Positions 1 to 64,000 of a DNA stretch of 64,000 nt are shown here, piece after piece. This stretch comes from Thermomicrobium sp. 4228-Ro (GTDB lineage Bacteria > Chloroflexota > Chloroflexia > Thermomicrobiales > Thermomicrobiaceae). The stretch lies in assembly GCF_026241205.1 (NCBI RefSeq), contig NZ_JAPFQM010000001.1, positions 992,001-1,056,000 of the forward strand, read 5' to 3'. Numbering within the stretch: position 1 is the stretch's first letter; every line of letters begins with the position of its first letter. Made by a program: the position numbers and the translations under genes. Under the pieces are notes generated by a model, which was not told where the DNA came from, did not search any database, and saw only the letters and a program-made list of their open reading frames with translations.

Positions 1-2718
1 GCTCCACCGGGCGCGCCGGACGGTGTCGTCGCGACGCTCAGCGGGACCGGTGATGCCGCGCGCCTGTGGGTACGGGACGACGGCGGACTCGTCCTGCAGG
101 CCGGGCCAGGCACCGTGCGCATCCGACCGGTCGCCGGAAGCGGCACCGTCGTCGCCGGGCCACCCAGCCCGACCGTAGTCCGCCGCTACACCGGCCCGCC
201 CGACCAGTGGCGCGATCCGGTGCCGACCGCCCAGTGGCTGGAGCTGCGGCAGCTCTGGCCCGGCGTCGACCTGCGGCTCGTCCCGCGGCCCGGCGGGTTC
301 GAGAAACTCCTCACGCTGGCGCCCGGCAGGGGAGCGGAGGGGGTCGCCTTCGAGGTGGCCGGAGCCACGCCCCAGCTGGACGCCGACGGGACGCTGGCCC
401 TGACGACCGAGGAGGGGACGGTGTTCCGGGTGGCCCCGCCCCAGGCCTTCCAGCCGCGGGCGGACGGCGGGCGCGACCCGCTCCCGGCCGCCTACTGGGT
501 GGCGGGGCAGCGCTACGGCGTGCAGCTGCTGGCCCCGCCCGACCCGACCCGGCCCCTCGTGATCGACCCGCTGGTCAGCGCGACCTTCCTCGGGGGAAGC
601 GGGTTGGACACCGTGGGTGATGTCCGCCGCCTGAGCCGGCTACCGGACGGCCGGCTGGTCGTGGCCGTCTACACGCAGTCGCCGACCTTCCCGGGCGCCG
701 GTGGGCCACGGCCGGGTGGGCCGGGCGACGCCGTGCTGGTCGCGCTCGACCCGGCACTGACGACGGTCAGCTGGGCGACCTACCTCGGCGGCAGCGGGGA
801 CGACATCGTCTGGACTGTCGATGCCACGAGCGGCGACGTCTTCGTCGTCGGCTCGACCACCTCCTTCACCGACTTTCCCGGCACGCTGATCGGGCCGGGC
901 GGCGGCTCCCAGGACGCCTTCATCGCCCGCCTCGCGGCCGACGGCGCGCTCCAGTGGGCACGCCGCATCGGTGGTGCAGCGAACGTCTACTTGGAAGAGT
1001 TTGCCGGCGTGCGGGTAGCCAGCGGGGCGGTCTATGCCGTCGGTTCTACCGACTCCGACTGGCAGGCGGCCAGCATCCCCAACGGGGCGTACGACACCTC
1101 GTTCGACCGCTCCGGCACCACGCCGCCGCTCGGGGCCGCGGTCGTCGCCCGCTTCGACCTGGACGGCAACCTGACCGCCTGGACGTACGACTCCGTGCCA
1201 GGAAACAACTCCTACGCCTTCGACCTCGTCGTCTGGGACAGCGGGCTCGCGGTCGTGGGTAATGCGTGCGGCATCCACACGACGTCCGGCGCCTTCCAGC
1301 CGAACTGCCAGGGCGGTGGAGATTTCGGCGACGGCTGGCTGGCCGTCTTCAGCCTCGACCTGCAGACCCTGCAGTACGGCACCTACCTCGGCTCGCCCGG
1401 CAGCGATGTGGCTTTGACTGTCGTCCGCGACCCTGCGAGAAGCTTGCTCTGGGTCAGTGGCTACACCGACGGCGCCGCGTTCCCCACGACGGCGGACCGC
1501 CTGCAGGGCTGCGGGAACGGCGGCTACGACGCCTTCCTGGTCGCGATCGCCCCGGTCGGTGCCGGCGCGAGCGACCTGCGGTACGGCACCTGCCTCGGCT
1601 CCTCCGGCGACGATCGGGGGATAGCGCTCACCCTCGACTTCCCGGTGCTGGGGCTCGCCGCGACGGTGTCAGGGCCGGTCGGGCCAGGCTGGACGCCCGC
1701 GGGCAGCGCCTTCTTCGACGAGACCTACAACGGCGCCAGCGGCACGGTCAACGACTACCTCGCCCTGCTCGAGCTGGGCGGCACCGCCACCGCGCCGACC
1801 GTCACCCTGCGGGCCTGGAGCTACCTCGGCAGCGACCGGAACGGCAACCCATCTGCCAGCGGGCTCGTGCTGTGGGACGAGTCGGTGTGCGAGGGTGACA
1901 CCTGTGTCGACCGCTACTTCCTCGCCCGGTCGAACCGCCAGGACGGGCAGCTGCTCGACGGGCTGCCGCGCAACCTGCCGGTCGGCCCCGCGGTCATCCT
2001 CCAGCCCGAACCGGCCGGTGACCAGGACGCCTACCTGGCAGTCTGGGAGGCGGGGTCACGGATCGAGTACCCCAGCTCGGTCTGGCAGGTACCGGCGGCG
2101 CGAGCCTCGAGCGCGCAGCTGACGGTGGTGGGGCAGGGGAGCGTCGTCTCGAGCGTCTGGGACTGGGACGGGACGACCGCCCTCCGCTTCGCCCAGGCAG
2201 GGCCGGGCACCCAGTCGATCACGACTGCGAGCCAGCGGCCGTTCCTGAACCAGCTCGTCTGGCTCGCCGCCACCCCCAGCCCGGGCTGGACGTTCCAGGG
2301 CTGGTCGGGCGACTGCACCGGCACCACCCCGACGGTCCAGGTCACCGTCGACCAGGACTTCGCCTGCACCGCCACCTTCGTCCCGAGCGGCGGTGGCGCC
2401 GACCTCGTGGTCGCGAGCCTGCAGGCGACACCGCAGGGCGGCTCGACCTACGCGGTCATGGCCCGCGTGGCCAACCAGGGTACCGCCGCCAGCCCGGCGA
2501 CCAGGATCCGCTTCGTCCTCAACGCCACCGGTGCACCGGCCGGGCGGTACGCCGCGGAAGTCCCTGTCGCGGCCCTCAACGCGGGGCAGTCGCTGACCGT
2601 CACCGTCCGGGTCACGCTCCAGGGTAGCGAGCGGTTCGTCGTCGCCATCGTCGATCCACTCGACCAGGTGCCGGAGACGAACGAGGCGAACAACCACCGC
2701 TTCCTCCGCCTGCGTTGA
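1..2718 (+). CDS. Secreted beta-propeller (SBBP-type) surface protein, 5' end cut by window
   Basis: The frame is open from base 1, so the start lies outside the window; about 905 residues are visible. The first ~190 residues resemble the N-terminal DUF7948 module of SBBP proteins and end in the typical LVIDPLVSATFLGGSG. Propeller-type repeats follow, each with a YLGGSGDD-like motif (YLGGSGDD, YLGSPGSD, CLGSSGDD, YLGSDRNG). Near the C-terminus is an InlB-B-like repeat (GWTFQGWSGDC, then FACTATF). The last ~100 residues look like a CARDB adhesion domain (ADLVVASLQATP...VANQGTA). These families are extracellular and probably act in adhesion or surface structure; the ligand is unknown. A hairpin follows the stop. 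The domain calls come from motif recognition only. Confidence 0.75.
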   Translation, partial: APPGAPDGVVATLSGTGDAARLWVRDDGGLVLQAGPGTVRIRPVAGSGTVVAGPPSPTVVRRYTGPPDQWRDPVPTAQWLELRQLWPGVDLRLVPRPGGFEKLLTLAPGRGAEGVAFEVAGATPQLDADGTLALTTEEGTVFRVAPPQAFQPRADGGRDPLPAAYWVAGQRYGVQLLAPPDPTRPLVIDPLVSATFLGGSGLDTVGDVRRLSRLPDGRLVVAVYTQSPTFPGAGGPRPGGPGDAVLVALDPALTTVSWATYLGGSGDDIVWTVDATSGDVFVVGSTTSFTDFPGTLIGPGGGSQDAFIARLAADGALQWARRIGGAANVYLEEFAGVRVASGAVYAVGSTDSDWQAASIPNGAYDTSFDRSGTTPPLGAAVVARFDLDGNLTAWTYDSVPGNNSYAFDLVVWDSGLAVVGNACGIHTTSGAFQPNCQGGGDFGDGWLAVFSLDLQTLQYGTYLGSPGSDVALTVVRDPARSLLWVSGYTDGAAFPTTADRLQGCGNGGYDAFLVAIAPVGAGASDLRYGTCLGSSGDDRGIALTLDFPVLGLAATVSGPVGPGWTPAGSAFFDETYNGASGTVNDYLALLELGGTATAPTVTLRAWSYLGSDRNGNPSASGLVLWDESVCEGDTCVDRYFLARSNRQDGQLLDGLPRNLPVGPAVILQPEPAGDQDAYLAVWEAGSRIEYPSSVWQVPAARASSAQLTVVGQGSVVSSVWDWDGTTALRFAQAGPGTQSITTASQRPFLNQLVWLAATPSPGWTFQGWSGDCTGTTPTVQVTVDQDFACTATFVPSGGGADLVVASLQATPQGGSTYAVMARVANQGTAASPATRIRFVLNATGAPAGRYAAEVPVAALNAGQSLTVTVRVTLQGSERFVVAIVDPLDQVPETNEANNHRFLRLR

Positions 2719-2724
2719 TCGCTC

Positions 2725-2762
2725 GCGGGGGTGACCGGGCTCGCTCGTCCGGTCACCCCCGC
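2725..2762 (+). terminator. Probable hairpin terminator after the SBBP-type gene
   Basis: A perfect 14-bp stem (GCGGGGGTGACCGG paired with CCGGTCACCCCCGC) surrounds a 10-nt loop and begins 7 nt after the stop codon. No T-run follows, so it may be weak or act as an RNA 3'-end stabiliser. Confidence 0.55.
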
Positions 2763-3227
2763 CGTGCTCCCACCGGGCGCCAAAACCACTGAGCCGCGGT
2801 CGAGTGGTGACGGGGGTTTCCGCCGCCGAGGGGAAACCCTGACCGCCCCGGCCAGCGGCGTCGGTCGCCCGGGTATGCTCGCGCTCGCCCGACCCGCCTG
2901 CGGGTGGCCGCAGCTGGCACGCCAGGGGCTGCTGGACGCGGGACACGCCTCGCGAGTCGCCGCCCAGGAACCGGCCCGGTCCACCCGCCTCTCCGCCGCA
3001 GCGCGTCGCGGCGCGCGGGCGCCGCCGCGTGCCCCGCCCCACTCGCAGCTGGCACCGCAGCCGCGCCTCGGCCGACCGTGCGCGGCGCGCCGCGCTCGGC
3101 AGCTGCGGTGGCGCGCGCAGGACGTTGGCAGCGGGCGCGCCCCACGAACCCTTCCGTAATGTGCCGGAGGCGCGGCGCCGACCGGAACCGTCCGTCGCGC
3201 CGCGCACCCCGGCCACTGCAACCAAAG
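2763..3227. other. Gene-free interval between two surface-protein genes
   Basis: About 465 bp between two converging genes, each with its own terminator hairpin. Open frames exist on both strands, but they are Arg/Ala/Pro-rich readings of GC-rich DNA without a ribosome binding site or recognisable domain. I see no promoter, RNA gene or repeat here. Confidence 0.4.
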
Positions 3228-3259
3228 ACCGGGGCCGGGCCCCTGGGCCCGGCCCCGGT
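3228..3259 (-). terminator. Intrinsic terminator of the S-layer-like gene
   Basis: A perfect 15-bp stem (ACCGGGGCCGGGCCC and its complement) has a 2-nt spacer and lies 21 nt past the minus-strand stop at 3281. On the minus strand it is followed by CTTTGGTT, a modest T-rich tail. Confidence 0.75.
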
Positions 3260-3280
3260 AACCCGCTCAGTCGAGCTTCA

Positions 3281-5923
3281 TCAGCTCTCGCTGAGCGTCA
3301 AGGTGAGGGAGTCGATGAGCGGCTCACCGGCATCGTGGACGCCGTTGCCGTTCTGGTCCCAGTACAGCTCCACGACGACCGTGTCGTCCGTGCCGTCGTC
3401 GTTGTAGTCGCAGGCGTAGACGTCGAACGGCGTGCTCGCGGCGTTCACGGTCGCGTCCGTGCTGTTCTGGTCAGGCTGGTTGCACGGTGCGAACGAGGCG
3501 TCCACCGGGTTCGGCGTGGCCTCGTTCAGCACCAGCACCACCGGCACCGACGCTGCGGACACAGTGCGGTTCACCGCCACCGTCCAGTCGCGGATCGTGT
3601 TCCCGACGCCGGTCTCCGGCGCGTTACCATTATTAGCCGGGAACGTCTGCGCGAGCGTCAGGCCCACCCAGTCCTTCGACACCACCGCGTACGGCTCGGT
3701 CGCCTTGTCGCAGACGCCGTTGTCGTTGAGGTCGGCGCAGACCAGCACGTCGTCGTGATGCGTGTCCGTGCCTGTGTCTGTGCCTTCGATGATGAACTGG
3801 GCCTGACCGTCGGCATCGGTCGCCTCGATGGCGTCATCGTCGCCGGAGAGCTGGAACGTCAGGTCGGCCGGGCCGCCGTCGACATCGGCTCCGTCATGCA
3901 ACGACCCGTCGAGGATCTCGAACAGGATGTTCGTGCCCTCGACCGGCTCGCCACCGAACGTCAGCGTCGCGGTGATGGTGTGGTCCGGGCAGTCAAACGT
4001 CAGGTTGCCGTTCTGGTCGCGCACCGGCTCGCAGACGTTCACCGCGCTCATCGGGTCGACCGCGAGGTTGTAGGTCGGCGCGGGCACATCGATCGGTGGC
4101 GTGAGGAAGCAGTTGTAGGTGGCCGAGCCGTCGTACTGGACATCGTAGTTCACGTTGTTCGAGACACAAGCCACCGGTCCACCCTGGACCACCTGCATCA
4201 ACACCGAGCCACGGAAGCCGTTGGGCATCTCACTGTACCACGGCGCGTAGAGGATCGCCCCACCCTTCGGCTGGAGGTCGATGACGATCGGCGTGCTCAG
4301 GGTCGGCGCGACCAGGAAGCCGGCACCGTCGTAGAACCAGGCCTCTACCCGCGCACCGCTGTTGCGGTTCGCATTGAAGATGGCGATCCCGCTGTTGTCG
4401 TTCTGCTGCGTCAGCCCATGCTGCTTCTGGAAGAGCGCGACGGACAGCGTGCCCGGGATGTCCTCTGGGCCGTTCACCTGGGCGAACGTTCCTTGCTGCG
4501 CGAGGTACCCGGAGGCCTGCCCGACGTCCCGGTCAGCGCCAGTGTACTTCACGTAGTCGACAGCGGCCGCCAGGTTGCGCCCGTTCGTCGAGCGGATCAC
4601 CGCTTGCGCGAGCGAGTTGGTGCCGATGTCGGTGTTCGCCGGCAGGTAGATGTACTCCATGCCGCGCGGCTCGATCGACAGGCTGTCGGCGAAAACGATC
4701 GACCCGTCCTTGTTGTAGAAGGTGATATCCACTTCATTGTTGGCCGACGGATCGAGGTTCGCGACGCTGATGCCTGTGTTCCAGCCGTTGTACGCCTGGT
4801 AGACGAGTGGCGCGTAGACCTCGAACCAGTTCCCCACAGTCGGCTGGGCGACGTTCGTGATTGCCATGTTCACCGGCGTACCCCAGGGCTGGGTTGGCTT
4901 CAGGCGCTCGGCAGTCGCGCCGATCGGGCAGTCGGCCGTCACGAAGGCCGTGCCGACCCAGCCAGTCGGCCAGTTATACTCGTGGACGAGATCGATCTGC
5001 CAGGTCTCGCCCACGCCCAGCAACTTGGAGAAGTGGCCGTCCGATCCGTGGGACGAACCTTCGGTCGCCGCGTAGAGGTCGACGTTCACCGAGCAGTTGC
5101 CCGGGCCGGGATTGAAGTTGGTGATGAAGAGCACCGTGTTCCAGCCGTTGTTCGTCTGGACGATCGGGAAGCTCCAGCTCCAAGCGGGCAGCAGCACCAC
5201 GTCCGAAGCCGGCAGCGAGGTGTAGCCCGTCACCGACTCGTGCGCCTTCGAGGTCCACACGGCATCGTGGAGGTCGGCCGGCGACGCTTCCTTGACCACA
5301 CCGCCGATGCGTGGGTGCACCGCGTTCCCGCACGTGACGGAGACCGTGTAGGTCGAAGCCGGTCCCGGCTCGTCAGCCAACGGACCAGCCGGGGCCCAGC
5401 TGATCGTCAAGATCGACCCGGTCTGGAACCAGAAATAGTCCTCAAGACTCTGGAACGTCGTGGCGCCCTGCGTCACGGTCACGCTCGCAACGGTGCAGGA
5501 ACCGACGTCGATATCGTCGCTCCCGTTCGGTGTCGCTCCACGCGTGACCGTGAACACAATCGGACCGTTGATCGTCCGCGCGACCGCGTAGACCCCACCG
5601 CCCGACTTGTCACCGAAGAGCTGTGCAGCCGACCAACTCTTCGAGGCGTGGGGCTGGAAGTTCACACCCGAAGAGGGCGTTATCCGGGTTCCATCCGCCT
5701 TGTAGATATCGACTACGATGCGGAACGGCTCGATGTTTTGGATGGTCAAGGAACCGTACCACGGCCCCATGTTCCCGTATTCCTCGCCGTTGGGGAGGAA
5801 CGGGAAGTAGATCTCGTTGCCGAGGTCCTCGACCACCGCCCCCGCCGGCGCGACGGCGAGCGAGGCGAACGCGCTCACGGCCAGCGCCAGCGCTGTGAGC
5901 AGGCTGATCAACCGCTTACCCAT
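3281..5923 (-). CDS. S-layer-like secreted protein with repeated beta modules and Ig-like C-terminus
   Basis: 880 residues. The ATG at 5923 was chosen because GAGGAGG lies just upstream and a classic signal peptide follows (MGKRLISLLTALALAV, cleavage near AGA-VV at ~29); the longer frame upstream only reads GC-rich DNA. The mature part has about four related beta modules marked by G-W-(Y/N) then IxVxN and a FYxxDG-like turn, at residues ~53, ~260, ~380 and ~510. The last ~290 residues look like two Ig-like/Big-type domains, ending in a D/N-rich segment (CDYNDDGTDD, DQNGNGVHDAGE) that may bind calcium. This end resembles the product of the frameshifted gene near 14 kb. Strong terminator and RBS suit an abundant envelope protein. 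Function as S-layer is inferred from architecture. Confidence 0.7.
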   Translation of the reverse strand: MGKRLISLLTALALAVSAFASLAVAPAGAVVEDLGNEIYFPFLPNGEEYGNMGPWYGSLTIQNIEPFRIVVDIYKADGTRITPSSGVNFQPHASKSWSAAQLFGDKSGGGVYAVARTINGPIVFTVTRGATPNGSDDIDVGSCTVASVTVTQGATTFQSLEDYFWFQTGSILTISWAPAGPLADEPGPASTYTVSVTCGNAVHPRIGGVVKEASPADLHDAVWTSKAHESVTGYTSLPASDVVLLPAWSWSFPIVQTNNGWNTVLFITNFNPGPGNCSVNVDLYAATEGSSHGSDGHFSKLLGVGETWQIDLVHEYNWPTGWVGTAFVTADCPIGATAERLKPTQPWGTPVNMAITNVAQPTVGNWFEVYAPLVYQAYNGWNTGISVANLDPSANNEVDITFYNKDGSIVFADSLSIEPRGMEYIYLPANTDIGTNSLAQAVIRSTNGRNLAAAVDYVKYTGADRDVGQASGYLAQQGTFAQVNGPEDIPGTLSVALFQKQHGLTQQNDNSGIAIFNANRNSGARVEAWFYDGAGFLVAPTLSTPIVIDLQPKGGAILYAPWYSEMPNGFRGSVLMQVVQGGPVACVSNNVNYDVQYDGSATYNCFLTPPIDVPAPTYNLAVDPMSAVNVCEPVRDQNGNLTFDCPDHTITATLTFGGEPVEGTNILFEILDGSLHDGADVDGGPADLTFQLSGDDDAIEATDADGQAQFIIEGTDTGTDTHHDDVLVCADLNDNGVCDKATEPYAVVSKDWVGLTLAQTFPANNGNAPETGVGNTIRDWTVAVNRTVSAASVPVVLVLNEATPNPVDASFAPCNQPDQNSTDATVNAASTPFDVYACDYNDDGTDDTVVVELYWDQNGNGVHDAGEPLIDSLTLTLSES

Positions 5924-6354
5924 ACCGAAAAACCCTCCTCGCGTCATCGGCGTGTCCACACGTCGACGACACATCCGCACCGGCCGGACCGCCCGGCCGG
6001 CCGCCGCGCTTCCGCCCCTCCCGGGGCGCGGGGGCGGCTCCCCGTCTCGTCCGCTGCCGCGCGTCGCGGCGCACTGCCCTTCCCCTGGCGCTTGCCCCCT
6101 TCCCAGTCCGGCTTCCCTTCCCTCGACGCGCCGCCGGGTCTCGGCCCGGCGCCCGCGCGCTCCGTCGGAGGCAGCCTTCCGGGCGCGCCGCTCCCGGAAG
6201 GCCGCCGGGCGCAGTCTACCAGCCGCTGGGCTGTCGCGTCCACTCCCGCCGGGAACGCCACCCGACGGGCAGCCCCACCGGGGACTGCACCCATAGGGAA
6301 TAACGAACGAAGGGGGCCAGCGGTTGCGCGGGTGACGCGGGTTCGCCCTGAACC
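5924..6354. other. Upstream region of the S-layer-like gene, no gene seen
   Basis: About 430 bp of GC-rich DNA upstream of the minus-strand surface-protein gene. It must carry that gene's leader and promoter, but I could not find a convincing -35/-10 pair on the minus strand. The long open frames through it on both strands lack ribosome binding sites and look accidental. Confidence 0.35.
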
Positions 6355-6850
6355 CCGTACCGTCTCCCGCGGCGTGCGGGAGAGGGGTGCCCCAGCGTCC
6401 CGTAGGGGTCAGGCGTGCCTGACCCGCCGAGCCCCCCTCACCCCCGGCCCCCTCTCCCGCGACGTGCGGGAGAGGGGGTGCCGCGCCAGCGGCGGGGTGA
6501 GGGTGTCCCCGCGGGCGACGCACGCGCCGCCCCGACCGGGTGTGGGCGGTTACCGGCGGCGGCCTGCCTGTCGACCACCGTCGTCCGATCGACCACCGCC
6601 GTCTTCGTAGGGGTCAGGCGTGCCTGACCCGTCCGGCCCGAGAGGGCCGGCAACCGTGGCCACCGTCCCGCGCCTGACGGCGCGGACGGGCGCGGCACGC
6701 CGCGCCCCTACAGGGAAAAACGCGGACAGGGGTGCCGCGCCAGCGAGGCGGGGGTGAGGGGTGTGCAGACGGACGACGCACGCGTCGCCCCGACCGGGTG
6801 AAACGGGCCGGGGGCACCGCGCCAGCGAGGCGGGGGTGAGGGGTGTCCCG
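6355..6850. repeat. Palindromic repeat block 1 (alpha and beta units)
   Basis: This is the first of several intergenic blocks built from two unit types. Alpha is a ~105-nt unit of several small hairpins bounded by GTAGGGG and CCCCTAC; a complete copy spans 6607-6711. Beta is a nested hairpin: inner stem CCCTCTCCCGC / GCGGGAGAGGG (6450-6476 here) inside outer arms CCCTCACCCCC / GGGGTGAGGG. A third inner-stem copy lies at ~6362-6386, and partial beta arms lie at 6728-6760 and 6810-6850. No coding gene is evident. Confidence 0.85.
6607..6711. repeat. Complete alpha repeat unit with terminal inverted repeats
   Basis: 105 nt starting GTAGGGG and ending CCCCTAC. Inside are four hairpins in order: GTCAGGC-GT-GCCTGAC (6613-6628), CGGCCC-GAGA-GGGCCG, CGCGCC-TGAC-GGCGCG and GCGCGGC-AC-GCCGCGC. 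Other copies in the window keep the pairing but change the bases. Confidence 0.8.
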
Positions 6851-6866
6851 CGGGCAGACCCGGCCC

Positions 6867-7085
6867 TCACCCCCACAACCGCACCAGCAGCTCCAGCAGG
6901 ATCGCCCCGACGACGGTGGTGAACAGCTGGTCGACCCGCCGCCGCACGTCGGCCACGTCGCGCGCTAGCTGCTCGACCATCTGTCGCGTGAGGAGCTCGT
7001 AGGCGCTCCCCGGCTCGGCGCGCAGCCCACCGCGCCGGGCCACCACCTGCCGCAGCCGGGCGGCGCCGGGTCGCGAGACGTCCAC
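6867..7085 (-). CDS. Small holin-like or XhlA-like membrane protein of the phage cassette
   Basis: 72 residues, GTG start with a strong AAGGAGGTG ribosome binding site immediately upstream. The middle (residues ~30-55) is an amphipathic/coiled-coil stretch (MVEQLARDVADVRRRVDQL). The C-terminus is one hydrophobic helix (LFTTVVGAILLELLVRLWG). This coiled-coil plus C-terminal membrane anchor layout matches small phage hemolysin XhlA/holin-accessory proteins, which act with endolysins at the membrane. It is the last minus-strand gene of the cassette, 100 bp after the capsid gene. Assignment rests on architecture and context, not sequence identity. Confidence 0.5.
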   Translation of the reverse strand: MDVSRPGAARLRQVVARRGGLRAEPGSAYELLTRQMVEQLARDVADVRRRVDQLFTTVVGAILLELLVRLWG

Positions 7086-7185
7086 GCTCCACCTCCTTCC
7101 GGTAGCCGGATGGCGGCCGTCGCCCCGCCCGCCCCCGGGCAGGGGCGAGCGGGGAGGACGCCGCCGCGTCGCGAGGAGGGTCGGA

Positions 7186-8073
7186 CTAGTTGGCAGCGAT
7201 CCCTTGCAGGCGGGCGACGGCGACGGTCGAGAAGAGCGCCAGCCCCACGTACCAGCGCACCCGCCAGCGCCGGGCGTTCTTGGTCTCCAGCGCCCCCACC
7301 TCCTCGACCACGATCCCGCCGTTCTCCAGCCCCATCAGCCCGCTCGGCCCCCACTTGACGGCGTAGATCGAGGAGAGGCCGGTGCCGGTGCCGAGCGTCT
7401 CGTTGTCGGGCACGAAGTCGTCGACCAGCACCGGGATGCCGTCGTAGGAGAGGACGCGCTGGCCGAACTGGTCGACGTCGCTCTCCAGCACCGCGCCGCT
7501 CGCCCGGCGCAGCTGGCTGAGCTTGCGGCGCGTCCGCTTCGACATGAGGAGCGCGTCCGGCTTGCCCGGCTTGACCAGGTCGACGAGCTGGTCGAGGAGT
7601 TCGAGCGTGAGGCTGCCGCCGTTCGGCCCCGGCTGGATGGTCTGGCTGGCCGGTACCAGCTTGCGCAGCCCGTCGAACTGGCGCGGGTCGGCCGTGGCGT
7701 CGCCGCTGTAGAAGGCGGTGAGGAAGGCGTGGGCCACCGCCTTGGCCTTGCTCTGGATGACCACCGCCTCCAGCTCGTTGGGGTCGCGGTAGGTCTGCAG
7801 GAGGAAGTGGTCGATGTCGGCGTCGCCGCCGAGGATCTTGAGGCCGGTCGTCACCTGCTGGAAGGTGGGAGTCGATTCCGTCCAGGTGTCGCCGACGTCG
7901 TAGAAGTCGGCGGCCGGCAGCGTCGCCTCGCGGTTGTAGGTGAGCCCGGTACCGACGACCTCCATGAAGGGGAGGCGCTGCAGCACCGGCGATTCCATGA
8001 CGACCGTCTCGATGACGCCGCGCAGCAGCAGGTCGTCGGTCAGCTTGGCCGCTTCCACCTTGGTGAGTGCCAT
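7186..8073 (-). CDS. Phage major capsid protein, HK97-fold type
   Basis: 295 residues; ATG at 8073 has GAGGAGG six bases upstream. The sequence has the layout of a phage/prophage coat family: an N-terminal helix, then TYNREATLPAADFYDVGDTW, the ILGGDADIDHFLLQTY segment, a middle GKPDALLMSKRTRRKL element, and a C-terminal ETKNARRWRVRWYVGLALF end. These segments recur in phage capsid proteins annotated from high-GC bacteria. No scaffold or protease domain is fused to it. Neighbours are an adaptor-like gene upstream and a holin-like gene downstream, which supports a virion role over an encapsulin one. It is separated from the adaptor gene by a 0.5-kb repeat block, unusual for a phage operon. Confidence 0.75.
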   Translation of the reverse strand: MALTKVEAAKLTDDLLLRGVIETVVMESPVLQRLPFMEVVGTGLTYNREATLPAADFYDVGDTWTESTPTFQQVTTGLKILGGDADIDHFLLQTYRDPNELEAVVIQSKAKAVAHAFLTAFYSGDATADPRQFDGLRKLVPASQTIQPGPNGGSLTLELLDQLVDLVKPGKPDALLMSKRTRRKLSQLRRASGAVLESDVDQFGQRVLSYDGIPVLVDDFVPDNETLGTGTGLSSIYAVKWGPSGLMGLENGGIVVEEVGALETKNARRWRVRWYVGLALFSTVAVARLQGIAAN

Positions 8074-8139
8074 GGATGTCCCTCCTCTGCACGAGAAGAC
8101 TGTCCGACGGTCCGCGACCGCCGAGCCGGTGTGCCGCCG

Positions 8140-8595
8140 TCTCCGTAGGGTTCAGGCGTGCCTGACCCGCGGAGCCCCCCTCACCCCCGGCCCCCTCTCC
8201 CGCCCGCCGCGGGAGAGGGGCACCCAACGTCCCGCAGGAGTCAGGCGTGCCTGACCCGGCCGGGCCGCGAGGCCCGGAAACCGGACCCCGGTTCCCACGC
8301 CAGCGGCGCGGACGGGCGACGCACGCGTCGCCCCGACAGGGCGGGACACGATAGGGCGACCGGGATCGGTCGTCGGTCACGGTGGCTCTTGCCGTGCCGC
8401 CGTTCCCTGTGTAGGGGTCAGGCGTGCGTGACCCGCTGAGCCCCCCTCACCCCCCGACCCCCTCTCCCGCGCGGTGCGGGAGAGGGGGTGGCGAGCGCCA
8501 GCGAGGCGGGGGTGAGGGGTGTCCGACCGGGCGTGGTGTGTCGCGCCCCGACCGCAAAAACGTGGACAGGTGTGTCGCCGGAACGACCCGGGGTG
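8140..8595. repeat. Palindromic repeat block 2
   Basis: Contains alpha hairpins near 8152, 8240 and 8417, an almost complete alpha copy at about 8234-8343, and two beta nested hairpins (inner stems near 8190-8220 and 8460-8490). The block fills the gap between the adaptor-like and capsid genes. No coding gene is supported in it. Confidence 0.85.
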
Positions 8596-8623
8596 CGCGG
8601 TGTTCCGCGGGCACCCCGCGTCC

Positions 8624-9187
8624 CTACGGGTCGGTAACGTGGCGGGGCACGGTGCGCACCGTGCGCGGCAGGGCCCGGGCCGCCCGCTCGCGCTCGGCCC
8701 GGGCGGCGGCCAGCGCAGCGACGAGCGGCCCGGTCGGTCCCTGGCGGCGGGCCTGGTGGGTGAGCCCGGCGGCCAGGAGCGCCTCGCGCGCCGCCGCCAG
8801 GACGAACGCCTCCTCGGAGGCGTCGGCCAGCGGCAGGGGGTCGGTCGGCGCGCTCGGCAGCGTGCGCGCGAGGAAGCAGCGCACCTCGAGCGCGCCCTGC
8901 ACCGGCTCGCCGAGCAGGAGCTCGCCCGCCCAGACGCCCCAGCCAGCGAGCGGCACCCCCTCGCGCAGGACGGCCAGGACGCGCCGCACCCCGGCCGGGA
9001 GCGGGAGGCGATCGGCCCCACCGGCCGCCAGCGCGACCCTCCCCGGCCAGGGGACGAGCGCGTCCAGCTGGGCCAGCGCCGCGGCCAGCGCGCCGTCGAG
9101 GTCGGCGTCCGACCAGGCGGCCGGCGCAGCGGTATCGGCGAGCGCGCGGCGCAGCGCCGTGCGCGCCGCCGCGAGCGTGAGCGCCAT
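8624..9187 (-). CDS. Phage head-tail connector/adaptor-like protein
   Basis: 187 residues, ATG with AAGGAGG upstream. The N-terminal half is mainly helical and starts MALTLAAARTALRRAL followed by WSDADLDGALAAAL. This W-D-x-D-L-x-x-A pattern is typical of gp6-like head-tail adaptors that join portal to tail. The C-terminal third is Ala/Arg-rich helix. It lies upstream of the capsid gene on the same strand, but a repeat block lies between them, so cotranscription is uncertain. Family assignment is from pattern recognition and position only. Confidence 0.5.
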   Translation of the reverse strand: MALTLAAARTALRRALADTAAPAAWSDADLDGALAAALAQLDALVPWPGRVALAAGGADRLPLPAGVRRVLAVLREGVPLAGWGVWAGELLLGEPVQGALEVRCFLARTLPSAPTDPLPLADASEEAFVLAAAREALLAAGLTHQARRQGPTGPLVAALAAARAERERAARALPRTVRTVPRHVTDP

Positions 9188-9294
9188 CGGTCGAGCCTCC
9201 TTTCCTCGTCCGCCGATCGCGCCCGCTCAGGCGAGTGACCGGCAGCCCCGCAGCTGAGCACGGGCAATCGGCGTGTACCATCAGGCGTGTCGCG

Positions 9295-9405
9295 TGACGC
9301 GGGGTCGGCCCATCGCTCCGGGGGTGCACCCCTCACCCCCAGCCCCCTCTCCCGCGGCGTGCGGGAGAGGGGGCGCCGAGCAGCGGCGAGGCGGGGGTGA
9401 GGGGG
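9295..9405. repeat. Palindromic repeat block 3 (one beta nested hairpin)
   Basis: One nested hairpin: outer arms CCCCTCACCCCC and GGGGGTGAGGGG, inner stem CCCTCTCCCGC / GCGGGAGAGGG with loop GGCGT. It lies between the divergently arranged adaptor-like and DUF559 genes, directly upstream of the latter's ribosome binding site. Confidence 0.85.
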
Positions 9406-9431
9406 GATCGTTACAGGAGGGTAGGCAAGCC

Positions 9432-9803
9432 ATGGACGAGCGACGCTCGGAACGGTCGCTGCAGCGGCGCCTGCTGCGGCGCTACCAGACCCGCGCGGAG
9501 GAGCGCCTGTGGGCAGCGATCCGCGGTCGCCAGCTGGACGGTTGGAAGTTCCGGCGACAGCACCATATCGGTCCGTACGTCGTCGACTTCGTCTGCCTGG
9601 CTGCCCGGCTCGTCGTCGAGGTCGACGGCCCGGTCCACGCCGAGCAGCGCGACTACGACGCAGCGCGCGACGCCGAGCTGACTGCGCTCGGGTACCGTGT
9701 CCTCCGGCTGGAGAACGTGCTCGTCCTCGAGGACCTGCCGCGCGCGCTCGCTGCGATCCGGCAGGCGCTGGCCGATCCGCCCCGCTCGCCGAACCGCCCA
9801 TGA
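9432..9803 (+). CDS. DUF559 endonuclease-like protein (Vsr/PD-(D/E)XK fold)
   Basis: 123 residues; ATG at 9432 follows AGGAGG at 9415-9420. It has the DUF559 signature: RAEERLWAAIRGRQLDGWKF, then RRQHHIGPYVVDFVC, VVEVDGPVHAEQRDYD and a terminal helix after YRVLRLENVLV. The D of VDFVC and the E-x-D of VEVDG fit a PD-(D/E)XK nuclease core as in the very-short-patch repair family. It is the only plus-strand gene in the phage part of the island. DUF559 proteins are often found singly in mobile regions; the substrate is unknown. Confidence 0.85.
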   Translation: MDERRSERSLQRRLLRRYQTRAEERLWAAIRGRQLDGWKFRRQHHIGPYVVDFVCLAARLVVEVDGPVHAEQRDYDAARDAELTALGYRVLRLENVLVLEDLPRALAAIRQALADPPRSPNRP

Positions 9804-9851
9804 CCGACACGACCCCCGCGGTGCGGTGTACCGGCACGCCCCGCCGCGCCC

Positions 9852-10460
9852 CTACAGCGCCAGCGTGGCGCGCAGGCGACCGAGCCAGCGGCGCACCGTG
9901 CGCGGCGTCACCCCCAGGCGGGCCGCCGCCTCGCCCGGCCGGTACCCGGCGGCCAGCAGCTCGACCAGCGCCCGGTCGGTCGGGTCGAGCCCGGCGACGA
10001 GCTCGCAGCGCCCCAGCTCCTCGGCCGCGACGGACGCGGGACGCGCTGACCGGCTGCCGGACGGGTGGGCACGCTGGGAGGAGCGTGCCCCCTCGAAGCG
10101 CCGCAGCGCCGCCGCGAGGCGCGGCGCGAAGTGGGCGAAGACGTACCCGGCGAAGCTGCCGCGCTCCGGCCAGCCCGCGACCAGCTCGCAGAAGACGAGG
10201 AACCCCTCGTGCCGCACGTCGTCCAGCTCGGCCAGCCGCACCCAGTGGCGCGCGGCCAGCCGGCCCGCCACCCGCTCGCAGAACGGCTCGAACCGCCGGT
10301 AGAGGGCGTTGCGGGCAGCCGGGTCGTGGCGGGCCAGGCGCGCCAGCCCGTCCAGGTACCCTTCGGTCACCGCGTCGAATGCGAGCGGGAGCGACCCCGC
10401 CCGCCGCGCCCGCTGCCGACCGTCCTGCCACCCGCTCCGGCCCCGCTGCTCGTCCGCCAC
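9852..10460 (-). CDS. Sigma-70-like / HTH regulator of the phage cassette
   Basis: 202 residues from GTG at 10460, chosen because AAGGGG lies just upstream and a promoter lies ~40 nt further; the longer open frame continues into repeats. Residues ~30-120 look like sigma region 2: a helical AARNALYRRFEPFCERV segment, LAELDDVRHEGFLVFCELV, then AGYVFAHFAPRLAAAL. After a Ser/Arg-rich linker, the C-terminus (~155-200) is a region-4-type helix-turn-helix: LDPTDRALVELLAAGY, GEAAARLGVTPRTVRRWLGRL. This is the layout of a small alternative sigma factor or phage late regulator. Its promoter overlaps a LexA-type box, suggesting induction by DNA damage. Targets are unknown. Confidence 0.6.
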   Translation of the reverse strand: MADEQRGRSGWQDGRQRARRAGSLPLAFDAVTEGYLDGLARLARHDPAARNALYRRFEPFCERVAGRLAARHWVRLAELDDVRHEGFLVFCELVAGWPERGSFAGYVFAHFAPRLAAALRRFEGARSSQRAHPSGSRSARPASVAAEELGRCELVAGLDPTDRALVELLAAGYRPGEAAARLGVTPRTVRRWLGRLRATLAL

Positions 10461-10491
10461 CGCCGACCCCTTCCCGGTACAACGAACGTTC

Positions 10492-10535
10492 CGCACAGAT
10501 GTTCGCATTGTAGAGGTGGAGCGCGGCCGTGTCAA
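10492..10535 (-). promoter_or_regulatory. Sigma-70 promoter overlapped by LexA-type operator
   Basis: On the minus strand: TTGACA at 10530-10535, a 17-nt spacer, TACAAT at 10507-10512. The box CGCACAGATGTTCG at 10492-10505 matches the Gram-positive LexA consensus CGAAC-N4-GTTCG at nine of ten fixed positions and would cover the start point near 10500. A second palindrome GAACGTTC lies at 10484-10491. The box is 31 nt upstream of the GTG of the sigma-like gene. Confidence 0.7.
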
Positions 10536-10569
10536 GGGGCGCCGCGCGCGCAGGACACCCCACACCTGG

Positions 10570-10735
10570 ACGCGGCACCCCCGGCCTGCCTCACCCGGTC
10601 GGGGCGACGCGTGCGTCGCCCGTTTTCCCCGTCGGGACGCGGCGTCCGCGCCCGCACACCATCCCCTCACCCCCGCCTCGCTCCGCTCGGCACCCCTCTC
10701 CCGCGCCGTGCGGGAGAGGGGGACGGGGTGAGGGG
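10570..10735. repeat. Palindromic repeat block 4
   Basis: Contains a GGGCGACGC-GT-GCGTCGCCC hairpin near 10600-10620 and one beta unit with the long left arm (CCTCACCCCCGCCTCGCTCC) and inner stem near 10694-10720. It lies between the sigma-like gene's promoter and the next minus-strand gene. Confidence 0.8.
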
Positions 10736-10746
10736 GCACCGTCCTC

Positions 10747-11121
10747 TCACCCCGCCTCGTCGGCGTCGCCGAGGCCCAGCTCGCTCGCCAGCTGGGCCAG
10801 CAGCCCCGCCAGGTCGTCCCCCTTCGTCCCGGCCAGCAGGCGCTGCGCCCGCAGCGCCCGTACCTCCACCTCGACCAGCCGCGCCACGTGGCGCACCAGC
10901 TCGCGCGGGTCGGGCTCGGCCAGCAGCACCTCGCCCAGCACCTGGCGCAGCGCCTCGATCTCCCGCCCGAGGTCCCCCGCCGCCCCATCGGCCCGCAGCA
11001 GCGCCAGAATCCGCTCGGCCAGCGCCGCCCGCTCCGGCGGCACCTCCCGCTCGGCCGGTGGGTCGCGCCGCTGCCGCCCGCGCCCGCTGGCCCGCGACCG
11101 GCCTCTCGTGCGCCCGCTCAC
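10747..11121 (-). CDS. Small helical protein translationally coupled to the endolysin
   Basis: 124 residues from GTG at 11121. The GTG overlaps the endolysin stop in a GTGA junction, and GGAGGAGGGGG lies just upstream, so the two are probably coupled. The first ~35 residues are Arg/Gly-rich and basic (SGRTRGRSRASGRGRQ). The rest is predicted helical with heptad-like leucines (ERILALLRADG, IEALRQVLGEVLL, VRHVARLVEVEVRALRAQ). I recognise no family. A basic N-terminus plus a coiled-coil body in a lysis cassette could mean a regulator or spanin-like accessory, but there is no membrane segment. Treat as hypothetical phage protein. Confidence 0.6.
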   Translation of the reverse strand: MSGRTRGRSRASGRGRQRRDPPAEREVPPERAALAERILALLRADGAAGDLGREIEALRQVLGEVLLAEPDPRELVRHVARLVEVEVRALRAQRLLAGTKGDDLAGLLAQLASELGLGDADEAG

Positions 11122-12362
11122 CGCTCCCCCTCCTCCCGCGCCAGCGCGAGCGCGCCCAGCCGCCGCAGCAGCACCTGCCGGCCCGGCGGCAGTTCCTCGT
11201 GGCGCTCGAAGCAGGCGCGCTCGAACCACTGCACCCAGTGCGCGTGCCCGTCCTCGCAGGCCTCGCGCCGCTCGCCGGTCAACGGGTAGCCGAAGAGTTC
11301 CAGCCCGCCGCGCCCTTCCCAATAGGTGAGGAAGTCGCCGCGTACCCACTGCCCGGTCTCCGGGAAGAAGCGCCCCGCCCCGTCGAGGAGCTGCCCCACC
11401 CGCGCGCGGAAGGCATCGAACCCCTGGGCCAGCAGGCGGCGCGGGCAGGTCTTGCCGCTCCAGTGCTGGTGGGGCACCACCCGCTCCGGCCCGAGCCCGA
11501 AGGCCCGGCAGAGCGCCGCCACCAGGCGCGCCCCGTGCTCCTGGGTGCGCGACCAGTCGCCGTCGCGGTTCACGCAGAGCTCGATCCCGATCGAGGCCCG
11601 GTTGCCGGTTCCGTTGACGCCGTCCCCGGCGTGCCAGCCGTTCTCGGTGGTCGGGAGGAGCTGCACCGCCTCGCGGTCGTCGACGACGAAGTGGAAGCTC
11701 ACTCCCTCCGGCCCGCCCCCGGCGTGGACGAAACGCCGGTGCGCCTCGGCGTCGGCTCCCGGGTTCTCGTTGGCCGTCTCGTGCGCGGTGACCCAGCCCG
11801 GTCGCAGCGGGTAGCCGGGCCGGTTGGGCGCGCCCGGCGGCAGGAGCGCGAGGCGCAGCGATAGCCCCGGCACCGGGTCGCTAGCGTGCTGGGCGATGAA
11901 GGCGCGCACGGCTGCCGCGTACGCGGCCGGGTCGTTCCCGTCGCTGGCCGGGGCCCAGAGCGGGACGATCCGCTCGACGGTCGCCGCCCCCTGGCGGCGG
12001 TAGACGAAGTCCGGGTCGACCAGGCGGCGCGCGAGGTCCCGGAACCCCTGCGTCCAGGTGGGGTAGCGCCAGAACTGGCCCCGCCCCGGCACGGCGACCG
12101 GTTGCCCCACGCCGGTGCGGCTGGTACGGGTGGCGCCCGGGTTGCGCAGGTCGTGCGCCGCGACCACCCCGGCGGTGCCGCAGCGGGACTCGTGCCAGAA
12201 GACGGCCAGGGCGAAGAGGGGGTCGACTCCCTCGGCCGCCACCGCCGCCCAGCAGGCGCGCGCTTCCGGCGCCGCCGGTGAACCGGCCGCGGCCAGGACG
12301 GCCGCGAAGCGGTCGGGGTCGACCCGCGGCAGGACGCCGGTGACCAGGAGTTCCTCGGGCAT
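11118..12362 (-). CDS. Modular endolysin: glucosaminidase-like + amidase_2 + wall-binding domain
   Basis: 414 residues; ATG at 12362 with GAGGAGG upstream. Residues ~35-165 look like a glucosaminidase/lysozyme-type domain with a probable catalytic Glu in FWHESRCGT (~58). Residues ~178-330 are an N-acetylmuramoyl-L-alanine amidase (amidase_2/PGRP): zinc ligands in TAHETANE, the later PHQHWSGKTCP His and Cys, plus SFHFVVDD and ASIGIELC. Residues ~335-410 carry the Chloroflexota FPETG...GGLELFGYPLT...QWFERACFERH module, presumably binding the wall. It would cut peptidoglycan at two bond types. It has no signal peptide, consistent with phage export through a holin; a holin-like gene lies 4 kb downstream. 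Confidence 0.8.
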   Translation of the reverse strand: MPEELLVTGVLPRVDPDRFAAVLAAAGSPAAPEARACWAAVAAEGVDPLFALAVFWHESRCGTAGVVAAHDLRNPGATRTSRTGVGQPVAVPGRGQFWRYPTWTQGFRDLARRLVDPDFVYRRQGAATVERIVPLWAPASDGNDPAAYAAAVRAFIAQHASDPVPGLSLRLALLPPGAPNRPGYPLRPGWVTAHETANENPGADAEAHRRFVHAGGGPEGVSFHFVVDDREAVQLLPTTENGWHAGDGVNGTGNRASIGIELCVNRDGDWSRTQEHGARLVAALCRAFGLGPERVVPHQHWSGKTCPRRLLAQGFDAFRARVGQLLDGAGRFFPETGQWVRGDFLTYWEGRGGLELFGYPLTGERREACEDGHAHWVQWFERACFERHEELPPGRQVLLRRLGALALAREEGER

Positions 12363-12394
12363 GGTCGTCCTCCTCTCGGAACGGTCTCGTCGGC

Positions 12395-12890
12395 CTGGGG
12401 CGTGCGGTGCCCGCGGGCACCCCTTGCCCTCCGCTGCGCTCGCGCGCGGCACCCCGGGCGCATGACCCTGTCGGGGCGGCGCCTGCGGCGCCCGCGGGGA
12501 CACCCCTCACCCCCGCCGCTCGCGCGGCACCCCTCTCCGCGGCGTGCGGGAGAGGAGGCCAGGGGGCATTGTCGCGTGCCGCGCCGCAGGCGCGGGAACC
12601 GGGGTTCGGTTTCCCGGGCCTGACGGCCCGGCCGGGTCACGCACGCGTGACCCCTACACGGACGACGCCGGTCGATCAGGGGCCGGTGGGCGACCGGCAG
12701 GCGACCGTTGTTGTTGTGTACCGGTACGACACCCCTCACCCCCGCCTTGCTCGCGCTCGGCACCCCTCTCCCGCACCGTGCGGGAGAGGGGTCGAGGGTG
12801 AGGGGGCTCATGGGGTCACGCACGCGTGCCCCCTACGGGACGTTCGGGCACCCCTCTCCCGCACCGCGCGGGAGAGGGGTCGGGAGGCTC
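12395..12890. repeat. Palindromic repeat block 5
   Basis: Several alpha parts in inverted orientation (about 12585-12660, ending GTCACGCACGCGTGACCCCTAC) and three beta inner stems near 12530-12555, 12764-12792 and 12850-12880, the last two with loops ACCGT and ACCGC. A GTTGTTGTTGTGTACCGG segment at about 12708-12724 is the reverse complement of one in the tandem array at 18.2-18.5 kb. Together with flanking DNA it fills the 0.8 kb between the endolysin and surface-protein genes. Confidence 0.8.
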
Positions 12891-13042
12891 CGACCGCGCC
12901 GCGCCCGCAGGACACCCCCTCCCCTGAAACCGTCCGCGGGGGTCGTTCGTTCTCACTCATGAGAGCCGGACGGCCGCACGGCTCCGCCTGCCGGTACGTC
13001 GGCCCCGATCGGAGAGGGAAGGAGGTGCGACCGTACGCAGGG

Positions 13043-13071
13043 TTGACAGGGTGCGCCTGAACCGCTATACA
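13043..13071 (+). promoter_or_regulatory. Near-consensus sigma-70 promoter of the frameshifted surface gene
   Basis: TTGACA at 13043-13048, exactly 17 nt of spacer, TATACA at 13066-13071. Transcription should begin near 13078, leaving a ~70-nt leader before the AGGAGGTGAGGG ribosome binding site and the ATG at 13150. Confidence 0.8.
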
Positions 13072-13149
13072 GGGTGCAGACGGACGCGGCAGCGCGACCA
13101 CGGAGGACGGTCGGTGCGTCGTGTTGCCAGGACACCGAGGAGGTGAGGG

Positions 13150-13812
13150 ATGAGTTCCCTTCGACCGTTACGACTGTTGCGGAGCCTGACGCCCCGGGCG
13201 CTCTGGCGCCGGACGGGCCGCCCGGTCCCGCTGCGCTGGGCTGGCCTCCTGGCGGCGCTGGCGCTCGTCGTCGGCCTGACGCTCCCCGTGCTCGCCCAGC
13301 AGTGGGTCGGCGCCGGCCACCGCATGCCCGAGGCGCCGCCCGACTGGGCGGTCGCCCCAGCGACGCCCAAGCCGGGCTGCATCTACTTCCCGGAGACGCA
13401 GCACAACCTCTGCGGCGGCTTCCGCCAGTACTGGGAGACCTACGGTGGGCTCCTCATGTTCGGCTACCCCTTGACCGAGGAGTACTTCGCCCCCGAACTG
13501 GGCCACGAGGGGCATAACGGCGTGGTCACCCAGTGGTTCGAGCGGGCCCGCTTCGAGTGGCACCCGGGCGAGATCCCGCAGCGGTTCGACGTGCTGCAGG
13601 GCCACCTGGGCCGCGAGATCCTGGCCATGCTGACCGCCCCGACGCCGACGCCGACGGCGACACCGCTCCCGACCGCCACGCCGACACCCACGCCGACCCC
13701 GACCGCCACGCCCACGCCGACCTCCACGCCGACACCCACGGCGACGCCTACGCCGACGCCGACGAACTCGCTCACCCTCAGTGCCACACACGACATTCCT
13801 CTACAACGGTGA
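13150..13812 (+). CDS. Wall-binding surface protein, N-terminal part (frameshifted gene)
   Basis: 220 residues; ATG follows AGGAGGTGAGGG. A basic N-terminus and one hydrophobic segment (GLLAALALVVGLTLPVLAQ, ~35-55) form a signal peptide or anchor. Residues ~75-160 are the FPETQHNL...GGLLMFGYPLTEEY...QWFERARFEWHPGE module also present in the endolysin. A Thr-Pro repeat linker of ~55 residues (TPTPTATPTP) follows, typical of Chloroflexota secreted proteins. The frame then ends after NSLTLSATH. Its natural continuation, an Ig-like domain, is in the +2 frame from 13781, so a 1-nt insertion in CCACACACG (or a sequencing error) has probably split one ~479-residue protein. Confidence 0.75.
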   Translation: MSSLRPLRLLRSLTPRALWRRTGRPVPLRWAGLLAALALVVGLTLPVLAQQWVGAGHRMPEAPPDWAVAPATPKPGCIYFPETQHNLCGGFRQYWETYGGLLMFGYPLTEEYFAPELGHEGHNGVVTQWFERARFEWHPGEIPQRFDVLQGHLGREILAMLTAPTPTPTATPLPTATPTPTPTPTATPTPTSTPTPTATPTPTPTNSLTLSATHDIPLQR

Positions 13813-14590
13813 TCCTGACGGTGCCGGGAGCTTAAACAACAACCAGTTTATGGTTACAGCGACGGTCATTCTCGGCGGGAGTCCAGCAGCGAGTCGTTGG
13901 GTGCGCTTCGTACTTACTCCGTCGAGCGGAGATTCGGTCTCACTAGCGGGCCCAGTCACCCAGCAAACCACGGGATCGGGCGTGGCAGCGATCGGACCTA
14001 TCTCCTTCACCGACGGTTCAACCGACGGGGGTTCGGTGTTCATTTTCGCTTGCGTCGATCAGAACCTGGATAGCACATGCGACGGCCCCTCCAGCACACT
14101 GACCCTGTACTTCCTGCAGGCGCCTGCTAGCCCGCTCTCGGTTAGCGTGGTCAGTGCATGCGATGAGTCAGGGCAGATCGCTGACAACTGTGTGCCGGGA
14201 GTTGGCAGTCCTCCCTCCGGCCAGCCAGCTGGCAAGGATGCGACACTGACACTCATGCTCAACGGTCCGGCCAGCAGCGCGCCCAGTCTACCCGTGGTGG
14301 CGGTTATTACCGATAGCTCCCCACCGAGCGGCACAACGGCGAGCGCTTCTTTCGCGACCTGCCCAGCATCCGGTGACGGTACGGACGTGCAAGCGAAGTC
14401 GACCTCTTTCGATTCATCCAACCACGTAGCATCGTGGGATCTCTATGTGTGCGGGATCAACAACGACGGCACTAACGATGACACCTTCACAATCAGTGTG
14501 TACTGGGACGTGGACAGCAACAACGCCTATACACCCGGCGTCGATGTGCAAATCGGTACCCTCGTGACAGTGACTATCAACGACAACTAG
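13781..14590 (+). pseudogene. Ig-like C-terminal part of the frameshifted surface gene
   Basis: An open frame of 269 codons in frame +2 relative to the preceding part. Its first GTG has no ribosome binding site, so independent translation is unlikely. It reads on from the Thr-Pro linker as FLYNGDPDGAGSLNNNQF, then two Ig-like beta domains with paired cysteines. It ends in a D/N-rich segment (CGINNDGTNDDTF, YWDVDSNNAYTPGVD) very like the C-terminus of the S-layer-like protein (CDYNDDGTDD...ELYWDQNGNG). Base composition is clearly less GC-rich than the surrounding island. A terminator follows. If the frameshift is an artefact, this is simply the second half of an intact gene. Confidence 0.7.
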
Positions 14591-14615
14591 CCTACGCAGC
14601 CAATCACCAACCAGT

Positions 14616-14646
14616 TGGCCCGGTACCCTTTGTTGGTACCGGGCCA
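14616..14646 (+). terminator. Intrinsic terminator after the surface-protein gene
   Basis: A perfect 12-bp stem TGGCCCGGTACC / GGTACCGGGCCA with a 7-nt loop CTTTGTT lies 25 nt after the stop and is followed by a T-rich stretch (TTCTGTGTGTTTTC). Confidence 0.8.
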
Positions 14647-15159
14647 TTCCGCCTTCTGTGTGTTTTCTATACACTGCTGTGGCTTCGTAACCCCGTGGAT
14701 CCGTGACGCCTATTGCCAACTCACGCACTTCTACTGCTGTTTCGGTCGATATACCTATCCCGCCACGGAACTCTCTGTAGAATCTGTCTCCATCCCCTCA
14801 CCTGAGATCCGTTTGCGGTGGCCGCCGGTGCAGCGAGACTGGCCCTCGAAACAGCTCTTGATCGGTCTCGAAAAGCCGCTTCGCTCGATACTCAAAGACC
14901 GAGAAGCGGAGCGTGACTCAGACCCCAAAGGACCCTCTACAACTGTTTTGTTCTTTCCTCGTTCGCCGCTCCACTGTAGACTCTGCTAGCCTCGCTTCAG
15001 CAGGGGGCAACTGCTAAGTTCGATCCGTGCGGAACCGATGGACTTCGACCGTAAAGGTACAGCCCGCACTGGGCAACGCGCCAGCACAGGCATACTCACC
15101 GACCCTGCCGTACCACAATGGCAAAGTCATGGCAACTTCCACGCTTCCCGACACCGCGA
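14647..15159. other. Lower-GC gene-free segment
   Basis: About 510 bp after the terminator, visibly less GC-rich than its surroundings. One frame (14615-14989) is open but starts inside the terminator hairpin at a TTG without a ribosome binding site and has no recognisable domain. No repeat unit or RNA gene is seen. It could be leftover foreign DNA joined to the surface gene. Confidence 0.4.
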
Positions 15160-15560
15160 GGACACCCCTCGCCCGTGCTCCGCTCGCCACCCCCTCTCCC
15201 GCGGCGTGCGGGAGAGGGGCTCCTCGCGTGTCGCGCCGCGAGGTGCAAGAACCGGGGGTCGGTTTCCCGGGCCTCGCGGCCCAGCCGGGTCACCCACGCC
15301 CGACCCGACGGGTCACGCACGCGTGACCCCTGCGGGGATGGCGGTGGTCTTGCCCGTCGGTGGACGTGCCGTCGGCGACCGCCCTGGATCGACCACACGC
15401 GCATGACCCTGTCGGGGCGACGCGTGCGTCGCGCGTGACGGCACACCCCTCACCCCCGGCTCGCTCCGCTCGCCACCCCCTCTCCCGCGACGTGCGGGAG
15501 AGAGGTCGAAGGTGAGGGGGCTGTCCGCCGCGGGAGAGGGGGCCAGGGGGTGAGGGCAAC
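15160..15560. repeat. Palindromic repeat block 6
   Basis: Contains beta inner stems near 15192-15222 and 15478-15510, a half copy (CCGCGGGAGAGGGGG) near 15530, and inverted alpha hairpins between 15240 and 15330 including GTCACGC-AC-GCGTGAC. It lies directly downstream of the minus-strand tail-like gene. Confidence 0.85.
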
Positions 15561-15568
15561 CACCCCCC

Positions 15569-17359
15569 TCACCCCACCTCGACCAGCTCCAGCTCGAGCC
15601 GCCGCGCCTCGCCCGGCGCGGTGCCCCCCAGCCGCTCCTCCAGCGCCACCAGTTGCACCAGCTGCGTCGTCCCCGGCGCGGCGTCGACGTCGCGGAAGGC
15701 GAGCGGCGTCCCGCTCCGCCAGGCGTCCCAGAGGAGACCGGCCAGTGCGGCCGGCTCGCGCGCGTCCACCGCGCCGTCGTCGCGCGGGAGCAGCGGCCCC
15801 AGCTGCACCGCGAAGCGCCAGCGCCGGCGCGGCAGCCACACCGCCTCGCTCGCGCCGCTGCCCCCCGCGCTCGCCCCCGCAGCGGCAAGTCCCCACAGGC
15901 CCACCACCGCCGGCGACCAGTCGCCCGTGCCGCTCACCCGGACCTGCACCTGCAGCGCCGCAGCCTCCAGCGGCAGCGGGAACCGCTCCTCGAGGACGAC
16001 GAACCCGCTCGCGGCCCCGCCCACGCTGCGCGCGGCACCCCAGCTCCAGGTGGCTCCGGCGTCGCTGCTCCAGCCGAGTTCGGCCGTCACCGGCGCGCCG
16101 CCGCCCTCCAGCCAGGCCAGCGCCGCGCCCGCCCCCAGCCAGGGGACGCGCGCCTGCGGCACGGCGGTGCAGAGCCCGCTCGTCACCTGGAAGCTCGCCC
16201 GCAGGCCGGGAAAGCCCGGGCGCGGCTGCGCCTGCAGCGCCAGGAGCCCGCTCGCCCCCGCCCGGGCCAGGAAGAGGTCGAGGTCGGGATGCCGCCCGCC
16301 CACCGCGACCGGCCAACCGGCACCGGCGTCCGTCCACTCCTCGACCAGGTACCAGGGCTCGGCCCGCTCCCAGTCGAGCGCCAGCCCCTGCAGCGTGGCC
16401 AGCCGCCCCGGCGTCGCCCAGAGCTGCCAGCGCCCGCTCGCCGCCTCCTGCACCACCACCCAGAGGAAGCCGCCCGCACTGGCTGCCCCGCGCGTCGCCA
16501 GCCCGCCCGGGCCGACCGGTGTCCAGCCGCGCACCGTGCCGGTCGTGTCGCAGCGGTGCACCTGCCCGGCCAGCCAGGTGTAGAGCGCCGTGCCGTGCCC
16601 GGTGAGGAAGGCGCCGTCGTCGTCGGCCAGGAGCGGCGGGTGGGTGAAGAGGAGCTCGGCCGTCGTCCCCTTGACCCGCCACAGGGCGGTGCGGGTGAGC
16701 GCCCAGACGGAACCGGCGTGGCTGGCCAGGCGCCGCACCGGCGCGTCGAGCTGGAGTGTCGTCGCGCTGGTCGCCGCGGTGTAGCGCAGCAAGCGGTCGT
16801 CTTGGCCGGTCGCGGTCGGGACGAGATACCCGGCCTGGCCGTCGGTGGCGATGAGTCTGGCGGTGTTCTGATAAAAGCCGGTCGTGTAGGTGCCGGCGGC
16901 CAGGTCGACGCTCGAGACCTGGGCGGCTGCGCCGTGGGCGAGCAGGAGCCGCGTCCCCAGCTGGCAGGCATCGAGCACGCTGGCGGCCAGCGTGCGCACC
17001 TCGCTGAGCCCGGCGGAGGGGCTTCCGGCCGTCCCGGCCAGGCGCCACTGGCGGTTGCCGGCGACCAGGTGCACTTCGGGTGCCAGGATGCCGCTCCAGG
17101 CTGGGCTGGCGAGCGGCCAGTTGGCCGGTGCGGCGACCGGGCGCAGTGCCGGCCCGGCGCGCAGCCCCTGGCCGTCCCAGACGGGGAGCGCACCGAGCGA
17201 CCGCCAGTAGCGGTCGGCAGCCCGCTGGAGCGCCTGCCCGCCGCCGGCGAAGCTGCGCACCGCGACGCGCACCGGCCCGGCCGGGCGGCGCCCGTCGCTC
17301 TCGCGGCGGTAGCTGCCGGGGAGGACGACCAGGGGGATGCCGGCCAGTTCGACTTCCAC
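15569..17359 (-). CDS. Phage tail-like structural protein with propeller-like body
   Basis: 596 residues, GTG start 3 nt after the upstream gene's stop, so the two form an operon. The N-terminus (MEVELAGIPLVVLPGSYRR) and the end (RRRWRFAVQLGPLLPRDDG, then LAFRDVDAAPGTTQLVQLV and ERLGG...RRLELELVEV) resemble the all-beta ends of phage minor/distal tail proteins. The middle ~350 residues contain repeated W-containing beta strands (GSVWALTRTALWRVKG, GTALYTWLAGQVHRCD, GFLWVVVQEAASG, WQLWATPGRLATL), as in a beta-propeller, perhaps for receptor contact. No signal peptide or membrane segment is seen. The phage role is inferred from the ends and the neighbours. Confidence 0.5.
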   Translation of the reverse strand: MEVELAGIPLVVLPGSYRRESDGRRPAGPVRVAVRSFAGGGQALQRAADRYWRSLGALPVWDGQGLRAGPALRPVAAPANWPLASPAWSGILAPEVHLVAGNRQWRLAGTAGSPSAGLSEVRTLAASVLDACQLGTRLLLAHGAAAQVSSVDLAAGTYTTGFYQNTARLIATDGQAGYLVPTATGQDDRLLRYTAATSATTLQLDAPVRRLASHAGSVWALTRTALWRVKGTTAELLFTHPPLLADDDGAFLTGHGTALYTWLAGQVHRCDTTGTVRGWTPVGPGGLATRGAASAGGFLWVVVQEAASGRWQLWATPGRLATLQGLALDWERAEPWYLVEEWTDAGAGWPVAVGGRHPDLDLFLARAGASGLLALQAQPRPGFPGLRASFQVTSGLCTAVPQARVPWLGAGAALAWLEGGGAPVTAELGWSSDAGATWSWGAARSVGGAASGFVVLEERFPLPLEAAALQVQVRVSGTGDWSPAVVGLWGLAAAGASAGGSGASEAVWLPRRRWRFAVQLGPLLPRDDGAVDAREPAALAGLLWDAWRSGTPLAFRDVDAAPGTTQLVQLVALEERLGGTAPGEARRLELELVEVG

Positions 17360-17362
17360 GGC

Positions 17363-17776
17363 TCAGCTCCGCTCGCGCCCGAGCGCCCGGGCGATCTTCT
17401 CGAAGGGGGAGAGCCGCCCGGCCTCCGGTTCGGCGAGGTGCCGCGGCGCACCGGCGCTGACCGGCGGGAGGGCGCGCTGCGCCTCGGCCAAAAGGCGCGC
17501 CCGCAGGGCCACCGCCCGCTCGGCGCTCGCCACGAGCGCCTCCAGCGTGTCGCCGCTCACCAGCTCCGGCAGCGCCTCGGGATAGGCGCGCAGCACCAGC
17601 GCCCGCAGCGCGTCGAGCGGCACTGGCGTCGCGGGTAGCGGTGGGGCCGGTTCGCTCGCCGGCCCGGCTGGAGCCGGGACGTCCGGGGCCGCTGCCTGCT
17701 CGGGGTGCTCGGCCGCCTCCGGTGCGCTCGGGGCAGCCGTGTCGAGCGCCGGCTCGGGGATCTTCGGGTCGGTCAT
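17363..17776 (-). CDS. Ala/Pro-rich small protein heading the tail-like operon
   Basis: 137 residues; ATG at 17776 follows GAGGAGG. The first ~60 residues are Pro/Ala/Glu-rich and probably disordered. The second half is helical (LDALRALVLRAYPEALPEL, then LEALVASAERAVALRARLLAEAQRAL) and ends in a basic tail (FEKIARALGRERS). It lies three bases upstream of the tail-like gene, so it is probably cotranscribed. Similar low-complexity plus helix proteins near phage tail genes can act as scaffolds or chaperones, but I recognise no family here. Confidence 0.6.
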   Translation of the reverse strand: MTDPKIPEPALDTAAPSAPEAAEHPEQAAAPDVPAPAGPASEPAPPLPATPVPLDALRALVLRAYPEALPELVSGDTLEALVASAERAVALRARLLAEAQRALPPVSAGAPRHLAEPEAGRLSPFEKIARALGRERS

Positions 17777-17859
17777 CCGTCGCCTCCTCTCGTCTGCCTC
17801 CACCGGGAGGACACAGCGCGACCGGCCCGAAAGCGGACACCGCCCGCCCGGCGCCGTCC

Positions 17860-18035
17860 CCCTGTAGGGGTCGGGCGTGCCCGACCCTTCCGAGCCCCCG
17901 ACCCCCTCTCCCGCGCCGTGCGGGAGAGGGGGTGGCGAGCGCCAGCGAGCCGGGGGTGAGGGGTGCCCTGTGGCCGACACGCATCGTCAACGGTCGCCTG
18001 CCCATCGCCGAGCCCCACCCCGAGATCACCATCAC
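17860..18035. repeat. Palindromic repeat block 7
   Basis: A GTAGGGG-led alpha hairpin with stem GTCGGGC / GCCCGAC (17870-17885) is followed directly by a full beta unit (inner stem near 17903-17935, right arm with GGCGAGCGCCAGCGAGCC). It lies upstream of the Ala/Pro-rich gene, where a promoter would be expected; none was recognised. Confidence 0.8.
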
Positions 18036-18545
18036 CCCCGTAGGGGTCAGGCGTGCCTGACCCGTCCGGCCCGACAGGACCGGCAACCGTGGCCACCGTC
18101 CCGCGCCTGACGGCGCGGATGGGCGACGCACGCGACAATGCCCCCTCACCCCCGACCCCTCTCCCGCGGCGTGCGGGAGAGGGGTGGCGAGCGCCAGCGA
18201 GCCGGGGGTGAGGGTGTCGCACCGGTACACAACAACAACGGTCGCCACCGCATCGTCCACCGGCCCCCAGAGATCACCGTCACCCCCGTAGGCGTCGGGC
18301 GTGCCCGACCCGGCCGGGCCGCGAGGCCCGGAAAACCGGACCCGGTTCCCGCGCCTGACGGCGCGGACGGGCGACGCACGCGACAATGCCCCCCTCACCC
18401 CCGACCCCCTCTCCCGCGGCGTGCGGGAGAGGGGGTGGCGAGCGCCAGCGAGCCGGGGGTGAGGGGTGTCGCACCGGTACACAACAACAACGGTCGCCAC
18501 CGCATCGTCCACCGGCCCCCAGAGATCACCGTCACCCCCGTAGGG
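18036..18545. repeat. Tandem array of ~250-bp composite repeats
   Basis: Two consecutive composite units start at 18041 and 18289, with a third beginning at 18541 (periods 248 and 252 bp). Each has the order: TAGGGGTC-type alpha hairpins, CGACGCACGCGACAATGCC, a beta nested hairpin, GCACCGGTACACAACAACAA, GGTCGCCACCGCATCGTCCA, and an AGAGATCACCGTCACCCCCG junction. The hairpin stems differ between units while staying paired (GTCAGGC/GCCTGAC against GTCGGGC/GCCCGAC). Confidence 0.85.
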
Positions 18546-18900
18546 GTCAGGCGTGCCTGACCCGGCCGGGCCGCGAGGCCCGGAAAACCGGACCCCGGTT
18601 CCCGCGCCTGACGGCGCGGACGGGCGACGCACGCGACAATGCCCCCTCACCCTCGACCCCTCTCCCGCGGCGTGCGGGAGAGGGGGTGCCGAGCGCGAGC
18701 GAGGCGGGGGTGAGGGGTGTCCCCGCGGGCGACGCACGCCGCGCCCCGACGTGGGGATGTGCGGTGCCCGATCGCTGCCGGTGGCCCGCGCATCGTCCAC
18801 CGGCACCCCGACGGCCACCGCCGGCTCCGTAGGGGTCGGGCGTGCCCGACCCGACGGGTCACGCGTGCGTGACCCGTCCGGCCCGGTAGGACCGGGAACC
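18546..18900. repeat. Third, diverged composite unit and alpha remnants
   Basis: Continues the array with a third alpha (18546-18561 hairpin) and beta unit (inner stem near 18656-18690), then diverges. At ~18836-18900 two alpha first-hairpins stand side by side, GTCGGGC/GCCCGAC and GTCACGC/GCGTGAC, followed by a CCGGCCC-GGTA-GGACCGG hairpin. This is the island's right edge before the tRNA. Confidence 0.75.
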
Positions 18901-18959
18901 GTACCGCAGGGTGGACACCCGCACCCGCCACGCAGCCACCCCTGCCGCAACGCGCGCGT

Positions 18960-18989
18960 TTGCCGGGCAACCGCGCCGTGCGGTACCAT
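18960..18989 (+). promoter_or_regulatory. Candidate promoter of the tRNA-Arg gene
   Basis: TTGCCG at 18960-18965, an 18-nt spacer, TACCAT at 18984-18989, placing a start near 18996, 17 nt before the tRNA. Both hexamers are imperfect matches, so this is only a candidate. Confidence 0.4.
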
Positions 18990-19012
18990 CGTGGTGCGCG
19001 CCGGTGCGCGAT

Positions 19013-19085
19013 GCCCCCGTAGTTCAGTGGACAGAACGGCGGCCTTCTAAGCCGCATGTCGCAGGTTCGAATCCTGCCGGGGGTG
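19013..19085 (+). tRNA. tRNA-Arg, anticodon TCT
   Basis: A complete cloverleaf: acceptor stem GCCCCCG / CGGGGGT (first pair G-T), D stem GTTC/GAAC, anticodon stem GCGGC/GCCGC with loop CTTCTAA (anticodon TCT, reading AGA/AGG), variable ATGTC, T arm GCAGG-TTCGAAT-CCTGC, discriminator G. The 3' CCA is not encoded. It marks the boundary between the repeat/phage island and ordinary chromosome; tRNA genes are common integration sites, but I see no integrase or direct repeat of the tRNA end at the other island edge. Confidence 0.95.
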
Positions 19086-19184
19086 CCGGTCCGTGCGCCG
19101 GTGGTGTGGTGTCTCCTGGCGCTGCCGCATCCGGAGCCGTCCGCTCGCGGTGCGGCGAGGACGATACCGGCAGCGAGGGTCGCG

Positions 19185-19406
19185 ATGGGCAGGCGTGCCG
19201 ACCGTCTGTGGCTCCTCTTTTTCGTCCCCGGCGCGAGTCTCATCGCCGGTCACCTCGTCCTGACGCGCCTCTTCGGCGTAGTGCTCACCGACGGGGCGAG
19301 CGCGGTGATCGGATTGTTCGGGGTCGGGTTCCTCCTGCTCAGCCTGCTCACCCAGCTGTCGCTGCCGCGGCGGCGGACTCGCCGTGACCAGGGAGAGAAG
19401 AGGTGA
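19185..19406 (+). CDS. Small two-helix membrane protein
   Basis: 73 residues from ATG at 19185; an upstream in-frame extension would read through the tRNA, so it was rejected. GAGGGT lies 6 nt upstream. Two hydrophobic helices (LWLLFFVPGASLIAGHLVL and ASAVIGLFGVGFLLLSLL) are followed by a basic cytosolic tail (PRRRTRRDQGEKR). No family recognised. The stop overlaps or abuts the moaD-moaE start region, so the two may be cotranscribed. Confidence 0.6.
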   Translation: MGRRADRLWLLFFVPGASLIAGHLVLTRLFGVVLTDGASAVIGLFGVGFLLLSLLTQLSLPRRRTRRDQGEKR

Positions 19407-19414
19407 AGGCACCC

Positions 19415-20128
19415 ATGCGCGTCACCGTCCGCTATTTCGCGGTCGTCCGCGAGCTCCTCGGCCGGGACAGCGAGGAGCAGGAACTCTCCGAGGGGACGAC
19501 GGTCGGGCAACTCTGCGAGCAGTTGATCGCCGAGCAGCCGGTCCTCGACCGGCTGCGCCGCTCGCTGCTGGTCATGGTCAACCGGCGCTACGCGCGCCCC
19601 GACCAGCTGCTCCGCGACGGCGACGAGGTCGCCCTCATCCCGCCGGTCTCCGGGGGGAGCCAGCGCTTCCGCGTCGGGCCGGAGCCGCTCGACGTGCGCG
19701 CGGTCGAGCGCCTGGTCGCGCACCCCGGCGCGGGCGCGATCGTCACCTTCGTCGGGACCGTGCGCGAGCAGGCCCGGGGTAAGCGCGTGCGCTCCCTCGA
19801 GTACGAGGCCTACGCCGAGGCTGCCGAGGAAGCGTTCGCGGAGATCGCCAGCGAGATCGCCCAGCGCTGGCCGGTACTCGGCGTCGCCATCCACCACCGG
19901 ACCGGCCGGCTGGAGGTCGGCGAGGCGAGCGTCGTCATCGCGGTCGCTAGCGCCCACCGGGCCGAAGCGTTCGAGGCTTGCCGCTACGCGATCGAGCGCC
20001 TCAAGCAGGTCGCCCCGATCTGGAAGAAGGAAGTCTACGAGGACGGCGAGGTCTGGATCGGGAGCGAGGCGCTCTATCAGGAACTGTTCGCCCGGCCGGC
20101 CGCTGACCCGCCTGCGTCGGAGGAGTGA
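19415..20128 (+). CDS. moaX: MoaD-MoaE fusion, molybdopterin synthase
   Basis: 237 residues. ATG at 19415 starts the canonical MoaD sequence (MRVTVRYFAVVRELLG) and has AGAGGTG upstream; a GTG at 19403 overlapping the previous stop is an alternative. Residues 1-81 are the ubiquitin-like MoaD small subunit ending in PPVSGG. The rest is the MoaE large subunit (GAIVTFVGTVREQARG, LEYEAYAEAAEE, HHRTGRLEVGE, catalytic-type Lys in PIWKKEVYEDGE). The enzyme converts precursor Z (cPMP) to molybdopterin. MoaD must present a free C-terminal Gly-Gly thiocarboxylate, so the fusion probably needs cleavage after GG, as reported for mycobacterial MoaX. It converges on moeA with no gap. Confidence 0.9.
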   Translation: MRVTVRYFAVVRELLGRDSEEQELSEGTTVGQLCEQLIAEQPVLDRLRRSLLVMVNRRYARPDQLLRDGDEVALIPPVSGGSQRFRVGPEPLDVRAVERLVAHPGAGAIVTFVGTVREQARGKRVRSLEYEAYAEAAEEAFAEIASEIAQRWPVLGVAIHHRTGRLEVGEASVVIAVASAHRAEAFEACRYAIERLKQVAPIWKKEVYEDGEVWIGSEALYQELFARPAADPPASEE

Positions 20129-21361
20129 TCACGACCGGGCCGCGAGCCCGCGTACCGGGCCGCGCAGGACCGCCGACAGGCGCTCGCCCACGCGGTACGG
20201 TTCGGCCCGCGGTGGGACGACGAGGTAGGCGTTGGCGCCGACCGCCGAGAGGAGCCGCGCCGAGGCCTGGGGGCCGGTGTTGCGCGCCCGCAGCACGCCG
20301 TCGGCGTCGCAGCGCACGGCCGCCCGCTGGTACTCGATCCGGTCGCCCGGCTCGATGTCGTGCTCGAGGACGACCGTGACGAGCTCCGGCTCGACCGGCT
20401 GCTGGCCCGTCATCGCCCGCAAGGCCGTCGCCACGAAGAGCTCGAAGCCGACCAGCGCCGAGACCGGGTTCCCCGGCAGGCCGAACAGGAGCGTCGAGCC
20501 GGCCGTCACGAAGTGGAACGGCTTGCCAGGCTTCATGAAGAGCCGCTCGATGTGCACCGTCCCGAGCCGCCGCAGCGCCGCGCTGATGAGGTCCCGCTCG
20601 CCCACCGACACACCGCCCGAGGAGACGACGACGTCGCTCTCGGCGATCCGCTCGCGCAGGAGCGCGGTGAGCTGCTCGACGTCGTCCGGCCCGCGACCGG
20701 ACCAGACCACCTCGGCACCGGCCTGGCGCGCAGCGGCGACCAGCATGAAGCGGTTCGAGTCGCGGATCTGCCCCGGACCGAGCGGGGCGTCCGGCTCGAC
20801 CAGCTCGTCACCCGTGCTCAGGACGGAAACACGCGGGCGGCGCGCGACCGGCACCGAGGCGATCCCGAGACTCGCCAGCAGGCCGATCTCAGCCGGGCCG
20901 AGCAGCGTGCCAGCAGGAATCACCAGCTCGCCGCGGCGGATATCGACGCCCACCGGCCGCACGTTCTCGCCCGGCCGGACGTCCTCGCGGCGGATCACCA
21001 CGTGGTCGTCGACCAGCTCGACGTCTTCGACCGGGACGACCGCGTCGGCACCGGGCGGCAGCGGCGCGCCGGTCGTGATGCGCACTGCCGTACCGGGGGT
21101 GACCGTCACGTCGATGACGTGACCCGCGAACTGCTCACCGATGATCTCCCGCCACGGCGAGGTATCGTCGTGGACCACCGCGAAGCCGTCCATCGTCGCT
21201 GCCGGGAACGGTGGGTGGTCCTCGGGCGCCACGACCGGCTCGGCGAGGACGCGACCGGCCGCCTCCAGGAGCCCGACCCGTTCGGTCGGGAGACGCTGGA
21301 CCTGCCCGAGGATGATGTCCAACGCTTCGCGAGGTGTGAGCATCCGCTTCGTCTGCTGCAT
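20129..21361 (-). CDS. moeA: Molybdopterin molybdenumtransferase MoeA
   Basis: 410 residues from ATG at 21361 with GGAG upstream; the ATG at 21343 (MLTPREAL) is an alternative. MoeA inserts molybdate into adenylylated molybdopterin. It shows the family's layout: an N-terminal segment (MLTPREALDIILGQV) with the AATMDGFAV motif, a domain with TGAPLPPGADAVVPVE, the MogA-like fold with VSVLSTGDELVEP, DSNRFML, VVSSGGVSVGERD and FGLPGNPVSALVGFE, then a beta-barrel C-terminus. Length and motifs are normal. It ends exactly where the convergent moaD-moaE fusion ends. Its product would serve the CoxL-type enzymes at 55-60 kb. Confidence 0.93.
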   Translation of the reverse strand: MQQTKRMLTPREALDIILGQVQRLPTERVGLLEAAGRVLAEPVVAPEDHPPFPAATMDGFAVVHDDTSPWREIIGEQFAGHVIDVTVTPGTAVRITTGAPLPPGADAVVPVEDVELVDDHVVIRREDVRPGENVRPVGVDIRRGELVIPAGTLLGPAEIGLLASLGIASVPVARRPRVSVLSTGDELVEPDAPLGPGQIRDSNRFMLVAAARQAGAEVVWSGRGPDDVEQLTALLRERIAESDVVVSSGGVSVGERDLISAALRRLGTVHIERLFMKPGKPFHFVTAGSTLLFGLPGNPVSALVGFELFVATALRAMTGQQPVEPELVTVVLEHDIEPGDRIEYQRAAVRCDADGVLRARNTGPQASARLLSAVGANAYLVVPPRAEPYRVGERLSAVLRGPVRGLAARS

Positions 21362-21562
21362 CGTCCACGCTCCGCCTGCATCGCTATCCGAACGAAAGCG
21401 CCTCAATCGTACCACCGGGCCGCCGCGAGCGACGCCGCCCCCGGCACGCTCCGCCGGTGCGAACGCTTTTGCCGGACCGGCATGCTCGTGTACCGGAACG
21501 ACGCGGGCGGCAGGCGTACCGCTGCCGCAACAGCTGATCCGTGCGGTGCAGGATTTTCCGGA

Positions 21563-21592
21563 TTGCGCGAGGGTACCGTCCGCTCGTATCAT
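21563..21592 (+). promoter_or_regulatory. Weak candidate promoter of the RSH gene
   Basis: TTGCGC at 21563-21568, 18-nt spacer, TATCAT at 21587-21592, followed by the A-rich ATTAGAGAGAAAG leader. Only the -10 is a good match. Confidence 0.35.
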
Positions 21593-21649
21593 ATTAGAGA
21601 GAAAGCACACCCTCCGACAGGACCTCGCTGGTCGAGCGAACGAGGCAAG

Positions 21650-23905
21650 ATGGTCACTCCCGTACCCCGCGAGAGCGGTTACCAGGACGAGCCCATCCGG
21701 CAGGCGGGCGTTCCGGCGGTCGTCGGTGACGCGCCGGCCTGGGAGGAGGTGGCGCCCGAACTCGAGAAGCGGCTGCCCGGCGCCGACCTCGACCTGATCC
21801 GCCGCGCCTACGAGTTCGCGCGCGCCGCCCACGCTGGTGCCCGCCGGCGCTCCGGTGAACCGTACCTGTGCCACCCGCTCGCCGTCGCGCTCATCCTGGC
21901 CGATATGCAGCTCGACCAGGAGACGGTCGCCGCCGCACTCCTGCACGACGTGCTGGAGGACACCGACGTCACGCTCGAGCAATTGCAGGAGACCTTCGGC
22001 CCGCGGGTCGCCCGGCTGGTCGATGGCGTGACCAAGCTGAGCAAGATCCGCTGGAGCCCGGAGGACGAGCCGCTGAGCCTCGAGCGGGAGAAGGTCCGCC
22101 AGGCCGAAAGCCTGCGCAAGATGCTCCTGGCGATGGCCGAAGACGTCGGTGTGGTGCTGATCAAGCTGGCCGACCGGCTCCACAATATGCGGACGCTCGA
22201 GCACCTGCCGCCGGAAAAGCAGCGGCGCATCGCCCGCGAGACGATGGAGATCTACGCGCCGCTCGCCAACCGCCTCGGCATCGGGCACCTCAAGGCGGAG
22301 CTGGAGGACCTGGCGTTCAAGTACCTGGAGCCGCAGACCTACGAGGCGATCGCCAAGGCGCTCGAGTCGCGCGGGCACGACCGCGAGCGCTACCTCCAGC
22401 AGGTGATCGCGCAGGTCAAGCAGGCGCTGGCCGAAGCGGGTATCCGGGCCGTCGTGACCGGGCGCGAGAAGCACATCGCCTCCATCGCCCGCAAGATGCG
22501 CCAGAAGCAGCGCAGCTTCGACGAGATCTACGACGTGCTCGGCATCCGGGTGATCGTCGACGAGCAGCGGGACTGCTACGCAGCGCTCGGCGTGATCCAC
22601 GGCATGTGGCACCCGATCCCCGGGGAGTTCGACGACTACATCGCGACACCGAAGGAAAACCTCTACCGCTCGCTGCACACGGCGGTGATCGGTCCCGGTG
22701 GTATCCCGCTGGAAGTGCAGATCCGGACGCACGAGATGCACCGGGAGGCCGAGTACGGCATCGCTGCCCACTGGCGCTACAAGGAACAGCTGCGCGCCGA
22801 CAGCGGAGACCGCTCGATCGAGGCGAAGATCGCCTGGTTCCGCCAGATCCTCGAGTGGCGCGACGAGTTGCTCGACGCCCAGGAGTTCGTCGATTCGGTC
22901 AAGCAGGACCTCCTACCGGAGATGATCTACGTCTTCACGCCGAAAGGCGACGTGATCGAGCTCCCGGCCGGCGCCACACCGATCGACTTCGCCTATCGCA
23001 TCCATACCGAGGTCGGCCACCAGTGCATCGGCGCCAAGGTGAACGGGCAGATCGTCCCGCTCAACTACAAGCTGCAGAACGGGCAGGTGGTGCAGATCAT
23101 CACCTCCAAGTCGCGCACCGGCCCGAGCCGGGACTGGCTCATCCCGAGCAACGGCTACGTGACGACCGCCTCCGCCCGCGAGAAGATCCGGCAGTGGTTC
23201 CGCAAGCAGGAACGCGAGGAGAACATCGCCCACGGCCGGCACTTGCTCGAGCAGGAACTCCGCCGGTTGGGGATCGACATGAAGCCGGAGGAGGTCCTCA
23301 AGCTGTTCCCGCGCTACCAGAAGCTCGAGGACTTCCTGGCCGCGATCGGGTACGGGGCGATCACGCCCCAGCAGCTCGCTGCCCGCATCGCCGAGCACGA
23401 GGACCAGAAGGCGCGCGCCGCTGCGACCGCCACGCCGGCGGCACCCCCGCCGCTGCAGGTCACCGGGCTGCGCGACCTGCTCACCCGGCTGGCCAACTGC
23501 TGCAAGCCGGTCTACGGTGACCCGATCGTCGGCTTCATCACGCGCGGGCGCGGCATCACCGTGCACCGGGCCGACTGCCCGAACGTCCTGCACACGAGCG
23601 AGCCGGAGCGGATCATCCCGGTCAGCTGGGGCGAGACACCCCAGCACTATCCGGTCACGGTCCGCATCGAAGCCTGGGACCGCGTCGGCCTCCTGCGCGA
23701 CGTGACGACGCTCGTCGCCGACGAGGGACTGAACGCGCTGTCGGTCCTCACCAACGTCCACGACGACCGGACCGTGACGATCCTCATGACGCTGGAGGTC
23801 GCCAGCGTCCAGCAGCTCAGCCGCGTCCTGCAGAAGCTCGAGCAGGTCAAGGACGTCTACGACGTCCGGCGCGTCACCGACGGCGAGGCGGCCCCCACCC
23901 GCTGA
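21650..23905 (+). CDS. RelA/SpoT-family (p)ppGpp synthetase/hydrolase
   Basis: 751 residues; ATG at 21650 after GAGGCAAG. Domains in order: HD hydrolase (~65-215) with intact metal motif HDVLED and YLCHPLAVA; synthetase (~260-390) with TGREKHIASIARKM, EFDDYIATPKENLYRSLHTA and VEIQIRT-like VQIRTHEMHREAEYGIAAHW; TGS (~435-495, IYVFTPKGDVIELPAGATPIDFAYRIH); a CC/zinc-finger-like region (CCKPVYGDPIVGF) and a C-terminal ACT domain. It makes and degrades the alarmone in response to starvation. The synthetase loop is ExDD, as in synthetase-only RelA, although the hydrolase site looks complete; bifunctional Rel/SpoT normally has RxKD. Confidence 0.9.
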   Translation: MVTPVPRESGYQDEPIRQAGVPAVVGDAPAWEEVAPELEKRLPGADLDLIRRAYEFARAAHAGARRRSGEPYLCHPLAVALILADMQLDQETVAAALLHDVLEDTDVTLEQLQETFGPRVARLVDGVTKLSKIRWSPEDEPLSLEREKVRQAESLRKMLLAMAEDVGVVLIKLADRLHNMRTLEHLPPEKQRRIARETMEIYAPLANRLGIGHLKAELEDLAFKYLEPQTYEAIAKALESRGHDRERYLQQVIAQVKQALAEAGIRAVVTGREKHIASIARKMRQKQRSFDEIYDVLGIRVIVDEQRDCYAALGVIHGMWHPIPGEFDDYIATPKENLYRSLHTAVIGPGGIPLEVQIRTHEMHREAEYGIAAHWRYKEQLRADSGDRSIEAKIAWFRQILEWRDELLDAQEFVDSVKQDLLPEMIYVFTPKGDVIELPAGATPIDFAYRIHTEVGHQCIGAKVNGQIVPLNYKLQNGQVVQIITSKSRTGPSRDWLIPSNGYVTTASAREKIRQWFRKQEREENIAHGRHLLEQELRRLGIDMKPEEVLKLFPRYQKLEDFLAAIGYGAITPQQLAARIAEHEDQKARAAATATPAAPPPLQVTGLRDLLTRLANCCKPVYGDPIVGFITRGRGITVHRADCPNVLHTSEPERIIPVSWGETPQHYPVTVRIEAWDRVGLLRDVTTLVADEGLNALSVLTNVHDDRTVTILMTLEVASVQQLSRVLQKLEQVKDVYDVRRVTDGEAAPTR

Positions 23906-23912
23906 GCGTCCC

Positions 23913-25319
23913 TCACTGCTCCCCGATCTCTTCTTCCGGTTCTTCGAGGAGACCCGCCCGCTTGAGCAGCCGCTCGCGCTTGGTCAGACGGCGCCGGCGC
24001 GGCGGTGTCCGCTCGGCCTCGGCCAGCTCCGGCTCCCAGACCAGCTCGCGACCGGCCACCTCGACGATATCGCCCGGCTGGATGCCCAGTGCACTGAGCC
24101 GACGCGAGATGCCCCAACGTGCCAGCAAGCGCTGGTAGCGCTCGGCCGCCTCGGGGTTGGAGAAATCGGTCATCAGCGTCAGCCGCTCGATCTTCGGGCC
24201 GCGGAGCGCGAACCGGTGCGGCGCCAGCCGGACCGCTTCCCACCGTTCCTGCGAACGGTCGAGCGTGTAGACGCGGTGCGTCCGTACCGGCGGCGCGACC
24301 CGTTCCGGCTTCGGGATCTCGCGGAGGCGGCGCCAGGTGGCCAGGACGAGCTCGCCGACGCCTTGACCGGTCGCCGCCGAGATCGGGTACACCGCGTAAC
24401 CGAGCGCGCGGAGCGCCTCGGCCAGGCGCGGCCAGTTGGCTTGCGCCTCCGGCAGGTCCATCTTGTTCACGGCGACGATCTGCGGCTTGCCCGCCAGCGC
24501 CGCTGAGTAGGCCGCCAGCTCGGCGTTGATCGTGTGGAAGTCCTCCAGCGGGTCACGCCCCTCCGGCCCACCGGAACCGTCGAGCACGTGGATGAGCAGG
24601 CGCGTCCGCTCGACGTGCCGGAGGAACTCGTGCCCGAGCCCGGCCCCGCGCGAGGCACCAGCGATGAGACCGGGAAGGTCAGCCAGCACGAACGACCCAC
24701 CGTCCCGTCCGGGTACGCTCACGACGCCGAGCATCGGTTCGAGCGTCGTGAACGGGTAGTCGGCGATCTTCGGCCGCGCCGCGCTCACCGCCGCCAGGAG
24801 CGTCGACTTGCCGGCGTTGGGCAAGCCGACGAGGCCGACATCGGCCAGCAGCTTGAGCTCGAGCCGCAGCCAGCGCTCCTCGCCCGGTTCGCCCTTCTCG
24901 GCGAACCGCGGTACTTGCCGGCTCGGCGTGGCGAAGTGCCAGTTGCCGCGCCCACCCAGTCCACCGCGCGCCACGAGCAGCACCTCGCCCGGCTCGACCA
25001 GGTCACCCAGCACCTCGCCCGTCGCTTCGTCGATCACGACGGTTCCAGGCGGGACGTCGATGTAGAGGTCGGCGCCGTCGCGACCGCTCTTCCGGTTGCC
25101 CTGACCGGGCTGCCCGTTCTCCGCCCGGAAGTGCTGCTGGTAACTGAACGGGAGCAGCGTGTTGAGCGACGGGTCGACCCGGAGATAGACGTTCCCACCG
25201 CGGCCACCGTCGCCGCCGTCGGGACCACCGCGCGGCACGTACTTCTCGCGGTGGAAGCTGACGGCACCGTCGCCTCCGTTGCCTGCTTTGACGGAGATCT
25301 TCGCCAGGTCGTAGAACAT
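23913..25319 (-). CDS. obg: GTPase ObgE/CgtA
   Basis: 468 residues from ATG at 25319; GGAGGGAACC directly upstream decides this start over a GTG four codons earlier. Residues 1-158 are the glycine-rich Obg fold ([31 protein letters not shown]). The G domain follows with GLPNAGKST, switch [19 protein letters not shown] and ISA. The C-terminal OCT domain (~340-430) contains [20 protein letters not shown] and is followed by a basic tail. Obg binds the 50S subunit and links ribosome assembly to the (p)ppGpp response. It converges on the RSH gene with a 7-bp gap; the principal sigma gene lies upstream on the same strand. Confidence 0.95.
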
Positions 25320-25385
25320 GGTTCCCTCCACCGGGGCGAGCCCGGTGCGTCGCGTTCCGGTCGGTCGTGGACGACCAGCTGGTGC

Positions 25386-26915
25386 TCATTCGAGAAAGTC
25401 GCGGAGCGCTCGTGCACGCAGCGGGTGGCGCAACTTCCGCAGAGCTTTCGCTTCGATCTGGCGCACCCGCTCACGGGTGACCCCGAAGGCTCGCCCGACC
25501 TCTTCCAGTGTATACGTTTGGCCGTCTTCGAGGCCGAAGCGCATCGCCAGCACGCGTCGTTCCCGCTCGCTCAGCGTCGCCAGCAGCGCCTGCACGTGCT
25601 CGCGCAGCAGCGACAGCGCCGCAGCATCGAGCGGGGCGACGGCCCGCTCGTCTTCCAGGAACTCGCCGAGGGTGCTCTCGTCCTCCTGGCCGACCGGCAT
25701 CTCCAGCGAGACCGGCTCCTGGGCAGCTTGCAGGAGCTCGCGGACACGTTCGATCGGGAGGTTCGCGGCAGCGGCCAGCTCGGCGGTCGTCGGCTCGCGG
25801 CCGAGTTGCTGCGTCAGCTGGCGAGCGATGCGGCTGAGACGGTTGAGCGTGTCGACGAGGTGCACCGGAAGCCGGATCGTCCGCGCCTGGTCGGCCAGCG
25901 CGCGGGTGATCGACTGGCGGATCCACCAGGTCGCGTAGGTCGAGAACTTGAATCCCTTGTGCGTCTGGAACTTTTCCACTGCACGGATGAGCCCGATGTT
26001 TCCTTCCTGGATCAGGTCGAGGAGCGTCAACCCCCGGCCGACGTACCGCTTGGCGATGCTCACCACCAGGCGCAGGTTCGCTTCGGTCAACTTGCGCCTG
26101 GCCTCCTCCCCCTCTTGCTGAATCCGCCGCCAGTGCGCAGCGAGGTCGTCAGGAGAGAGGCCGAGTTCGGCGAGGGGTGGCTCGGGTGGTAGCAGCCGGT
26201 CGCACGGGTCGATCCAGTCGCGGAGCGGCAGCGGGAGGAGCGCGAACTCGAGCCGGCGACACCGGAGTGCATCTTCCAGTTCTTCGGCACGCTGCCCGAA
26301 ATGAGCCAGCGCTCTACGCAGGGCGGTGGGTGGGTGCGCGCTGAGCGGCACGACACGGTCGAGCAACACGCTGCGGGACCGCTGCTCGACTCCGACGGCC
26401 GCCGCGAACTCGGCGACGACCGGCCAGCCAGCGGAGAAGCGCGTCCAGACCGTCCGGAGCAGGGCGACCGGATCCTCGCCAGCGACACGGCGGCATTCGG
26501 CGAGATACTCGCCGAGTTCGACCGCACGCCCGAGCTGCACCTCCTGGTCAGCCGTGAGCAAGGGGACGCGCCCGATCTCAGCGAGATAGAGCCGCACCGG
26601 GTCCTCGACCAGCAGGTCGGGGTCGGGTTCTTCCCCTCCTTCCCAACCAGCGACCTGTCCGTCGAGCGGCTGACCGTCCTCGAGCGGGACCGCCACCCCT
26701 TCGGCGAGCAGCTCAGCGAGGACCGTATCGGCAGCATCCGGTCCTACAAGGTCGACCAAGGTCTGGAGTTGTTCGCACGACAGGCGACCGTGCCCCCGGG
26801 CAGCCGCGAGGATCGTTGCCGCATCAGCAGCGACAGGGAGGTCACCTGACCCGTTGACCTCGGTCATCGCAACACGTGACCGCTTGGTCCTTCCGCGCCG
26901 TTCCGCCTTGGTCAC
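25386..26915 (-). CDS. Principal sigma-70 factor (RpoD/SigA-like)
   Basis: 509 residues if translation starts at GTG 26915, chosen because GAGGAGTGCGCGCA precedes it; the ATG at 26867 has no ribosome binding site. An N-terminal ~95-residue acidic part is followed by region 1.2 ([20 protein letters not shown]), a ~150-residue non-conserved insertion, and region 2 ([54 protein letters not shown]). Then come region 3 and region 4 ([35 protein letters not shown]). It recognises TTGACA/TATAAT promoters, consistent with those seen in this window. The long insertion between 1.2 and 2 contains a second DUF-like segment typical of group 1 factors. Confidence 0.92.
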
Positions 26916-26970
26916 TGCGCGCACTCCTCACGGCCGACTCGAATCCGAACCGACTTCTTGCGGCAGCCCA

Positions 26971-26999
26971 GTGATACTACGAAGGTCCCAGGAATTCAA
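26971..26999 (-). promoter_or_regulatory. Candidate promoter of the principal sigma gene
   Basis: On the minus strand TTGAAT (26994-26999), a 17-nt spacer and TATCAC (26971-26976); four of six matches in each hexamer. It is 56 nt upstream of the GTG. Confidence 0.5.
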
Positions 27000-27339
27000 C
27001 ATCGTACCACCGTGTACGAGCGTTTCCCACCGACCGATCGCGCTTCCCCATCGTGACCAGCTCGAGCCGGCGCGTGACACCGCAACGACTCCACGCACCA
27101 GTCACGACATTCCGCAGCGGACCAGGGAAGGGCGCGAGACACCGGGCAGCAGCGCGAGGACAGTACCCTCATGCCCGATCACCATCGCGCCCGAACAGTT
27201 CATGCCGGATACGGTCGTCTTCACCCCGGTTCGACCCCGAACGCAGTTTGCTGTCAGGCCATCGGCAACACGAACACGAGTATAGTTATCGACTCGAAAA
27301 CGCGCCAAGCCAGTGGCGCGAGCGAGGGAAAGCGTATCC
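27000..27339. other. Divergent intergenic region between sigma factor and ABC-F genes
   Basis: About 340 bp without a convincing gene. It should carry the ABC-F promoter. A TATAGT element lies near 27281-27286 but lacks a paired -35. Short frames here have no ribosome binding site and read through both strands. Confidence 0.35.
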
Positions 27340-29253
27340 ATGCCGGAAACGATCCTCACGGTCGAGGACGTCGCCAAGTCGTACGGAGCCCACACGCTGT
27401 TCACCGGCGTGCGGTTCCAGGTGCTCGAACGCGAGCGCGTCGGTCTGGTCGGACCGAACGGCGCTGGCAAGAGCACGCTGCTCCGCATCATCGCTGGAGA
27501 GGAAACGCCCGATGACGGGAGGATCGTCCTCCAGCGCGGACTCCGCCTCGGCTACGTCCCCCAAGAGGGATCGGTTCCTCCCGGTTGTACGGTGCTCGAG
27601 GCAGCCCTGGAGGCATGCGCGCCGGTCCGCGCTCTCGAAGGCCAGCTCTTAGCACTGGCAGAGCAGCTGGCAGCAGCGCGGAATCCGGAGGAGCAAGCCC
27701 AGCTCCTCGCTGCCTACGAACGGGTGAGTCTCCGCTTCGAAGCCGCCGGTGGCTACGACCTGGAGGTCCGCGCACGGCAGGTCCTGGCCGGGATCGGGTT
27801 CGGCGAGGAGCAGCTCGCCAGGCCGGTCGAGCAGCTGAGCGGCGGGCAACGGACACGCCTCGCGCTCGCCCGTGCCTTGCTCGCCGATCCGGATCTCCTG
27901 TTGCTCGACGAGCCGACCAATCACCTCGACCTCGCTGCCCTGGACTGGCTCGAGACCTTCCTCCAGCGCTGGCGCGGCGCGGTACTCGTCGTGTCGCACG
28001 ACCGCTACTTCCTCGACCAGGTCACCAGCCGCACGCTGGAGCTGGCGTTCGGGCGGCTGGAGGAGTATCCGGGGAATTACTCGCGGTATCTGGAGCTGCG
28101 CGCCGAGCGGTTCGCTGAACGACTGGCGGCCTACGAAGCGCAGCAGGCCTATATCCGCAAGGAAGAAGCCTTCATCCAGCGCTACCGCGCCGGGCAGCGG
28201 GCCCGCGAGGCACGCGGCCGTGCGACGAAACTGGCTCGGCTGGAACGGCTCGAACGACCGCGCGAAGCGGAACGCTTGCAGCTCACGCTGCGGGCGAGTA
28301 GGTCCAGCAGTCGCACCGTGCTGACCACCACGCCGCTGACGATCGGCTATCCCGGTCGCCCCCTCTTCCGGACACCCGAGCTCGCTGTCCAGCGGGGTGA
28401 TCGGATCGCGATCGTCGGTCCCAACGGGGTCGGCAAGAGCACTTTGCTCCGTACCCTGGTCGGGGAGCTTCCGCCGCTGGAGGGTTCGCTGCGCTATGGC
28501 AACAACGTCAAACCGGCCTACTTGGAGCAGGAACCGCGACTCGACGAAGAGCGCACGGTCCTGGAAACGCTGATGCGCCGCCACCTCTTCAGCGAAGCGG
28601 AAGCCCGACGGTTCGCTGCGCACTTCCTGTTCGAGGGAGACGACGTCTTCAAGCCAGTCGGTGCCCTCAGCGGCGGTGAGCGCCGTCGCCTGGCGCTCGC
28701 GCTGCTGACGCTCGAACGAGCCGACCTGCTGCTCCTCGACGAGCCGACCAATCACCTCGATCTTCCCAGCCGCGAAGCGCTCGAGACGGTCCTCGACGAC
28801 TTCGCGGGGACGATCGTGTTCGTCTCGCACGACCGGTATTTCATCGACCGGCTCGCGACTGCCGTCTGGGCGATCGAGGACGGGCGGCTCGCCGTCTCGC
28901 TCGGGAACTACAGCGACTACCAGCGAGCGACGCAACGGCAGTCCTCGCTGCTGCCCGAGGAGCGGCCGGCCCACCAGCGCCAGACGGTACCGGCCCCATC
29001 CCGGCGTACCCGCTCACCACGCCAGATCGAGCGCGAGCTGGCCCAGGCCGAGCGAGCGATCGAAGAACTGGAGGCTCGACTGCGCCAGCTCGCTGACGAC
29101 CTCGACGAGGCGACCGCGCGCCAGGACGTCGAGGCTGTCGCCGAGCTCGGTGCCACCTACGAGCGGCTGCAGGCAGAGATCGACCAGGCCTACGCGCACT
29201 GGGAACGGCTGCAGGACGAACTCGCCGCACTGCAGGTCGGGGGAGAGCTGTGA
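27340..29253 (+). CDS. ABC-F family ATP-binding protein
   Basis: 637 residues from ATG at 27340 after GAGGGAAAG. Two ABC domains on one chain without membrane segments: Walker A GPNGAGKST and GPNGVGKST; signature LSGGQRTRLALA and LSGGERRRLALA; Walker B LLLLDEPTNHLDL in both. Between them is the P-site tRNA-interaction linker helix region (~235-310, AAYEAQQAYIRKEEAFIQRY). The C-terminus (~560-637) is a coiled coil (QAERAIEELEARLRQLADDL). These proteins act on the ribosomal E/P site, in translation quality control or drug protection. It most resembles the Uup/EttA type rather than a resistance protein, but the exact subfamily needs phylogeny. coaE overlaps its stop. Confidence 0.93.
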   Translation: MPETILTVEDVAKSYGAHTLFTGVRFQVLERERVGLVGPNGAGKSTLLRIIAGEETPDDGRIVLQRGLRLGYVPQEGSVPPGCTVLEAALEACAPVRALEGQLLALAEQLAAARNPEEQAQLLAAYERVSLRFEAAGGYDLEVRARQVLAGIGFGEEQLARPVEQLSGGQRTRLALARALLADPDLLLLDEPTNHLDLAALDWLETFLQRWRGAVLVVSHDRYFLDQVTSRTLELAFGRLEEYPGNYSRYLELRAERFAERLAAYEAQQAYIRKEEAFIQRYRAGQRAREARGRATKLARLERLERPREAERLQLTLRASRSSSRTVLTTTPLTIGYPGRPLFRTPELAVQRGDRIAIVGPNGVGKSTLLRTLVGELPPLEGSLRYGNNVKPAYLEQEPRLDEERTVLETLMRRHLFSEAEARRFAAHFLFEGDDVFKPVGALSGGERRRLALALLTLERADLLLLDEPTNHLDLPSREALETVLDDFAGTIVFVSHDRYFIDRLATAVWAIEDGRLAVSLGNYSDYQRATQRQSSLLPEERPAHQRQTVPAPSRRTRSPRQIERELAQAERAIEELEARLRQLADDLDEATARQDVEAVAELGATYERLQAEIDQAYAHWERLQDELAALQVGGEL

Positions 29254-29975
29254 CGCGGAAACGCCCGTACGTGATCGGGATCACCGGGAATATCGCGTGC
29301 GGCAAGTCGCTGGTCGTCCGCGAGCTGGCCGCATGCGGCGCCGAGACGGTCGATGCCGACGAGGTCGCACGCGAGGTGACCGGACCAGGCAGCCCTGTCC
29401 TGGCTGCGATCGCCCAGGAGTTCGGTGCCGAGGTCCTGCGGCCGGACGGTTCGCTCGACCGGCGCGCGCTCGGTGCGATCGTTTTCCGGGACCCCGAGGC
29501 GCTCCGACGACTGGAGGCGATCACCCACCCAGCCATCGTGGCCGAGATCCGCCGGCGCGTGGCCGAGAGCAGGCGACCGGTCGTGGTCATCGACGCGATC
29601 AAATTGTTCGAATCGAGTCTCGCCCGCGACTGCGATGAGGTCTGGGTCGTCACCTGCCGACCGGAGCAACAACTGGCCAGACTTATGGCACGGAACGGTT
29701 TGAGCGAGGAAGAAGCACTGACGCGCATCCGGGCACAGCCGCCCCAGGAGGAGAAAGTCGCTCGAGCGGACCGGGTCATCGACAACAGCGGATCGATCGA
29801 AGAGACCCGCCGCCAGGTCGCAGCGCTCTGGCAGGACGTCCTCGCCAGGATCGGGTGCACGGACGACCCGGCGCTTGCTGGGCCAGCGGCCCCCTCGTAC
29901 ACTGCCGCCGAGCAGCGCAGCGATCGAGAGGAGAACGGCCGCGATGCCTCGGCGGAAACCGACCCTGACCCCTGA
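29250..29975 (+). CDS. coaE: Dephospho-CoA kinase
   Basis: 241 residues, GTG start overlapping the ABC-F stop in GTGA. It has the P-loop GITGNIACGKSLV (G-K-S), then DADEVAREVTGPG, the lid GAIVFRDPEALRRLEAITHP and WVVTCRPEQQLARLMARNG. The enzyme phosphorylates dephospho-CoA in the last step of coenzyme A synthesis. The first ~200 residues are the enzyme; the last ~35 (EQRSDREENGRDASAE...) are a hydrophilic extension that overlaps the next gene by 32 bp, so the extension may only reflect that overlap. Confidence 0.92.
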   Translation: MTRKRPYVIGITGNIACGKSLVVRELAACGAETVDADEVAREVTGPGSPVLAAIAQEFGAEVLRPDGSLDRRALGAIVFRDPEALRRLEAITHPAIVAEIRRRVAESRRPVVVIDAIKLFESSLARDCDEVWVVTCRPEQQLARLMARNGLSEEEALTRIRAQPPQEEKVARADRVIDNSGSIEETRRQVAALWQDVLARIGCTDDPALAGPAAPSYTAAEQRSDREENGRDASAETDPDP

Positions 29976-31134
29976 GGAAGCCCGTGCCCTGCACGCCGAA
30001 GCGCTCGTCATCGATTCCCAGCAACCGCCGATCACGACCGGTGCCCTCTTCACGCCCCGCATGCGGGCGCTCGTGCAGGAATACGCCCGGCTCGGTCGCA
30101 CCCGCGCCGAAGTCCAGCCCGTCCTCGAAGCGCTGGTCGTGCGCGAGCTGCGCGAGTCCGCCGACGCCAGGGCAGCCTATCTCGATCTCTGGAACCGTTC
30201 CGGGGTCACCGTCGCCTGCGGGACCTTTTCCGGACCAGGGCCGATCAGCCAGGCCTTCGAGCAAGCGGTGCGGCGGATCGCCCAGGCCCACGCCATCGTC
30301 GATATCCTCGCCGACCAGCTGCTGCTCGTTCGCGAAGCCGCCGATATCGAGCGGGCGCACCGCGAGGGGAAGCACGGGATCGTCATCGATTTCCAGGACA
30401 CGCTCGCCTTCGCCGACGACCTCGATCGGATCGAGCTGTTCCACAATCTCGGCCTGCGCATGGTGCAGCTCACCTACAACTTGCAGAACCTGGTCGGCGA
30501 TGGCTGCACGGAGCGCTACCAGGGCGGGTTGACGACCTTCGGCATCGAGGTCGTCCGGCGCTTGAACGAGCTGCGGATCCTGGTCGATATCAGTCACTGC
30601 AGCGAGCAGGTCGGATGGGACGCGCTCGCGGTCTCCACCCAACCGGTCGTCGTCTCGCACTCGGCAGCGAAGGCGCTCTCCGGGCACCCACGGGCGAAGT
30701 CGGACGAGCTGGCTCGTGCCGTCGCCCAACGAGGTGGGTATTTCGGCGTCGTGGTGGTGCCGGGATTCATCAGTAGCCAACCCCGAGCGACGCTGGACGA
30801 TTTCGTCCGGCACGTCGAGCACCTCGTCGACGTCTGCGGGATCGACCACGTCGGCATCGGCACGGACAAGATGGGGCCGCCGAGTTCGCGGACCGGTTCG
30901 CTCATCGAGTATCCGCCGGAGATGCCTGCTGCGCTGCCCGGCGCGTTCGACTGGACCGGTTTCCGGCTGGCCGAGCACCGCTTGACGCCCGAATACCGCC
31001 TCGAGGGCTACGAGACGTTCGCCGACTGGCCCAACTTGACGGTCGCGCTCGCGCAGGCCGGCTTCACCGAAGAGGAATTGCGGAAACTCCTCGGCCTCAA
31101 CTTCCTCCGCGTCTTCCGGGAGGTCGTCGGGTGA
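29944..31134 (+). CDS. M19 membrane-dipeptidase-like protein with altered metal site
   Basis: 396 residues from ATG at 29944 with GAGGAG upstream. The TIM-barrel body is clearly peptidase M19 (renal dipeptidase): FHNLGLRMVQLTYNLQN, ILVDISHCSEQ, PVVVSHSAAKALSGHPR and VDHVGIGTDKMGP-type segments, including the second half of the binuclear zinc site (two His, one Asp). In typical M19 the first site is HxD in IDGHND and a Glu in the SIEG segment; here they read IDSQQP and VIDFQDT. The protein may use one metal, another reaction, or be non-catalytic. There is no signal peptide. It follows coaE with an overlap. Confidence 0.8.
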   Translation: MPRRKPTLTPEEARALHAEALVIDSQQPPITTGALFTPRMRALVQEYARLGRTRAEVQPVLEALVVRELRESADARAAYLDLWNRSGVTVACGTFSGPGPISQAFEQAVRRIAQAHAIVDILADQLLLVREAADIERAHREGKHGIVIDFQDTLAFADDLDRIELFHNLGLRMVQLTYNLQNLVGDGCTERYQGGLTTFGIEVVRRLNELRILVDISHCSEQVGWDALAVSTQPVVVSHSAAKALSGHPRAKSDELARAVAQRGGYFGVVVVPGFISSQPRATLDDFVRHVEHLVDVCGIDHVGIGTDKMGPPSSRTGSLIEYPPEMPAALPGAFDWTGFRLAEHRLTPEYRLEGYETFADWPNLTVALAQAGFTEEELRKLLGLNFLRVFREVVG

Positions 31135-31239
31135 AGGCGATCCGGCCAGTGTTAGGATTGACCGGGATCGCGACCGGGAAACGAGCATCGAGGGCGGAGC
31201 CCCCGGGACGCGAATGCCCACCACGCGAGGAGGACATCC

Positions 31240-32421
31240 GTGGAAGCATCGATTCGTTTGGGCCGGATCCGTGGCATCGAGATCGGGTTGCACTACAGCT
31301 GGCTTCTCGTTTTCGCTTTGCTGACCTACTCGCTCGCTGCTGGTGTGTTCCCGAGCTGGTACCCTGGCTGGAACCCTGGAACCTATTGGGCAGTCGGCGC
31401 CCTGTCGAGTCTGCTGCTCTTCGCTTCCGTGCTCGCCCATGAGCTCGGGCACTCGCTCGTCGCGCAATCGCGCGGCGTACCGGTCGTCAGCATCGTCCTC
31501 TTCATCTTCGGTGGTGTTGCTCAGCTGGCTGACGAGGCACGGCGTGCCCGCGACGAGTTTTTGATCGCTGTCGCTGGCCCGCTGGTGAGCCTGGTCATCG
31601 GCACGGGGTCGATCCTGCTCTGGCAACCGGTCGAGGGCGTCAACCAGCAACTCGGAGCGGTTCTCGAGTACCTGGGCTGGGCCAACCTGATCTTGGTGGC
31701 ATTCAACTCGATCCCGGCCTACCCGCTGGACGGCGGTCGCGTGCTGCGTGCCGTCCTGTGGGGGGCGATGCGCAACGTCCTCCGGGCAACGCGGATCGCT
31801 GCCGGCATCGGGGTCGCGATCGGGTTCCTCTTCATGGCCGGTGGGCTGTTCCTGGTGTTCCGTTCGCCGCTATCCGGTATCTGGCTCATCGCTCTCGGCT
31901 GGTTCTTGCAGAACGCGGCCCAGCAGTCCTACCAGCAGCTGGTCATCCGGCGCTTCTTCGAGGGTGTCCGTGTCGGTCAGCTGATGGATCCCGACCCGCC
32001 GACCATCGCTCCCGATCTCACGATCGATCAGCTGGTCGACGCGTTGCTCGCCTACAACGTGCGAAGCTTCCCCGTCGTCGAGGACGGCCGGCTGGTCGGT
32101 ATCGTGACCCTGACCGACGTGCGCCACGCACCGCGCGCGGAGTGGCCGGTGCGTCGTGTCCGCGACCTGATGACGCCACGCGAGCGCTTGATCACCGCGA
32201 CACCTGACGACGACCTCGAGCGCGTGTTGCGCTTGATGGCAGCGCACGAGATCCATCAAGTGCCCGTCGTCGATGACAGCCGACTCCTCGGCCTCCTCAC
32301 GCGCAACGCCTTGCTGCGCTTCCTGCAACTCCGGCAGGAAGTCGCGCGCACACCGGACGAAGTGGCCGCGATCTACGCCGAGCAGCGGCGCGCACGCAAC
32401 CTGCCGCGGATTACGGACTGA
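31240..32421 (+). CDS. M50 (site-2 protease-like) membrane protease with CBS pair
   Basis: 393 residues from GTG at 31240 after AGGAGGACATCC. The membrane part (~1-240) has about six hydrophobic segments, the zinc motif HELGH (in SVLAHELGHSLVAQ) and the second motif NSIPAYPLDGGRVL with its Asp ligand. The cytosolic C-terminus carries two CBS domains (VGQLMDPDPPTIAPDLTI, VRDLMTPRERLITATPDDDL), which bind adenine nucleotides. Such rhomboid-unrelated intramembrane proteases cleave membrane-spanning regulators; the substrate here is unknown. The convergent next gene overlaps the 3' end by 11 bp. Confidence 0.9.
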   Translation: MEASIRLGRIRGIEIGLHYSWLLVFALLTYSLAAGVFPSWYPGWNPGTYWAVGALSSLLLFASVLAHELGHSLVAQSRGVPVVSIVLFIFGGVAQLADEARRARDEFLIAVAGPLVSLVIGTGSILLWQPVEGVNQQLGAVLEYLGWANLILVAFNSIPAYPLDGGRVLRAVLWGAMRNVLRATRIAAGIGVAIGFLFMAGGLFLVFRSPLSGIWLIALGWFLQNAAQQSYQQLVIRRFFEGVRVGQLMDPDPPTIAPDLTIDQLVDALLAYNVRSFPVVEDGRLVGIVTLTDVRHAPRAEWPVRRVRDLMTPRERLITATPDDDLERVLRLMAAHEIHQVPVVDDSRLLGLLTRNALLRFLQLRQEVARTPDEVAAIYAEQRRARNLPRITD

Positions 32422-33523
32422 TCCCGAGCGGGGTCACGAGGTCGACCGGCTGCTGCTCGATCCGCCCGTCACGCTCGACCAGGACAGCGGGGAATGCAGC
32501 GCCATCGAAGGTCCGCGAGAGGAACGGCGCACTGCGGAGGTAGCCGACCCCCGGCCGAGCCGGGACATCGACGTGAACCGGTATACCGTCCTCGAAGGGA
32601 ACCGGCTCCAACGGTATCCCTTGAAAGCTCCGGGAGGACACGAGAGCGACCGGACGCTCGACGCCGACGCTGTCTGCCCGGAGCAGGGAAACCCAACGGC
32701 CGTTCCGTTCCTGCAAGAACGCGAAGAGCGGGTGCGCGAGCGGCAAGCGACCGAAGCCTTCCACAAGAAGCAGGCCGAAGGAGAAAGACCAGACGGCCTC
32801 GCGCGCCTCCAGTAGCGTGCGCAGCCGCTCGTCCGCCCGCCCCCCGACGAACGGTTCCAGCGCGCTCACCGAGATGCCGCCGACGATGACACCGGCCGCG
32901 CCGACTTCTTCGAGTCGCCGCAACACAGCGCTCCCGACTGTCATGCCAGCGAGAACGACCGCACCGCGACACCGCTCGTCGAACTCCTCGATCGGCAACT
33001 CGCGATCCGGTCGATCCGCCAGCACCACCAGTGGCCCAGCACACTCCGGGCCGAGCAGCACCGTGCCGTGCACCAGGTCACCGACGACGGCGATCTCGAC
33101 CGTGTCGTCCTGCACCGCACGCACCTCACCTGCGACCAGCGCGCGGACCGGACGGCGCGGCGCTTCGGCGACGACGAGGAGCGAACCGGTCTGCTCGTCG
33201 AAACGCTCCAACCGGCCGGTGATCGGGCTCGTGACCTGCTGTGTCCGCAAGCCACGCCGGCGCGCTGCCACGACTTCGCCTGCCTCGACCCGCTCCCCGA
33301 GCGCCCGCACCAGGCATCGAGCGGCTTCCTGCGGTGGCACCCCCAGCTCGACCGCCACGGCGATCTGGACCGACCGTTCCACACCAGCGGCCGCGACTGC
33401 GACCACCGTCTCCGGCTCCACGAGTTGCGACGCGCTAACCTGGAACTCTGGGGTGATGAAGCGTCGCCGGACACAGCACTCGGCATCGACCGCCACGAGC
33501 GGGAGACGCGCGACGCCGTTCAT
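32411..33523 (-). CDS. Conserved-looking protein of the MutL-like operon, barrel-type middle domain
   Basis: 370 residues; ATG overlaps the stop of the upstream MutL-like gene (ATGA), so the two are coupled. Residues ~95-190 look like a barrel-sandwich/lipoyl-like beta domain (TSPITGRLERFDEQTGSLLV, VRALVAGEVRAVQDDTVEI, GDLVHGTVLLG). Residues ~190-250 resemble a Rossmann-like segment with repeated glycines (GAVVLAGMTVGSAVLRRLEE, AGVIVGGISVSALEPF). The rest is all-beta and ends DLVTPLGISP. I recognise no named family. The pairing with a MutL-like ATPase and a zinc ribbon suggests one complex. Confidence 0.65.
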   Translation of the reverse strand: MNGVARLPLVAVDAECCVRRRFITPEFQVSASQLVEPETVVAVAAAGVERSVQIAVAVELGVPPQEAARCLVRALGERVEAGEVVAARRRGLRTQQVTSPITGRLERFDEQTGSLLVVAEAPRRPVRALVAGEVRAVQDDTVEIAVVGDLVHGTVLLGPECAGPLVVLADRPDRELPIEEFDERCRGAVVLAGMTVGSAVLRRLEEVGAAGVIVGGISVSALEPFVGGRADERLRTLLEAREAVWSFSFGLLLVEGFGRLPLAHPLFAFLQERNGRWVSLLRADSVGVERPVALVSSRSFQGIPLEPVPFEDGIPVHVDVPARPGVGYLRSAPFLSRTFDGAAFPAVLVERDGRIEQQPVDLVTPLGISP

Positions 33524-35172
33524 GGCAACCCTCCCACCGGATATCCCACGTCAGCGAGCCAGGAGCGGAGCCGCCGCGCACGAGCGGTCGGATCGGACGG
33601 CAACGTGATCGGTCGTCCACGCGCATCGATGACGATTCCGAGACGCGTCCAGCCCAGAGCAGCTGGGCCAGTGAACCGCAGCGCGACTCCCGGATCGAGC
33701 GTGCCGATCCGTATCTGGGATTCCGGCTCGAGCGTGAGTTCCACCGTCGTCCCGAAGGGAACGGCGAGCGTGTGCAGGCTTCCCCATGGGACGGAAAACC
33801 GCCGGATCGACTCACCGATCCGTACTTCCCCCCGCACCGCGATCGCACCGTCGATCCCGTCCCCGGTCAACACCACAGCGTGAGCCAGCGGCAGCAGCCC
33901 ATCGCGTTCCAGAAGAGCGGCAGCGTACCCGCTTCGTTCCTCGGCCAGCGCCCCGCTGGCCACCAGGAGGTCCGCCTCGTCGAGCGCGATACTGAGCATC
34001 CCGTTCGCCGGAATCGGCTGCAACCCATCGAGCACGCAGAGCACTGCCAGCGCTGCAGGCAAGGTGGCGAATGCCGGGCCGAGCGTCACCAGCGTCACGT
34101 CCTCACGCAGAGCCGGTTCCTCGACCGCTGCTGCGCTCTGCTCGAGAAGCACTCGCAGGATAGCCGCCAGCAGCACCTGGTCGCGTGGATCGAGCAGCAC
34201 ACCCGCCGGTCGCACGGCACGATTCGCCAGCCAGTCCGCGATGTCGTCGTCGCTCGCTGCCCAGGGTGTCCAGCGACGGACCGCCTCGCCATCGACTTCG
34301 ATGAGCGACAGCGCCTCCGGGCCGAGGTCGCGATCGGCTTGGAAGAGCGTCAGCATGCCGTCGGGACGAGCCCAGAGGGTCAACGTCCCGAGCTCGAAGT
34401 CGAGCACCGTGAGCCGTTGTTCCGCTCGGCGAACCAGGAACGCAGCCGCACGCTCGAGCGCCGATAACCGATCGACCACTCGTTCAGCGAAGTCGGAGCC
34501 GATCTCGTCGCGCAACCGTGCAACGGAGCGAACGCGGAACTCGGTCACGATCGCCCGGATCACCTCGGCCGGAACGAACGCGGTCGGATCGACGCCCATG
34601 AGTTCGAGATGTTCGCCGAGATACTCGGCCACACGCTGCTGGACCGCCTCCGCGGCGACGACGATACCCAGCTCGGGACGCAGCTCTCCGCCGAGGGCAC
34701 TCGCGATACCAGCCAGTACCGGATCCCAGCGAGTCAGGTCTTCCGTACCGGCGAGCAGGAGGAAAGCAGGTTGCACGGTGCGCAGCTGCTGGGCGAGCAT
34801 CGTCGGACTCAACGAACCATCCGCATCGATCCGGTGCACGCGAACGAGCGAAGCACGCGCTGCGCGGACAGCCAGATCGACCAGTGGATGCGCCCCATCG
34901 ACAGCGACGAGCACCAGGGTCGGTAGGGTGGCCGGACCACCGACGACAGCCCAGGCATCGGCACCGTCGCCCAGTGCACGGCGTGGCTGGATCGGGTGCC
35001 CTTCCTCGAGAAGCAGACGACCGAGGCTCCGCTCGGCCTGGCGAATAGCGTCGCTGAGGTGACGGCCAGGAACGCAGACACTGGCGAGCAAGCGCGGCTG
35101 CCCTTCCACACGGTCAGCGATGACGACGCGGGAACTCGATCGCCCGAGCGACACGATTACCGCGCTGTGCAT
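33520..35172 (-). CDS. MutL/GlmL-like ASKHA-fold protein
   Basis: 550 residues from ATG at 35172. The start (AVIVSLGRSSSRVVIAD) fits an actin/hexokinase-type phosphate-1 loop in the position where glutamate-mutase-associated MutL proteins have DIGSTFTK. The middle region (GIVVAAEAVQQRVAEYLGEHLEL, VPAEVIRAIVTEFRVRSVARL) follows the MutL layout of a glycine-poor strand and a VxPxxx...ar segment. Later strands have VVLTGDGIDGAIAVRGEVRIG. Similarity is weak, and the usual DxG and GG phosphate motifs are degraded, so ATP binding is doubtful. No B12-dependent mutase is in the window. Confidence 0.45.
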   Translation of the reverse strand: MHSAVIVSLGRSSSRVVIADRVEGQPRLLASVCVPGRHLSDAIRQAERSLGRLLLEEGHPIQPRRALGDGADAWAVVGGPATLPTLVLVAVDGAHPLVDLAVRAARASLVRVHRIDADGSLSPTMLAQQLRTVQPAFLLLAGTEDLTRWDPVLAGIASALGGELRPELGIVVAAEAVQQRVAEYLGEHLELMGVDPTAFVPAEVIRAIVTEFRVRSVARLRDEIGSDFAERVVDRLSALERAAAFLVRRAEQRLTVLDFELGTLTLWARPDGMLTLFQADRDLGPEALSLIEVDGEAVRRWTPWAASDDDIADWLANRAVRPAGVLLDPRDQVLLAAILRVLLEQSAAAVEEPALREDVTLVTLGPAFATLPAALAVLCVLDGLQPIPANGMLSIALDEADLLVASGALAEERSGYAAALLERDGLLPLAHAVVLTGDGIDGAIAVRGEVRIGESIRRFSVPWGSLHTLAVPFGTTVELTLEPESQIRIGTLDPGVALRFTGPAALGWTRLGIVIDARGRPITLPSDPTARARRLRSWLADVGYPVGGLP

Positions 35173-35209
35173 CGCCCTTCCTCCGTTCCCGGAGCGATCG
35201 GTCGAACGT

Positions 35210-35842
35210 TCACCGGCTCACCCAAACGATGTACACCGCCACGCCGATCAACACGGCGAGCGCGAGAATGAGCGCGATCCGAGCCACGCTGCGCTCGCCG
35301 GCTGGCGCACGCGCATCCGCGCTCGCGGGAGCCGCTCCCGTCACACTGATCTCCGGTACGAGCAACAGCGGCAGCGGCTCGAAAAGGTGCAGGGCAACAG
35401 CTTCCGGCGCAGCTGGCTGACTCCACACTGCCGCGACCGGTGGAAGGACGAACGTCGTTGCAGGTGGGACCGGTTCGACAGAAGGACTTTCCGGCACGCT
35501 CGACTCGCGGAGCCACTCCGGAAGATCGAGATCGCTCAACAGCGCGGGCTCACGGCCTGCCGCTTCCGTCTCCGGCACACGCAACCAGTCAGGCAGTTCC
35601 AGACGACCAGCATCGACTCCAGTCGGCTCCGCTTCACCGAGGCCGAGCGCAGCGAGATCGAGCGGCAGGACAGCACCGCACTGCCGGCAATACGTGTCGT
35701 CGGGCGCGCGCGCAGCACCACACTGCGGGCAGGTGCTCGTGCCGGAGACCTCACGCGGAACGGCCGCGCCACAGGTCGGACAGACCGACTGCTCGTCGCT
35801 CATCCGTTGACCGCACTGCGGGCAATACACACGTGCCCCCAT
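35210..35842 (-). CDS. Double zinc-ribbon protein with C-terminal membrane helix
   Basis: 210 residues from ATG at 35842. The N-terminal ~60 residues hold two zinc ribbons with four C-x-x-C pairs (CPQCGQRM, CPTCGAAV; CPQCGAAR, CRQCGAVL). An acidic, Pro-rich linker contains two similar LPDWLR / LPEWLRES motifs. The C-terminus is a single membrane helix (IALILALAVLIGVAVYIVWV). It looks like a tail-anchored zinc-ribbon protein of the double-zinc-ribbon class. It is the first gene of the set with the MutL-like gene (38 bp downstream). Confidence 0.7.
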   Translation of the reverse strand: MGARVYCPQCGQRMSDEQSVCPTCGAAVPREVSGTSTCPQCGAARAPDDTYCRQCGAVLPLDLAALGLGEAEPTGVDAGRLELPDWLRVPETEAAGREPALLSDLDLPEWLRESSVPESPSVEPVPPATTFVLPPVAAVWSQPAAPEAVALHLFEPLPLLLVPEISVTGAAPASADARAPAGERSVARIALILALAVLIGVAVYIVWVSR

Positions 35843-35906
35843 TGTGCTCGACGCCCTCAGCGCCAGTGTAGCACTCATCCGCGCTCGAACAGGGTACCAG
35901 AAAGTC

Positions 35907-36371
35907 CTAGTCTTCTCCTGTGCCGCGGAGTTCGGCGCTGTCGAGCCAGATCGTCACCGGGCCGTCGTTGACCAGCTCGACGTCCATATGGGCCCCGAAC
36001 ACACCTGTCTCGACCGGGACGCCGAGCTGACGCAGGGCATCGGCGAACGCATCGACGAGCGGCCGTGCCTCCTCCGGCGCAGCGGCTTCGACGAAGCTCG
36101 GTCGGCGCCCCTTGCGCACGTCGGCGTAGAGCGTGAACTGCGACACGACGAGCGCTTGCCCGCCGACGTCGAGGACGGAGCGGTTCATCTTGCCAGCCTC
36201 GTCCTCGAAGATGCGCAGGTTGGCGACCTTTTGCGCCATCCATTCGGCCGTCGCCTGGTCGTCACCGCGACGGATGCCGACCAGCAGCAGCAGCCCTGGC
36301 CCGATCGCCCCGACGATCTGCCCATCGACCGTCACGCTCGCCCGACTCACCCGCTGGAGCAGGACACGCAC
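35907..36371 (-). CDS. dtd: D-aminoacyl-tRNA deacylase (Dtd)
   Basis: 154 residues; GTG start with AAGGGG upstream. Shows the DTD core: [44 protein letters not shown], and the signature [21 protein letters not shown] with the SQxxLYxD motif. The second signature, normally a Gly-cisPro pair near the C-terminus, is represented by [11 protein letters not shown]. The enzyme removes D-amino acids, and glycine, mis-attached to tRNA. It is the last gene of the five-gene operon with ispF, ispD, the PIN/TRAM gene and the PHP gene. Confidence 0.93.
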
Positions 36372-36383
36372 CCTCCACCCCTT

Positions 36384-36875
36384 TCAGCTGGTACGCTCGC
36401 TGACTGCTCGAACGGTCGCCACAGCGAGCGCTGCGATCCCCTCACCGCGACCGACGAACCCGAGTCGCTCATTGGTCGTCGCCTTGAGACTCACCGAGGA
36501 GACCGGTAGTTCGAGCGTCACAGCGATCCGCTCGCGCATCCGCTCGCGGTAGGGGGCGATCCGTGGGATCTCCGCGATTACCGTCGCATCGATGAAGACG
36601 ACCTGCCATCCCGCCTCCTGGACGAGCTGGTGAATGATGCGGAGCAGCTCGACGCTCGAGCGATCACGCCAGCGCTCGTCGTCCGACGGGAAATGCACGC
36701 CGAGGTCTCCGAGTCCAGCCGCACCGAGCAACGCATCGCCGATCGCGTGCAAGAGAACGTCGGCATCGGAATGGCCGGATAACCCGATCGTGCTGGGAAT
36801 CTCCACCCCACCGAGGACGAGTCGCCTTCCCGGTACCAGCGGATGCACGTCGTACCCCAGACCGACTCGGATCAT
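36384..36875 (-). CDS. ispF: 2-C-methyl-D-erythritol 2,4-cyclodiphosphate synthase
   Basis: 163 residues. The start overlaps the ispD stop (ATGA). IspF motifs: MIRVGLGYDVHPLVPGR with the DxH metal ligands, LSGHSDADVLLHAIGDALLG with the second His ligand, GDLGVHFPSDD and KATTNERLGFVGRGEGIAA. It forms the cyclic diphosphate in the MEP pathway to isoprenoids. In homologs it is a trimer with zinc at the subunit interface. Length is normal. Together with ispD this gives two consecutive MEP steps in one operon. Confidence 0.96.
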   Translation of the reverse strand: MIRVGLGYDVHPLVPGRRLVLGGVEIPSTIGLSGHSDADVLLHAIGDALLGAAGLGDLGVHFPSDDERWRDRSSVELLRIIHQLVQEAGWQVVFIDATVIAEIPRIAPYRERMRERIAVTLELPVSSVSLKATTNERLGFVGRGEGIAALAVATVRAVSERTS

Positions 36876-37561
36876 CCTCGCCTCCTTCGCTCGAGCAGGA
36901 ATTCAGCGAGCGTGACATCGAGCGGTGTCGTCACTTTCAGGTTCTCGGGATCGCCGGGAAAGACGTACACCGGGAACCCTGCTCGTTCCAGGAGCACGGC
37001 TTCGTCGGTCGCCGCCGCCAGTCCCGTTCCGACACGCCGGTACGCCTCGTGCAACCAGTCCAGGCGGAAGACCTGCGGCGTCTGTGCCGCCACGAGACTC
37101 GCCCGATCCGGGGTGGTCACGACCCGTCCGTCGAGCGCCACCTGCTTGATCGTGTCCACGACCGGGACCGCAGCGACCACCGCCCCGTGCCGCTGCACAG
37201 CCTCGACTGCCCGTCGGATCAACTCCGGTGTCACCAGCGGACGTGCGGCATCGTGCACCAGCACGAAACGCCGATTCGGCTCGAGCGCTTCGACCCCGGC
37301 CCGGACGGAAAGTGCCCGCTCGGCACCCCCGAGAACGATCCGCACCGGCACCGTGAGCCCGAGCGAGCTACAGAGCGCTTCGACTGCTGCACAGTTCGCC
37401 TGGTTCGTCACCACCACGACCGTATCGATGACACCCGACCGATCGAGCGCCTCGAGCACCCAGGCCAGTGCCGGACGCCCAGCCAGCGGAACGAGCGCCT
37501 TGTCCCGACCGCCGAGACGCTGGCCACGCCCGGCGGCTGGCACCACCGCACCGCAGCTCAT
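36872..37561 (-). CDS. ispD: 2-C-methyl-D-erythritol 4-phosphate cytidylyltransferase
   Basis: 229 residues, overlapping the PIN/TRAM gene's stop and the ispF start. The nucleotidyltransferase motif is present as VVPAAGRGQRLGGRDKALVPLAGRP, with VLVHDAARPLVTPELI, VPVVDTIKQV, AAQTPQVFRLDWL, ATDEAVLLERAG and PGDPENLKVTTPLD. It couples CTP to methylerythritol phosphate, the step before IspE. Both IspD and IspF are complete and of normal length. Confidence 0.95.
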   Translation of the reverse strand: MSCGAVVPAAGRGQRLGGRDKALVPLAGRPALAWVLEALDRSGVIDTVVVVTNQANCAAVEALCSSLGLTVPVRIVLGGAERALSVRAGVEALEPNRRFVLVHDAARPLVTPELIRRAVEAVQRHGAVVAAVPVVDTIKQVALDGRVVTTPDRASLVAAQTPQVFRLDWLHEAYRRVGTGLAAATDEAVLLERAGFPVYVFPGDPENLKVTTPLDVTLAEFLLERRRRG

Positions 37562-38721
37562 CGTGCTCCACCTCGATCGACGAGATGGGCGAAGATCAGG
37601 CGCCCTCCTGCAGTCTGGAGCGTCCGCGTGACCTCGACCGTGACATCCTCGCCGATGGAGTCGCGTGCGCGCTCCACGATCACGAGCGTTCCATCGTCCA
37701 AATAGCCGACGGCCTGACCGGCTTCGCGACCTTCCCCGACCAGTCGAAGCGTCAAGCGATCACCGGCATGAACTGGACTGCGCAGGGCTTCGGCCAGCTG
37801 GTTCGGATTGAGGACGACGATGCCGCGAACACGCGCGAGGTCGGCCAGCTGTTGGTCACAAGTCAGAAGCTTGCCGCCGAACTCGCTACCGCATGCGATG
37901 ACCGCGTCGTCAGCGGTCCGGTGCGGAACCGAACCCGGAACGACCTCCAGCCGGGCACCGAGATCGTCCCGCAGGCGGCGGAGGAGATCGAGACCGCGTC
38001 GCCCGCGCGCGCGCCGTGACGGATCGCTGTGCTCGGCAAGCAGCTGCAGCTCGCGGAGGACTTCTTCGGGTACCAGCACCCGACCATCGAGGAAACCGAG
38101 GCGAAACAGATCGCGCACTCGTCCATCGATGAGGACACTCGTATCCAGGACCAGCACTGGCCCGTCCGCCGGTGCGCGTCGCCGGAAGAGCGACAGGATT
38201 TCGCCTTGCTTGGTATGCGCGACCGACGCGCCGATCAGCGTCAGCAAGGCCGCAACGACTGACGGCACGAGCTGCCCAGCGGGTCGAGGCAGGAGCGCCA
38301 GCGGCCAGGCCAGCACCAGGCCGAGCAGCGCACCGACGAACGCGCCCGAGCAGCTGACGAGGAGTGCCTCGATCGTCAAGCGCCGCAAGCGACCGACCAC
38401 GGCATCCACGAGATCGAACACGATATAGGGTGTCACGAGAAAGCCTAGACCAGCCAGGACAGCGGCGAGAAAGAGTTGGGAGGCAGCGACGAGTTCCGGC
38501 CGGGCAGCCAGCGCACCGCCGAACGACCAGCCGACGAGCGCTCCGATGAAGAGCCCACCGTACCGGAGCAATCGGCCGAACGGCGAACCGGCTCGCTCGA
38601 GGCGTACCTGTCGCCGGTTGCTCGGCGGCTGCGATCGTGCCTCGTGCGGTTCGACGACTCGTGCTGTCTCACGGGAAGAATCGGCCACCGGCATCTCGCT
38701 GTGCCACTCGTCGAGTACCAC
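37558..38721 (-). CDS. YacL-like membrane PIN/TRAM-domain RNase
   Basis: 387 residues from GTG at 38721; the ATG at 38694 is an alternative. After a charged N-terminus come four hydrophobic segments (~52-150, GLFIGALVGWSFGGALA, LFLAAVLAGLGFLVTPYIVF, LLVSCSGAFVGALLGLVLAW, VVAALLTLIGASVA). Then a PIN nuclease domain (VLDTSVLIDGRVRDLFRLGF, PHRTADDAVIACG, LLTCDQQLADLARVRGI) and a TRAM domain (GDRLTLRLVGEGREAGQAVG). This order is the YacL architecture found beside ispD/ispF in Bacillus. It probably cleaves RNA at the membrane; the target is unknown. Confidence 0.88.
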   Translation of the reverse strand: MVLDEWHSEMPVADSSRETARVVEPHEARSQPPSNRRQVRLERAGSPFGRLLRYGGLFIGALVGWSFGGALAARPELVAASQLFLAAVLAGLGFLVTPYIVFDLVDAVVGRLRRLTIEALLVSCSGAFVGALLGLVLAWPLALLPRPAGQLVPSVVAALLTLIGASVAHTKQGEILSLFRRRAPADGPVLVLDTSVLIDGRVRDLFRLGFLDGRVLVPEEVLRELQLLAEHSDPSRRARGRRGLDLLRRLRDDLGARLEVVPGSVPHRTADDAVIACGSEFGGKLLTCDQQLADLARVRGIVVLNPNQLAEALRSPVHAGDRLTLRLVGEGREAGQAVGYLDDGTLVIVERARDSIGEDVTVEVTRTLQTAGGRLIFAHLVDRGGAR

Positions 38722-38727
38722 GGCCCT

Positions 38728-39585
38728 TCACTGGAGAGGCAGTGTAGCAGGACGATCACCGTCACGACGAGCACATGCCACGAGTGCCTCCACAACTGCC
38801 GGTGGGACATCGACGGCACCGAGCTCGCGACCAGCGCGGAATCCTGGGCCGTGATAGTCGCTGCCACCTGTCGCGATCAGGCCGTAGCGCTCGGCGAGCG
38901 CGGCGAGGTCGCGCTGCTGGTCCGGCGAGTATTCGCCGTACCAGGCTTCCAACCCAGCCAGACCGGCAGGGATCAGCTCGGCGAGCGCCCCCTCGAGATC
39001 GTCCACGCTCAACGGATGCGCCAGCACGGGCACACCACCAGCCGCGCGCACGATCTCGACCGCCTGCCGCGGGCTGGGATAGCTATGCGGAACATAGGCC
39101 GGGCGGTTGCGACCCAGGTAGCGATCGAACGCTTCGTCGATCGACGACACGTAGCCCTTCACGAGGAGCAACCGCGCTGCGTGGGCACGGGTGATCGTTC
39201 CGCCCTGGGCGATCGCTTCCAGCTCTTCGAGCGAGACCGGGAAGCCGAGCGAACGGAGCTGCTCGATCAAGCGGACCGCACGCTCGCGGCGTGCCGTATG
39301 GAGACGATGGAGATGCCGCGCGAGATCCGGATGCTCCGGATCGATGAAGTACCCGAGCAGATGGAGCTCGCCGCGCTCGACTGCCGTGCTGAGCTCGATC
39401 CCTGGTACCAGCAGGATCCCGTACTCCTCGGCAGCTCGCTGCGCCTCCGGAATGCCAGCGACCGCATCATGGTCGGTCACCGCGAGCACGCGGATGCCAC
39501 GCTCCGCGGCGAGCTGGACCAGCTCGCGCGGTGCAAAGAGTCCATCGGACGCCGTCGTGTGCGTGTGGAGGTCGACCGTTCCCAT
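38728..39585 (-). CDS. PHP-domain phosphoesterase (RNase AM / YciV-like)
   Basis: 285 residues. PHP metal motifs: VDLHTHTTASDG, VTDHDAV, LVPGIELST, HLLGYFIDPEHPDL, PVLAHPLSVDD and GGSDYHG. This architecture fits the YciV/TrpH family, whose E. coli member is a 5'-3' exoribonuclease acting on 5'-phosphates of short RNAs and also hydrolyses pAp. It is the first gene of a tight minus-strand set ending in dtd (gaps of 6, -4, -4 and 12 bp). The start lacks an obvious ribosome binding site. Exact substrate is not shown by the sequence. Confidence 0.88.
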   Translation of the reverse strand: MGTVDLHTHTTASDGLFAPRELVQLAAERGIRVLAVTDHDAVAGIPEAQRAAEEYGILLVPGIELSTAVERGELHLLGYFIDPEHPDLARHLHRLHTARRERAVRLIEQLRSLGFPVSLEELEAIAQGGTITRAHAARLLLVKGYVSSIDEAFDRYLGRNRPAYVPHSYPSPRQAVEIVRAAGGVPVLAHPLSVDDLEGALAELIPAGLAGLEAWYGEYSPDQQRDLAALAERYGLIATGGSDYHGPGFRAGRELGAVDVPPAVVEALVACARRDGDRPATLPLQ

Positions 39586-39608
39586 CGCACGAGAGTGGGA
39601 GAAAGAAC

Positions 39609-39636
39609 GAGCCCCCGGTCAGCTGACCGGGGGCTC
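39609..39636 (-). terminator. Intrinsic terminator of spoVS
   Basis: A 28-nt perfect palindrome GAGCCCCCGGTCAG / CTGACCGGGGGCTC, followed on the minus strand by GTTCTTTCT. It lies 8 nt beyond the spoVS stop. Confidence 0.85.
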
Positions 39637-39643
39637 CGAACGT

Positions 39644-40039
39644 TCAGCGCGGCTCGACGATCAAACGGATCGCGGTCCGATCCTCGTTGCCGATCGTGAC
39701 CGTGATGAACGACGGCAGGCAGACCGCATCGATGCCAGATTCAGCGAGGTAATCGCGCGCGATCGCGACCGCCTTGATCGCCTGATTGGCCGCGCCCGCG
39801 CCGATCGCCTGTACCTCGGCTCGACCGACCTCACGGACGACTCCGGCGATCGCACCCGCGACCGCACTCGGCCGCGAGCGGGCCGAGACCTTGAGCACCT
39901 CGCTGCGTCGCCGCTGACCAGTCTTCGCCTGACCCTCCGCGCGCTCTTGCACGTCGTACGCCTCCTCCTCGGGCGGGAAGCTCGCCTCAGCACCGATCTT
40001 AATTTCACGCAAATCGAGCTTGCTGAAGAAGCGCTCCAT
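39644..40039 (-). CDS. spoVS: Stage V sporulation protein S (SpoVS) family, N-terminally extended
   Basis: 131 residues, ATG at 40039 behind GGAGGAG. The C-terminal ~86 residues are SpoVS/Alba-like: EVLKVSARSRPSAVAGAIAG, VQAIGAGAANQAIKAVAIAR, and an end of IDAVCLPSFITVTIG. An N-terminal ~45-residue part (MERFFSKLDLREIKIGAEAS..., charged and Glu-rich) precedes the usual start. SpoVS is found in many non-sporulating bacteria and may bind nucleic acid as a small Alba-type protein. It has its own terminator and lies upstream of the operon starting with the PHP gene. Confidence 0.9.
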   Translation of the reverse strand: MERFFSKLDLREIKIGAEASFPPEEEAYDVQERAEGQAKTGQRRRSEVLKVSARSRPSAVAGAIAGVVREVGRAEVQAIGAGAANQAIKAVAIARDYLAESGIDAVCLPSFITVTIGNEDRTAIRLIVEPR

Positions 40040-40354
40040 CCTGAACTCCTCCGGTAGGTGTGGGTCACTGCCACGCGAGTTGCCGAGCCAGAATCCGAAC
40101 CGAGCAGCGTGTCCGATCCTTTGCGCTGTCCCCCCACTCCTCTCGCTCGGCAGGAACCGATCGCAGCATCGTACAAGCGACCACCGTCGCGACGGCTCAG
40201 CCAGCGGCTGCAGCCGCCTGTAGGCGTACCATACGCTGCACGAGACGTCAATACCGTCGCCGCTTCTCGCCTGCCGCTCCTGCACCGGCACGGACTCCTG
40301 ACGAGAGCAGCTGGTCAGACAAGCACTGGCCGACGACTCCACGCGAGGAAGAAC
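40040..40354. other. Upstream region of spoVS
   Basis: About 315 bp with no supported gene. It should carry the spoVS promoter, with a weak candidate at 40223-40251. Confidence 0.35.
40223..40251 (-). promoter_or_regulatory. Weak candidate promoter of spoVS
   Basis: On the minus strand TTGACG (40246-40251), a 17-nt spacer and TACGCC (40223-40228). The -35 is good and the -10 poor. Confidence 0.3.
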
Positions 40355-40386
40355 GACAGCCGGCGTCCCGTAGGACGCCGGCTGTC
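40355..40386 (-). terminator. Intrinsic terminator of the RNase Y gene
   Basis: A perfect 14-bp stem GACAGCCGGCGTCC / GGACGCCGGCTGTC with a 4-nt loop begins 3 nt after the rny stop, followed on the minus strand by GTTCTTCCTCG. Confidence 0.8.
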
Positions 40387-40389
40387 TCG

Positions 40390-41922
40390 TCAGCGTGCGT
40401 AATCGACCGCGCGCGTTTCGCGGATGACCGTGACCTTGATCTGCCCCGGATAGTCGAGCGTGTCCTGAATCTTCTTCACCACGTCGCGAGCGAGCCGCAA
40501 CGCTCCGTAGTCGTCGATCTGGTCTGGCTTGACCAGGATGCGCACCTCGCGTCCTGCCTGGATCGCGTACGCCTTCTGGACACCGGGGAAGGACGTCGCG
40601 ACGCTCTCGAGCGCTTCCAACCGCTTGATGTAGGCCTCGAGCATCTCGCGCCGCGCGCCCGGCCGCGCCCCGCTGATCGCATCGGCAGCCGCCACGATGA
40701 AGGCTTCGACGGTTCGCGGCTCTTCCTCACCGTGGTGCGCAGCGATCGCGTGCACGATCTTGGCGGAGCGACCCAGGCGCCGCGCGATGTCGGCACCGAT
40801 CAGCGCGTGCGGCCCTTCGACCTCGTGGTCGACCGCCTTGCCAATATCGTGGAGCAGCCCCGCCGTCTTGGCGACGTTGACATCAGCACCCAGCTCAGCA
40901 GCCAAGGCTCCGGCGATCAAAGCCACCTCGATCGAGTGCTGCAGCACGTTCTGCCCGTAACTGGTGCGGAACCGGAGCCGGCCGAGCAGGCGAATCAAGT
41001 CCGGATGCAGTCCCTGCACGCCAGCCTCGAGCGCAGCCCGCTCCCCCTCTTCCCAGATGATCTGCTCGACTTCTTGCCGCGTCTTTTCGACGACTTCTTC
41101 GATCCGCGCTGGGTGGATCCGACCGTCCTGGATGAGCTTGAGGAGCGCCCGCCGGGCGATCTCCCGTCGCACCGGATCGAACGACGAGAGCGTGACCGCT
41201 TCCGGCGTATCGTCGACGATGAGATCGACGCCGGTCGCCTGCTCGAGCGCGCGGATATTGCGCCCCTCGCGACCGATGATGCGCCCCTTCATGTCGTCGC
41301 TGGGGAGCTGAACGACCGTGACCGTTGCTTCCGCAACGTACTCGGAGGCGATACGCTGGATCGCCGTCGCGAGGATCATCCGGGCACGCTGCTGCGCCTC
41401 CTCGCGCACCTGCTGCTCGAGCTCCCGCACCTGGCGATTGAGGATCTCTCGTGCTTCCTCGGTCGCCTGCTGGATCACCAGCTGCCGAGCTTCCTCGAGC
41501 GACAGCTGCGCGACGCGCTGAAGTTCTGCCTGCCGCTCTTGCTCGAGTCGTGCGATCTCCTCCAGGCGCTCTTCGATTTCCTTCTCGCGAGCCTGAATCC
41601 TCCGCTCGCGCTTCTCGAGGTTTTCCAACCGGCGGTCGAGCTGCTCCTCCTTGGCCTGAAGCCGTCGTTCCATTCGTTCGACTTGCTGGCGGCGCTGTTG
41701 GTACTCCTGCTCGAGTTCCTCACGCAGCTTGAGCGCCGCGTCCTTCGCCTCCAGGAGGATCTCCCGTTGTCGTGCCTCCGCCTCCTCCAGGAGTCGCCGG
41801 ACTTCGTCCCCGGTCGCGCGCAGGCGCGAGCGTGCCGCTCTCTGCAAATACACGTACGTCCCAATCATCGCGGCGATCGCGGTCACCACGACAGCCGCGG
41901 CGACGATCAACACCGTTTCCAT
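40390..41922 (-). CDS. rny: Ribonuclease Y
   Basis: 510 residues, a normal length. One N-terminal membrane helix ([21 protein letters not shown]) is followed by a long charged coiled coil (~30-195, many [15 protein letters not shown] heptads). Then a KH domain ([22 protein letters not shown]) and an HD domain ([35 protein letters not shown] with the H-D metal pair, [19 protein letters not shown]). RNase Y is a membrane-anchored endonuclease that starts mRNA decay in many bacteria lacking RNase E. It is monocistronic here: terminator behind it, divergent gene ahead. Confidence 0.96.
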
Positions 41923-42149
41923 CTCCGCGCCTCTCCTCGATGCTTCGTTTGGTAATGTGCTGCGTCGTCACGCACAATCGCGGACGATCACCAGCATGGC
42001 GGGGGTTGCCCGCCTTCAAGGATACCCCTCAGCCAGAGAACCCGCCAAACCGCTCACTCCACCAGCGATCGGTCGGTCGCGCTCCACCGTTTGGAGCCCG
42101 TTCGCTGCCTTCCCGACGAAGTGCCGCTGTCCGGTCGTGCAGAGTGCCC

Positions 42150-42179
42150 TTGACAGCACCGAACACCCGACCGCAGACT
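42150..42179 (+). promoter_or_regulatory. Candidate promoter of the peptide ABC importer operon
   Basis: TTGACA at 42150-42155, 18-nt spacer, CAGACT at 42174-42179, 36 nt before the ATG. The -35 is perfect and the -10 weak. Confidence 0.45.
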
Positions 42180-42214
42180 AGCCACGTCGGACGAGTCGAC
42201 GAGGAGGAGACACC

Positions 42215-43933
42215 ATGGACGAGCACCGATCGACCTGGCTCTCCGCAGCGCTGCACCGTCGTTCGTTCCTCCGGCTCACTGCTCTCGGTGCCGGAATCGT
42301 CGGTGCAGGGCTGCTCAGCGCCTGCCGGGGCACACCAGCGTCACCGACCCCCTCGGCAGCAACGCCCACGGCACCAGCAGGCACGACTCCGGCTGCGCAA
42401 ACCTCTCCCGCTCCACCCAGCGGGGCCGGTGGTACCTTCGTGATCGCGCGCTTGACCGATACCGTGACACTCGACCCCTCGCGCCAGTACGAACTCACCT
42501 CACCCATCGTCATGGGCGCGTGCTACGAGCGACTGGTCACCATCGATCCACCGGATATCCGAACGGTCCGCCTCCATTTGGCCGAGAAAGTCGATATCAG
42601 CCAGGACGTCACGACCTACACCTTCACGCTCCGCCAGGGCATCCGTTTCGCCTCCGGCAACCCACTGACGTCCGCCGATGTCGTCTTCAGCTTCAACCGC
42701 CTGCGCGAACTCAAGGACAATCCCTCCTGGCTCGCCGATATCATCCAGTCGATGGAGACACCGGACGCGCGCACTGTCCGGATCACGCTCACCGAACCGA
42801 ACGCGGCGTTCCTCGCCATGCTGGTCTCCCCGAACTTCTCGATCCTCGATTCGGCTGTCGTGAAGGAACACGGCGGTACCGACCAGCCGGGCGCTGACAA
42901 GAGCGATAAGGCGACCGAGTGGCTCAACCAGAACTCGGCCGGCTCCGGCCCCTTCGTCCTCAAGGGCTGGGTCAAAGAGCAAGAGATCGTGATGGAGCGA
43001 AACCCGAACTACTGGGGACAGCCCGCCCCGCTCGAGCGCGTGGTCATCCGCCACGTCCCCGATCCGACCACGCAGCGACAGCTTCTGGAAAACGGCGATA
43101 TCGACGCGGCTCACAATCTGGATGCCGACCTCATCGCCGAGGTCGAGCAGGCCGGTACAGCACAGATCGTTCGCGGTGACACGCTCGACACCGAGTACTT
43201 CGCGATGCACACGAGCCCCGAGGTCGGCAAAGAACTCGCCGACAAGCGCGTGCGGCAGGCGATCGCCTACGCCATCGACTACGACGGGATCATCCAGCAG
43301 CTCCTGCGCGGCGCTGCTGTCCGCCCGCCCTCGGTCATCCCCAGCGGACTCCTCGGCGTCGAGGAAGCAGAGAACGCACGGTACCGCACCGATCGCGAGC
43401 GCGCTCGCCAGCTCTTGGCCGAAGCAGGGCTCGCGAACGGCTTTACCCTGACCTTGACCTACAGCAGTGGCGGCACCGAGGTGGGCGGCGTCTCGTCCGA
43501 GGTCCTCGCCAGCAAGATCGCTGACGACCTGAGCAAGGTCGGTATCCGCGTGACGCTCGACCCCCGTGCACCGGACGTCCGGCTCGCGGACTATCGAGCA
43601 GGGAAGCTCCAGAGCACGATCTCCGGCTGGACACCCGACTTCCTCGATCCGCACGGTTGGGCGATCCCCTTCGGTGTGCCCGGCGAGGCTGCAGCACGTC
43701 GTGTCGCCTACAACAACGCGCAAGTCGCCGATCTCTTCCAACGTGCCGCACGCACGGCCGATCCGCAGGAACGCGCGCGGCTCTACGCCGAAGGGCAGCG
43801 GCTCCTCAACGAGGATGCACCCTTCCTCTGTCTCTACCAGCCCAAGGCACAGATCGCTGTCGGTAAGACCGTGCAAGGGTACGTCTTCGATCCAGTTATC
43901 GGTGTCGACCTGAGCAAGGTGCGGAAGGGCTGA
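42215..43933 (+). CDS. Peptide/nickel-type ABC transporter substrate-binding lipoprotein
   Basis: 572 residues, ATG after GAGGAGG. The N-terminus has a Tat-type motif (HRRSFLRLTALGAG) and a lipobox (LLSACRG, Cys ~37), so it is probably folded in the cytoplasm, exported by Tat and lipid-anchored. A Thr/Pro/Ala-rich linker follows. The body is SBP_bac_5 type: RLTDTVTLDPSRQYELTS, CYERLVTIDPPD, LRQGIRFASGNPLTSADVVFSF, SGPFVLKGWVKEQEIVMERNPNYWG, AIAYAIDYDGIIQQLLRG, ADYRAGKLQSTISGWTPDFLDP. It captures peptides or similar solutes for the permeases in the next two genes. Exact ligand unknown. Confidence 0.92.
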   Translation: MDEHRSTWLSAALHRRSFLRLTALGAGIVGAGLLSACRGTPASPTPSAATPTAPAGTTPAAQTSPAPPSGAGGTFVIARLTDTVTLDPSRQYELTSPIVMGACYERLVTIDPPDIRTVRLHLAEKVDISQDVTTYTFTLRQGIRFASGNPLTSADVVFSFNRLRELKDNPSWLADIIQSMETPDARTVRITLTEPNAAFLAMLVSPNFSILDSAVVKEHGGTDQPGADKSDKATEWLNQNSAGSGPFVLKGWVKEQEIVMERNPNYWGQPAPLERVVIRHVPDPTTQRQLLENGDIDAAHNLDADLIAEVEQAGTAQIVRGDTLDTEYFAMHTSPEVGKELADKRVRQAIAYAIDYDGIIQQLLRGAAVRPPSVIPSGLLGVEEAENARYRTDRERARQLLAEAGLANGFTLTLTYSSGGTEVGGVSSEVLASKIADDLSKVGIRVTLDPRAPDVRLADYRAGKLQSTISGWTPDFLDPHGWAIPFGVPGEAAARRVAYNNAQVADLFQRAARTADPQERARLYAEGQRLLNEDAPFLCLYQPKAQIAVGKTVQGYVFDPVIGVDLSKVRKG

Positions 43934-43963
43934 TCGCCAGGAGGGACAGCGAGGAGCGCGAGC

Positions 43964-44980
43964 GTGCTCGGCCAGTTCATCCTGCGGCGCCTCATCGTGA
44001 CGGTTCCCCTGTTGCTCGGGGTCACGCTGGTGACCTTCATGGTCTCGCACGTGATCCCCGCCGACCCCCTCATGGCGATCCTTCCGGAACGAGCGGCCAA
44101 TGACCCCGAAATCGTTCGCATGTACCGCGAGCGCTGGGGGCTCGACCGCTCGCTGCCGGAGCAGTACCTGTTCTACCTGCGCAACCTGCTCCGCGGTGAC
44201 CTCGGCGAGTCCTACACGAGCCGACGACCGGTCGCGCAGGATCTCCGCGAGCGCTTTCCTGCCACGGTCGAACTCGCACTCGCCGCGATGCTGTACGCCG
44301 TGGCAGTGGGAGTGACGCTCGGTATCGTCTCGGCCGTCTGGTACGAGCGCTGGATCGACCACCTCGCTCGCGTTATCGCCCTCGTCGGGGTGTCTCTCCC
44401 GGTGTTCTGGCTCGGGCTGCTGGCCTTGCAACTCTTTTACGCCAACCTCAGACTGCTGCCTGGGCCAGGGCGGATCGACCCGCGCCTCACCGCTCCGCCG
44501 TTCCGCACCGGCTTCTACACGATCGACAGCTTGCTCGCTGGCGACCTTGCGTTGTTCGTCAACGTCATCTCCCACCTCATCCTCCCGGGGATGGTGCTCG
44601 GAAGCTACGCGATGGGGATCATCGCGCGGATGACCCGTTCGGCGCTGCTCGACGTCCTCCAGGCCGATTACATCCGCACTGCGCGAGCCAAGGGTCTCGC
44701 CGAGCGCCGTGTGGTGCTCGGCCATGCCTTGCGGAACGCGCTCATCCCGACCGTTACCGTTATCGGGCTCACCTTCGGGAGTCTGCTCGCCGGAGCCGTT
44801 CTGACGGAGACGATCTTCGCCTGGCCGGGCATCGGCCGCTACGCCGTCGATGCTGCCATGAAGCTCGACCTCCCTGCCGTACTGGGAGTCACGCTGCTCA
44901 TCGCGGTCGTCTACGTGACGATCAATTTCGTGACCGACATCTTGTACGGTGTGCTCGACCCACGGATTCGCGCCCAGTGA
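43964..44980 (+). CDS. Peptide ABC transporter permease (DppB/OppB type)
   Basis: 338 residues from GTG at 43964 behind GAGGAGCGCGAGC. It begins with the family's FILRRLIVTVPLLLGVTLVTF helix, continues with DPLMAILPERAANDPEIVRMYRERWGLD and about six membrane helices. The cytosolic coupling loop is ALLDVLQADYIRTARAKGLAERRVVLGHALRNALIP, the EAA motif that contacts an ATPase. It ends DILYGVLDPRIRAQ. It is the first permease of the importer, 30 bp downstream of the binding protein. Confidence 0.94.
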   Translation: MLGQFILRRLIVTVPLLLGVTLVTFMVSHVIPADPLMAILPERAANDPEIVRMYRERWGLDRSLPEQYLFYLRNLLRGDLGESYTSRRPVAQDLRERFPATVELALAAMLYAVAVGVTLGIVSAVWYERWIDHLARVIALVGVSLPVFWLGLLALQLFYANLRLLPGPGRIDPRLTAPPFRTGFYTIDSLLAGDLALFVNVISHLILPGMVLGSYAMGIIARMTRSALLDVLQADYIRTARAKGLAERRVVLGHALRNALIPTVTVIGLTFGSLLAGAVLTETIFAWPGIGRYAVDAAMKLDLPAVLGVTLLIAVVYVTINFVTDILYGVLDPRIRAQ

Positions 44981-44992
44981 GGAGTGGTGCCC

Positions 44993-45886
44993 GTGACGGC
45001 AACGGCGCGCACGGCAAATCGACTCGCTCTCCGCACCCGCTGGCGCGAGCGCCCCGCCTGGCAGGCCGTGTGCGCGCTCCTCGGCCGCCCATCCGCTCTC
45101 GTCGGACTCGGTATTCTCCTCTTCTGGATCGGTGTCGCACTGACGGTGAGCTTCGTCGTTCCCTTCGATCCACTGGCGACCGACGTGAGCGCGCGCCTCC
45201 AGCCACCGACCCCGACGCACTGGTTCGGTACCGACGACTTGGGTCGCGATATCTTCCGCCGGACGCTCTACGGAGCACGGATCTCGCTGCCGGCCGGATT
45301 CCTCACCGTCGCCGGTGCACTGGTCATCGGCTCGGTCGTGGGAGCAGTCGCTGGTTACACCGGTGGATGGGTCGATACGATACTCATGCGAATCGCGGAT
45401 ATGGTGCTGGCCTTTCCGTCGATCGTCCTGGCGATGGCCATCGCCGCAGCGCTCGGCCCGGGTCTCAAGAACGCGCTCATCGCCATCGTCGTCGTCCTCT
45501 GGCCAGAATACGCGCGGCTGATGCGCGCCCAGGTTCTCGCTGTCAAGGCGCAGGAGTACGTGACCGCTGCCGAGGCGCTCGGTGCGAGTCGGCTGCGTCT
45601 CTTCCTCGTCCACATCCTGCCGAACACCCAGGCACCGCTCGTGGTCAAAGCGACGCTCGATGTCGGCGCCGCGATCGTGCTGACCGCCGGCCTTTCCTTC
45701 ATCGGACTCGGCGCCGTACCGCCAGAACCGGAATGGGGTGCCATGATTCGCGAGGGACAACGTCGCTTCAGTCAGTGGTGGATGGCGACCTTCCCCGGCC
45801 TCGCGATCTTCAGCGTCGTCATGGCACTCAACTTTCTCGGCGATGGACTCCGCGACGCGCTGGATCCGCGTCGTCGCAACCGCTGA
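44993..45886 (+). CDS. Peptide ABC transporter permease (DppC/OppC type)
   Basis: 297 residues if the start is GTG 44993, chosen for the GAGGAG eight bases upstream; GTG 44984 is also possible. Typical DppC order: N-terminal helix, VVPFDPLATDVSARLQPPT, HWFGTDDLGRDIFRRTLYGARISL, and the EAA loop YARLMRAQVLAVKAQEYVTAAEALGASRLRLFLVHILPN, then FIGLGAVPPEPEWGAMIREGQ. It pairs with the preceding permease. Importers of this class need DppD/DppF ATPases, but none is encoded in this operon or elsewhere in the window. Confidence 0.93.
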   Translation: MTATARTANRLALRTRWRERPAWQAVCALLGRPSALVGLGILLFWIGVALTVSFVVPFDPLATDVSARLQPPTPTHWFGTDDLGRDIFRRTLYGARISLPAGFLTVAGALVIGSVVGAVAGYTGGWVDTILMRIADMVLAFPSIVLAMAIAAALGPGLKNALIAIVVVLWPEYARLMRAQVLAVKAQEYVTAAEALGASRLRLFLVHILPNTQAPLVVKATLDVGAAIVLTAGLSFIGLGAVPPEPEWGAMIREGQRRFSQWWMATFPGLAIFSVVMALNFLGDGLRDALDPRRRNR

Positions 45887-45985
45887 CGATCGAGCAGCTC
45901 GATGCCGGACATCCACCGGTCGGGATATCTGGCCTGCGGTACACCATCGTCGAGCGGACCAATCCGAACGAGGAAGGACTCGCCC

Positions 45986-46297
45986 ATGCGACGGCTCGGA
46001 CGCTTGGCCCGATGGATCGCACTCGCTCTCATCGGGGCTGCGCTCTACGAGCAACTGCGCCGCCCCGCACACGAGCGCACCTGGGCGGGCCGGATCGGCC
46101 CTGTCCCCTATGACTTCCGCCTACCGACGCTCGACCGCGTCCGGGAACGTCTCTGGAATCCGAACGACCCTTCGCTCCTCACCCCGACCGTGTGGGGCAT
46201 CGGCTGGTCGGTCAACCTGGCGACGATCTCCCAACGACTCCGCCCGGCTCTCGGTACACTGCTGCAGCGCGTCACCCGTTCCGCCAGCGCACGATGA
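45986..46297 (+). CDS. Small basic membrane-anchored protein
   Basis: 103 residues from ATG at 45986 after AGGAAGGA. One N-terminal hydrophobic helix (LARWIALALIGAALYEQL) is preceded by Arg residues, so the long C-terminal part probably lies outside or at the membrane. The rest is a proline-containing region (IGPVPYDFRLPTLDRVRERLWNP) that ends GIGWSVNLATISQRLRPALG. No family recognised. It follows the permease genes by 100 bp, possibly in the same transcript, and its 3' end overlaps the convergent MFS gene by 26 bp. Confidence 0.6.
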   Translation: MRRLGRLARWIALALIGAALYEQLRRPAHERTWAGRIGPVPYDFRLPTLDRVRERLWNPNDPSLLTPTVWGIGWSVNLATISQRLRPALGTLLQRVTRSASAR

Positions 46298-47585
46298 CCT
46301 GCCAGATCCCCGCCCCAGCCAGCAGGACTCCCAGACCGAACAGGACGGTCGTCACGCCGAACGCATCGGCGAGCGCCCCGGCACCGAAGACCGGCAAGAA
46401 CGCGACGCTGTTCGAGACCGTGAAGAAGACCGCGAAGACCCGTCCACGCGCCTCCTCCGGCGCTTCCTGCTGCAGGAGTGTCTGAGCGGGCGCCCGGACG
46501 AGCCCGTCGGCCATCCCGAGGGCTGCCGCCAGGGCGATCGCCGCGACGAGCTGGCTCTGCGGTGTACCGAACAGGTCGGGCAAACCAGCGAGCGCGACGA
46601 GCAGGAGGCCACCGATCGCCAGCGCCCCGTCCGCTGTCCGCTCGATCCCCAACCGGCGCGTGACCGGATCCACGATCAGCGTCCCGACGACGACGCCGAG
46701 TCCAGCCGGAAGCACCAGATAGGCGATGTCCTCCTTCGCGAGATCCAGCACCTGTGTCACGTACCCCGGGCCGAGCGCGGCGATCACCAGATAGGTCGCT
46801 GTCGCGACGGCGAGATAGACGATCGCCTTGCGCAGCGTGCGACGCCCGCCGGCGAGGCGGAGCCCTTCGACCATCTCTCGGAGCACGCCCCGAGCGACGT
46901 TCCCGAGACCGGTCGGCCGCCGCGTTCCGGCTTGCGCCGCACGCGGCAGCGCGACACTCAAGACTCCACTGAGCGCGAACAACACCACTGTCGCACCCAA
47001 GACCGCACGGACACCGACCAGCTTGACCAGCAAGGGCCCAACGACCGCGAATCCAGCGAGTTGCGAGGCCGTGAAGGTCAGGTTGAACAGTGCGTTCGCC
47101 TGGACCAGTCGCCCATTGGGAACCACTGTCGGCACCATCGACCAGAGTGCAGGGCCGAAGAACTGGCCGACCGTCCCGGACGCAAAAGCGAGCGCATAGA
47201 TCACCGCGAGCGAGACCAACGGATCCCAGCGCGCTTCCACGAACAAGAGCCCGATGACCGCGAGACCGCGCAGCAGATTCGTCACGATCAGCAAGCGGCG
47301 GCGGTCGAAGCGGTCAGCGACGACACCGGAGAGCGGACTGACGAGGACGGCGGGAACCGAAAAGCTGAGGACGGCGAGCCCGATCGCCGTGTTGGCTGGG
47401 ATCGCCGCGGCCCGCTCGATCACCCCCTGGACGAGCACGAGCAACCCGAAATTGACCGCATTCTGCGAGGTCTGCGACAGCGTTTGAATGAGCCAGAGGA
47501 CGAGGAATGGGCGGTGCCGGAGCAGCGTGCCGTGCAGTTGCGCCGTCTCCTCCGGTATCGGATCGAGGGTACGCGTGTTACTCAT
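46272..47585 (-). CDS. MFS transporter, drug-efflux-like
   Basis: 437 residues, ATG at 47585 overlapping the DUF951 stop. About 12 hydrophobic segments, the MFS loop 2-3 motif ([22 protein letters not shown]) and a symmetric second half with [23 protein letters not shown]. The layout resembles the MFS-3/enterobactin-exporter-type and macrolide-efflux carriers that use the proton gradient to export drugs or small metabolites. Substrate unknown. Translationally coupled to DUF951. Confidence 0.85.
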
Positions 47586-47808
47586 CGGCTGTCCTCGGGG
47601 GAATCAGGAAAGGCGGTTTCTCCGAGCGAGCGACGACTGTCTTCAACCGTCGGCGGAACTCGTGCCGCGGTAAGAGCACGCGCCGGCCACACCCGAGACA
47701 GCGTAACCCGATATCGGCACCGACTCGGACGACGACCCAGTCGGTCGATCCGCACGGATGCGGCTTCCGCAGGCGCACCACATCGTCCACACGGATATCC
47801 AGCGTCAT
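47578..47808 (-). CDS. DUF951 zinc-knuckle-like protein
   Basis: 76 residues from ATG at 47808. The DUF951 signature is present: [42 protein letters not shown], with Cys-x-x-Cys and the H-P-C-G motif possibly binding zinc. The C-terminal ~20 residues are basic ([17 protein letters not shown]). Function is unknown in this widespread family, often near ribosome or replication genes. Here it precedes the MFS gene with an 8-bp overlap. Confidence 0.9.
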
Positions 47809-47884
47809 CGTCGCCTCCCGCGAGCGAGTATAGCCGGGCACCTCGTGACGGACGGACATGCTAGACTGCCGCGGGAGGGCTCGG

Positions 47885-48535
47885 ATGCGCGTACTCGGAC
47901 GGCTCGCTCTCGCGATCGTCTGGCTTTCCGGAAGCGCGACCACCTGGAGCCTCGTCCTGTGGCTCGTCATCACGCGCAACGTCGGTGCGATCGCCGATTT
48001 TTGGGCACCGGAACGGCTCCTCGCTTACGCGCTCTTCGTCGCTGCGCCAGCGTTCACGTTCGCACCGTTGGCACGACTCGCCCGCGTCCCTTTCCTGGAG
48101 ATCGAAGCGATCGCTGGCTGGTCGACGAGTCTCTACGTCTGGACATTCATCGACCCGAGTCGCGTCGACGGTGCGCTGGCGATGCTGGTCATCTTGCTGC
48201 CGCTCCTCGTCGCCATCTCGTCGGTCTACACCCTGTTGGTCGCCTCGATCAGCCGGCGTATCGCGATACGCCGGGGGCAGGAGCCCGATCCGCTCGTCGC
48301 CCGCCGGCGCGGGTACGTACTCGGGTTCTTCACCGTGGGATGCGTGCTCCTCCAGTCGCTCCAAGCGTTGACAGCCCTCAATGCCGGGCTTCTCGGGCTC
48401 ATCGCACTGTTCGTCGAACTTCTGGCGATGACCTGGTTCGCACCGGTGCGAGCAGGAGGAGAGCCGGGCCGTGGTACGTCTGGGAATCGACGTCGGTGGA
48501 ACGAATACGGACGCGGTGCTCCTGGACGGGGCTGA
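47885..48535 (+). CDS. Multi-helix membrane protein of unknown function
   Basis: 216 residues; ATG at 47885 with GGGAGGG upstream. Five or so hydrophobic helices (LALAIVWLSGSATTWSLVLWLVI, LLAYALFVAAPAFTFAPL, MLVILLPLLVAISSVYTLLV, GFFTVGCVLLQSLQALTALNA, LIALFVELLAMTWF). Loops are short and charged, and the C-terminus is basic. No family recognised. The last 65 bp overlap the HyuA-type gene start in another frame, so the C-terminal ~20 residues may be poorly conserved. Confidence 0.6.
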   Translation: MRVLGRLALAIVWLSGSATTWSLVLWLVITRNVGAIADFWAPERLLAYALFVAAPAFTFAPLARLARVPFLEIEAIAGWSTSLYVWTFIDPSRVDGALAMLVILLPLLVAISSVYTLLVASISRRIAIRRGQEPDPLVARRRGYVLGFFTVGCVLLQSLQALTALNAGLLGLIALFVELLAMTWFAPVRAGGEPGRGTSGNRRRWNEYGRGAPGRG

Positions 48536-50015
48536 CGTCCTCGCCTGGGCCAAGCACCCGACGACGGCGGACGTGAGCAGCGGGATCGTCGGAGCAGTCC
48601 GGCGCGTCCTCGACCAGGTACGGATCGCGCCGGGCGAGATCGGTGCCGTGATGCTCGGCACGACGCACTTCACCAATGCGGTGGTCCAGTGCCGGAACCT
48701 CGCCCGTATCGCAGTGTTACGACTCGGCTGGCCCGCGACGCTCTCGATTCCTCCGCTCGAGGACTGGCCAGATGACCTGCGGGACGCTGTCGCCGGCTAC
48801 CTGACCATTCTTCCCGGCGGTCACCAGTTCGACGGCCGCGAGATCAGCCCGCTCGACTGGACTGCGCTGACTGCAGCAGCCGATCGGATCGCTCAGGAAG
48901 GCATCCACTCGGTCGCTGTCAGTGCCGTCTTCTCGCCGGCCGTCGCCGCGCACGAGGATGCGGTCACCCGCTTCCTGCACGAGCAGCTGCCGCACCTCCG
49001 GATCACTCGTTCGCGCGACATCGGGCGGCTCGGCTTGCTCGAACGCGAAAACGCCGCCGCCCTGAACGCCTGTCTCGTCCCGCTCGCCGAAGAGACGATC
49101 GCAGCGATCCGCTCGGCACTCGCCGCACTCGGCCTGGAAGCGCCGCTCTACCTCAGCCAGAACGACGGCACGCTGATGACTGCCGAGTTCGCTGCTCGGT
49201 ATCCGGTCCTCACCTTCGCCTCCGGGCCGACCAACTCGATGCGCGGAGCAGCGTTCTTGAGCGGACTGCACGATGCGATCGTCCTGGACGTGGGCGGCAC
49301 GACGACAGACGCCGGAGCGCTCGTCCACGGGTTTCCCCGCGAGGCCTCGTTCGCCGTGAGCATCGGTGGTGTCCGCACGAACTTCCGCATGCCGGACGTC
49401 GTCTCCATCGGTCTCGGTGGCGGCAGCATCGTCAGCCCGGACGGTACGAGGATCGGCCCCCAGAGTGTCGGCTTCCGGCTCAGCGAGGAAGCGCTCGTGT
49501 TCGGTGGCCCGACCCTCACGGCGACCGACATCGCGGTCGCTGCCGGCCGCGCACGGCTGGGCGATCCGGCACGCGTCGCGCGCCTGCCGCGCGAGCTCGT
49601 CCAGCGCGCCCTGGCCACGATCGACCAGCGACTCAGCGAACTCGTCGATAGCCTGAAGACGACAGCTGCCCCTGTGCCGGTCGTGGTCGTCGGTGGCGGC
49701 AGCATTCTCGTTCCCGACCAGCTCGAGGGGGCGAGCGAGGTTATCCGACCGCCCCACGCAGCCGTCGCCAACGCGATCGGAGCAGCCATCGCGCAAGTGA
49801 GCGGCGAGATCGACCGGATCGTCTCGCTCGAGCACCAGACCCGCGAGCGTGCACTGGAAGCAGCACGAGCGGACGCCTGCCGGCTCGCGATCGAGGCAGG
49901 GGCTGACCCGGGCAGCGTCCAGATCGTCGAGGTCGAGGAGGTGCCGCTCGCGTATCTCCCCTCCAACGCAGTGCGACTCCGCGTTAAAGCAGTCGGTGAT
50001 CTGCGGGAGGACTGA
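48471..50015 (+). CDS. Hydantoinase/oxoprolinase (HyuA-type) ASKHA protein
   Basis: 514 residues from GTG at 48471 with GGAGGAG upstream. N-terminal phosphate loop LGIDVGGTNTDAVLLDG and second lobe motif IVLDVGGTTTDAGALV place it in the HyuA/oxoprolinase N family of ASKHA ATPases, with LGTTHFTNAVVQ, SRDIGRLGLLERENAA, LTFASGPTNSMRGAAFLSG, SIGLGGGSIV and ARLGDPARVARLP. It would hydrolyse ATP-dependently a cyclic or keto substrate. HyuB, its usual partner for hydantoinases and oxoprolinase, is absent; instead a DUF917 gene follows by 2 bp, a common pairing for this short subtype. Substrate unknown. Confidence 0.88.
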   Translation: MVRLGIDVGGTNTDAVLLDGADVLAWAKHPTTADVSSGIVGAVRRVLDQVRIAPGEIGAVMLGTTHFTNAVVQCRNLARIAVLRLGWPATLSIPPLEDWPDDLRDAVAGYLTILPGGHQFDGREISPLDWTALTAAADRIAQEGIHSVAVSAVFSPAVAAHEDAVTRFLHEQLPHLRITRSRDIGRLGLLERENAAALNACLVPLAEETIAAIRSALAALGLEAPLYLSQNDGTLMTAEFAARYPVLTFASGPTNSMRGAAFLSGLHDAIVLDVGGTTTDAGALVHGFPREASFAVSIGGVRTNFRMPDVVSIGLGGGSIVSPDGTRIGPQSVGFRLSEEALVFGGPTLTATDIAVAAGRARLGDPARVARLPRELVQRALATIDQRLSELVDSLKTTAAPVPVVVVGGGSILVPDQLEGASEVIRPPHAAVANAIGAAIAQVSGEIDRIVSLEHQTRERALEAARADACRLAIEAGADPGSVQIVEVEEVPLAYLPSNAVRLRVKAVGDLRED

Positions 50016-50017
50016 CC

Positions 50018-51139
50018 GTGCCCTGGGAACTCGACGAGACGAAACTGGAAGCGCTCGCGATCGGAGCTGGGATTCTCGGCACGGGTGGTGGCGGCAACCC
50101 GTATTACGGCAAGCTCCATGTCCGCCGGCTCCTGCGCGAGGGTCGGCGCGTACGGATCGTCTCCCCCGACGAGGTGCCGGACGAAGCGCTCGTCGTCTCG
50201 GTCGGCGGGATGGGTGCCCCGACGATCGGCATCGAGCGGATCCATCGCGGCGATGAGCCGCTCGTTGCCCTGCGCGCGCTGGAGCAGCACCTGGGCCGGC
50301 CAGCGACGCATCTCGTTCCGGGCGAGATCGGGGGCGCGAATGCGCTTCGCCCGATGGCGGTCGGCGCACTGGCCGGTCTACCGGTCGTCGACGGCGACGG
50401 AATGGGCCGCGCCTTTCCGGAACTCCAGATGGATACCTTCGCGATCTACGGTGTGCCAGCTACCCCAGCCGCGCTGGCCGACATCTATCAGAACGTCGTA
50501 GTGTTCCCCCGGCTCCGCGATGCTGTCACGCTGGAGCGCTACGCGCGTGCCGTAACCGTCCAGATGGGTGGGGCCGCTGGTTTCGCGTTCCCAGCCATGA
50601 GCGGTCGCGAACTCCGCCGCGTCGTCATCTCGTACACAGTCACCCTGGCGGTCCAGCTCGGGGAAGCGATCCTCGCTGCTCGGCGCCAGCACACCGATCC
50701 GATCGAGGCAGCGCTGGACGTGACCGGCGGTCGAGTCCTCTTCCGGGGAAAGATCGTCGACGTCGAACGGCGGCTGACCGCTGGCTTCGCGCGCGGCACC
50801 GTTCGACTCGAGGGGCTGGCCGAGGACCGCGGAAGCCAACTCCTGATCGACTTTCAGAACGAGAACTTGATCGCGCGACGGGACGGAGAAGTCGTCGCAG
50901 TCGTCCCCGATCTCATCTGTCTGGTCGATCTGGACACGGCCGAACCGGTGACGACCGAAGTGGTCCGGTACGGCCTGCGTGTCGCCGTGCTGGGGATTCC
51001 GGCTCCGGCTATGCTGCGGACGCCGGAAGCGCTGGCAGTCGTGGGACCAGCCGCCTTCGGTTATGCCGACGTGAACTACCGCCCGCTACCCGGCACCTAT
51101 GGTGGCGACCGGATCGCCGCTCACCGCGCAAGACTGTGA
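50018..51139 (+). CDS. DUF917-family protein
   Basis: 373 residues, GTG start 2 bp after the HyuA-type gene. Typical DUF917 features: LAIGAGILGTGGGGNPYYG, SVGGMGAPTIGIERI, HLVPGEIGGANALRPMAVGALAGLPVVDGDGMGRAFPELQMDT, VPDLICLVDLDTAEPVTTE. The glycine-rich N-terminus could bind a nucleotide or coenzyme. This family is usually encoded next to HyuA-type proteins and probably works with them; reaction unknown. Confidence 0.9.
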   Translation: MPWELDETKLEALAIGAGILGTGGGGNPYYGKLHVRRLLREGRRVRIVSPDEVPDEALVVSVGGMGAPTIGIERIHRGDEPLVALRALEQHLGRPATHLVPGEIGGANALRPMAVGALAGLPVVDGDGMGRAFPELQMDTFAIYGVPATPAALADIYQNVVVFPRLRDAVTLERYARAVTVQMGGAAGFAFPAMSGRELRRVVISYTVTLAVQLGEAILAARRQHTDPIEAALDVTGGRVLFRGKIVDVERRLTAGFARGTVRLEGLAEDRGSQLLIDFQNENLIARRDGEVVAVVPDLICLVDLDTAEPVTTEVVRYGLRVAVLGIPAPAMLRTPEALAVVGPAAFGYADVNYRPLPGTYGGDRIAAHRARL

Positions 51140-51231
51140 GCCACCGATCGGGGACAGCGACGAACTCCCCGAAAGGAATCGAGAGGTTCCGAGAGCGTGA
51201 CGATGCACCGGAAGGTGCCGACGCAACGCAC

Positions 51232-51486
51232 TCACGACACCGCGTTCATGAGCATCATCCGCAAGAGGGAGATGAGCAGCAGTGCGACCAGCGGCGAGAA
51301 GTCGATGAATCCGGTGCGCGGCATGACCTGGCGGATCGGCGCGATGATCGGCTCCGTCAACTGCACGAGAATCTGCGAGACCGGCCAGCGAGCGCCCGGG
51401 TCGAACCAGGAGAGGATCGCGCGGGCGATGATCGCCAGCTGCATGATCGACAGGAATGTCAGCAAGATGTTGAGAACCAGTGCCAC
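51232..51486 (-). CDS. YggT-family small membrane protein
   Basis: 84 residues from GTG at 51486 with GAGGACACGCTCC upstream. Two hydrophobic segments with the YggT signature AIIARAILSWFDPGARWP, VQLTEPIIAPIRQVMPRTGFIDFSPLVALLLISLL. YggT proteins are thought to act in osmotic balance, division or membrane-linked processes. It lies alone between DUF917 and the dehydrogenase gene. Confidence 0.93.
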   Translation of the reverse strand: MALVLNILLTFLSIMQLAIIARAILSWFDPGARWPVSQILVQLTEPIIAPIRQVMPRTGFIDFSPLVALLLISLLRMMLMNAVS

Positions 51487-51727
51487 GGAGCGTGTCCTCC
51501 TACTTCGAATACTCCTCGAATGGTACTCCCAGCCCAGCGGTACCGTCAATCCGGGTGGCGCTGGCTCGGGGGGCTCCGTTGCGATCGCGCACCGAGCGAA
51601 GCCTGCTGCGGTCCGCTTCGCGTCCGACTTGAGGATCGTCGCGTGCAGGAGCGCACCGTTCGCGTAGAATGGCTGCGGCTGTGCCACGGTCGGCTGTCCG
51701 ATCAGGGGAAGGGAGCGAGCGCGCACG

Positions 51728-52702
51728 ATGGGCAAGGACGTGCTGGTCCTGACCTGGAAGTACTTCTCGGCCCGCGAGGAGATCAAACGGTTCCTCGAGG
51801 AGCGGGGTTGTCGGTTCGTCGAGCGGGAGATTCGGTATCCCGTCGATGAAGACCAGCTCTGCGAGCTCGTTCGGGACATCGACGGGCTCGTCGTCGGGCT
51901 GGAACCGGTAACGGCCCGGGTACTGGCCCACGCCAACCGGCTCAAGGTCATCAGCACGAGCGGGGTCGGGTACGACAACATCGACGTCGCCGAGGCGACA
52001 CGACGCGGCATCGTGGTCGCCAATTGCCACGGTGCCAACGAGCACGCGGTGGCGGAACTCGCACTCGGTCTGATGCTCACGCTCGCACGACGCATCCACA
52101 TGGGCGACCGGGCCATGCGCGAGGGCCGGTGGGAGCCCTACTTCGGCGTCGAACTCTGGGGCAAGACGCTCGGCGTGGTGGGCCTCGGCCGCACCGGCCG
52201 CGCCGTCGCGTTGCTCGGTCGCGGTTTCGGGATGCGCGTGCTCGCCCACGACATCGTCTGGGACACGACCTTCGCCAACGCGCACGAGATCAGCTATGTC
52301 CCGCTCGACAAGCTCTTGCGCGAGTCGGACTTCGTTTCGCTGCACGTCCCGCTGACGCCGGAGACGCGGTACCTGATCGACGAGCGCGCGCTCTCGCTCA
52401 TGAAGCCGACCGCGTTCCTCATCAATCTGGCCCGCGGACCGGTCGTCAAGCAGTCGGCACTGGTCGAAGCGCTGCGTCGCGGGCAAATCGCTGGAGCTGG
52501 CCTCGATGTCTTCGAGGTCGAGCCGATCCGCGACAACCCGTTTGTCGAGTTCGAGAACGTCGTCATGACACCGCATCTCGGCGGTTCCACGCAGGAGGCT
52601 CGGGAGCGCACGCTCTACATCGCCTTGACCAACGTGTGCAACGTCCTGAACGGTCGACCGCCGCACGCACAAGTCAATCCCGAAGTTCGGATCGGGCAGT
52701 GA
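51728..52702 (+). CDS. D-2-hydroxyacid dehydrogenase (phosphoglycerate dehydrogenase-like)
   Basis: 324 residues, ATG start. NAD-binding domain GVVGLGRTGRAVALLGRGFG (G-x-G-x-x-G), catalytic Arg in NLARGPVVKQSALVEAL, Glu in AGLDVFEVEPIRDNP, His in MTPHLGGSTQEA. The N-terminal substrate domain carries KVISTSGVGYDNIDVAEATRRGI. These use NAD(P)H to reduce 2-oxoacids or oxidise 3-phosphoglycerate. There is no ACT domain, so serine-regulated SerA is unlikely. Nine bp upstream of the M42 gene, so probably one transcript. Confidence 0.9.
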   Translation: MGKDVLVLTWKYFSAREEIKRFLEERGCRFVEREIRYPVDEDQLCELVRDIDGLVVGLEPVTARVLAHANRLKVISTSGVGYDNIDVAEATRRGIVVANCHGANEHAVAELALGLMLTLARRIHMGDRAMREGRWEPYFGVELWGKTLGVVGLGRTGRAVALLGRGFGMRVLAHDIVWDTTFANAHEISYVPLDKLLRESDFVSLHVPLTPETRYLIDERALSLMKPTAFLINLARGPVVKQSALVEALRRGQIAGAGLDVFEVEPIRDNPFVEFENVVMTPHLGGSTQEARERTLYIALTNVCNVLNGRPPHAQVNPEVRIGQ

Positions 52703-52711
52703 GGGGGAGCG

Positions 52712-53773
52712 ATGCTCAGCGAGGAACAGAAAGCGTTCCTGCTCCGCTTGCTCGAAACAGCGAGCCCTTCTGGTTTCGAGGAAGCGGCAGCACGCGTCTG
52801 GCGCGAGGAGGCGAGCCGTTTCGCCGACGAGGTATGGGTCGACCACAATGGGAACAGCTTCGCCCGGTTGCGCGGGAACGCCCCGACCGTCCTCGTCGAA
52901 GGGCACATCGACGAGATCGGCCTCATGGTCACGCATATCGACGAGCAAGGGTTCCTCTGGTTCCGTGGCATCGGCGGCTGGGACGACCAGATCCTGACCG
53001 GCCAGCGCGTTCGCATCCTGACGCGCAACGGGCCAGTGTTCGGCGTCGTCGGCCGCAAGCCGGCGCATCTCCTCTCGGAGGAGGAAAAGGGTCGAGCCAG
53101 CCGCATCAAGGACCTCTGGATCGATATCGGAGCTCGCGACGGGAACGAGGCGCGTGGCCTCGTCCGTGTCGGCGACCCCATCGTGATCGAGCAGCCACCG
53201 CTGGAACTGCGGAACGACCGGCTCGTCGCGCGCGGTCTCGATAACCGGATGGGTGCCTTCGTCGCGCTCGAGACGCTGCGTGCGCTGGCCCGCGAGCGCC
53301 CACCGGTCGATGTCGTCGCGCTCGCCGCGACGCAAGAGGAGATCAGCTTCCTCGGTGCTCGCGCCGCAGCGTTCGCGCTCGAGCCGGCCGTCGCTATCGT
53401 CATCGACGTGACCCACGCGACCGATCACCCGGAGGCCGACAAGCGCGGTGGCGGTGACGTCCGTATCGGCGGTGGCCCTGTCCTCGACCGGGGATCGATG
53501 GTTCATCCGCTCGTCTTCGAGCGACTGCTCGCTGCCGCGGAAGCGGAAGGAATTCCAGTGACAGTCTCCGCTGCACCCATCCGCACCGGGACGGACGCCG
53601 ATGCGATCGCGCCAGCCCGCGCCGGCATTCCCTGCGGACTCGTCTCGGTACCGAACCGCTACATGCACTCGCCGAACGAGCTGGTGAGTCTGGAGGATCT
53701 CGACGCGGCGATCAGGCTGATCGCCCGCTTCGTACGTGACCTCGGGCCGAATCCGGACTTCCGGCGGCTGTAG
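52712..53773 (+). CDS. M42-family aminopeptidase (FrvX/deblocking type)
   Basis: 353 residues, ATG with GGGGGAG upstream. M42 motifs for two metals: VLVEGHIDEIGLMV, ARGLDNRMGAFVALE (Asp bridging), AATQEEISFLGARAA (Glu-Glu), VIDVTHATDHPEADK, and HSPNELVSLEDLD (last His). An insert (~75-145) provides the tetrahedral-assembly domain seen in M42 dodecamers. It removes N-terminal residues from peptides; it could process peptides brought in by the importer upstream, but that link is only inferred. Confidence 0.92.
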   Translation: MLSEEQKAFLLRLLETASPSGFEEAAARVWREEASRFADEVWVDHNGNSFARLRGNAPTVLVEGHIDEIGLMVTHIDEQGFLWFRGIGGWDDQILTGQRVRILTRNGPVFGVVGRKPAHLLSEEEKGRASRIKDLWIDIGARDGNEARGLVRVGDPIVIEQPPLELRNDRLVARGLDNRMGAFVALETLRALARERPPVDVVALAATQEEISFLGARAAAFALEPAVAIVIDVTHATDHPEADKRGGGDVRIGGGPVLDRGSMVHPLVFERLLAAAEAEGIPVTVSAAPIRTGTDADAIAPARAGIPCGLVSVPNRYMHSPNELVSLEDLDAAIRLIARFVRDLGPNPDFRRL

Positions 53774-53779
53774 TCGGTG

Positions 53780-54667
53780 TCAGGCAGGCGTCCAGAGTTC
53801 GACTTCGATGTCGTCATAGTCGCGCGTCCGTGCACCGTCGCCGAGCTCACCGCGCAAGCCGCGCTCGACCGGTCGGCGTGCCTGCTCCAGGCGGTCGAGT
53901 GCGGCTTCCCACGCCTGTCGCTCGGGCACCACGATGGCGAAACGGACGAGACCGCGGCTGCCGGGTGGAGCCGGTTCGGCCCGACGGCTGTGCCAGACAT
54001 TGAGACCGAGATGATGGTGATAGCCTCCAGCGGCGACGAACAACGCTCCTGGATACGACCGCTGCATGACCTCGAATCCGAGCAGCTCGACGTAGAACCG
54101 CTCGGCGAGTTCGAGGCTGGAAACCTGGAGGTGCACGTGCCCGATCCGGGCTGTGGGCGGCATGGATGTCCACGGTTCCGGACTCGTGTCCAGCTCGCGC
54201 AGGAGGTCCCGCGCGTCGAGCGGCTCGGTGACCATCGCGATCGGCTCGCGCGGCGAACGGGGCCAGCGCTCGCGGGGACGGTCAGCGTAGATTTCGAGGC
54301 CGTTTCCCTCGGGATCGGAGAGGTACAAGGCCTCACTGACCCCGTGATCGGAAGCACCAGCGAGCGGCCAGCGCTGCACCGCGAGATGCGCGAGCACACG
54401 CGCGAGTTCCGTGCGATTCGGCAAGAGGATCGCCGCGTGGTAGAGACCAGGGGCCCGGGGCGACCGGGGCGGTGCTGTGGGGTCCCATTCGAAGAGGAAA
54501 TGCGGGGTCAGCGAGCCACGAGGCAGCGCAGCGAGGAACCCGTCCGCGCGCCCGGCCACATCGTACCCGAGCACACCCTGATAGAACGAGCGGATCGACT
54601 GCTGATCGGCGATCCGCAACGTCACCGGCCCGAGCCAGGTGTCGGTTGGGAGCGGGGGAGCCTTCAC
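53780..54667 (-). CDS. VOC dioxygenase, CatE-like catechol-2,3-dioxygenase
   Basis: 295 residues from GTG at 54667 with AAGGAGCGACCAC upstream; a longer frame exists without a ribosome binding site. Two glyoxalase/VOC domains: residues ~12-115 (LGPVTLRIADQQSIRSFYQGV) and ~155-290. The second holds a full Fe-type triad: His in GHVHLQVSSLELAERFYV, His in GGYHHHLGLN, Glu in VELWTPA. Layout matches Bacillus CatE/YwbC-like proteins. It would open catechol rings or perform a related VOC reaction. It converges on the M42 gene with a 6-bp gap. Confidence 0.82.
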   Translation of the reverse strand: MKAPPLPTDTWLGPVTLRIADQQSIRSFYQGVLGYDVAGRADGFLAALPRGSLTPHFLFEWDPTAPPRSPRAPGLYHAAILLPNRTELARVLAHLAVQRWPLAGASDHGVSEALYLSDPEGNGLEIYADRPRERWPRSPREPIAMVTEPLDARDLLRELDTSPEPWTSMPPTARIGHVHLQVSSLELAERFYVELLGFEVMQRSYPGALFVAAGGYHHHLGLNVWHSRRAEPAPPGSRGLVRFAIVVPERQAWEAALDRLEQARRPVERGLRGELGDGARTRDYDDIEVELWTPA

Positions 54668-54755
54668 GTGGTCGCTCCTTTCGGCGTCGCCCGATCGCTG
54701 CAATCATAGCAACCGGAGAACGATCGCCAGCACGCGTCCGCGACGGGAGGACAGG

Positions 54756-55598
54756 GTGATCCGACTACCGACGACCGAGCGCGTCACACCGGACAGCTGG
54801 GCGCTCCGCGTGACGTTCTGGCAGAGTCTCGCCGCGTACCGCTGGGCTTGCACGCAGGCGCACGGCAAACGCGTCCTCGACGTCGGCTGCGGCGACGGAT
54901 ACGGGGCAGCTGAGCTTGCGAGTGTCGCTCGCTGGGTCGTCGGGTTGGACAGTGACCGGAGTGCCCTGCGCCACGCGGCTCAGCGCTACCGGACACCGAA
55001 CCTGTCCTGGGTTCAGGCCACAGCCGAGCGGCTGCCGTTTCGGAGCGGGAGCATCGACGTCGTCTGCTGTTTCCAGGTGCTCGAGCACCTCGCCAACCCG
55101 GCGCACTTTCTCGCCGAGGTGCGTCGAGTCCTCGCACCCGGGGGCCTCCTGCTCCTGACGACACCGAACCGCGAAGCGGTGTTGAGCGGACTCAACCCGC
55201 ATCACGTCCGCGAGTACGATGCGGAGAGCCTCCGCAACCTCCTCGCCTCGTTTTTCGAGCATGTCGAAGGACTCGGCGTCTTTCCGAGCGCACGGGTCCG
55301 CACCTACCGCGAGACGAACCGGCAGGCAGTCGAGCGACTCCTGCGACTGGATCGCTTCGGGTTGCACCAGCGCTTGCCGCCGGAGCTGCGTGCACGCCTC
55401 CATGCGCTCGGTACGCTCCTCGTCCGGCGCTGGATCAACCGGCACACCCGCCAGCTCGTCGAGTCGATCGGCGTCGCCGACTTCGCGATCGGCCCAGGTG
55501 ACCTGTCACACGCGATCGACCTCGTCGGCATCGCGCGAAGACGAGAACCAGCACCGAACCAAGAATTCCCTCTTGACGAACGGGTACTTCAGGACTGA
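54756..55598 (+). CDS. SAM-dependent methyltransferase, UbiE/Methyltransf_11 type
   Basis: 280 residues from GTG at 54756 after GGGAGGACAGG. SAM-binding core: VLDVGCGDGYGAAELASVA, VVGLDSDRSALRHAAQRY, FRSGSIDVVCCFQVLEHL, LAPGGLLLLTTPNREAVL. The C-terminal ~100 residues are basic and helical. It is the last plus-strand gene before the CoxL-type genes, whose candidate TTGACG element lies inside its 3' end. Acceptor substrate unknown. Confidence 0.9.
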   Translation: MIRLPTTERVTPDSWALRVTFWQSLAAYRWACTQAHGKRVLDVGCGDGYGAAELASVARWVVGLDSDRSALRHAAQRYRTPNLSWVQATAERLPFRSGSIDVVCCFQVLEHLANPAHFLAEVRRVLAPGGLLLLTTPNREAVLSGLNPHHVREYDAESLRNLLASFFEHVEGLGVFPSARVRTYRETNRQAVERLLRLDRFGLHQRLPPELRARLHALGTLLVRRWINRHTRQLVESIGVADFAIGPGDLSHAIDLVGIARRREPAPNQEFPLDERVLQD

Positions 55599-55671
55599 GA
55601 ATGAAGAGGAGCGATTCGCAACGACGCGAGATCGTCGGAAGCGGGCACAGCGGTAGGGAAGGGGTTCGACG

Positions 55672-58002
55672 ATGGTCCTCAGTCGAATGGTCGGGGCTCG
55701 TGTCCGTCGCAAGGAAGACCCGCGTCTGATTACCGGTTCGTCACAATACGTCGATGATCTCCAGCTCGGCGGCATGCTCTACGCTGCCTTCGTCCGCAGC
55801 ACGTATCCGCACGCAATCATCAAGAAGATCGACCCGTCGCCGGCCCTGGCCATGCCGGGTGTCGTCGCCGTCATCACGCACAAGGAACTCGGGGAATGGC
55901 TGAAGGGGTCCGTCCAGCTCGGCGGCGGTGAGGGAGAAGGCGAGGCACCAGCCCAGCAGGAAGGTCAAGCTGGCCCGCCGCAGCACGAACTCCTGGCCGT
56001 CGACCGCGTCCGGTATGTCGGCCAGCCGATCGCCGTCGTCTTGGCGACCGAGCGCTATCGCGCCTACGACGCCGCCGAGGCTGTCCAGGTCGAGTACGAG
56101 CCGCTTCCGGCGGTCGCCGATCCCGAAGAAGCGATGAAAGACGGTGCGCCCCAGCTCCACGCGACGCTCGAGAACAATATCGCGATGCACACGAGCCACC
56201 AGCACGGCGATGTGGACAAGGCCTTCGCCGAGGCGGACATCGTTATCAAGCAACGCTTCTACCAGCAGCGGCTCGTTTCGGTGCCGATGGAGCCACGCGC
56301 GGTCGCCGCTGCACCCGACCCGCTGACCCGCGGTGTCACCGTCTGGAGCTCCGCGCAAGCGCCGCACAATAACCGGAACACGCTGGCCCAGGCACTCGGC
56401 CTCTCGCACGGGCAGGTCCGCGTGATCGCCCCGGAAGTCGGTGGCGGGTTCGGTGCGAAGATCGGTGCCTATCCGGAGGACATCATCCTGGCCGCCATCG
56501 CCCTGCATACGCATCGACCCGTCAAGTGGTACGAGACGCGTTCCGAGCACTTCATCGCCACCAACCAGGGTCGCGGCCAGGTCGCCTACTACGAACTCGC
56601 CGCGACCAAGGAAGGGCGCGTGCTCGGCCTGCGCCTGAAGGTCATCCAGGACCTCGGCGGCTACCCGAAAGTCATGCTCCTGGCTCCGCTGACGGCGATG
56701 ATGTCGGTCGGCGTCTACGATATCCCCAACGTCTCGATCGAGACCTACAGCGTCTGCACGAACAAGACACCGATCGGTGCCTACCGCGGCGCAGGACGTC
56801 CGGAGGCAGCCTACTACATCGAGCGAATGATGGACCTCTTGGCTCGTCGCATCGGCAAGGATCCTGTGGAAGTTCGGCGTATCAACTACATCCCGCCCGA
56901 CAAGTTCCCGTACCAGACGCCCGCCGGCGCCCGGTACGACTCGGCGGACTACGAGAAGACACTCAACAAGGCACTGGAGATCTCGCGCTATTCCGAGTGG
57001 CGTCAGAAGCAGCAGGAACTCCGCCAGCAGGGGCGCTACATCGGCATCGGTCTGGCGAGCTATACCGAGATCTGCGGCTTCGGACCGTACGAGAGTGCTT
57101 CGATCCGCGTCGAGCCGACCGGTGCAGTGATCGCCTACACCGGTACCTCACCGCACGGTCAGGGCCTGGAAACGGCGCTCGCGCAGATCATCGCGGACGA
57201 GATCGGCGCTGATTTCGACCAGATCGTCGTCCTGCACGGCGATACCCAGAGCGTGCCGGAAGGCGTCGGCACGATGGGGAGCCGCAGCCTGGCTGTCGGT
57301 GGCGGCGCGATGCTCATCGCGGCGCGGCGGATCCGCGAGAAGGCGATGCGCATCGCGGCGCACTTGCTCGAGGCAGCCGTCGAGGACATCGAGTTCGCCG
57401 ATGGCACGTACCGCGTCAAGGGTGCACCCGACCGCGCCGTGACCCTGGCCCAGATCGCCCAGGCTGCCTACAGCCCGGGTCTTCCGGCCGACATCGAGCC
57501 CGGTCTGGTCGTCACCGACTACTACGCCCCGCCTGGGACGCTCTTCCCGTTCGGGACGCACGTGGCGGTCGTCGAGGTCTTCCCCGACACCGGTGCGGTC
57601 AAGCTCCTCGAGTACTACTCGGTCGACGACTGCGGCCCCCGCATCAACCCGCTCCTCGTCGAAGGCCAGGTGCACGGCGGCCTCGCCCAGGGGATCGCCC
57701 AGGCCCTCTGGGAAGAGGTCCGCTACGACGAGACCGGCCAGCTCCTCACCGGCACCCTCATGGACTACGCGATCCCCAAGGCCAGCATGTTGCCGAGTTT
57801 CGTGACCGACGAGACGGTGACACCGAGCCCGCTCAACCCGCTCGGCGCCAAGGGGATCGGCGAGGCAGCCACGATCGGCTCGACCCCGACCATCGCCAAT
57901 GCCGTTATGGACGCGCTGGCTCCCTTCGGGATCGAGCACATCGACATCCCCTTGACCCCGGAGAAGATCTGGCGCGCCATCCAGCAGGCCAAGCAAGCCT
58001 GA
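55672..58002 (+). CDS. Molybdenum hydroxylase large subunit, form-II CoxL type (copy 1)
   Basis: 776 residues, ATG start. Large (molybdopterin) subunit of the xanthine oxidase family: N-terminal VGARVRRKEDPRLITGSSQY, molybdenum-cofactor segments VGGGFGAKIGAYPED, GAYRGAGRPEAAYYIERMM, GTSPHGQGLETALAQ, and the active-site Glu in AKGIGEAATIGSTPT. The AYRGAGR loop is the form-II ('CoxL-like') signature; form-I CO dehydrogenases carry AYxCSFR. It needs FeS (CoxS) and FAD (CoxM) partners, which are not encoded nearby. CO oxidation is therefore unproven; another aldehyde or N-heterocycle may be the substrate. Confidence 0.88.
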   Translation: MVLSRMVGARVRRKEDPRLITGSSQYVDDLQLGGMLYAAFVRSTYPHAIIKKIDPSPALAMPGVVAVITHKELGEWLKGSVQLGGGEGEGEAPAQQEGQAGPPQHELLAVDRVRYVGQPIAVVLATERYRAYDAAEAVQVEYEPLPAVADPEEAMKDGAPQLHATLENNIAMHTSHQHGDVDKAFAEADIVIKQRFYQQRLVSVPMEPRAVAAAPDPLTRGVTVWSSAQAPHNNRNTLAQALGLSHGQVRVIAPEVGGGFGAKIGAYPEDIILAAIALHTHRPVKWYETRSEHFIATNQGRGQVAYYELAATKEGRVLGLRLKVIQDLGGYPKVMLLAPLTAMMSVGVYDIPNVSIETYSVCTNKTPIGAYRGAGRPEAAYYIERMMDLLARRIGKDPVEVRRINYIPPDKFPYQTPAGARYDSADYEKTLNKALEISRYSEWRQKQQELRQQGRYIGIGLASYTEICGFGPYESASIRVEPTGAVIAYTGTSPHGQGLETALAQIIADEIGADFDQIVVLHGDTQSVPEGVGTMGSRSLAVGGGAMLIAARRIREKAMRIAAHLLEAAVEDIEFADGTYRVKGAPDRAVTLAQIAQAAYSPGLPADIEPGLVVTDYYAPPGTLFPFGTHVAVVEVFPDTGAVKLLEYYSVDDCGPRINPLLVEGQVHGGLAQGIAQALWEEVRYDETGQLLTGTLMDYAIPKASMLPSFVTDETVTPSPLNPLGAKGIGEAATIGSTPTIANAVMDALAPFGIEHIDIPLTPEKIWRAIQQAKQA

Positions 58003-58029
58003 CCGAGCGACAACCGAATGATTTGGCTC

Positions 58030-58055
58030 CGGGCCCGCGCCGAGGCGCGGGCCCG
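58030..58055 (+). terminator. Hairpin between the two CoxL-type genes
   Basis: An 11-bp stem CGGGCCCGCGC / GCGCGGGCCCG with a 4-nt loop follows the copy-1 stop by 28 nt, then TTCGTCCGTG. Partial or full termination is likely, so copy 2 probably has its own promoter. Confidence 0.7.
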
Positions 58056-58092
58056 TTCGTCCGTGGGTGGGCAGGGGTGGAGACACTCGCTC

Positions 58093-58120
58093 TTGACATC
58101 GATCGAAGCTTCGGCGACTG
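58093..58120 (+). promoter_or_regulatory. Candidate -35 element upstream of CoxL-type copy 2
   Basis: TTGACA at 58093-58098 lies between the hairpin and the second gene; no good -10 follows (GACTGT at 17 nt). A similar CTCTTGACG occurs 94 nt before the copy-1 start. Confidence 0.3.
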
Positions 58121-58171
58121 TATCGGCGAGAGAGACGGCAACGCTTCGGTCACTCGCGAGGGAGGTCGACG

Positions 58172-60499
58172 ATGGTGATCAGCCGATACGTCGGAGCGCG
58201 CGTCCGCCGCAAGGAGGATCCTCGTCTCATCACTGGCTCGTCGCAGTACGTGGATGACATCAAGCTCCCCGGCATGCTCCACGTCGCCTTCGTGCGGAGC
58301 AGCTACCCGCACGCTCGCATCCGCGGTATCGACACGTCGGCAGCGCAGGCGATGCCGGGTGTCGTCGCTGTCTTCACCGGTCCCGATCTGGCTGCACAGT
58401 TGAAGGGGAAGCCGGAACTCGTACCGGGCGAGGCACCGCATCCGGAGGAGCAGAAGCCAGAGGGCATCCCGGTGCCGCCGGAAGAGCCGATCGCCGTCGA
58501 TCGGACACTCTACGTCGGCCAACCGATCGCGGTGGTCGTGGCGACCTCAGCAGCGACTGCCCGCGACGCAGCGGAAGCCGTGACTGTCGACTACGAGCCG
58601 CTGCCGGCTGTCATCGACCCCGAAGAGGCGATGCGGGAAGGCGCTCCCCAGCTCTACCCCGACATCCCGAACAACATCGGTGAACGCTGGGAACGCAAGC
58701 ACGGTGACGTCGAGTCCGCGTTCGCCCAGGCACACGTGGTGGTCGAGCAGCGCTTCCGCCAGCAGCGACTCGCTGGGATCCCGATGGAGCCGCGGGCGAT
58801 CGTCGCCGCCCCCGACCCGTTGACCCGTGGTGTCACCGTCTGGAGCTCGACGCAGGCGCCGCACTGGAACCGCAATGCGCTGGCGGCCGCTCTCGGTCTG
58901 GCGCACGGCCAGGTGCGGATCATCGCACCGGAGGTCGGCGGTGGCTTCGGCGTCAAGATCGGCGCGTACCAGGAGGACTTCATCCTCGCTGCACTCGCCC
59001 TCAAACTCCACCGGCCAGTCAAATGGGTCGAGACGCGCGCCGAGCACCTGATGGCCACCAACCACGGACGCGATCAGGTGGTCGACTATGAACTGGCAGC
59101 CGATGCGAACGGCCGCCTTCTCGGACTCCGTGCGCGGATCGTGCAGAACCTCGGCGCGTACCCCCGCGGTCTCTATCTCCCCTCGACGACCGGGCTCATG
59201 TCCTGTGGCTGCTACGACATTCCGGCTGTCGATATCGAAGCCTACGGCGTCTATACGAATACGATGGCAGTCGGTGCCTACCGCGGCGCGGGCCGGCCGG
59301 AAGCTGCCTACTACATCGAGCGGATGATGGACCTCTTGGCCCGCCGACTGGGGAAGGACCCGGCCGAAGTCCGGCGCATCAACTACATCCCGCCTGACAA
59401 GTTCCCCTACACCACTGCAGCCGGTGAGAAATACGACACCGGCGAGTACGAGAAGGCGCTCGACAAGGCGCTCGAGGTCTCCCGCTATTCCGAGTGGCGG
59501 CAGAAGCAGCAGGAACTCCGCCAACAGGGTCGCTACATCGGCATCGGCCTCGCTAGTTATGTCGAAATCTGCGGTTTCGGCCCCTACGAGAGCGCCGTCG
59601 TCCGGGTCGAGCCGAGCGGAGCAGTCACCGTCTACACCGGAACCTCACCGCATGGACAAGGACTCGAGACCGCACTCGCCCAGCTCGTCGCCGAGCACCT
59701 CGGTGCCGACTTCGACCAGATCGTCGTCCTCCACGGCGACACGCAGAGCGTGCCGGAAGGGCACGGCACGATGGGGAGCCGGAGCCTGGTCGTCGGCGGT
59801 GGGGCCGTGATGATCGCTCTCGAGCACATCAAGGAGAAGGCTCGGCAGATCGCTGCACACCTCCTCGAGGCAGCAGCAGAAGATGTCGAGTTCGCCGACG
59901 GCAAGTGGCGCGTCAAGGGCGCCCCCGACCGCGCCGTCACCCTGGCCCAGATCGCAGAAGCGGCCTACGCCGGGAATGTTCCCGAAGGCATGGAACCGGG
60001 CCTGGTCGCGACCGACTTCTTCGCACCGCCCGACGAGGTCTTCCCGTTCGGCACCCACGTGGCGGTGGTCGAGGTCTTCCCCGACACCGGTGCGGTCAAG
60101 CTCCTCGCCTACTACTCGGTCGACGACTGCGGGCCCCGCATCAACCCCCTCCTCGTCGAGGGCCAGGTCCACGGCGGCCTCGCCCAGGGGATCGCTCAGG
60201 CCCTGTGGGAAGAGGTCCGCTACGACGAGACCGGCCAGCTCCTCACCGGCACCCTCATGGACTACGCGATCCCCAAGGCTTCGATGCTCATCGACTTCGT
60301 CACTGACGAGACGGTGACACCGAGCCCGCTCAACCCGCTCGGCGCCAAGGGGATCGGCGAGGCAGCCACGATCGGCTCGACCCCGACTATCGCCAATGCT
60401 GTCATGGACGCCCTGGCTCCCTTCGGGATCGAGCACATCGACATCCCCATGACCCCGGAGAAGATCTGGCGCGCTCTCCAAAAGGCCAAGCAGGTCTGA
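58172..60499 (+). CDS. Molybdenum hydroxylase large subunit, form-II CoxL type (copy 2)
   Basis: 775 residues, ATG at 58172 with GAGGGAGG upstream. The same motifs as copy 1 (VGGGFGVKIGAYQED, GAYRGAGRPEAAYY, AKGIGEAATIGSTPT), including the form-II AYRGAGR loop. The two are about three-quarters identical in the N-terminal half, but the last ~150 codons are almost identical even at synonymous sites, suggesting recent gene conversion. Copy 2 reads KSMLID near the end where copy 1 reads KASMLPS-like residues, and they differ in the substrate-near segments upstream. A hairpin terminator follows. Confidence 0.88.
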   Translation: MVISRYVGARVRRKEDPRLITGSSQYVDDIKLPGMLHVAFVRSSYPHARIRGIDTSAAQAMPGVVAVFTGPDLAAQLKGKPELVPGEAPHPEEQKPEGIPVPPEEPIAVDRTLYVGQPIAVVVATSAATARDAAEAVTVDYEPLPAVIDPEEAMREGAPQLYPDIPNNIGERWERKHGDVESAFAQAHVVVEQRFRQQRLAGIPMEPRAIVAAPDPLTRGVTVWSSTQAPHWNRNALAAALGLAHGQVRIIAPEVGGGFGVKIGAYQEDFILAALALKLHRPVKWVETRAEHLMATNHGRDQVVDYELAADANGRLLGLRARIVQNLGAYPRGLYLPSTTGLMSCGCYDIPAVDIEAYGVYTNTMAVGAYRGAGRPEAAYYIERMMDLLARRLGKDPAEVRRINYIPPDKFPYTTAAGEKYDTGEYEKALDKALEVSRYSEWRQKQQELRQQGRYIGIGLASYVEICGFGPYESAVVRVEPSGAVTVYTGTSPHGQGLETALAQLVAEHLGADFDQIVVLHGDTQSVPEGHGTMGSRSLVVGGGAVMIALEHIKEKARQIAAHLLEAAAEDVEFADGKWRVKGAPDRAVTLAQIAEAAYAGNVPEGMEPGLVATDFFAPPDEVFPFGTHVAVVEVFPDTGAVKLLAYYSVDDCGPRINPLLVEGQVHGGLAQGIAQALWEEVRYDETGQLLTGTLMDYAIPKASMLIDFVTDETVTPSPLNPLGAKGIGEAATIGSTPTIANAVMDALAPFGIEHIDIPMTPEKIWRALQKAKQV

Positions 60500-60517
60500 C
60501 CGGTACTCCGACCACCC

Positions 60518-60549
60518 GCCCGGCAGCACCCACATCCGGGTGCTGCCGG
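60518..60549 (+). terminator. Intrinsic terminator after CoxL-type copy 2
   Basis: A 13-bp stem CCCGGCAGCACCC / GGGTGCTGCCGGG with a 6-nt loop, followed by GTTGCTCTTCC, lies 18 nt after the stop. Confidence 0.8.
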
Positions 60550-60595
60550 GGTTGCTCTTCCCTACCTGATCTGCGGCGCGCAGCAACACAGTCGT

Positions 60596-61228
60596 TCAGG
60601 CGAGGAGATCAGCGACGCGGATCTCGACGTCAGGGAAGGCCAAGGGCGCGATGCGCTCGTCACGCGCCAGCTGGTCGACACGGGCGTAGCGCCCTGCTCC
60701 GGGATCCGGGTCGCCCAAGACGAGCAGACGGTCGTGCCGGAGGTCGAGGATCCAGTACTCAGCGACAGCTGCCGGCGCGAACCACGGCGCTTCGACCTCG
60801 TGGTCGTACGTCACGGAGGCGCCCGTCACCTCGACGAGCAAGAGCACAGCCTCGGGTCGGGCATCGACGGAGGCAGCGGAGTCCGCCCGGGGACGCGAGA
60901 GCACGAGATCCGGCTGCGGTTCGGAAACGTGACTCAGCCGCACCGGCCCCTGGATCCGGACGATCGCGCGCCCAGCCAAACGGGTCGAGAAGAGCGCCGT
61001 CATCCTGTCGAGACACGCTTGGTGCCGCCGGCCGATCGGGCTCATCTCGACGACTTCCCCCTCGATCAGCTCGACCCGGTCATCCGTGCCGAGAATCCCT
61101 GCCTCGGCCATGCGGTGATAATCATCGACGGTGAAGAGGGGCGACGCGTGCGTCGCATCGACCAAGCGCCTTCGGTCGCCGACGATCGCCCAGCGATTGG
61201 CCACCCGCCCCCGATCGACTACCACCAT
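60596..61228 (-). CDS. Uma2-family (DUF820) putative endonuclease, start uncertain
   Basis: 210 residues from the ATG at 61228. Core of the Uma2 fold: LFTVDDYHRMAEAGIL, RVELIEGEVVEMSPIGRRHQ, SEPQPDLVLSR, VLLLVEVTGASVTYDHEVEA and AVAEYWILDLRHDRLLVL. The family normally has YDREVKAP with the PD-(D/E)XK Lys; here this reads YDHEVEAP, so activity is doubtful. Family members usually start near LFTVDDYHRM; the first ~35 residues here are encoded by repeat-like DNA, including a GCGACGC-GT-GCGTCGC palindrome at 61141-61156. The true start may be a TTG or later codon. An alpha repeat lies immediately upstream. Confidence 0.75.
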   Translation of the reverse strand: MVVVDRGRVANRWAIVGDRRRLVDATHASPLFTVDDYHRMAEAGILGTDDRVELIEGEVVEMSPIGRRHQACLDRMTALFSTRLAGRAIVRIQGPVRLSHVSEPQPDLVLSRPRADSAASVDARPEAVLLLVEVTGASVTYDHEVEAPWFAPAAVAEYWILDLRHDRLLVLGDPDPGAGRYARVDQLARDERIAPLAFPDVEIRVADLLA

Positions 61229-61233
61229 CCCCT

Positions 61234-61337
61234 GTGGGAGTCACGCGTGCGTGACCCAGCCGGGCCGTCAGGCCCGGGAACCGCAACATGGTGCCGCGCC
61301 TTGCGGCGCGGACGGGCGAGGCACGTCTCGCCCCTAC
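61234..61337. repeat. Isolated alpha repeat copy, 42 kb from the others
   Basis: 104 nt from GTGGGAG to CCCCTAC, with hairpin stems GTCACGC/GCGTGAC (61240-61255), CCGGGCC/GGCCCGG, CGCGCC/GGCGCG and GGGCGAG/CTCGCCC. It is the only full copy outside the 6-19 kb island and touches the Uma2 5' end. Confidence 0.8.
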
Positions 61338-61602
61338 AGGAGAAACGGCCAGGGGTGCCGCGTCAGCGGCGGAGGTGAGGGCTGTGTGACCGGGCGTCAT
61401 GGCACCGCCGTTCGATGCCCGCGCCTGCGGCACCGCGGTGTCGTACGAGGATCTCTCGTGTCATGTCGCGCCCCTGTCGCTGGACGATCGTTCGCGAACT
61501 CGACTGTAACGCAGGCGGACGTACCGTGCTGAAGTCCGCCTTCCTTCCGGGCGACAGAGTGAGGCACAGCCAGCTCGAGGAGGGCGGCGGGCGCCCGCGC
61601 GC
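61338..61602. other. Interval between cytosine deaminase and the alpha repeat
   Basis: About 265 bp with a beta-arm-like fragment (GGGGTGCCGCGTCAGCGGCGGAGGTGAGGG) at ~61354-61383 and no supported gene. Confidence 0.35.
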
Positions 61603-62904
61603 TCACCGGTCGCTCAAGCCCTCACCGGGGCGCTCGTAGCGGATGCCGACGAAGTCGTTCCCGCGGCGGACCTCCACCCGCGGTGCACTCGTCCGACTGA
61701 CGACCCTCCCGCGCTTGACGCACCAGAGGGCCGGGGCGAGCATGCGCAGCGCGTCTCGCTCGGTCGCCGCGTCGAAGATGACGAAGTCGGCCGGTTTCCC
61801 GACCTCGATACCGTACCGATCGAGGATGCCGAGCGCCCGCGCCGCGTTCGTCGTGACGAGGTCCCAGACCAGCGGGATCTCCTCGTACCCTGAGAGCTGC
61901 GCCATGTGGAGCCCCAACCAGGCTGCATGGAGCATGTTGCCGGTACCGAGCGGATACCAGGGATCCATCACCGAATCGTGCCCGAACGCGACGTTGATCC
62001 CGTACTCGAGGAGTTCCTTGACACGCGTCAGGCCGCGGCGCTTCGGATAGGTATCGAACCGCCCCTGGAGGATCGAGTTGTCCGGCGGATTGGCGATGAT
62101 GCTGAGGTCGGCACGCTTGAGCCAGCCGAAGAGCTTGAACGCGTACGCATTGTTGTACGAGCCCATCGCTGTCGTATGGCTGGCGACCACCCGCCCGTGC
62201 ATGCCACGACGGATCGTCTCGGCCGCCATCACCTCGACGAAGCGCGATTGGTCGTCGTCCGTCTCGTCGCAGTGGGCATCGAGCGGCCGGTCGTAGCGCT
62301 CGGCGAGATCGAACGCGATCCGGAGCGACTCGACCCCCATCTCGCGCGTCGTCTCGTAGTGCGGGATCGCACCGACGACGTCGCACCCCATGCGCAGGGC
62401 CTCTTCGAGCAGTTCGGCTCCGCGCGGATAGGAGAGAATCCCCTCCTGCGGGAAGGCGACGAGCTGGAGATCGACGAGGTCGCGCATCGCTTCCCGTACC
62501 TCGAGCAAGGCACGCAGGCCGACGAAGTTCGGATCGCAGACATCGACGTGACTGCGGATAACCAGGGCACCCTGGCTCGCGTACCATTCGATCGTTCGCC
62601 TGGCTCGCTCCTTCACCGCCTCGACCGTGAGCTGCGGCTTCGTCTGCGCCCAGCGCTGGATCCCTTCGAGGAGGGTGCCGGTCTGGTTATGGCCCGCCAG
62701 CCCTTCGGTCAGGGCAGCGTCGAGGTGGCAGTGCGGTTCGACGAGGGGCGGCGAGACGAGCCTCCCGGCCGCATCGATCGTTTCCGGTGCCTCGCCCTCG
62801 ATCCGCGACTCGATCGCGACGATCCGCCCGTCAGCGACACCCAGATCGACCAGGCGTCCATCGCGGAGACGGCCATTGCGGACGATGAGGTCATACGGCA
62901 TCAT
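61603..62904 (-). CDS. codA: Cytosine deaminase-like amidohydrolase
   Basis: 433 residues, ATG-ATG at 62904 after AAGGGG. Amidohydrolase superfamily metal motifs in the CodA arrangement: VEPHCHLDAAL, RSHVDVCDP, DAHCDETDDDQSRF, ASHTTAMGSYNNAYAFKLF, AFGHDSVMDPWYPLGTGNML. In E. coli CodA the last segment is GHDDVFDPWYPLGT, so the catalytic Asp is kept. It removes ammonia from cytosine or similar pyrimidine-type rings. No cytosine transporter lies alongside; a related isoguanine or creatinine-type substrate is possible. Confidence 0.88.
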   Translation of the reverse strand: MMPYDLIVRNGRLRDGRLVDLGVADGRIVAIESRIEGEAPETIDAAGRLVSPPLVEPHCHLDAALTEGLAGHNQTGTLLEGIQRWAQTKPQLTVEAVKERARRTIEWYASQGALVIRSHVDVCDPNFVGLRALLEVREAMRDLVDLQLVAFPQEGILSYPRGAELLEEALRMGCDVVGAIPHYETTREMGVESLRIAFDLAERYDRPLDAHCDETDDDQSRFVEVMAAETIRRGMHGRVVASHTTAMGSYNNAYAFKLFGWLKRADLSIIANPPDNSILQGRFDTYPKRRGLTRVKELLEYGINVAFGHDSVMDPWYPLGTGNMLHAAWLGLHMAQLSGYEEIPLVWDLVTTNAARALGILDRYGIEVGKPADFVIFDAATERDALRMLAPALWCVKRGRVVSRTSAPRVEVRRGNDFVGIRYERPGEGLSDR

Positions 62905-63013
62905 CGATACCCCTTCCTGCTCAAAAGACGAATGGCCAGGGGGAGACGCCCACCCGGCATCCGGCCCCAAACGTCATCTTCGCGGGATAGAGAAACGGCT
63001 CGCCACTCCATTG

Positions 63014-64000
63014 TCAACCGGTGAGGCGCGCGCGGAGCAGACGCGTCAATGCCGTGAACTCGTCCACGCGCAACAGCTGCATCAGCAACGCGTAGGAGAC
63101 GGCACCGATGCCAACCCCACCAGCGACGAGTACGATCCGCCATAGCAGGCCGCTCGTCTCGGGCGGGCGCCACGAGCCAACGAGCAGCGCGAATCCGCCG
63201 ACGACCAGCGCCATGACCAGCGCGGCGAGCGCACAGGCTCGCAACGTCCGCCCGACCGTTCCGTCACCGACCCGGCCGAGCCAGCGTCGCAAGACCCACC
63301 ACATGACGAGTGCGTGCCCGATGAACTGCGCAGTGTTCCCGAGCACGAGCCCGAGCATGCCGAGCGGACGAACTAGTGCGAGCGCGACGAGGAAGTAGAC
63401 ACCGACGGAGAGCACACCCACCAGCACCGGCGTGCGCGTGTTCTGCCGCGCGTAGGCGGCGAAGATCAGCACCTGATCGAAGGCGGCGAACAACGTCCCT
63501 GGCAGATACCCGAGCAGCGCGATCCAGATCGCGCGCGCTCCCTCCAGGTCGGTCGCACCGTGGTAGAAGAGGAGCGTCACGATCGGCCAGCCGAGCGCCG
63601 CCATCCCGAACGTCGCAGGAAAGATGAGCAGCGACACGAACTTCAGGCCGAGCGCGAGCGTGCGCTGGTAAGCCGGTTCGTCACCGAGCGCTGCGTGACG
63701 GGAAAGTGTCGGCAAGGCCGCCAGCGATGTCGCCGCTGCGACCAGTCCGAGGATCATCTGGTTGAGCGCGGTCGCATAGCGCATCGCGCCGAGCGCGTGG
63801 GGATCGACACCCCATGCCAGGTTGCGGTCGATCGTGAGTGCCACGGTGTTCGCGAACAGGCCAAGGAAAATCGGAAGATACAGCGCGAAGATACGGCGGA
63901 TCGCCGGGTGCCAGAGCTGGAGGTTCGGCTTCGGAAGACAGTCGCGCAACCCCCAGAGCTGCAGCACGGCGAGACCGAACGCTCCCAGCAGGACACCGAC
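63014..64000 (-). CDS. murJ: Lipid II flippase MurJ (MviN), 5' end beyond the window
   Basis: The frame stays open to the right edge; 328 residues of the C-terminal part are visible. Repeated hydrophobic helices with the MurJ features RRIFALYLPIFLGLFANTVAL, DRNLAWGVDPHALGAMRYATALNQMILGLVAAATSLAALPTLSRHAA and FPATFGMAALGWPIVTLLFYHGA, AYARQNTRTPVLVGVLSV. MurJ flips lipid II across the membrane for cell-wall synthesis, so this organism makes peptidoglycan, consistent with the endolysin and wall-binding proteins. Confidence 0.9.
   Translation of the reverse strand, partial: VGVLLGAFGLAVLQLWGLRDCLPKPNLQLWHPAIRRIFALYLPIFLGLFANTVALTIDRNLAWGVDPHALGAMRYATALNQMILGLVAAATSLAALPTLSRHAALGDEPAYQRTLALGLKFVSLLIFPATFGMAALGWPIVTLLFYHGATDLEGARAIWIALLGYLPGTLFAAFDQVLIFAAYARQNTRTPVLVGVLSVGVYFLVALALVRPLGMLGLVLGNTAQFIGHALVMWWVLRRWLGRVGDGTVGRTLRACALAALVMALVVGGFALLVGSWRPPETSGLLWRIVLVAGGVGIGAVSYALLMQLLRVDEFTALTRLLRARLTG

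Follow-up and report, generated by a model that had tools for sequence, protein, structure and literature searches.

A LexA-repressed ECF sigma factor probably switches on a domesticated, podovirus-derived, GTA-like particle cluster in the Thermomicrobium genome studied here, with what is probably a genuine LexA operator at the promoter of the sigma gene. We analyzed a 64-kb stretch of this genome (the window) together with the corresponding regions of relatives. The original prediction, in which DNA damage acts through LexA on a sigma factor gene and, through the sigma factor, on the particle genes, is supported as a whole. The same wiring appears to recur across the order and, in part, across the phylum. 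It looks like a DNA-damage-induced gene-transfer particle, unreported to date, in a heat-loving bacterium; the analysis was computational throughout, and we refer to the cluster as GTA-like only.

The promoter of the sigma gene, TTGACA-N17-TACAAT, is present on the minus strand as predicted, with the -35 element at 10530..10535 and the -10 element, beyond a 17-nt spacer, at 10507..10512. One base separates TACAAT from the predicted LexA box (10492..10505), which reads CGAACATCTGTGCG on the minus strand and CGCACAGATGTTCG on the plus strand and fits CGAACN4GTTCG at nine of ten fixed positions, as had been claimed. The box lies directly 3' of the -10 element, and the predicted start site is thus covered by it. 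The sigma ORF (9852..10460, minus strand) follows; its GTG start, at 10460, is preceded by the ribosome site AAGGGG. In two congeners (L036 and L037), boxes CGCACACTTGTTCG and CGTACATATGTTCG, each one base off, occupy the identical position, one base on from TTGACA-N17-TA(C/G)AAT; the -35 element and its spacing are the same as in the window, the -10 element is TACAAT or TAGAAT, and the spacer sequence is unrelated.

The LexA consensus, which the original prediction had assumed, proved to be correct for this genome, for the order and for the phylum. The single lexA gene of the genome has its box, CGAACGGATGTTCG, within a TTGACA..TATACT promoter (TTGACACGAACGGATGTTCGCACCTATACT), and boxes are also present at recA, ruvB and an imuA-like gene (the last two names being assigned by reading translations). 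Within the order, the best box matched at least nine of ten positions in 28 of 30 lexA promoters, positions 2-5 and 10-13 being invariant across these 28 boxes. The motif was found in lexA promoters of other Chloroflexota too, which supplies a likely LexA consensus for this phylum. Another strong LexA-type box of this genome, CGAACATCCGTTCG (L162:2188, contig C6:903188), lies about 200 bases from apparent CRISPR repeats.

CGAACN4GTTCG with at most one mismatch is common, with 467 sites in the 3.07-Mb genome, and bare counts of this pattern, being weak evidence, were dropped. On a weight matrix derived from the order's 28 lexA promoters, the window box scored 17.4, above the recA box of the same genome (15.8); it was the sole site in the 64-kb window to reach that score, which was attained by no site in 15 shuffled windows. 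No direct LexA box was found at the structural genes of this genome: in the first 25 kb of the window, the threshold was reached only by the box at the sigma promoter. The box directly follows a sigma-70 promoter close to consensus, and congeners show the same arrangement, which makes a chance match unlikely. Its deviation is a T-to-G change at position 12, where all 28 lexA boxes agree, and this core mismatch predicts weaker LexA binding. With that position altered, we term the box a probable, weakened LexA operator.

Most relatives have a LexA box ahead of the sigma gene or of its operon, well outside the genus as well. Across the order, 14 more genera have such a box in front of the operon that includes the sigma gene, arranged as dinB-com-sigma or com-sigma, and in other genera of the family the first gene of the boxed operon is dinB, a classical SOS gene; Thermomicrobium has kept the box and the sigma gene without that dinB and com. 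Distant families have the same layout: a box (AGAACATATGTTCT, for example), next a small zinc-finger gene, presumably Com-like (two scans of one member gave no family match), and then the sigma gene. In 20-kb loci from fifteen genera, including Thermomicrobium, 14 strong boxes fell in the 92 kb no more than 3 kb away from the sigma gene and one in the remaining 186 kb, these loci being related by descent rather than independent. Some sigma homologs, such as that of G028 (L109), had no strong box in the stretch read. No Y-family polymerase was found in six congeners, some with incomplete genomes, and the only match in the genome studied here, split over two frames (contig C1:1108831-1109263; L367, L368), may be a broken gene. 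Although this polymerase is missing in those congeners, and in the genome studied here is split and located elsewhere, the sigma gene still has its box, suggesting that the box was retained on account of that gene. The dinB and sigma genes of sister genera (L106, L107, L108, L110, L119 and L120) share one LexA-headed operon, coupling an error-prone polymerase with the particle switch.

In some relatives, LexA control sits directly on the structural operon, which refines the picture of a sigma relay. A LexA box lies ahead of this operon in four relatives and, in Dehalococcoidia clusters, just 3' of a TTGAC element at its head. The box of 12 Dehalococcoidia clusters, AGAACATATGTGCT, bears a T-to-G change identical to that of the window box, suggesting that one-off boxes are tolerated or even favored for this element. 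The operon-head boxes of the Dehalococcoidia are preceded by a second conserved element, approximately GYGACAAAAT, with TTGAC a short distance further on (a few bases; L276, L287, L298, L302, L304, L311, L313, L317 and L327), which suggests an activator site or an extended promoter.

Two readings without a LexA operator at the sigma gene were weighed against this evidence. If the box were a chance or decayed match, the sigma gene would be constitutive in this species; the core mismatch, the abundance of loose matches across the genome and the loss here of a palindrome that flanks the box in congeners all point in that direction. We consider this very unlikely, because the box is the only site in the window at its matrix score and outscores that of recA, because congeners have a box at the same position, and because the same base change recurs at the operon heads of 12 Dehalococcoidia clusters. 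It is likewise very unlikely, in our estimation, that the box serves a different repressor whose half site resembles that of LexA: many boxes of the element do differ by one core base from lexA boxes, and in some the palindrome is extended by A/T arms, but perfect LexA-type boxes are found at this place in many relatives, in some of them with dinB as the first gene. A LexA operator, if a weakened one, remains the preferred reading.

The regulator downstream, originally described as sigma-like, belongs to the sigma-70 family, and the most fitting label for its 202-aa product is ECF-type sigma factor. Pfam sigma-70 region 4 was matched, and a profile of 27 relatives aligned over its full length with solved ECF sigma structures (best E 1.4e-10); this end-to-end alignment gave the ECF layout, with regions 2 and 4 and without region 3. 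The sigma70-ECF model TIGR02937 was matched by 27 of the 27 members (best member E 8.2e-20), the protein encoded in the window scoring 34.9 bits, under the curated cut-off of 42.9. Of the 61 genomes of the order, 36 have homologs, mostly in single copy, and a search of viral contigs for the sigma gene gave one weak match only. A plus-strand ORF (9273-9803), nuclease-like of the DUF559 type by eye, lies between the sigma gene and the gene for F23.

The particle genes of the window are all on the minus strand. The major capsid protein (7186..8073) was identified by phrog_212 (E 1.7e-77) and PF20911, and the N-acetylmuramoyl-L-alanine amidase (11118..12395, start uncertain), a lysis protein, by PF01510 (E 1.8e-21) and phrog_3088 (E 1.8e-42). 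F5 (17363..17776) is a scaffold-like protein with a weak PHROG scaffold match (phrog_2592) and an ortholog in congeners. F12 (15569..17359), a conserved protein of 596 aa that is 73-74% identical in congeners and gave no match in family searches, is a probable tail component by its position. F23 (8624..9187; 62% identical in congeners) adjoins the capsid gene, and a head-tail adaptor role is suggested for it from position only. Two small proteins are also conserved: F9 (10747..11121; 81% identity in congeners), whose gene usually opens the structural operon of relatives, and F2 (6867..7085; 67-68% identical in congeners), assigned to the cluster by family grouping. The genes for terminase (contig positions 984959-986542) and portal (987599-988852) are located a short way beyond the window. 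In congeners, the genes run F5, amidase, F9, F2, terminase, portal, F23, capsid; F12 lies past these, and the sigma gene is encoded on the other strand. In the genome studied here, this operon has been rearranged and filled with repeats, and the element could therefore be decaying. GC-rich palindromic repeats (GGGAGAGGGG... and GGTCAGGCACGCCTGACC types) occupy many of the gaps between cluster genes at window positions 1-20000 (8130-8560 and 10560-10740, for example), and similar repeats are present in congeners. A plus-strand gene (13150-13812) encodes a domain that the amidase has towards its C terminus (aa 342-418, 49% identity) and is 90% identical, over 112 aa, to an ORF of one congener.

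A candidate target of the sigma factor was identified by matrix and pattern searches, the link between the two being one of co-occurrence. This non-sigma70 promoter motif, TGTCCGCTTTC-N15-TGTCCTC (17807..17839, minus strand), lies ahead of the scaffold-tail block, with F5 as the first gene after it. The general form, TGTCCGCTTTC-N15-TGTCYTY, has three copies in the genome, two of which head the scaffold-tail and portal-terminase blocks, the latter copy being located outside the window, ahead of the portal gene (contig C1:988925-988957). In congeners, TGTCCGCTTTC is found upstream of the first structural gene, with the second element 26 bases on, at constant spacing. The layout precedes F5 in the genome studied here, F12 in one congener, and the terminase gene or F9 in a sister genus. 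With a matrix trained without the genome studied here, the site at 17807-17839 scored 25.6, the next best site in the window 14.7, and no equal score was obtained in 384 kb of shuffles; the portal-terminase copy scored only 13.7. As a regular pattern, the motif had six matches in seven genomes of the genus, five of them at cluster genes (F5 in three genomes and portal in two) and one probably spurious; a reversed control pattern had one match in the same genomes. There were no matches in G026 and G027, neither of which has an intact cluster. The strongest single hint of function is that the displaced portal-terminase block has a motif copy of its own. The motif occurs in Thermomicrobium and one sister genus, and the matrix gave nothing convincing in distant families, the sigma proteins of which are 30-40% identical.

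The original prediction of a phage-like cassette held for the gene families, which are clearly those of phages, but the cluster is not an ordinary phage, being vertically inherited and single-copy. Capsid, portal and terminase genes were present in single copy in most carriers; the capsid gene, found in 37 of the 61 genomes of the order, had a single match in most of them. In several genomes, the sigma, capsid, terminase and portal genes lie on different contigs or far apart, in line with GTAs, which are endogenized, often at multiple loci (PMC9662315). Capsid distances followed LexA distances (r 0.82, 0 of 5000 permutations, 13 genomes), a correlation consistent with the mostly vertical inheritance and co-diversification of GTAs (PMC9662315). 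Purifying selection acts on both capsid and portal, with capsid dN of 0.04-0.08 versus dS of 0.7-1.2; terminase values involving G022 were left out because of a reading-frame error. The named organisms among the best 80 capsid matches, from about 85,000 species genomes, all belonged to the Chloroflexota, and the best match in phage records had 42% identity. Congeners G026 and G027, one of them 99% complete, have no sigma, terminase, portal or intact capsid gene, and G026 still holds a short capsid fragment. Many short IMG/VR contigs classed as viral (L176-L255, mostly 4-12 kb) encode capsids 51-72% identical to that of the window and may be host particle clusters mislabeled as virus.

These distributions bear on two further explanations. 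The sigma factor could be repressed by LexA and yet serve ordinary DNA-damage genes, the phage-like genes being mere neighbors, as the sigma gene lies inside a dinB operon in relatives and far from capsid genes in several genomes. We judge this unlikely: the TGTCC motif hardly occurs away from cluster genes, the displaced portal block being among those that have it, and it is missing from the congeners without an intact cluster. Sigma and capsid are also missing together from two congeners, the capsid fragment aside. The clear phage families of the terminase, portal, capsid and amidase, and the distant capsid relatives held by true phages, would suit an ordinary temperate prophage or prophage remnant, induced by the SOS response in the usual way. 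This is quite improbable in light of the single copies, host-tracking distances, purifying selection, unlinked loci and phylum-restricted best genome relatives; on reading by eye, the ORFs flanking the cluster (recA, a transporter and a dehydrogenase) looked chromosomal, with no integrase or replication genes recognized among them. The evidence taken together favors a domesticated cluster under the control of its own sigma factor.

The sequences themselves show the box, the promoter, the family assignments, their conservation, the distribution of the motif and inheritance in step with the host. From these we infer that LexA binds and is cleaved, that the sigma factor is specific for the motif, that particles are made and that DNA is transferred, in the following order. 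In the undamaged cell, LexA positioned over the start site would keep the sigma gene off. DNA damage would activate RecA and LexA would be cleaved, after which the housekeeping RNA polymerase would make the ECF sigma factor. The sigma factor would then guide polymerase to TGTCCGCTTTC-N15-TGTCYTY ahead of the two blocks, scaffold-tail and portal-terminase. Production of capsid, packaging, tail and lysis proteins would follow, the cell would probably lyse, and the particles released may carry host DNA.

If this is correct, a short circuit consisting of LexA, an ECF sigma factor and two promoter blocks ties particle production directly to DNA damage. It may also explain some short metagenome contigs taken for viral that are really host particle genes. 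For the phylum, we see an even chance that the Chloroflexota possess an ancient, phylum-restricted GTA family wired to the SOS response either by LexA on the structural operon or, in Thermomicrobiales, by an ECF sigma relay, with one-off boxes perhaps limiting particles to heavy damage. How GTAs are switched on is a standing question. To our knowledge, recognized GTAs come from few lineages, and their links to the SOS response are mostly indirect. We found no report of such particles in Thermomicrobia or Chloroflexota in the open-access literature, with few subscription journals included.

Among known systems, the portal, adaptor and capsid family matches resemble the head modules of SU10/SPP1-type phages; they differ in that no complete phage genome was seen here and the capsid is at most 42% identical to phage records. 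The sigma-like factor Xpf acts on the late operon of PBSX, a defective prophage of Bacillus subtilis. PBSX, the source of Xpf, is SOS-inducible, packages random host DNA fragments of about 13 kb and lyses the cell (PMC4243946). The likeness lies in particle genes, here predicted to be SOS-inducible, with a sigma-like factor; the sigma likeness itself is weak and generic, the NCBIfam model "positive control sigma-like factor" being matched by 6 of the 27 members. Unlike PBSX, LexA itself apparently acts on the sigma promoter here, the head genes are podovirus-like, and the cluster is inherited through an order. The Caulobacter GTA, the particles of which aid DNA repair, has the activator GafYZ and a LexA-like repressor, RogA, which has no cleavage residues and is not LexA (PMC9632790); it shares the two-tier repressor-activator logic but has no ECF sigma relay of this type. 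In the RcGTA of Rhodobacter capsulatus, the effect of LexA is described as indirect, via CckA (PMC9638019). RcGTA also has vertically inherited particle genes and one dedicated activator with sigma-like parts, GafA (PMC9638019), but the phylum is unrelated and GafA is not a plain ECF sigma factor. The Thermomicrobium system would appear to work in a way similar to PBSX/Xpf or RcGTA/GafA, but it is a member of neither.
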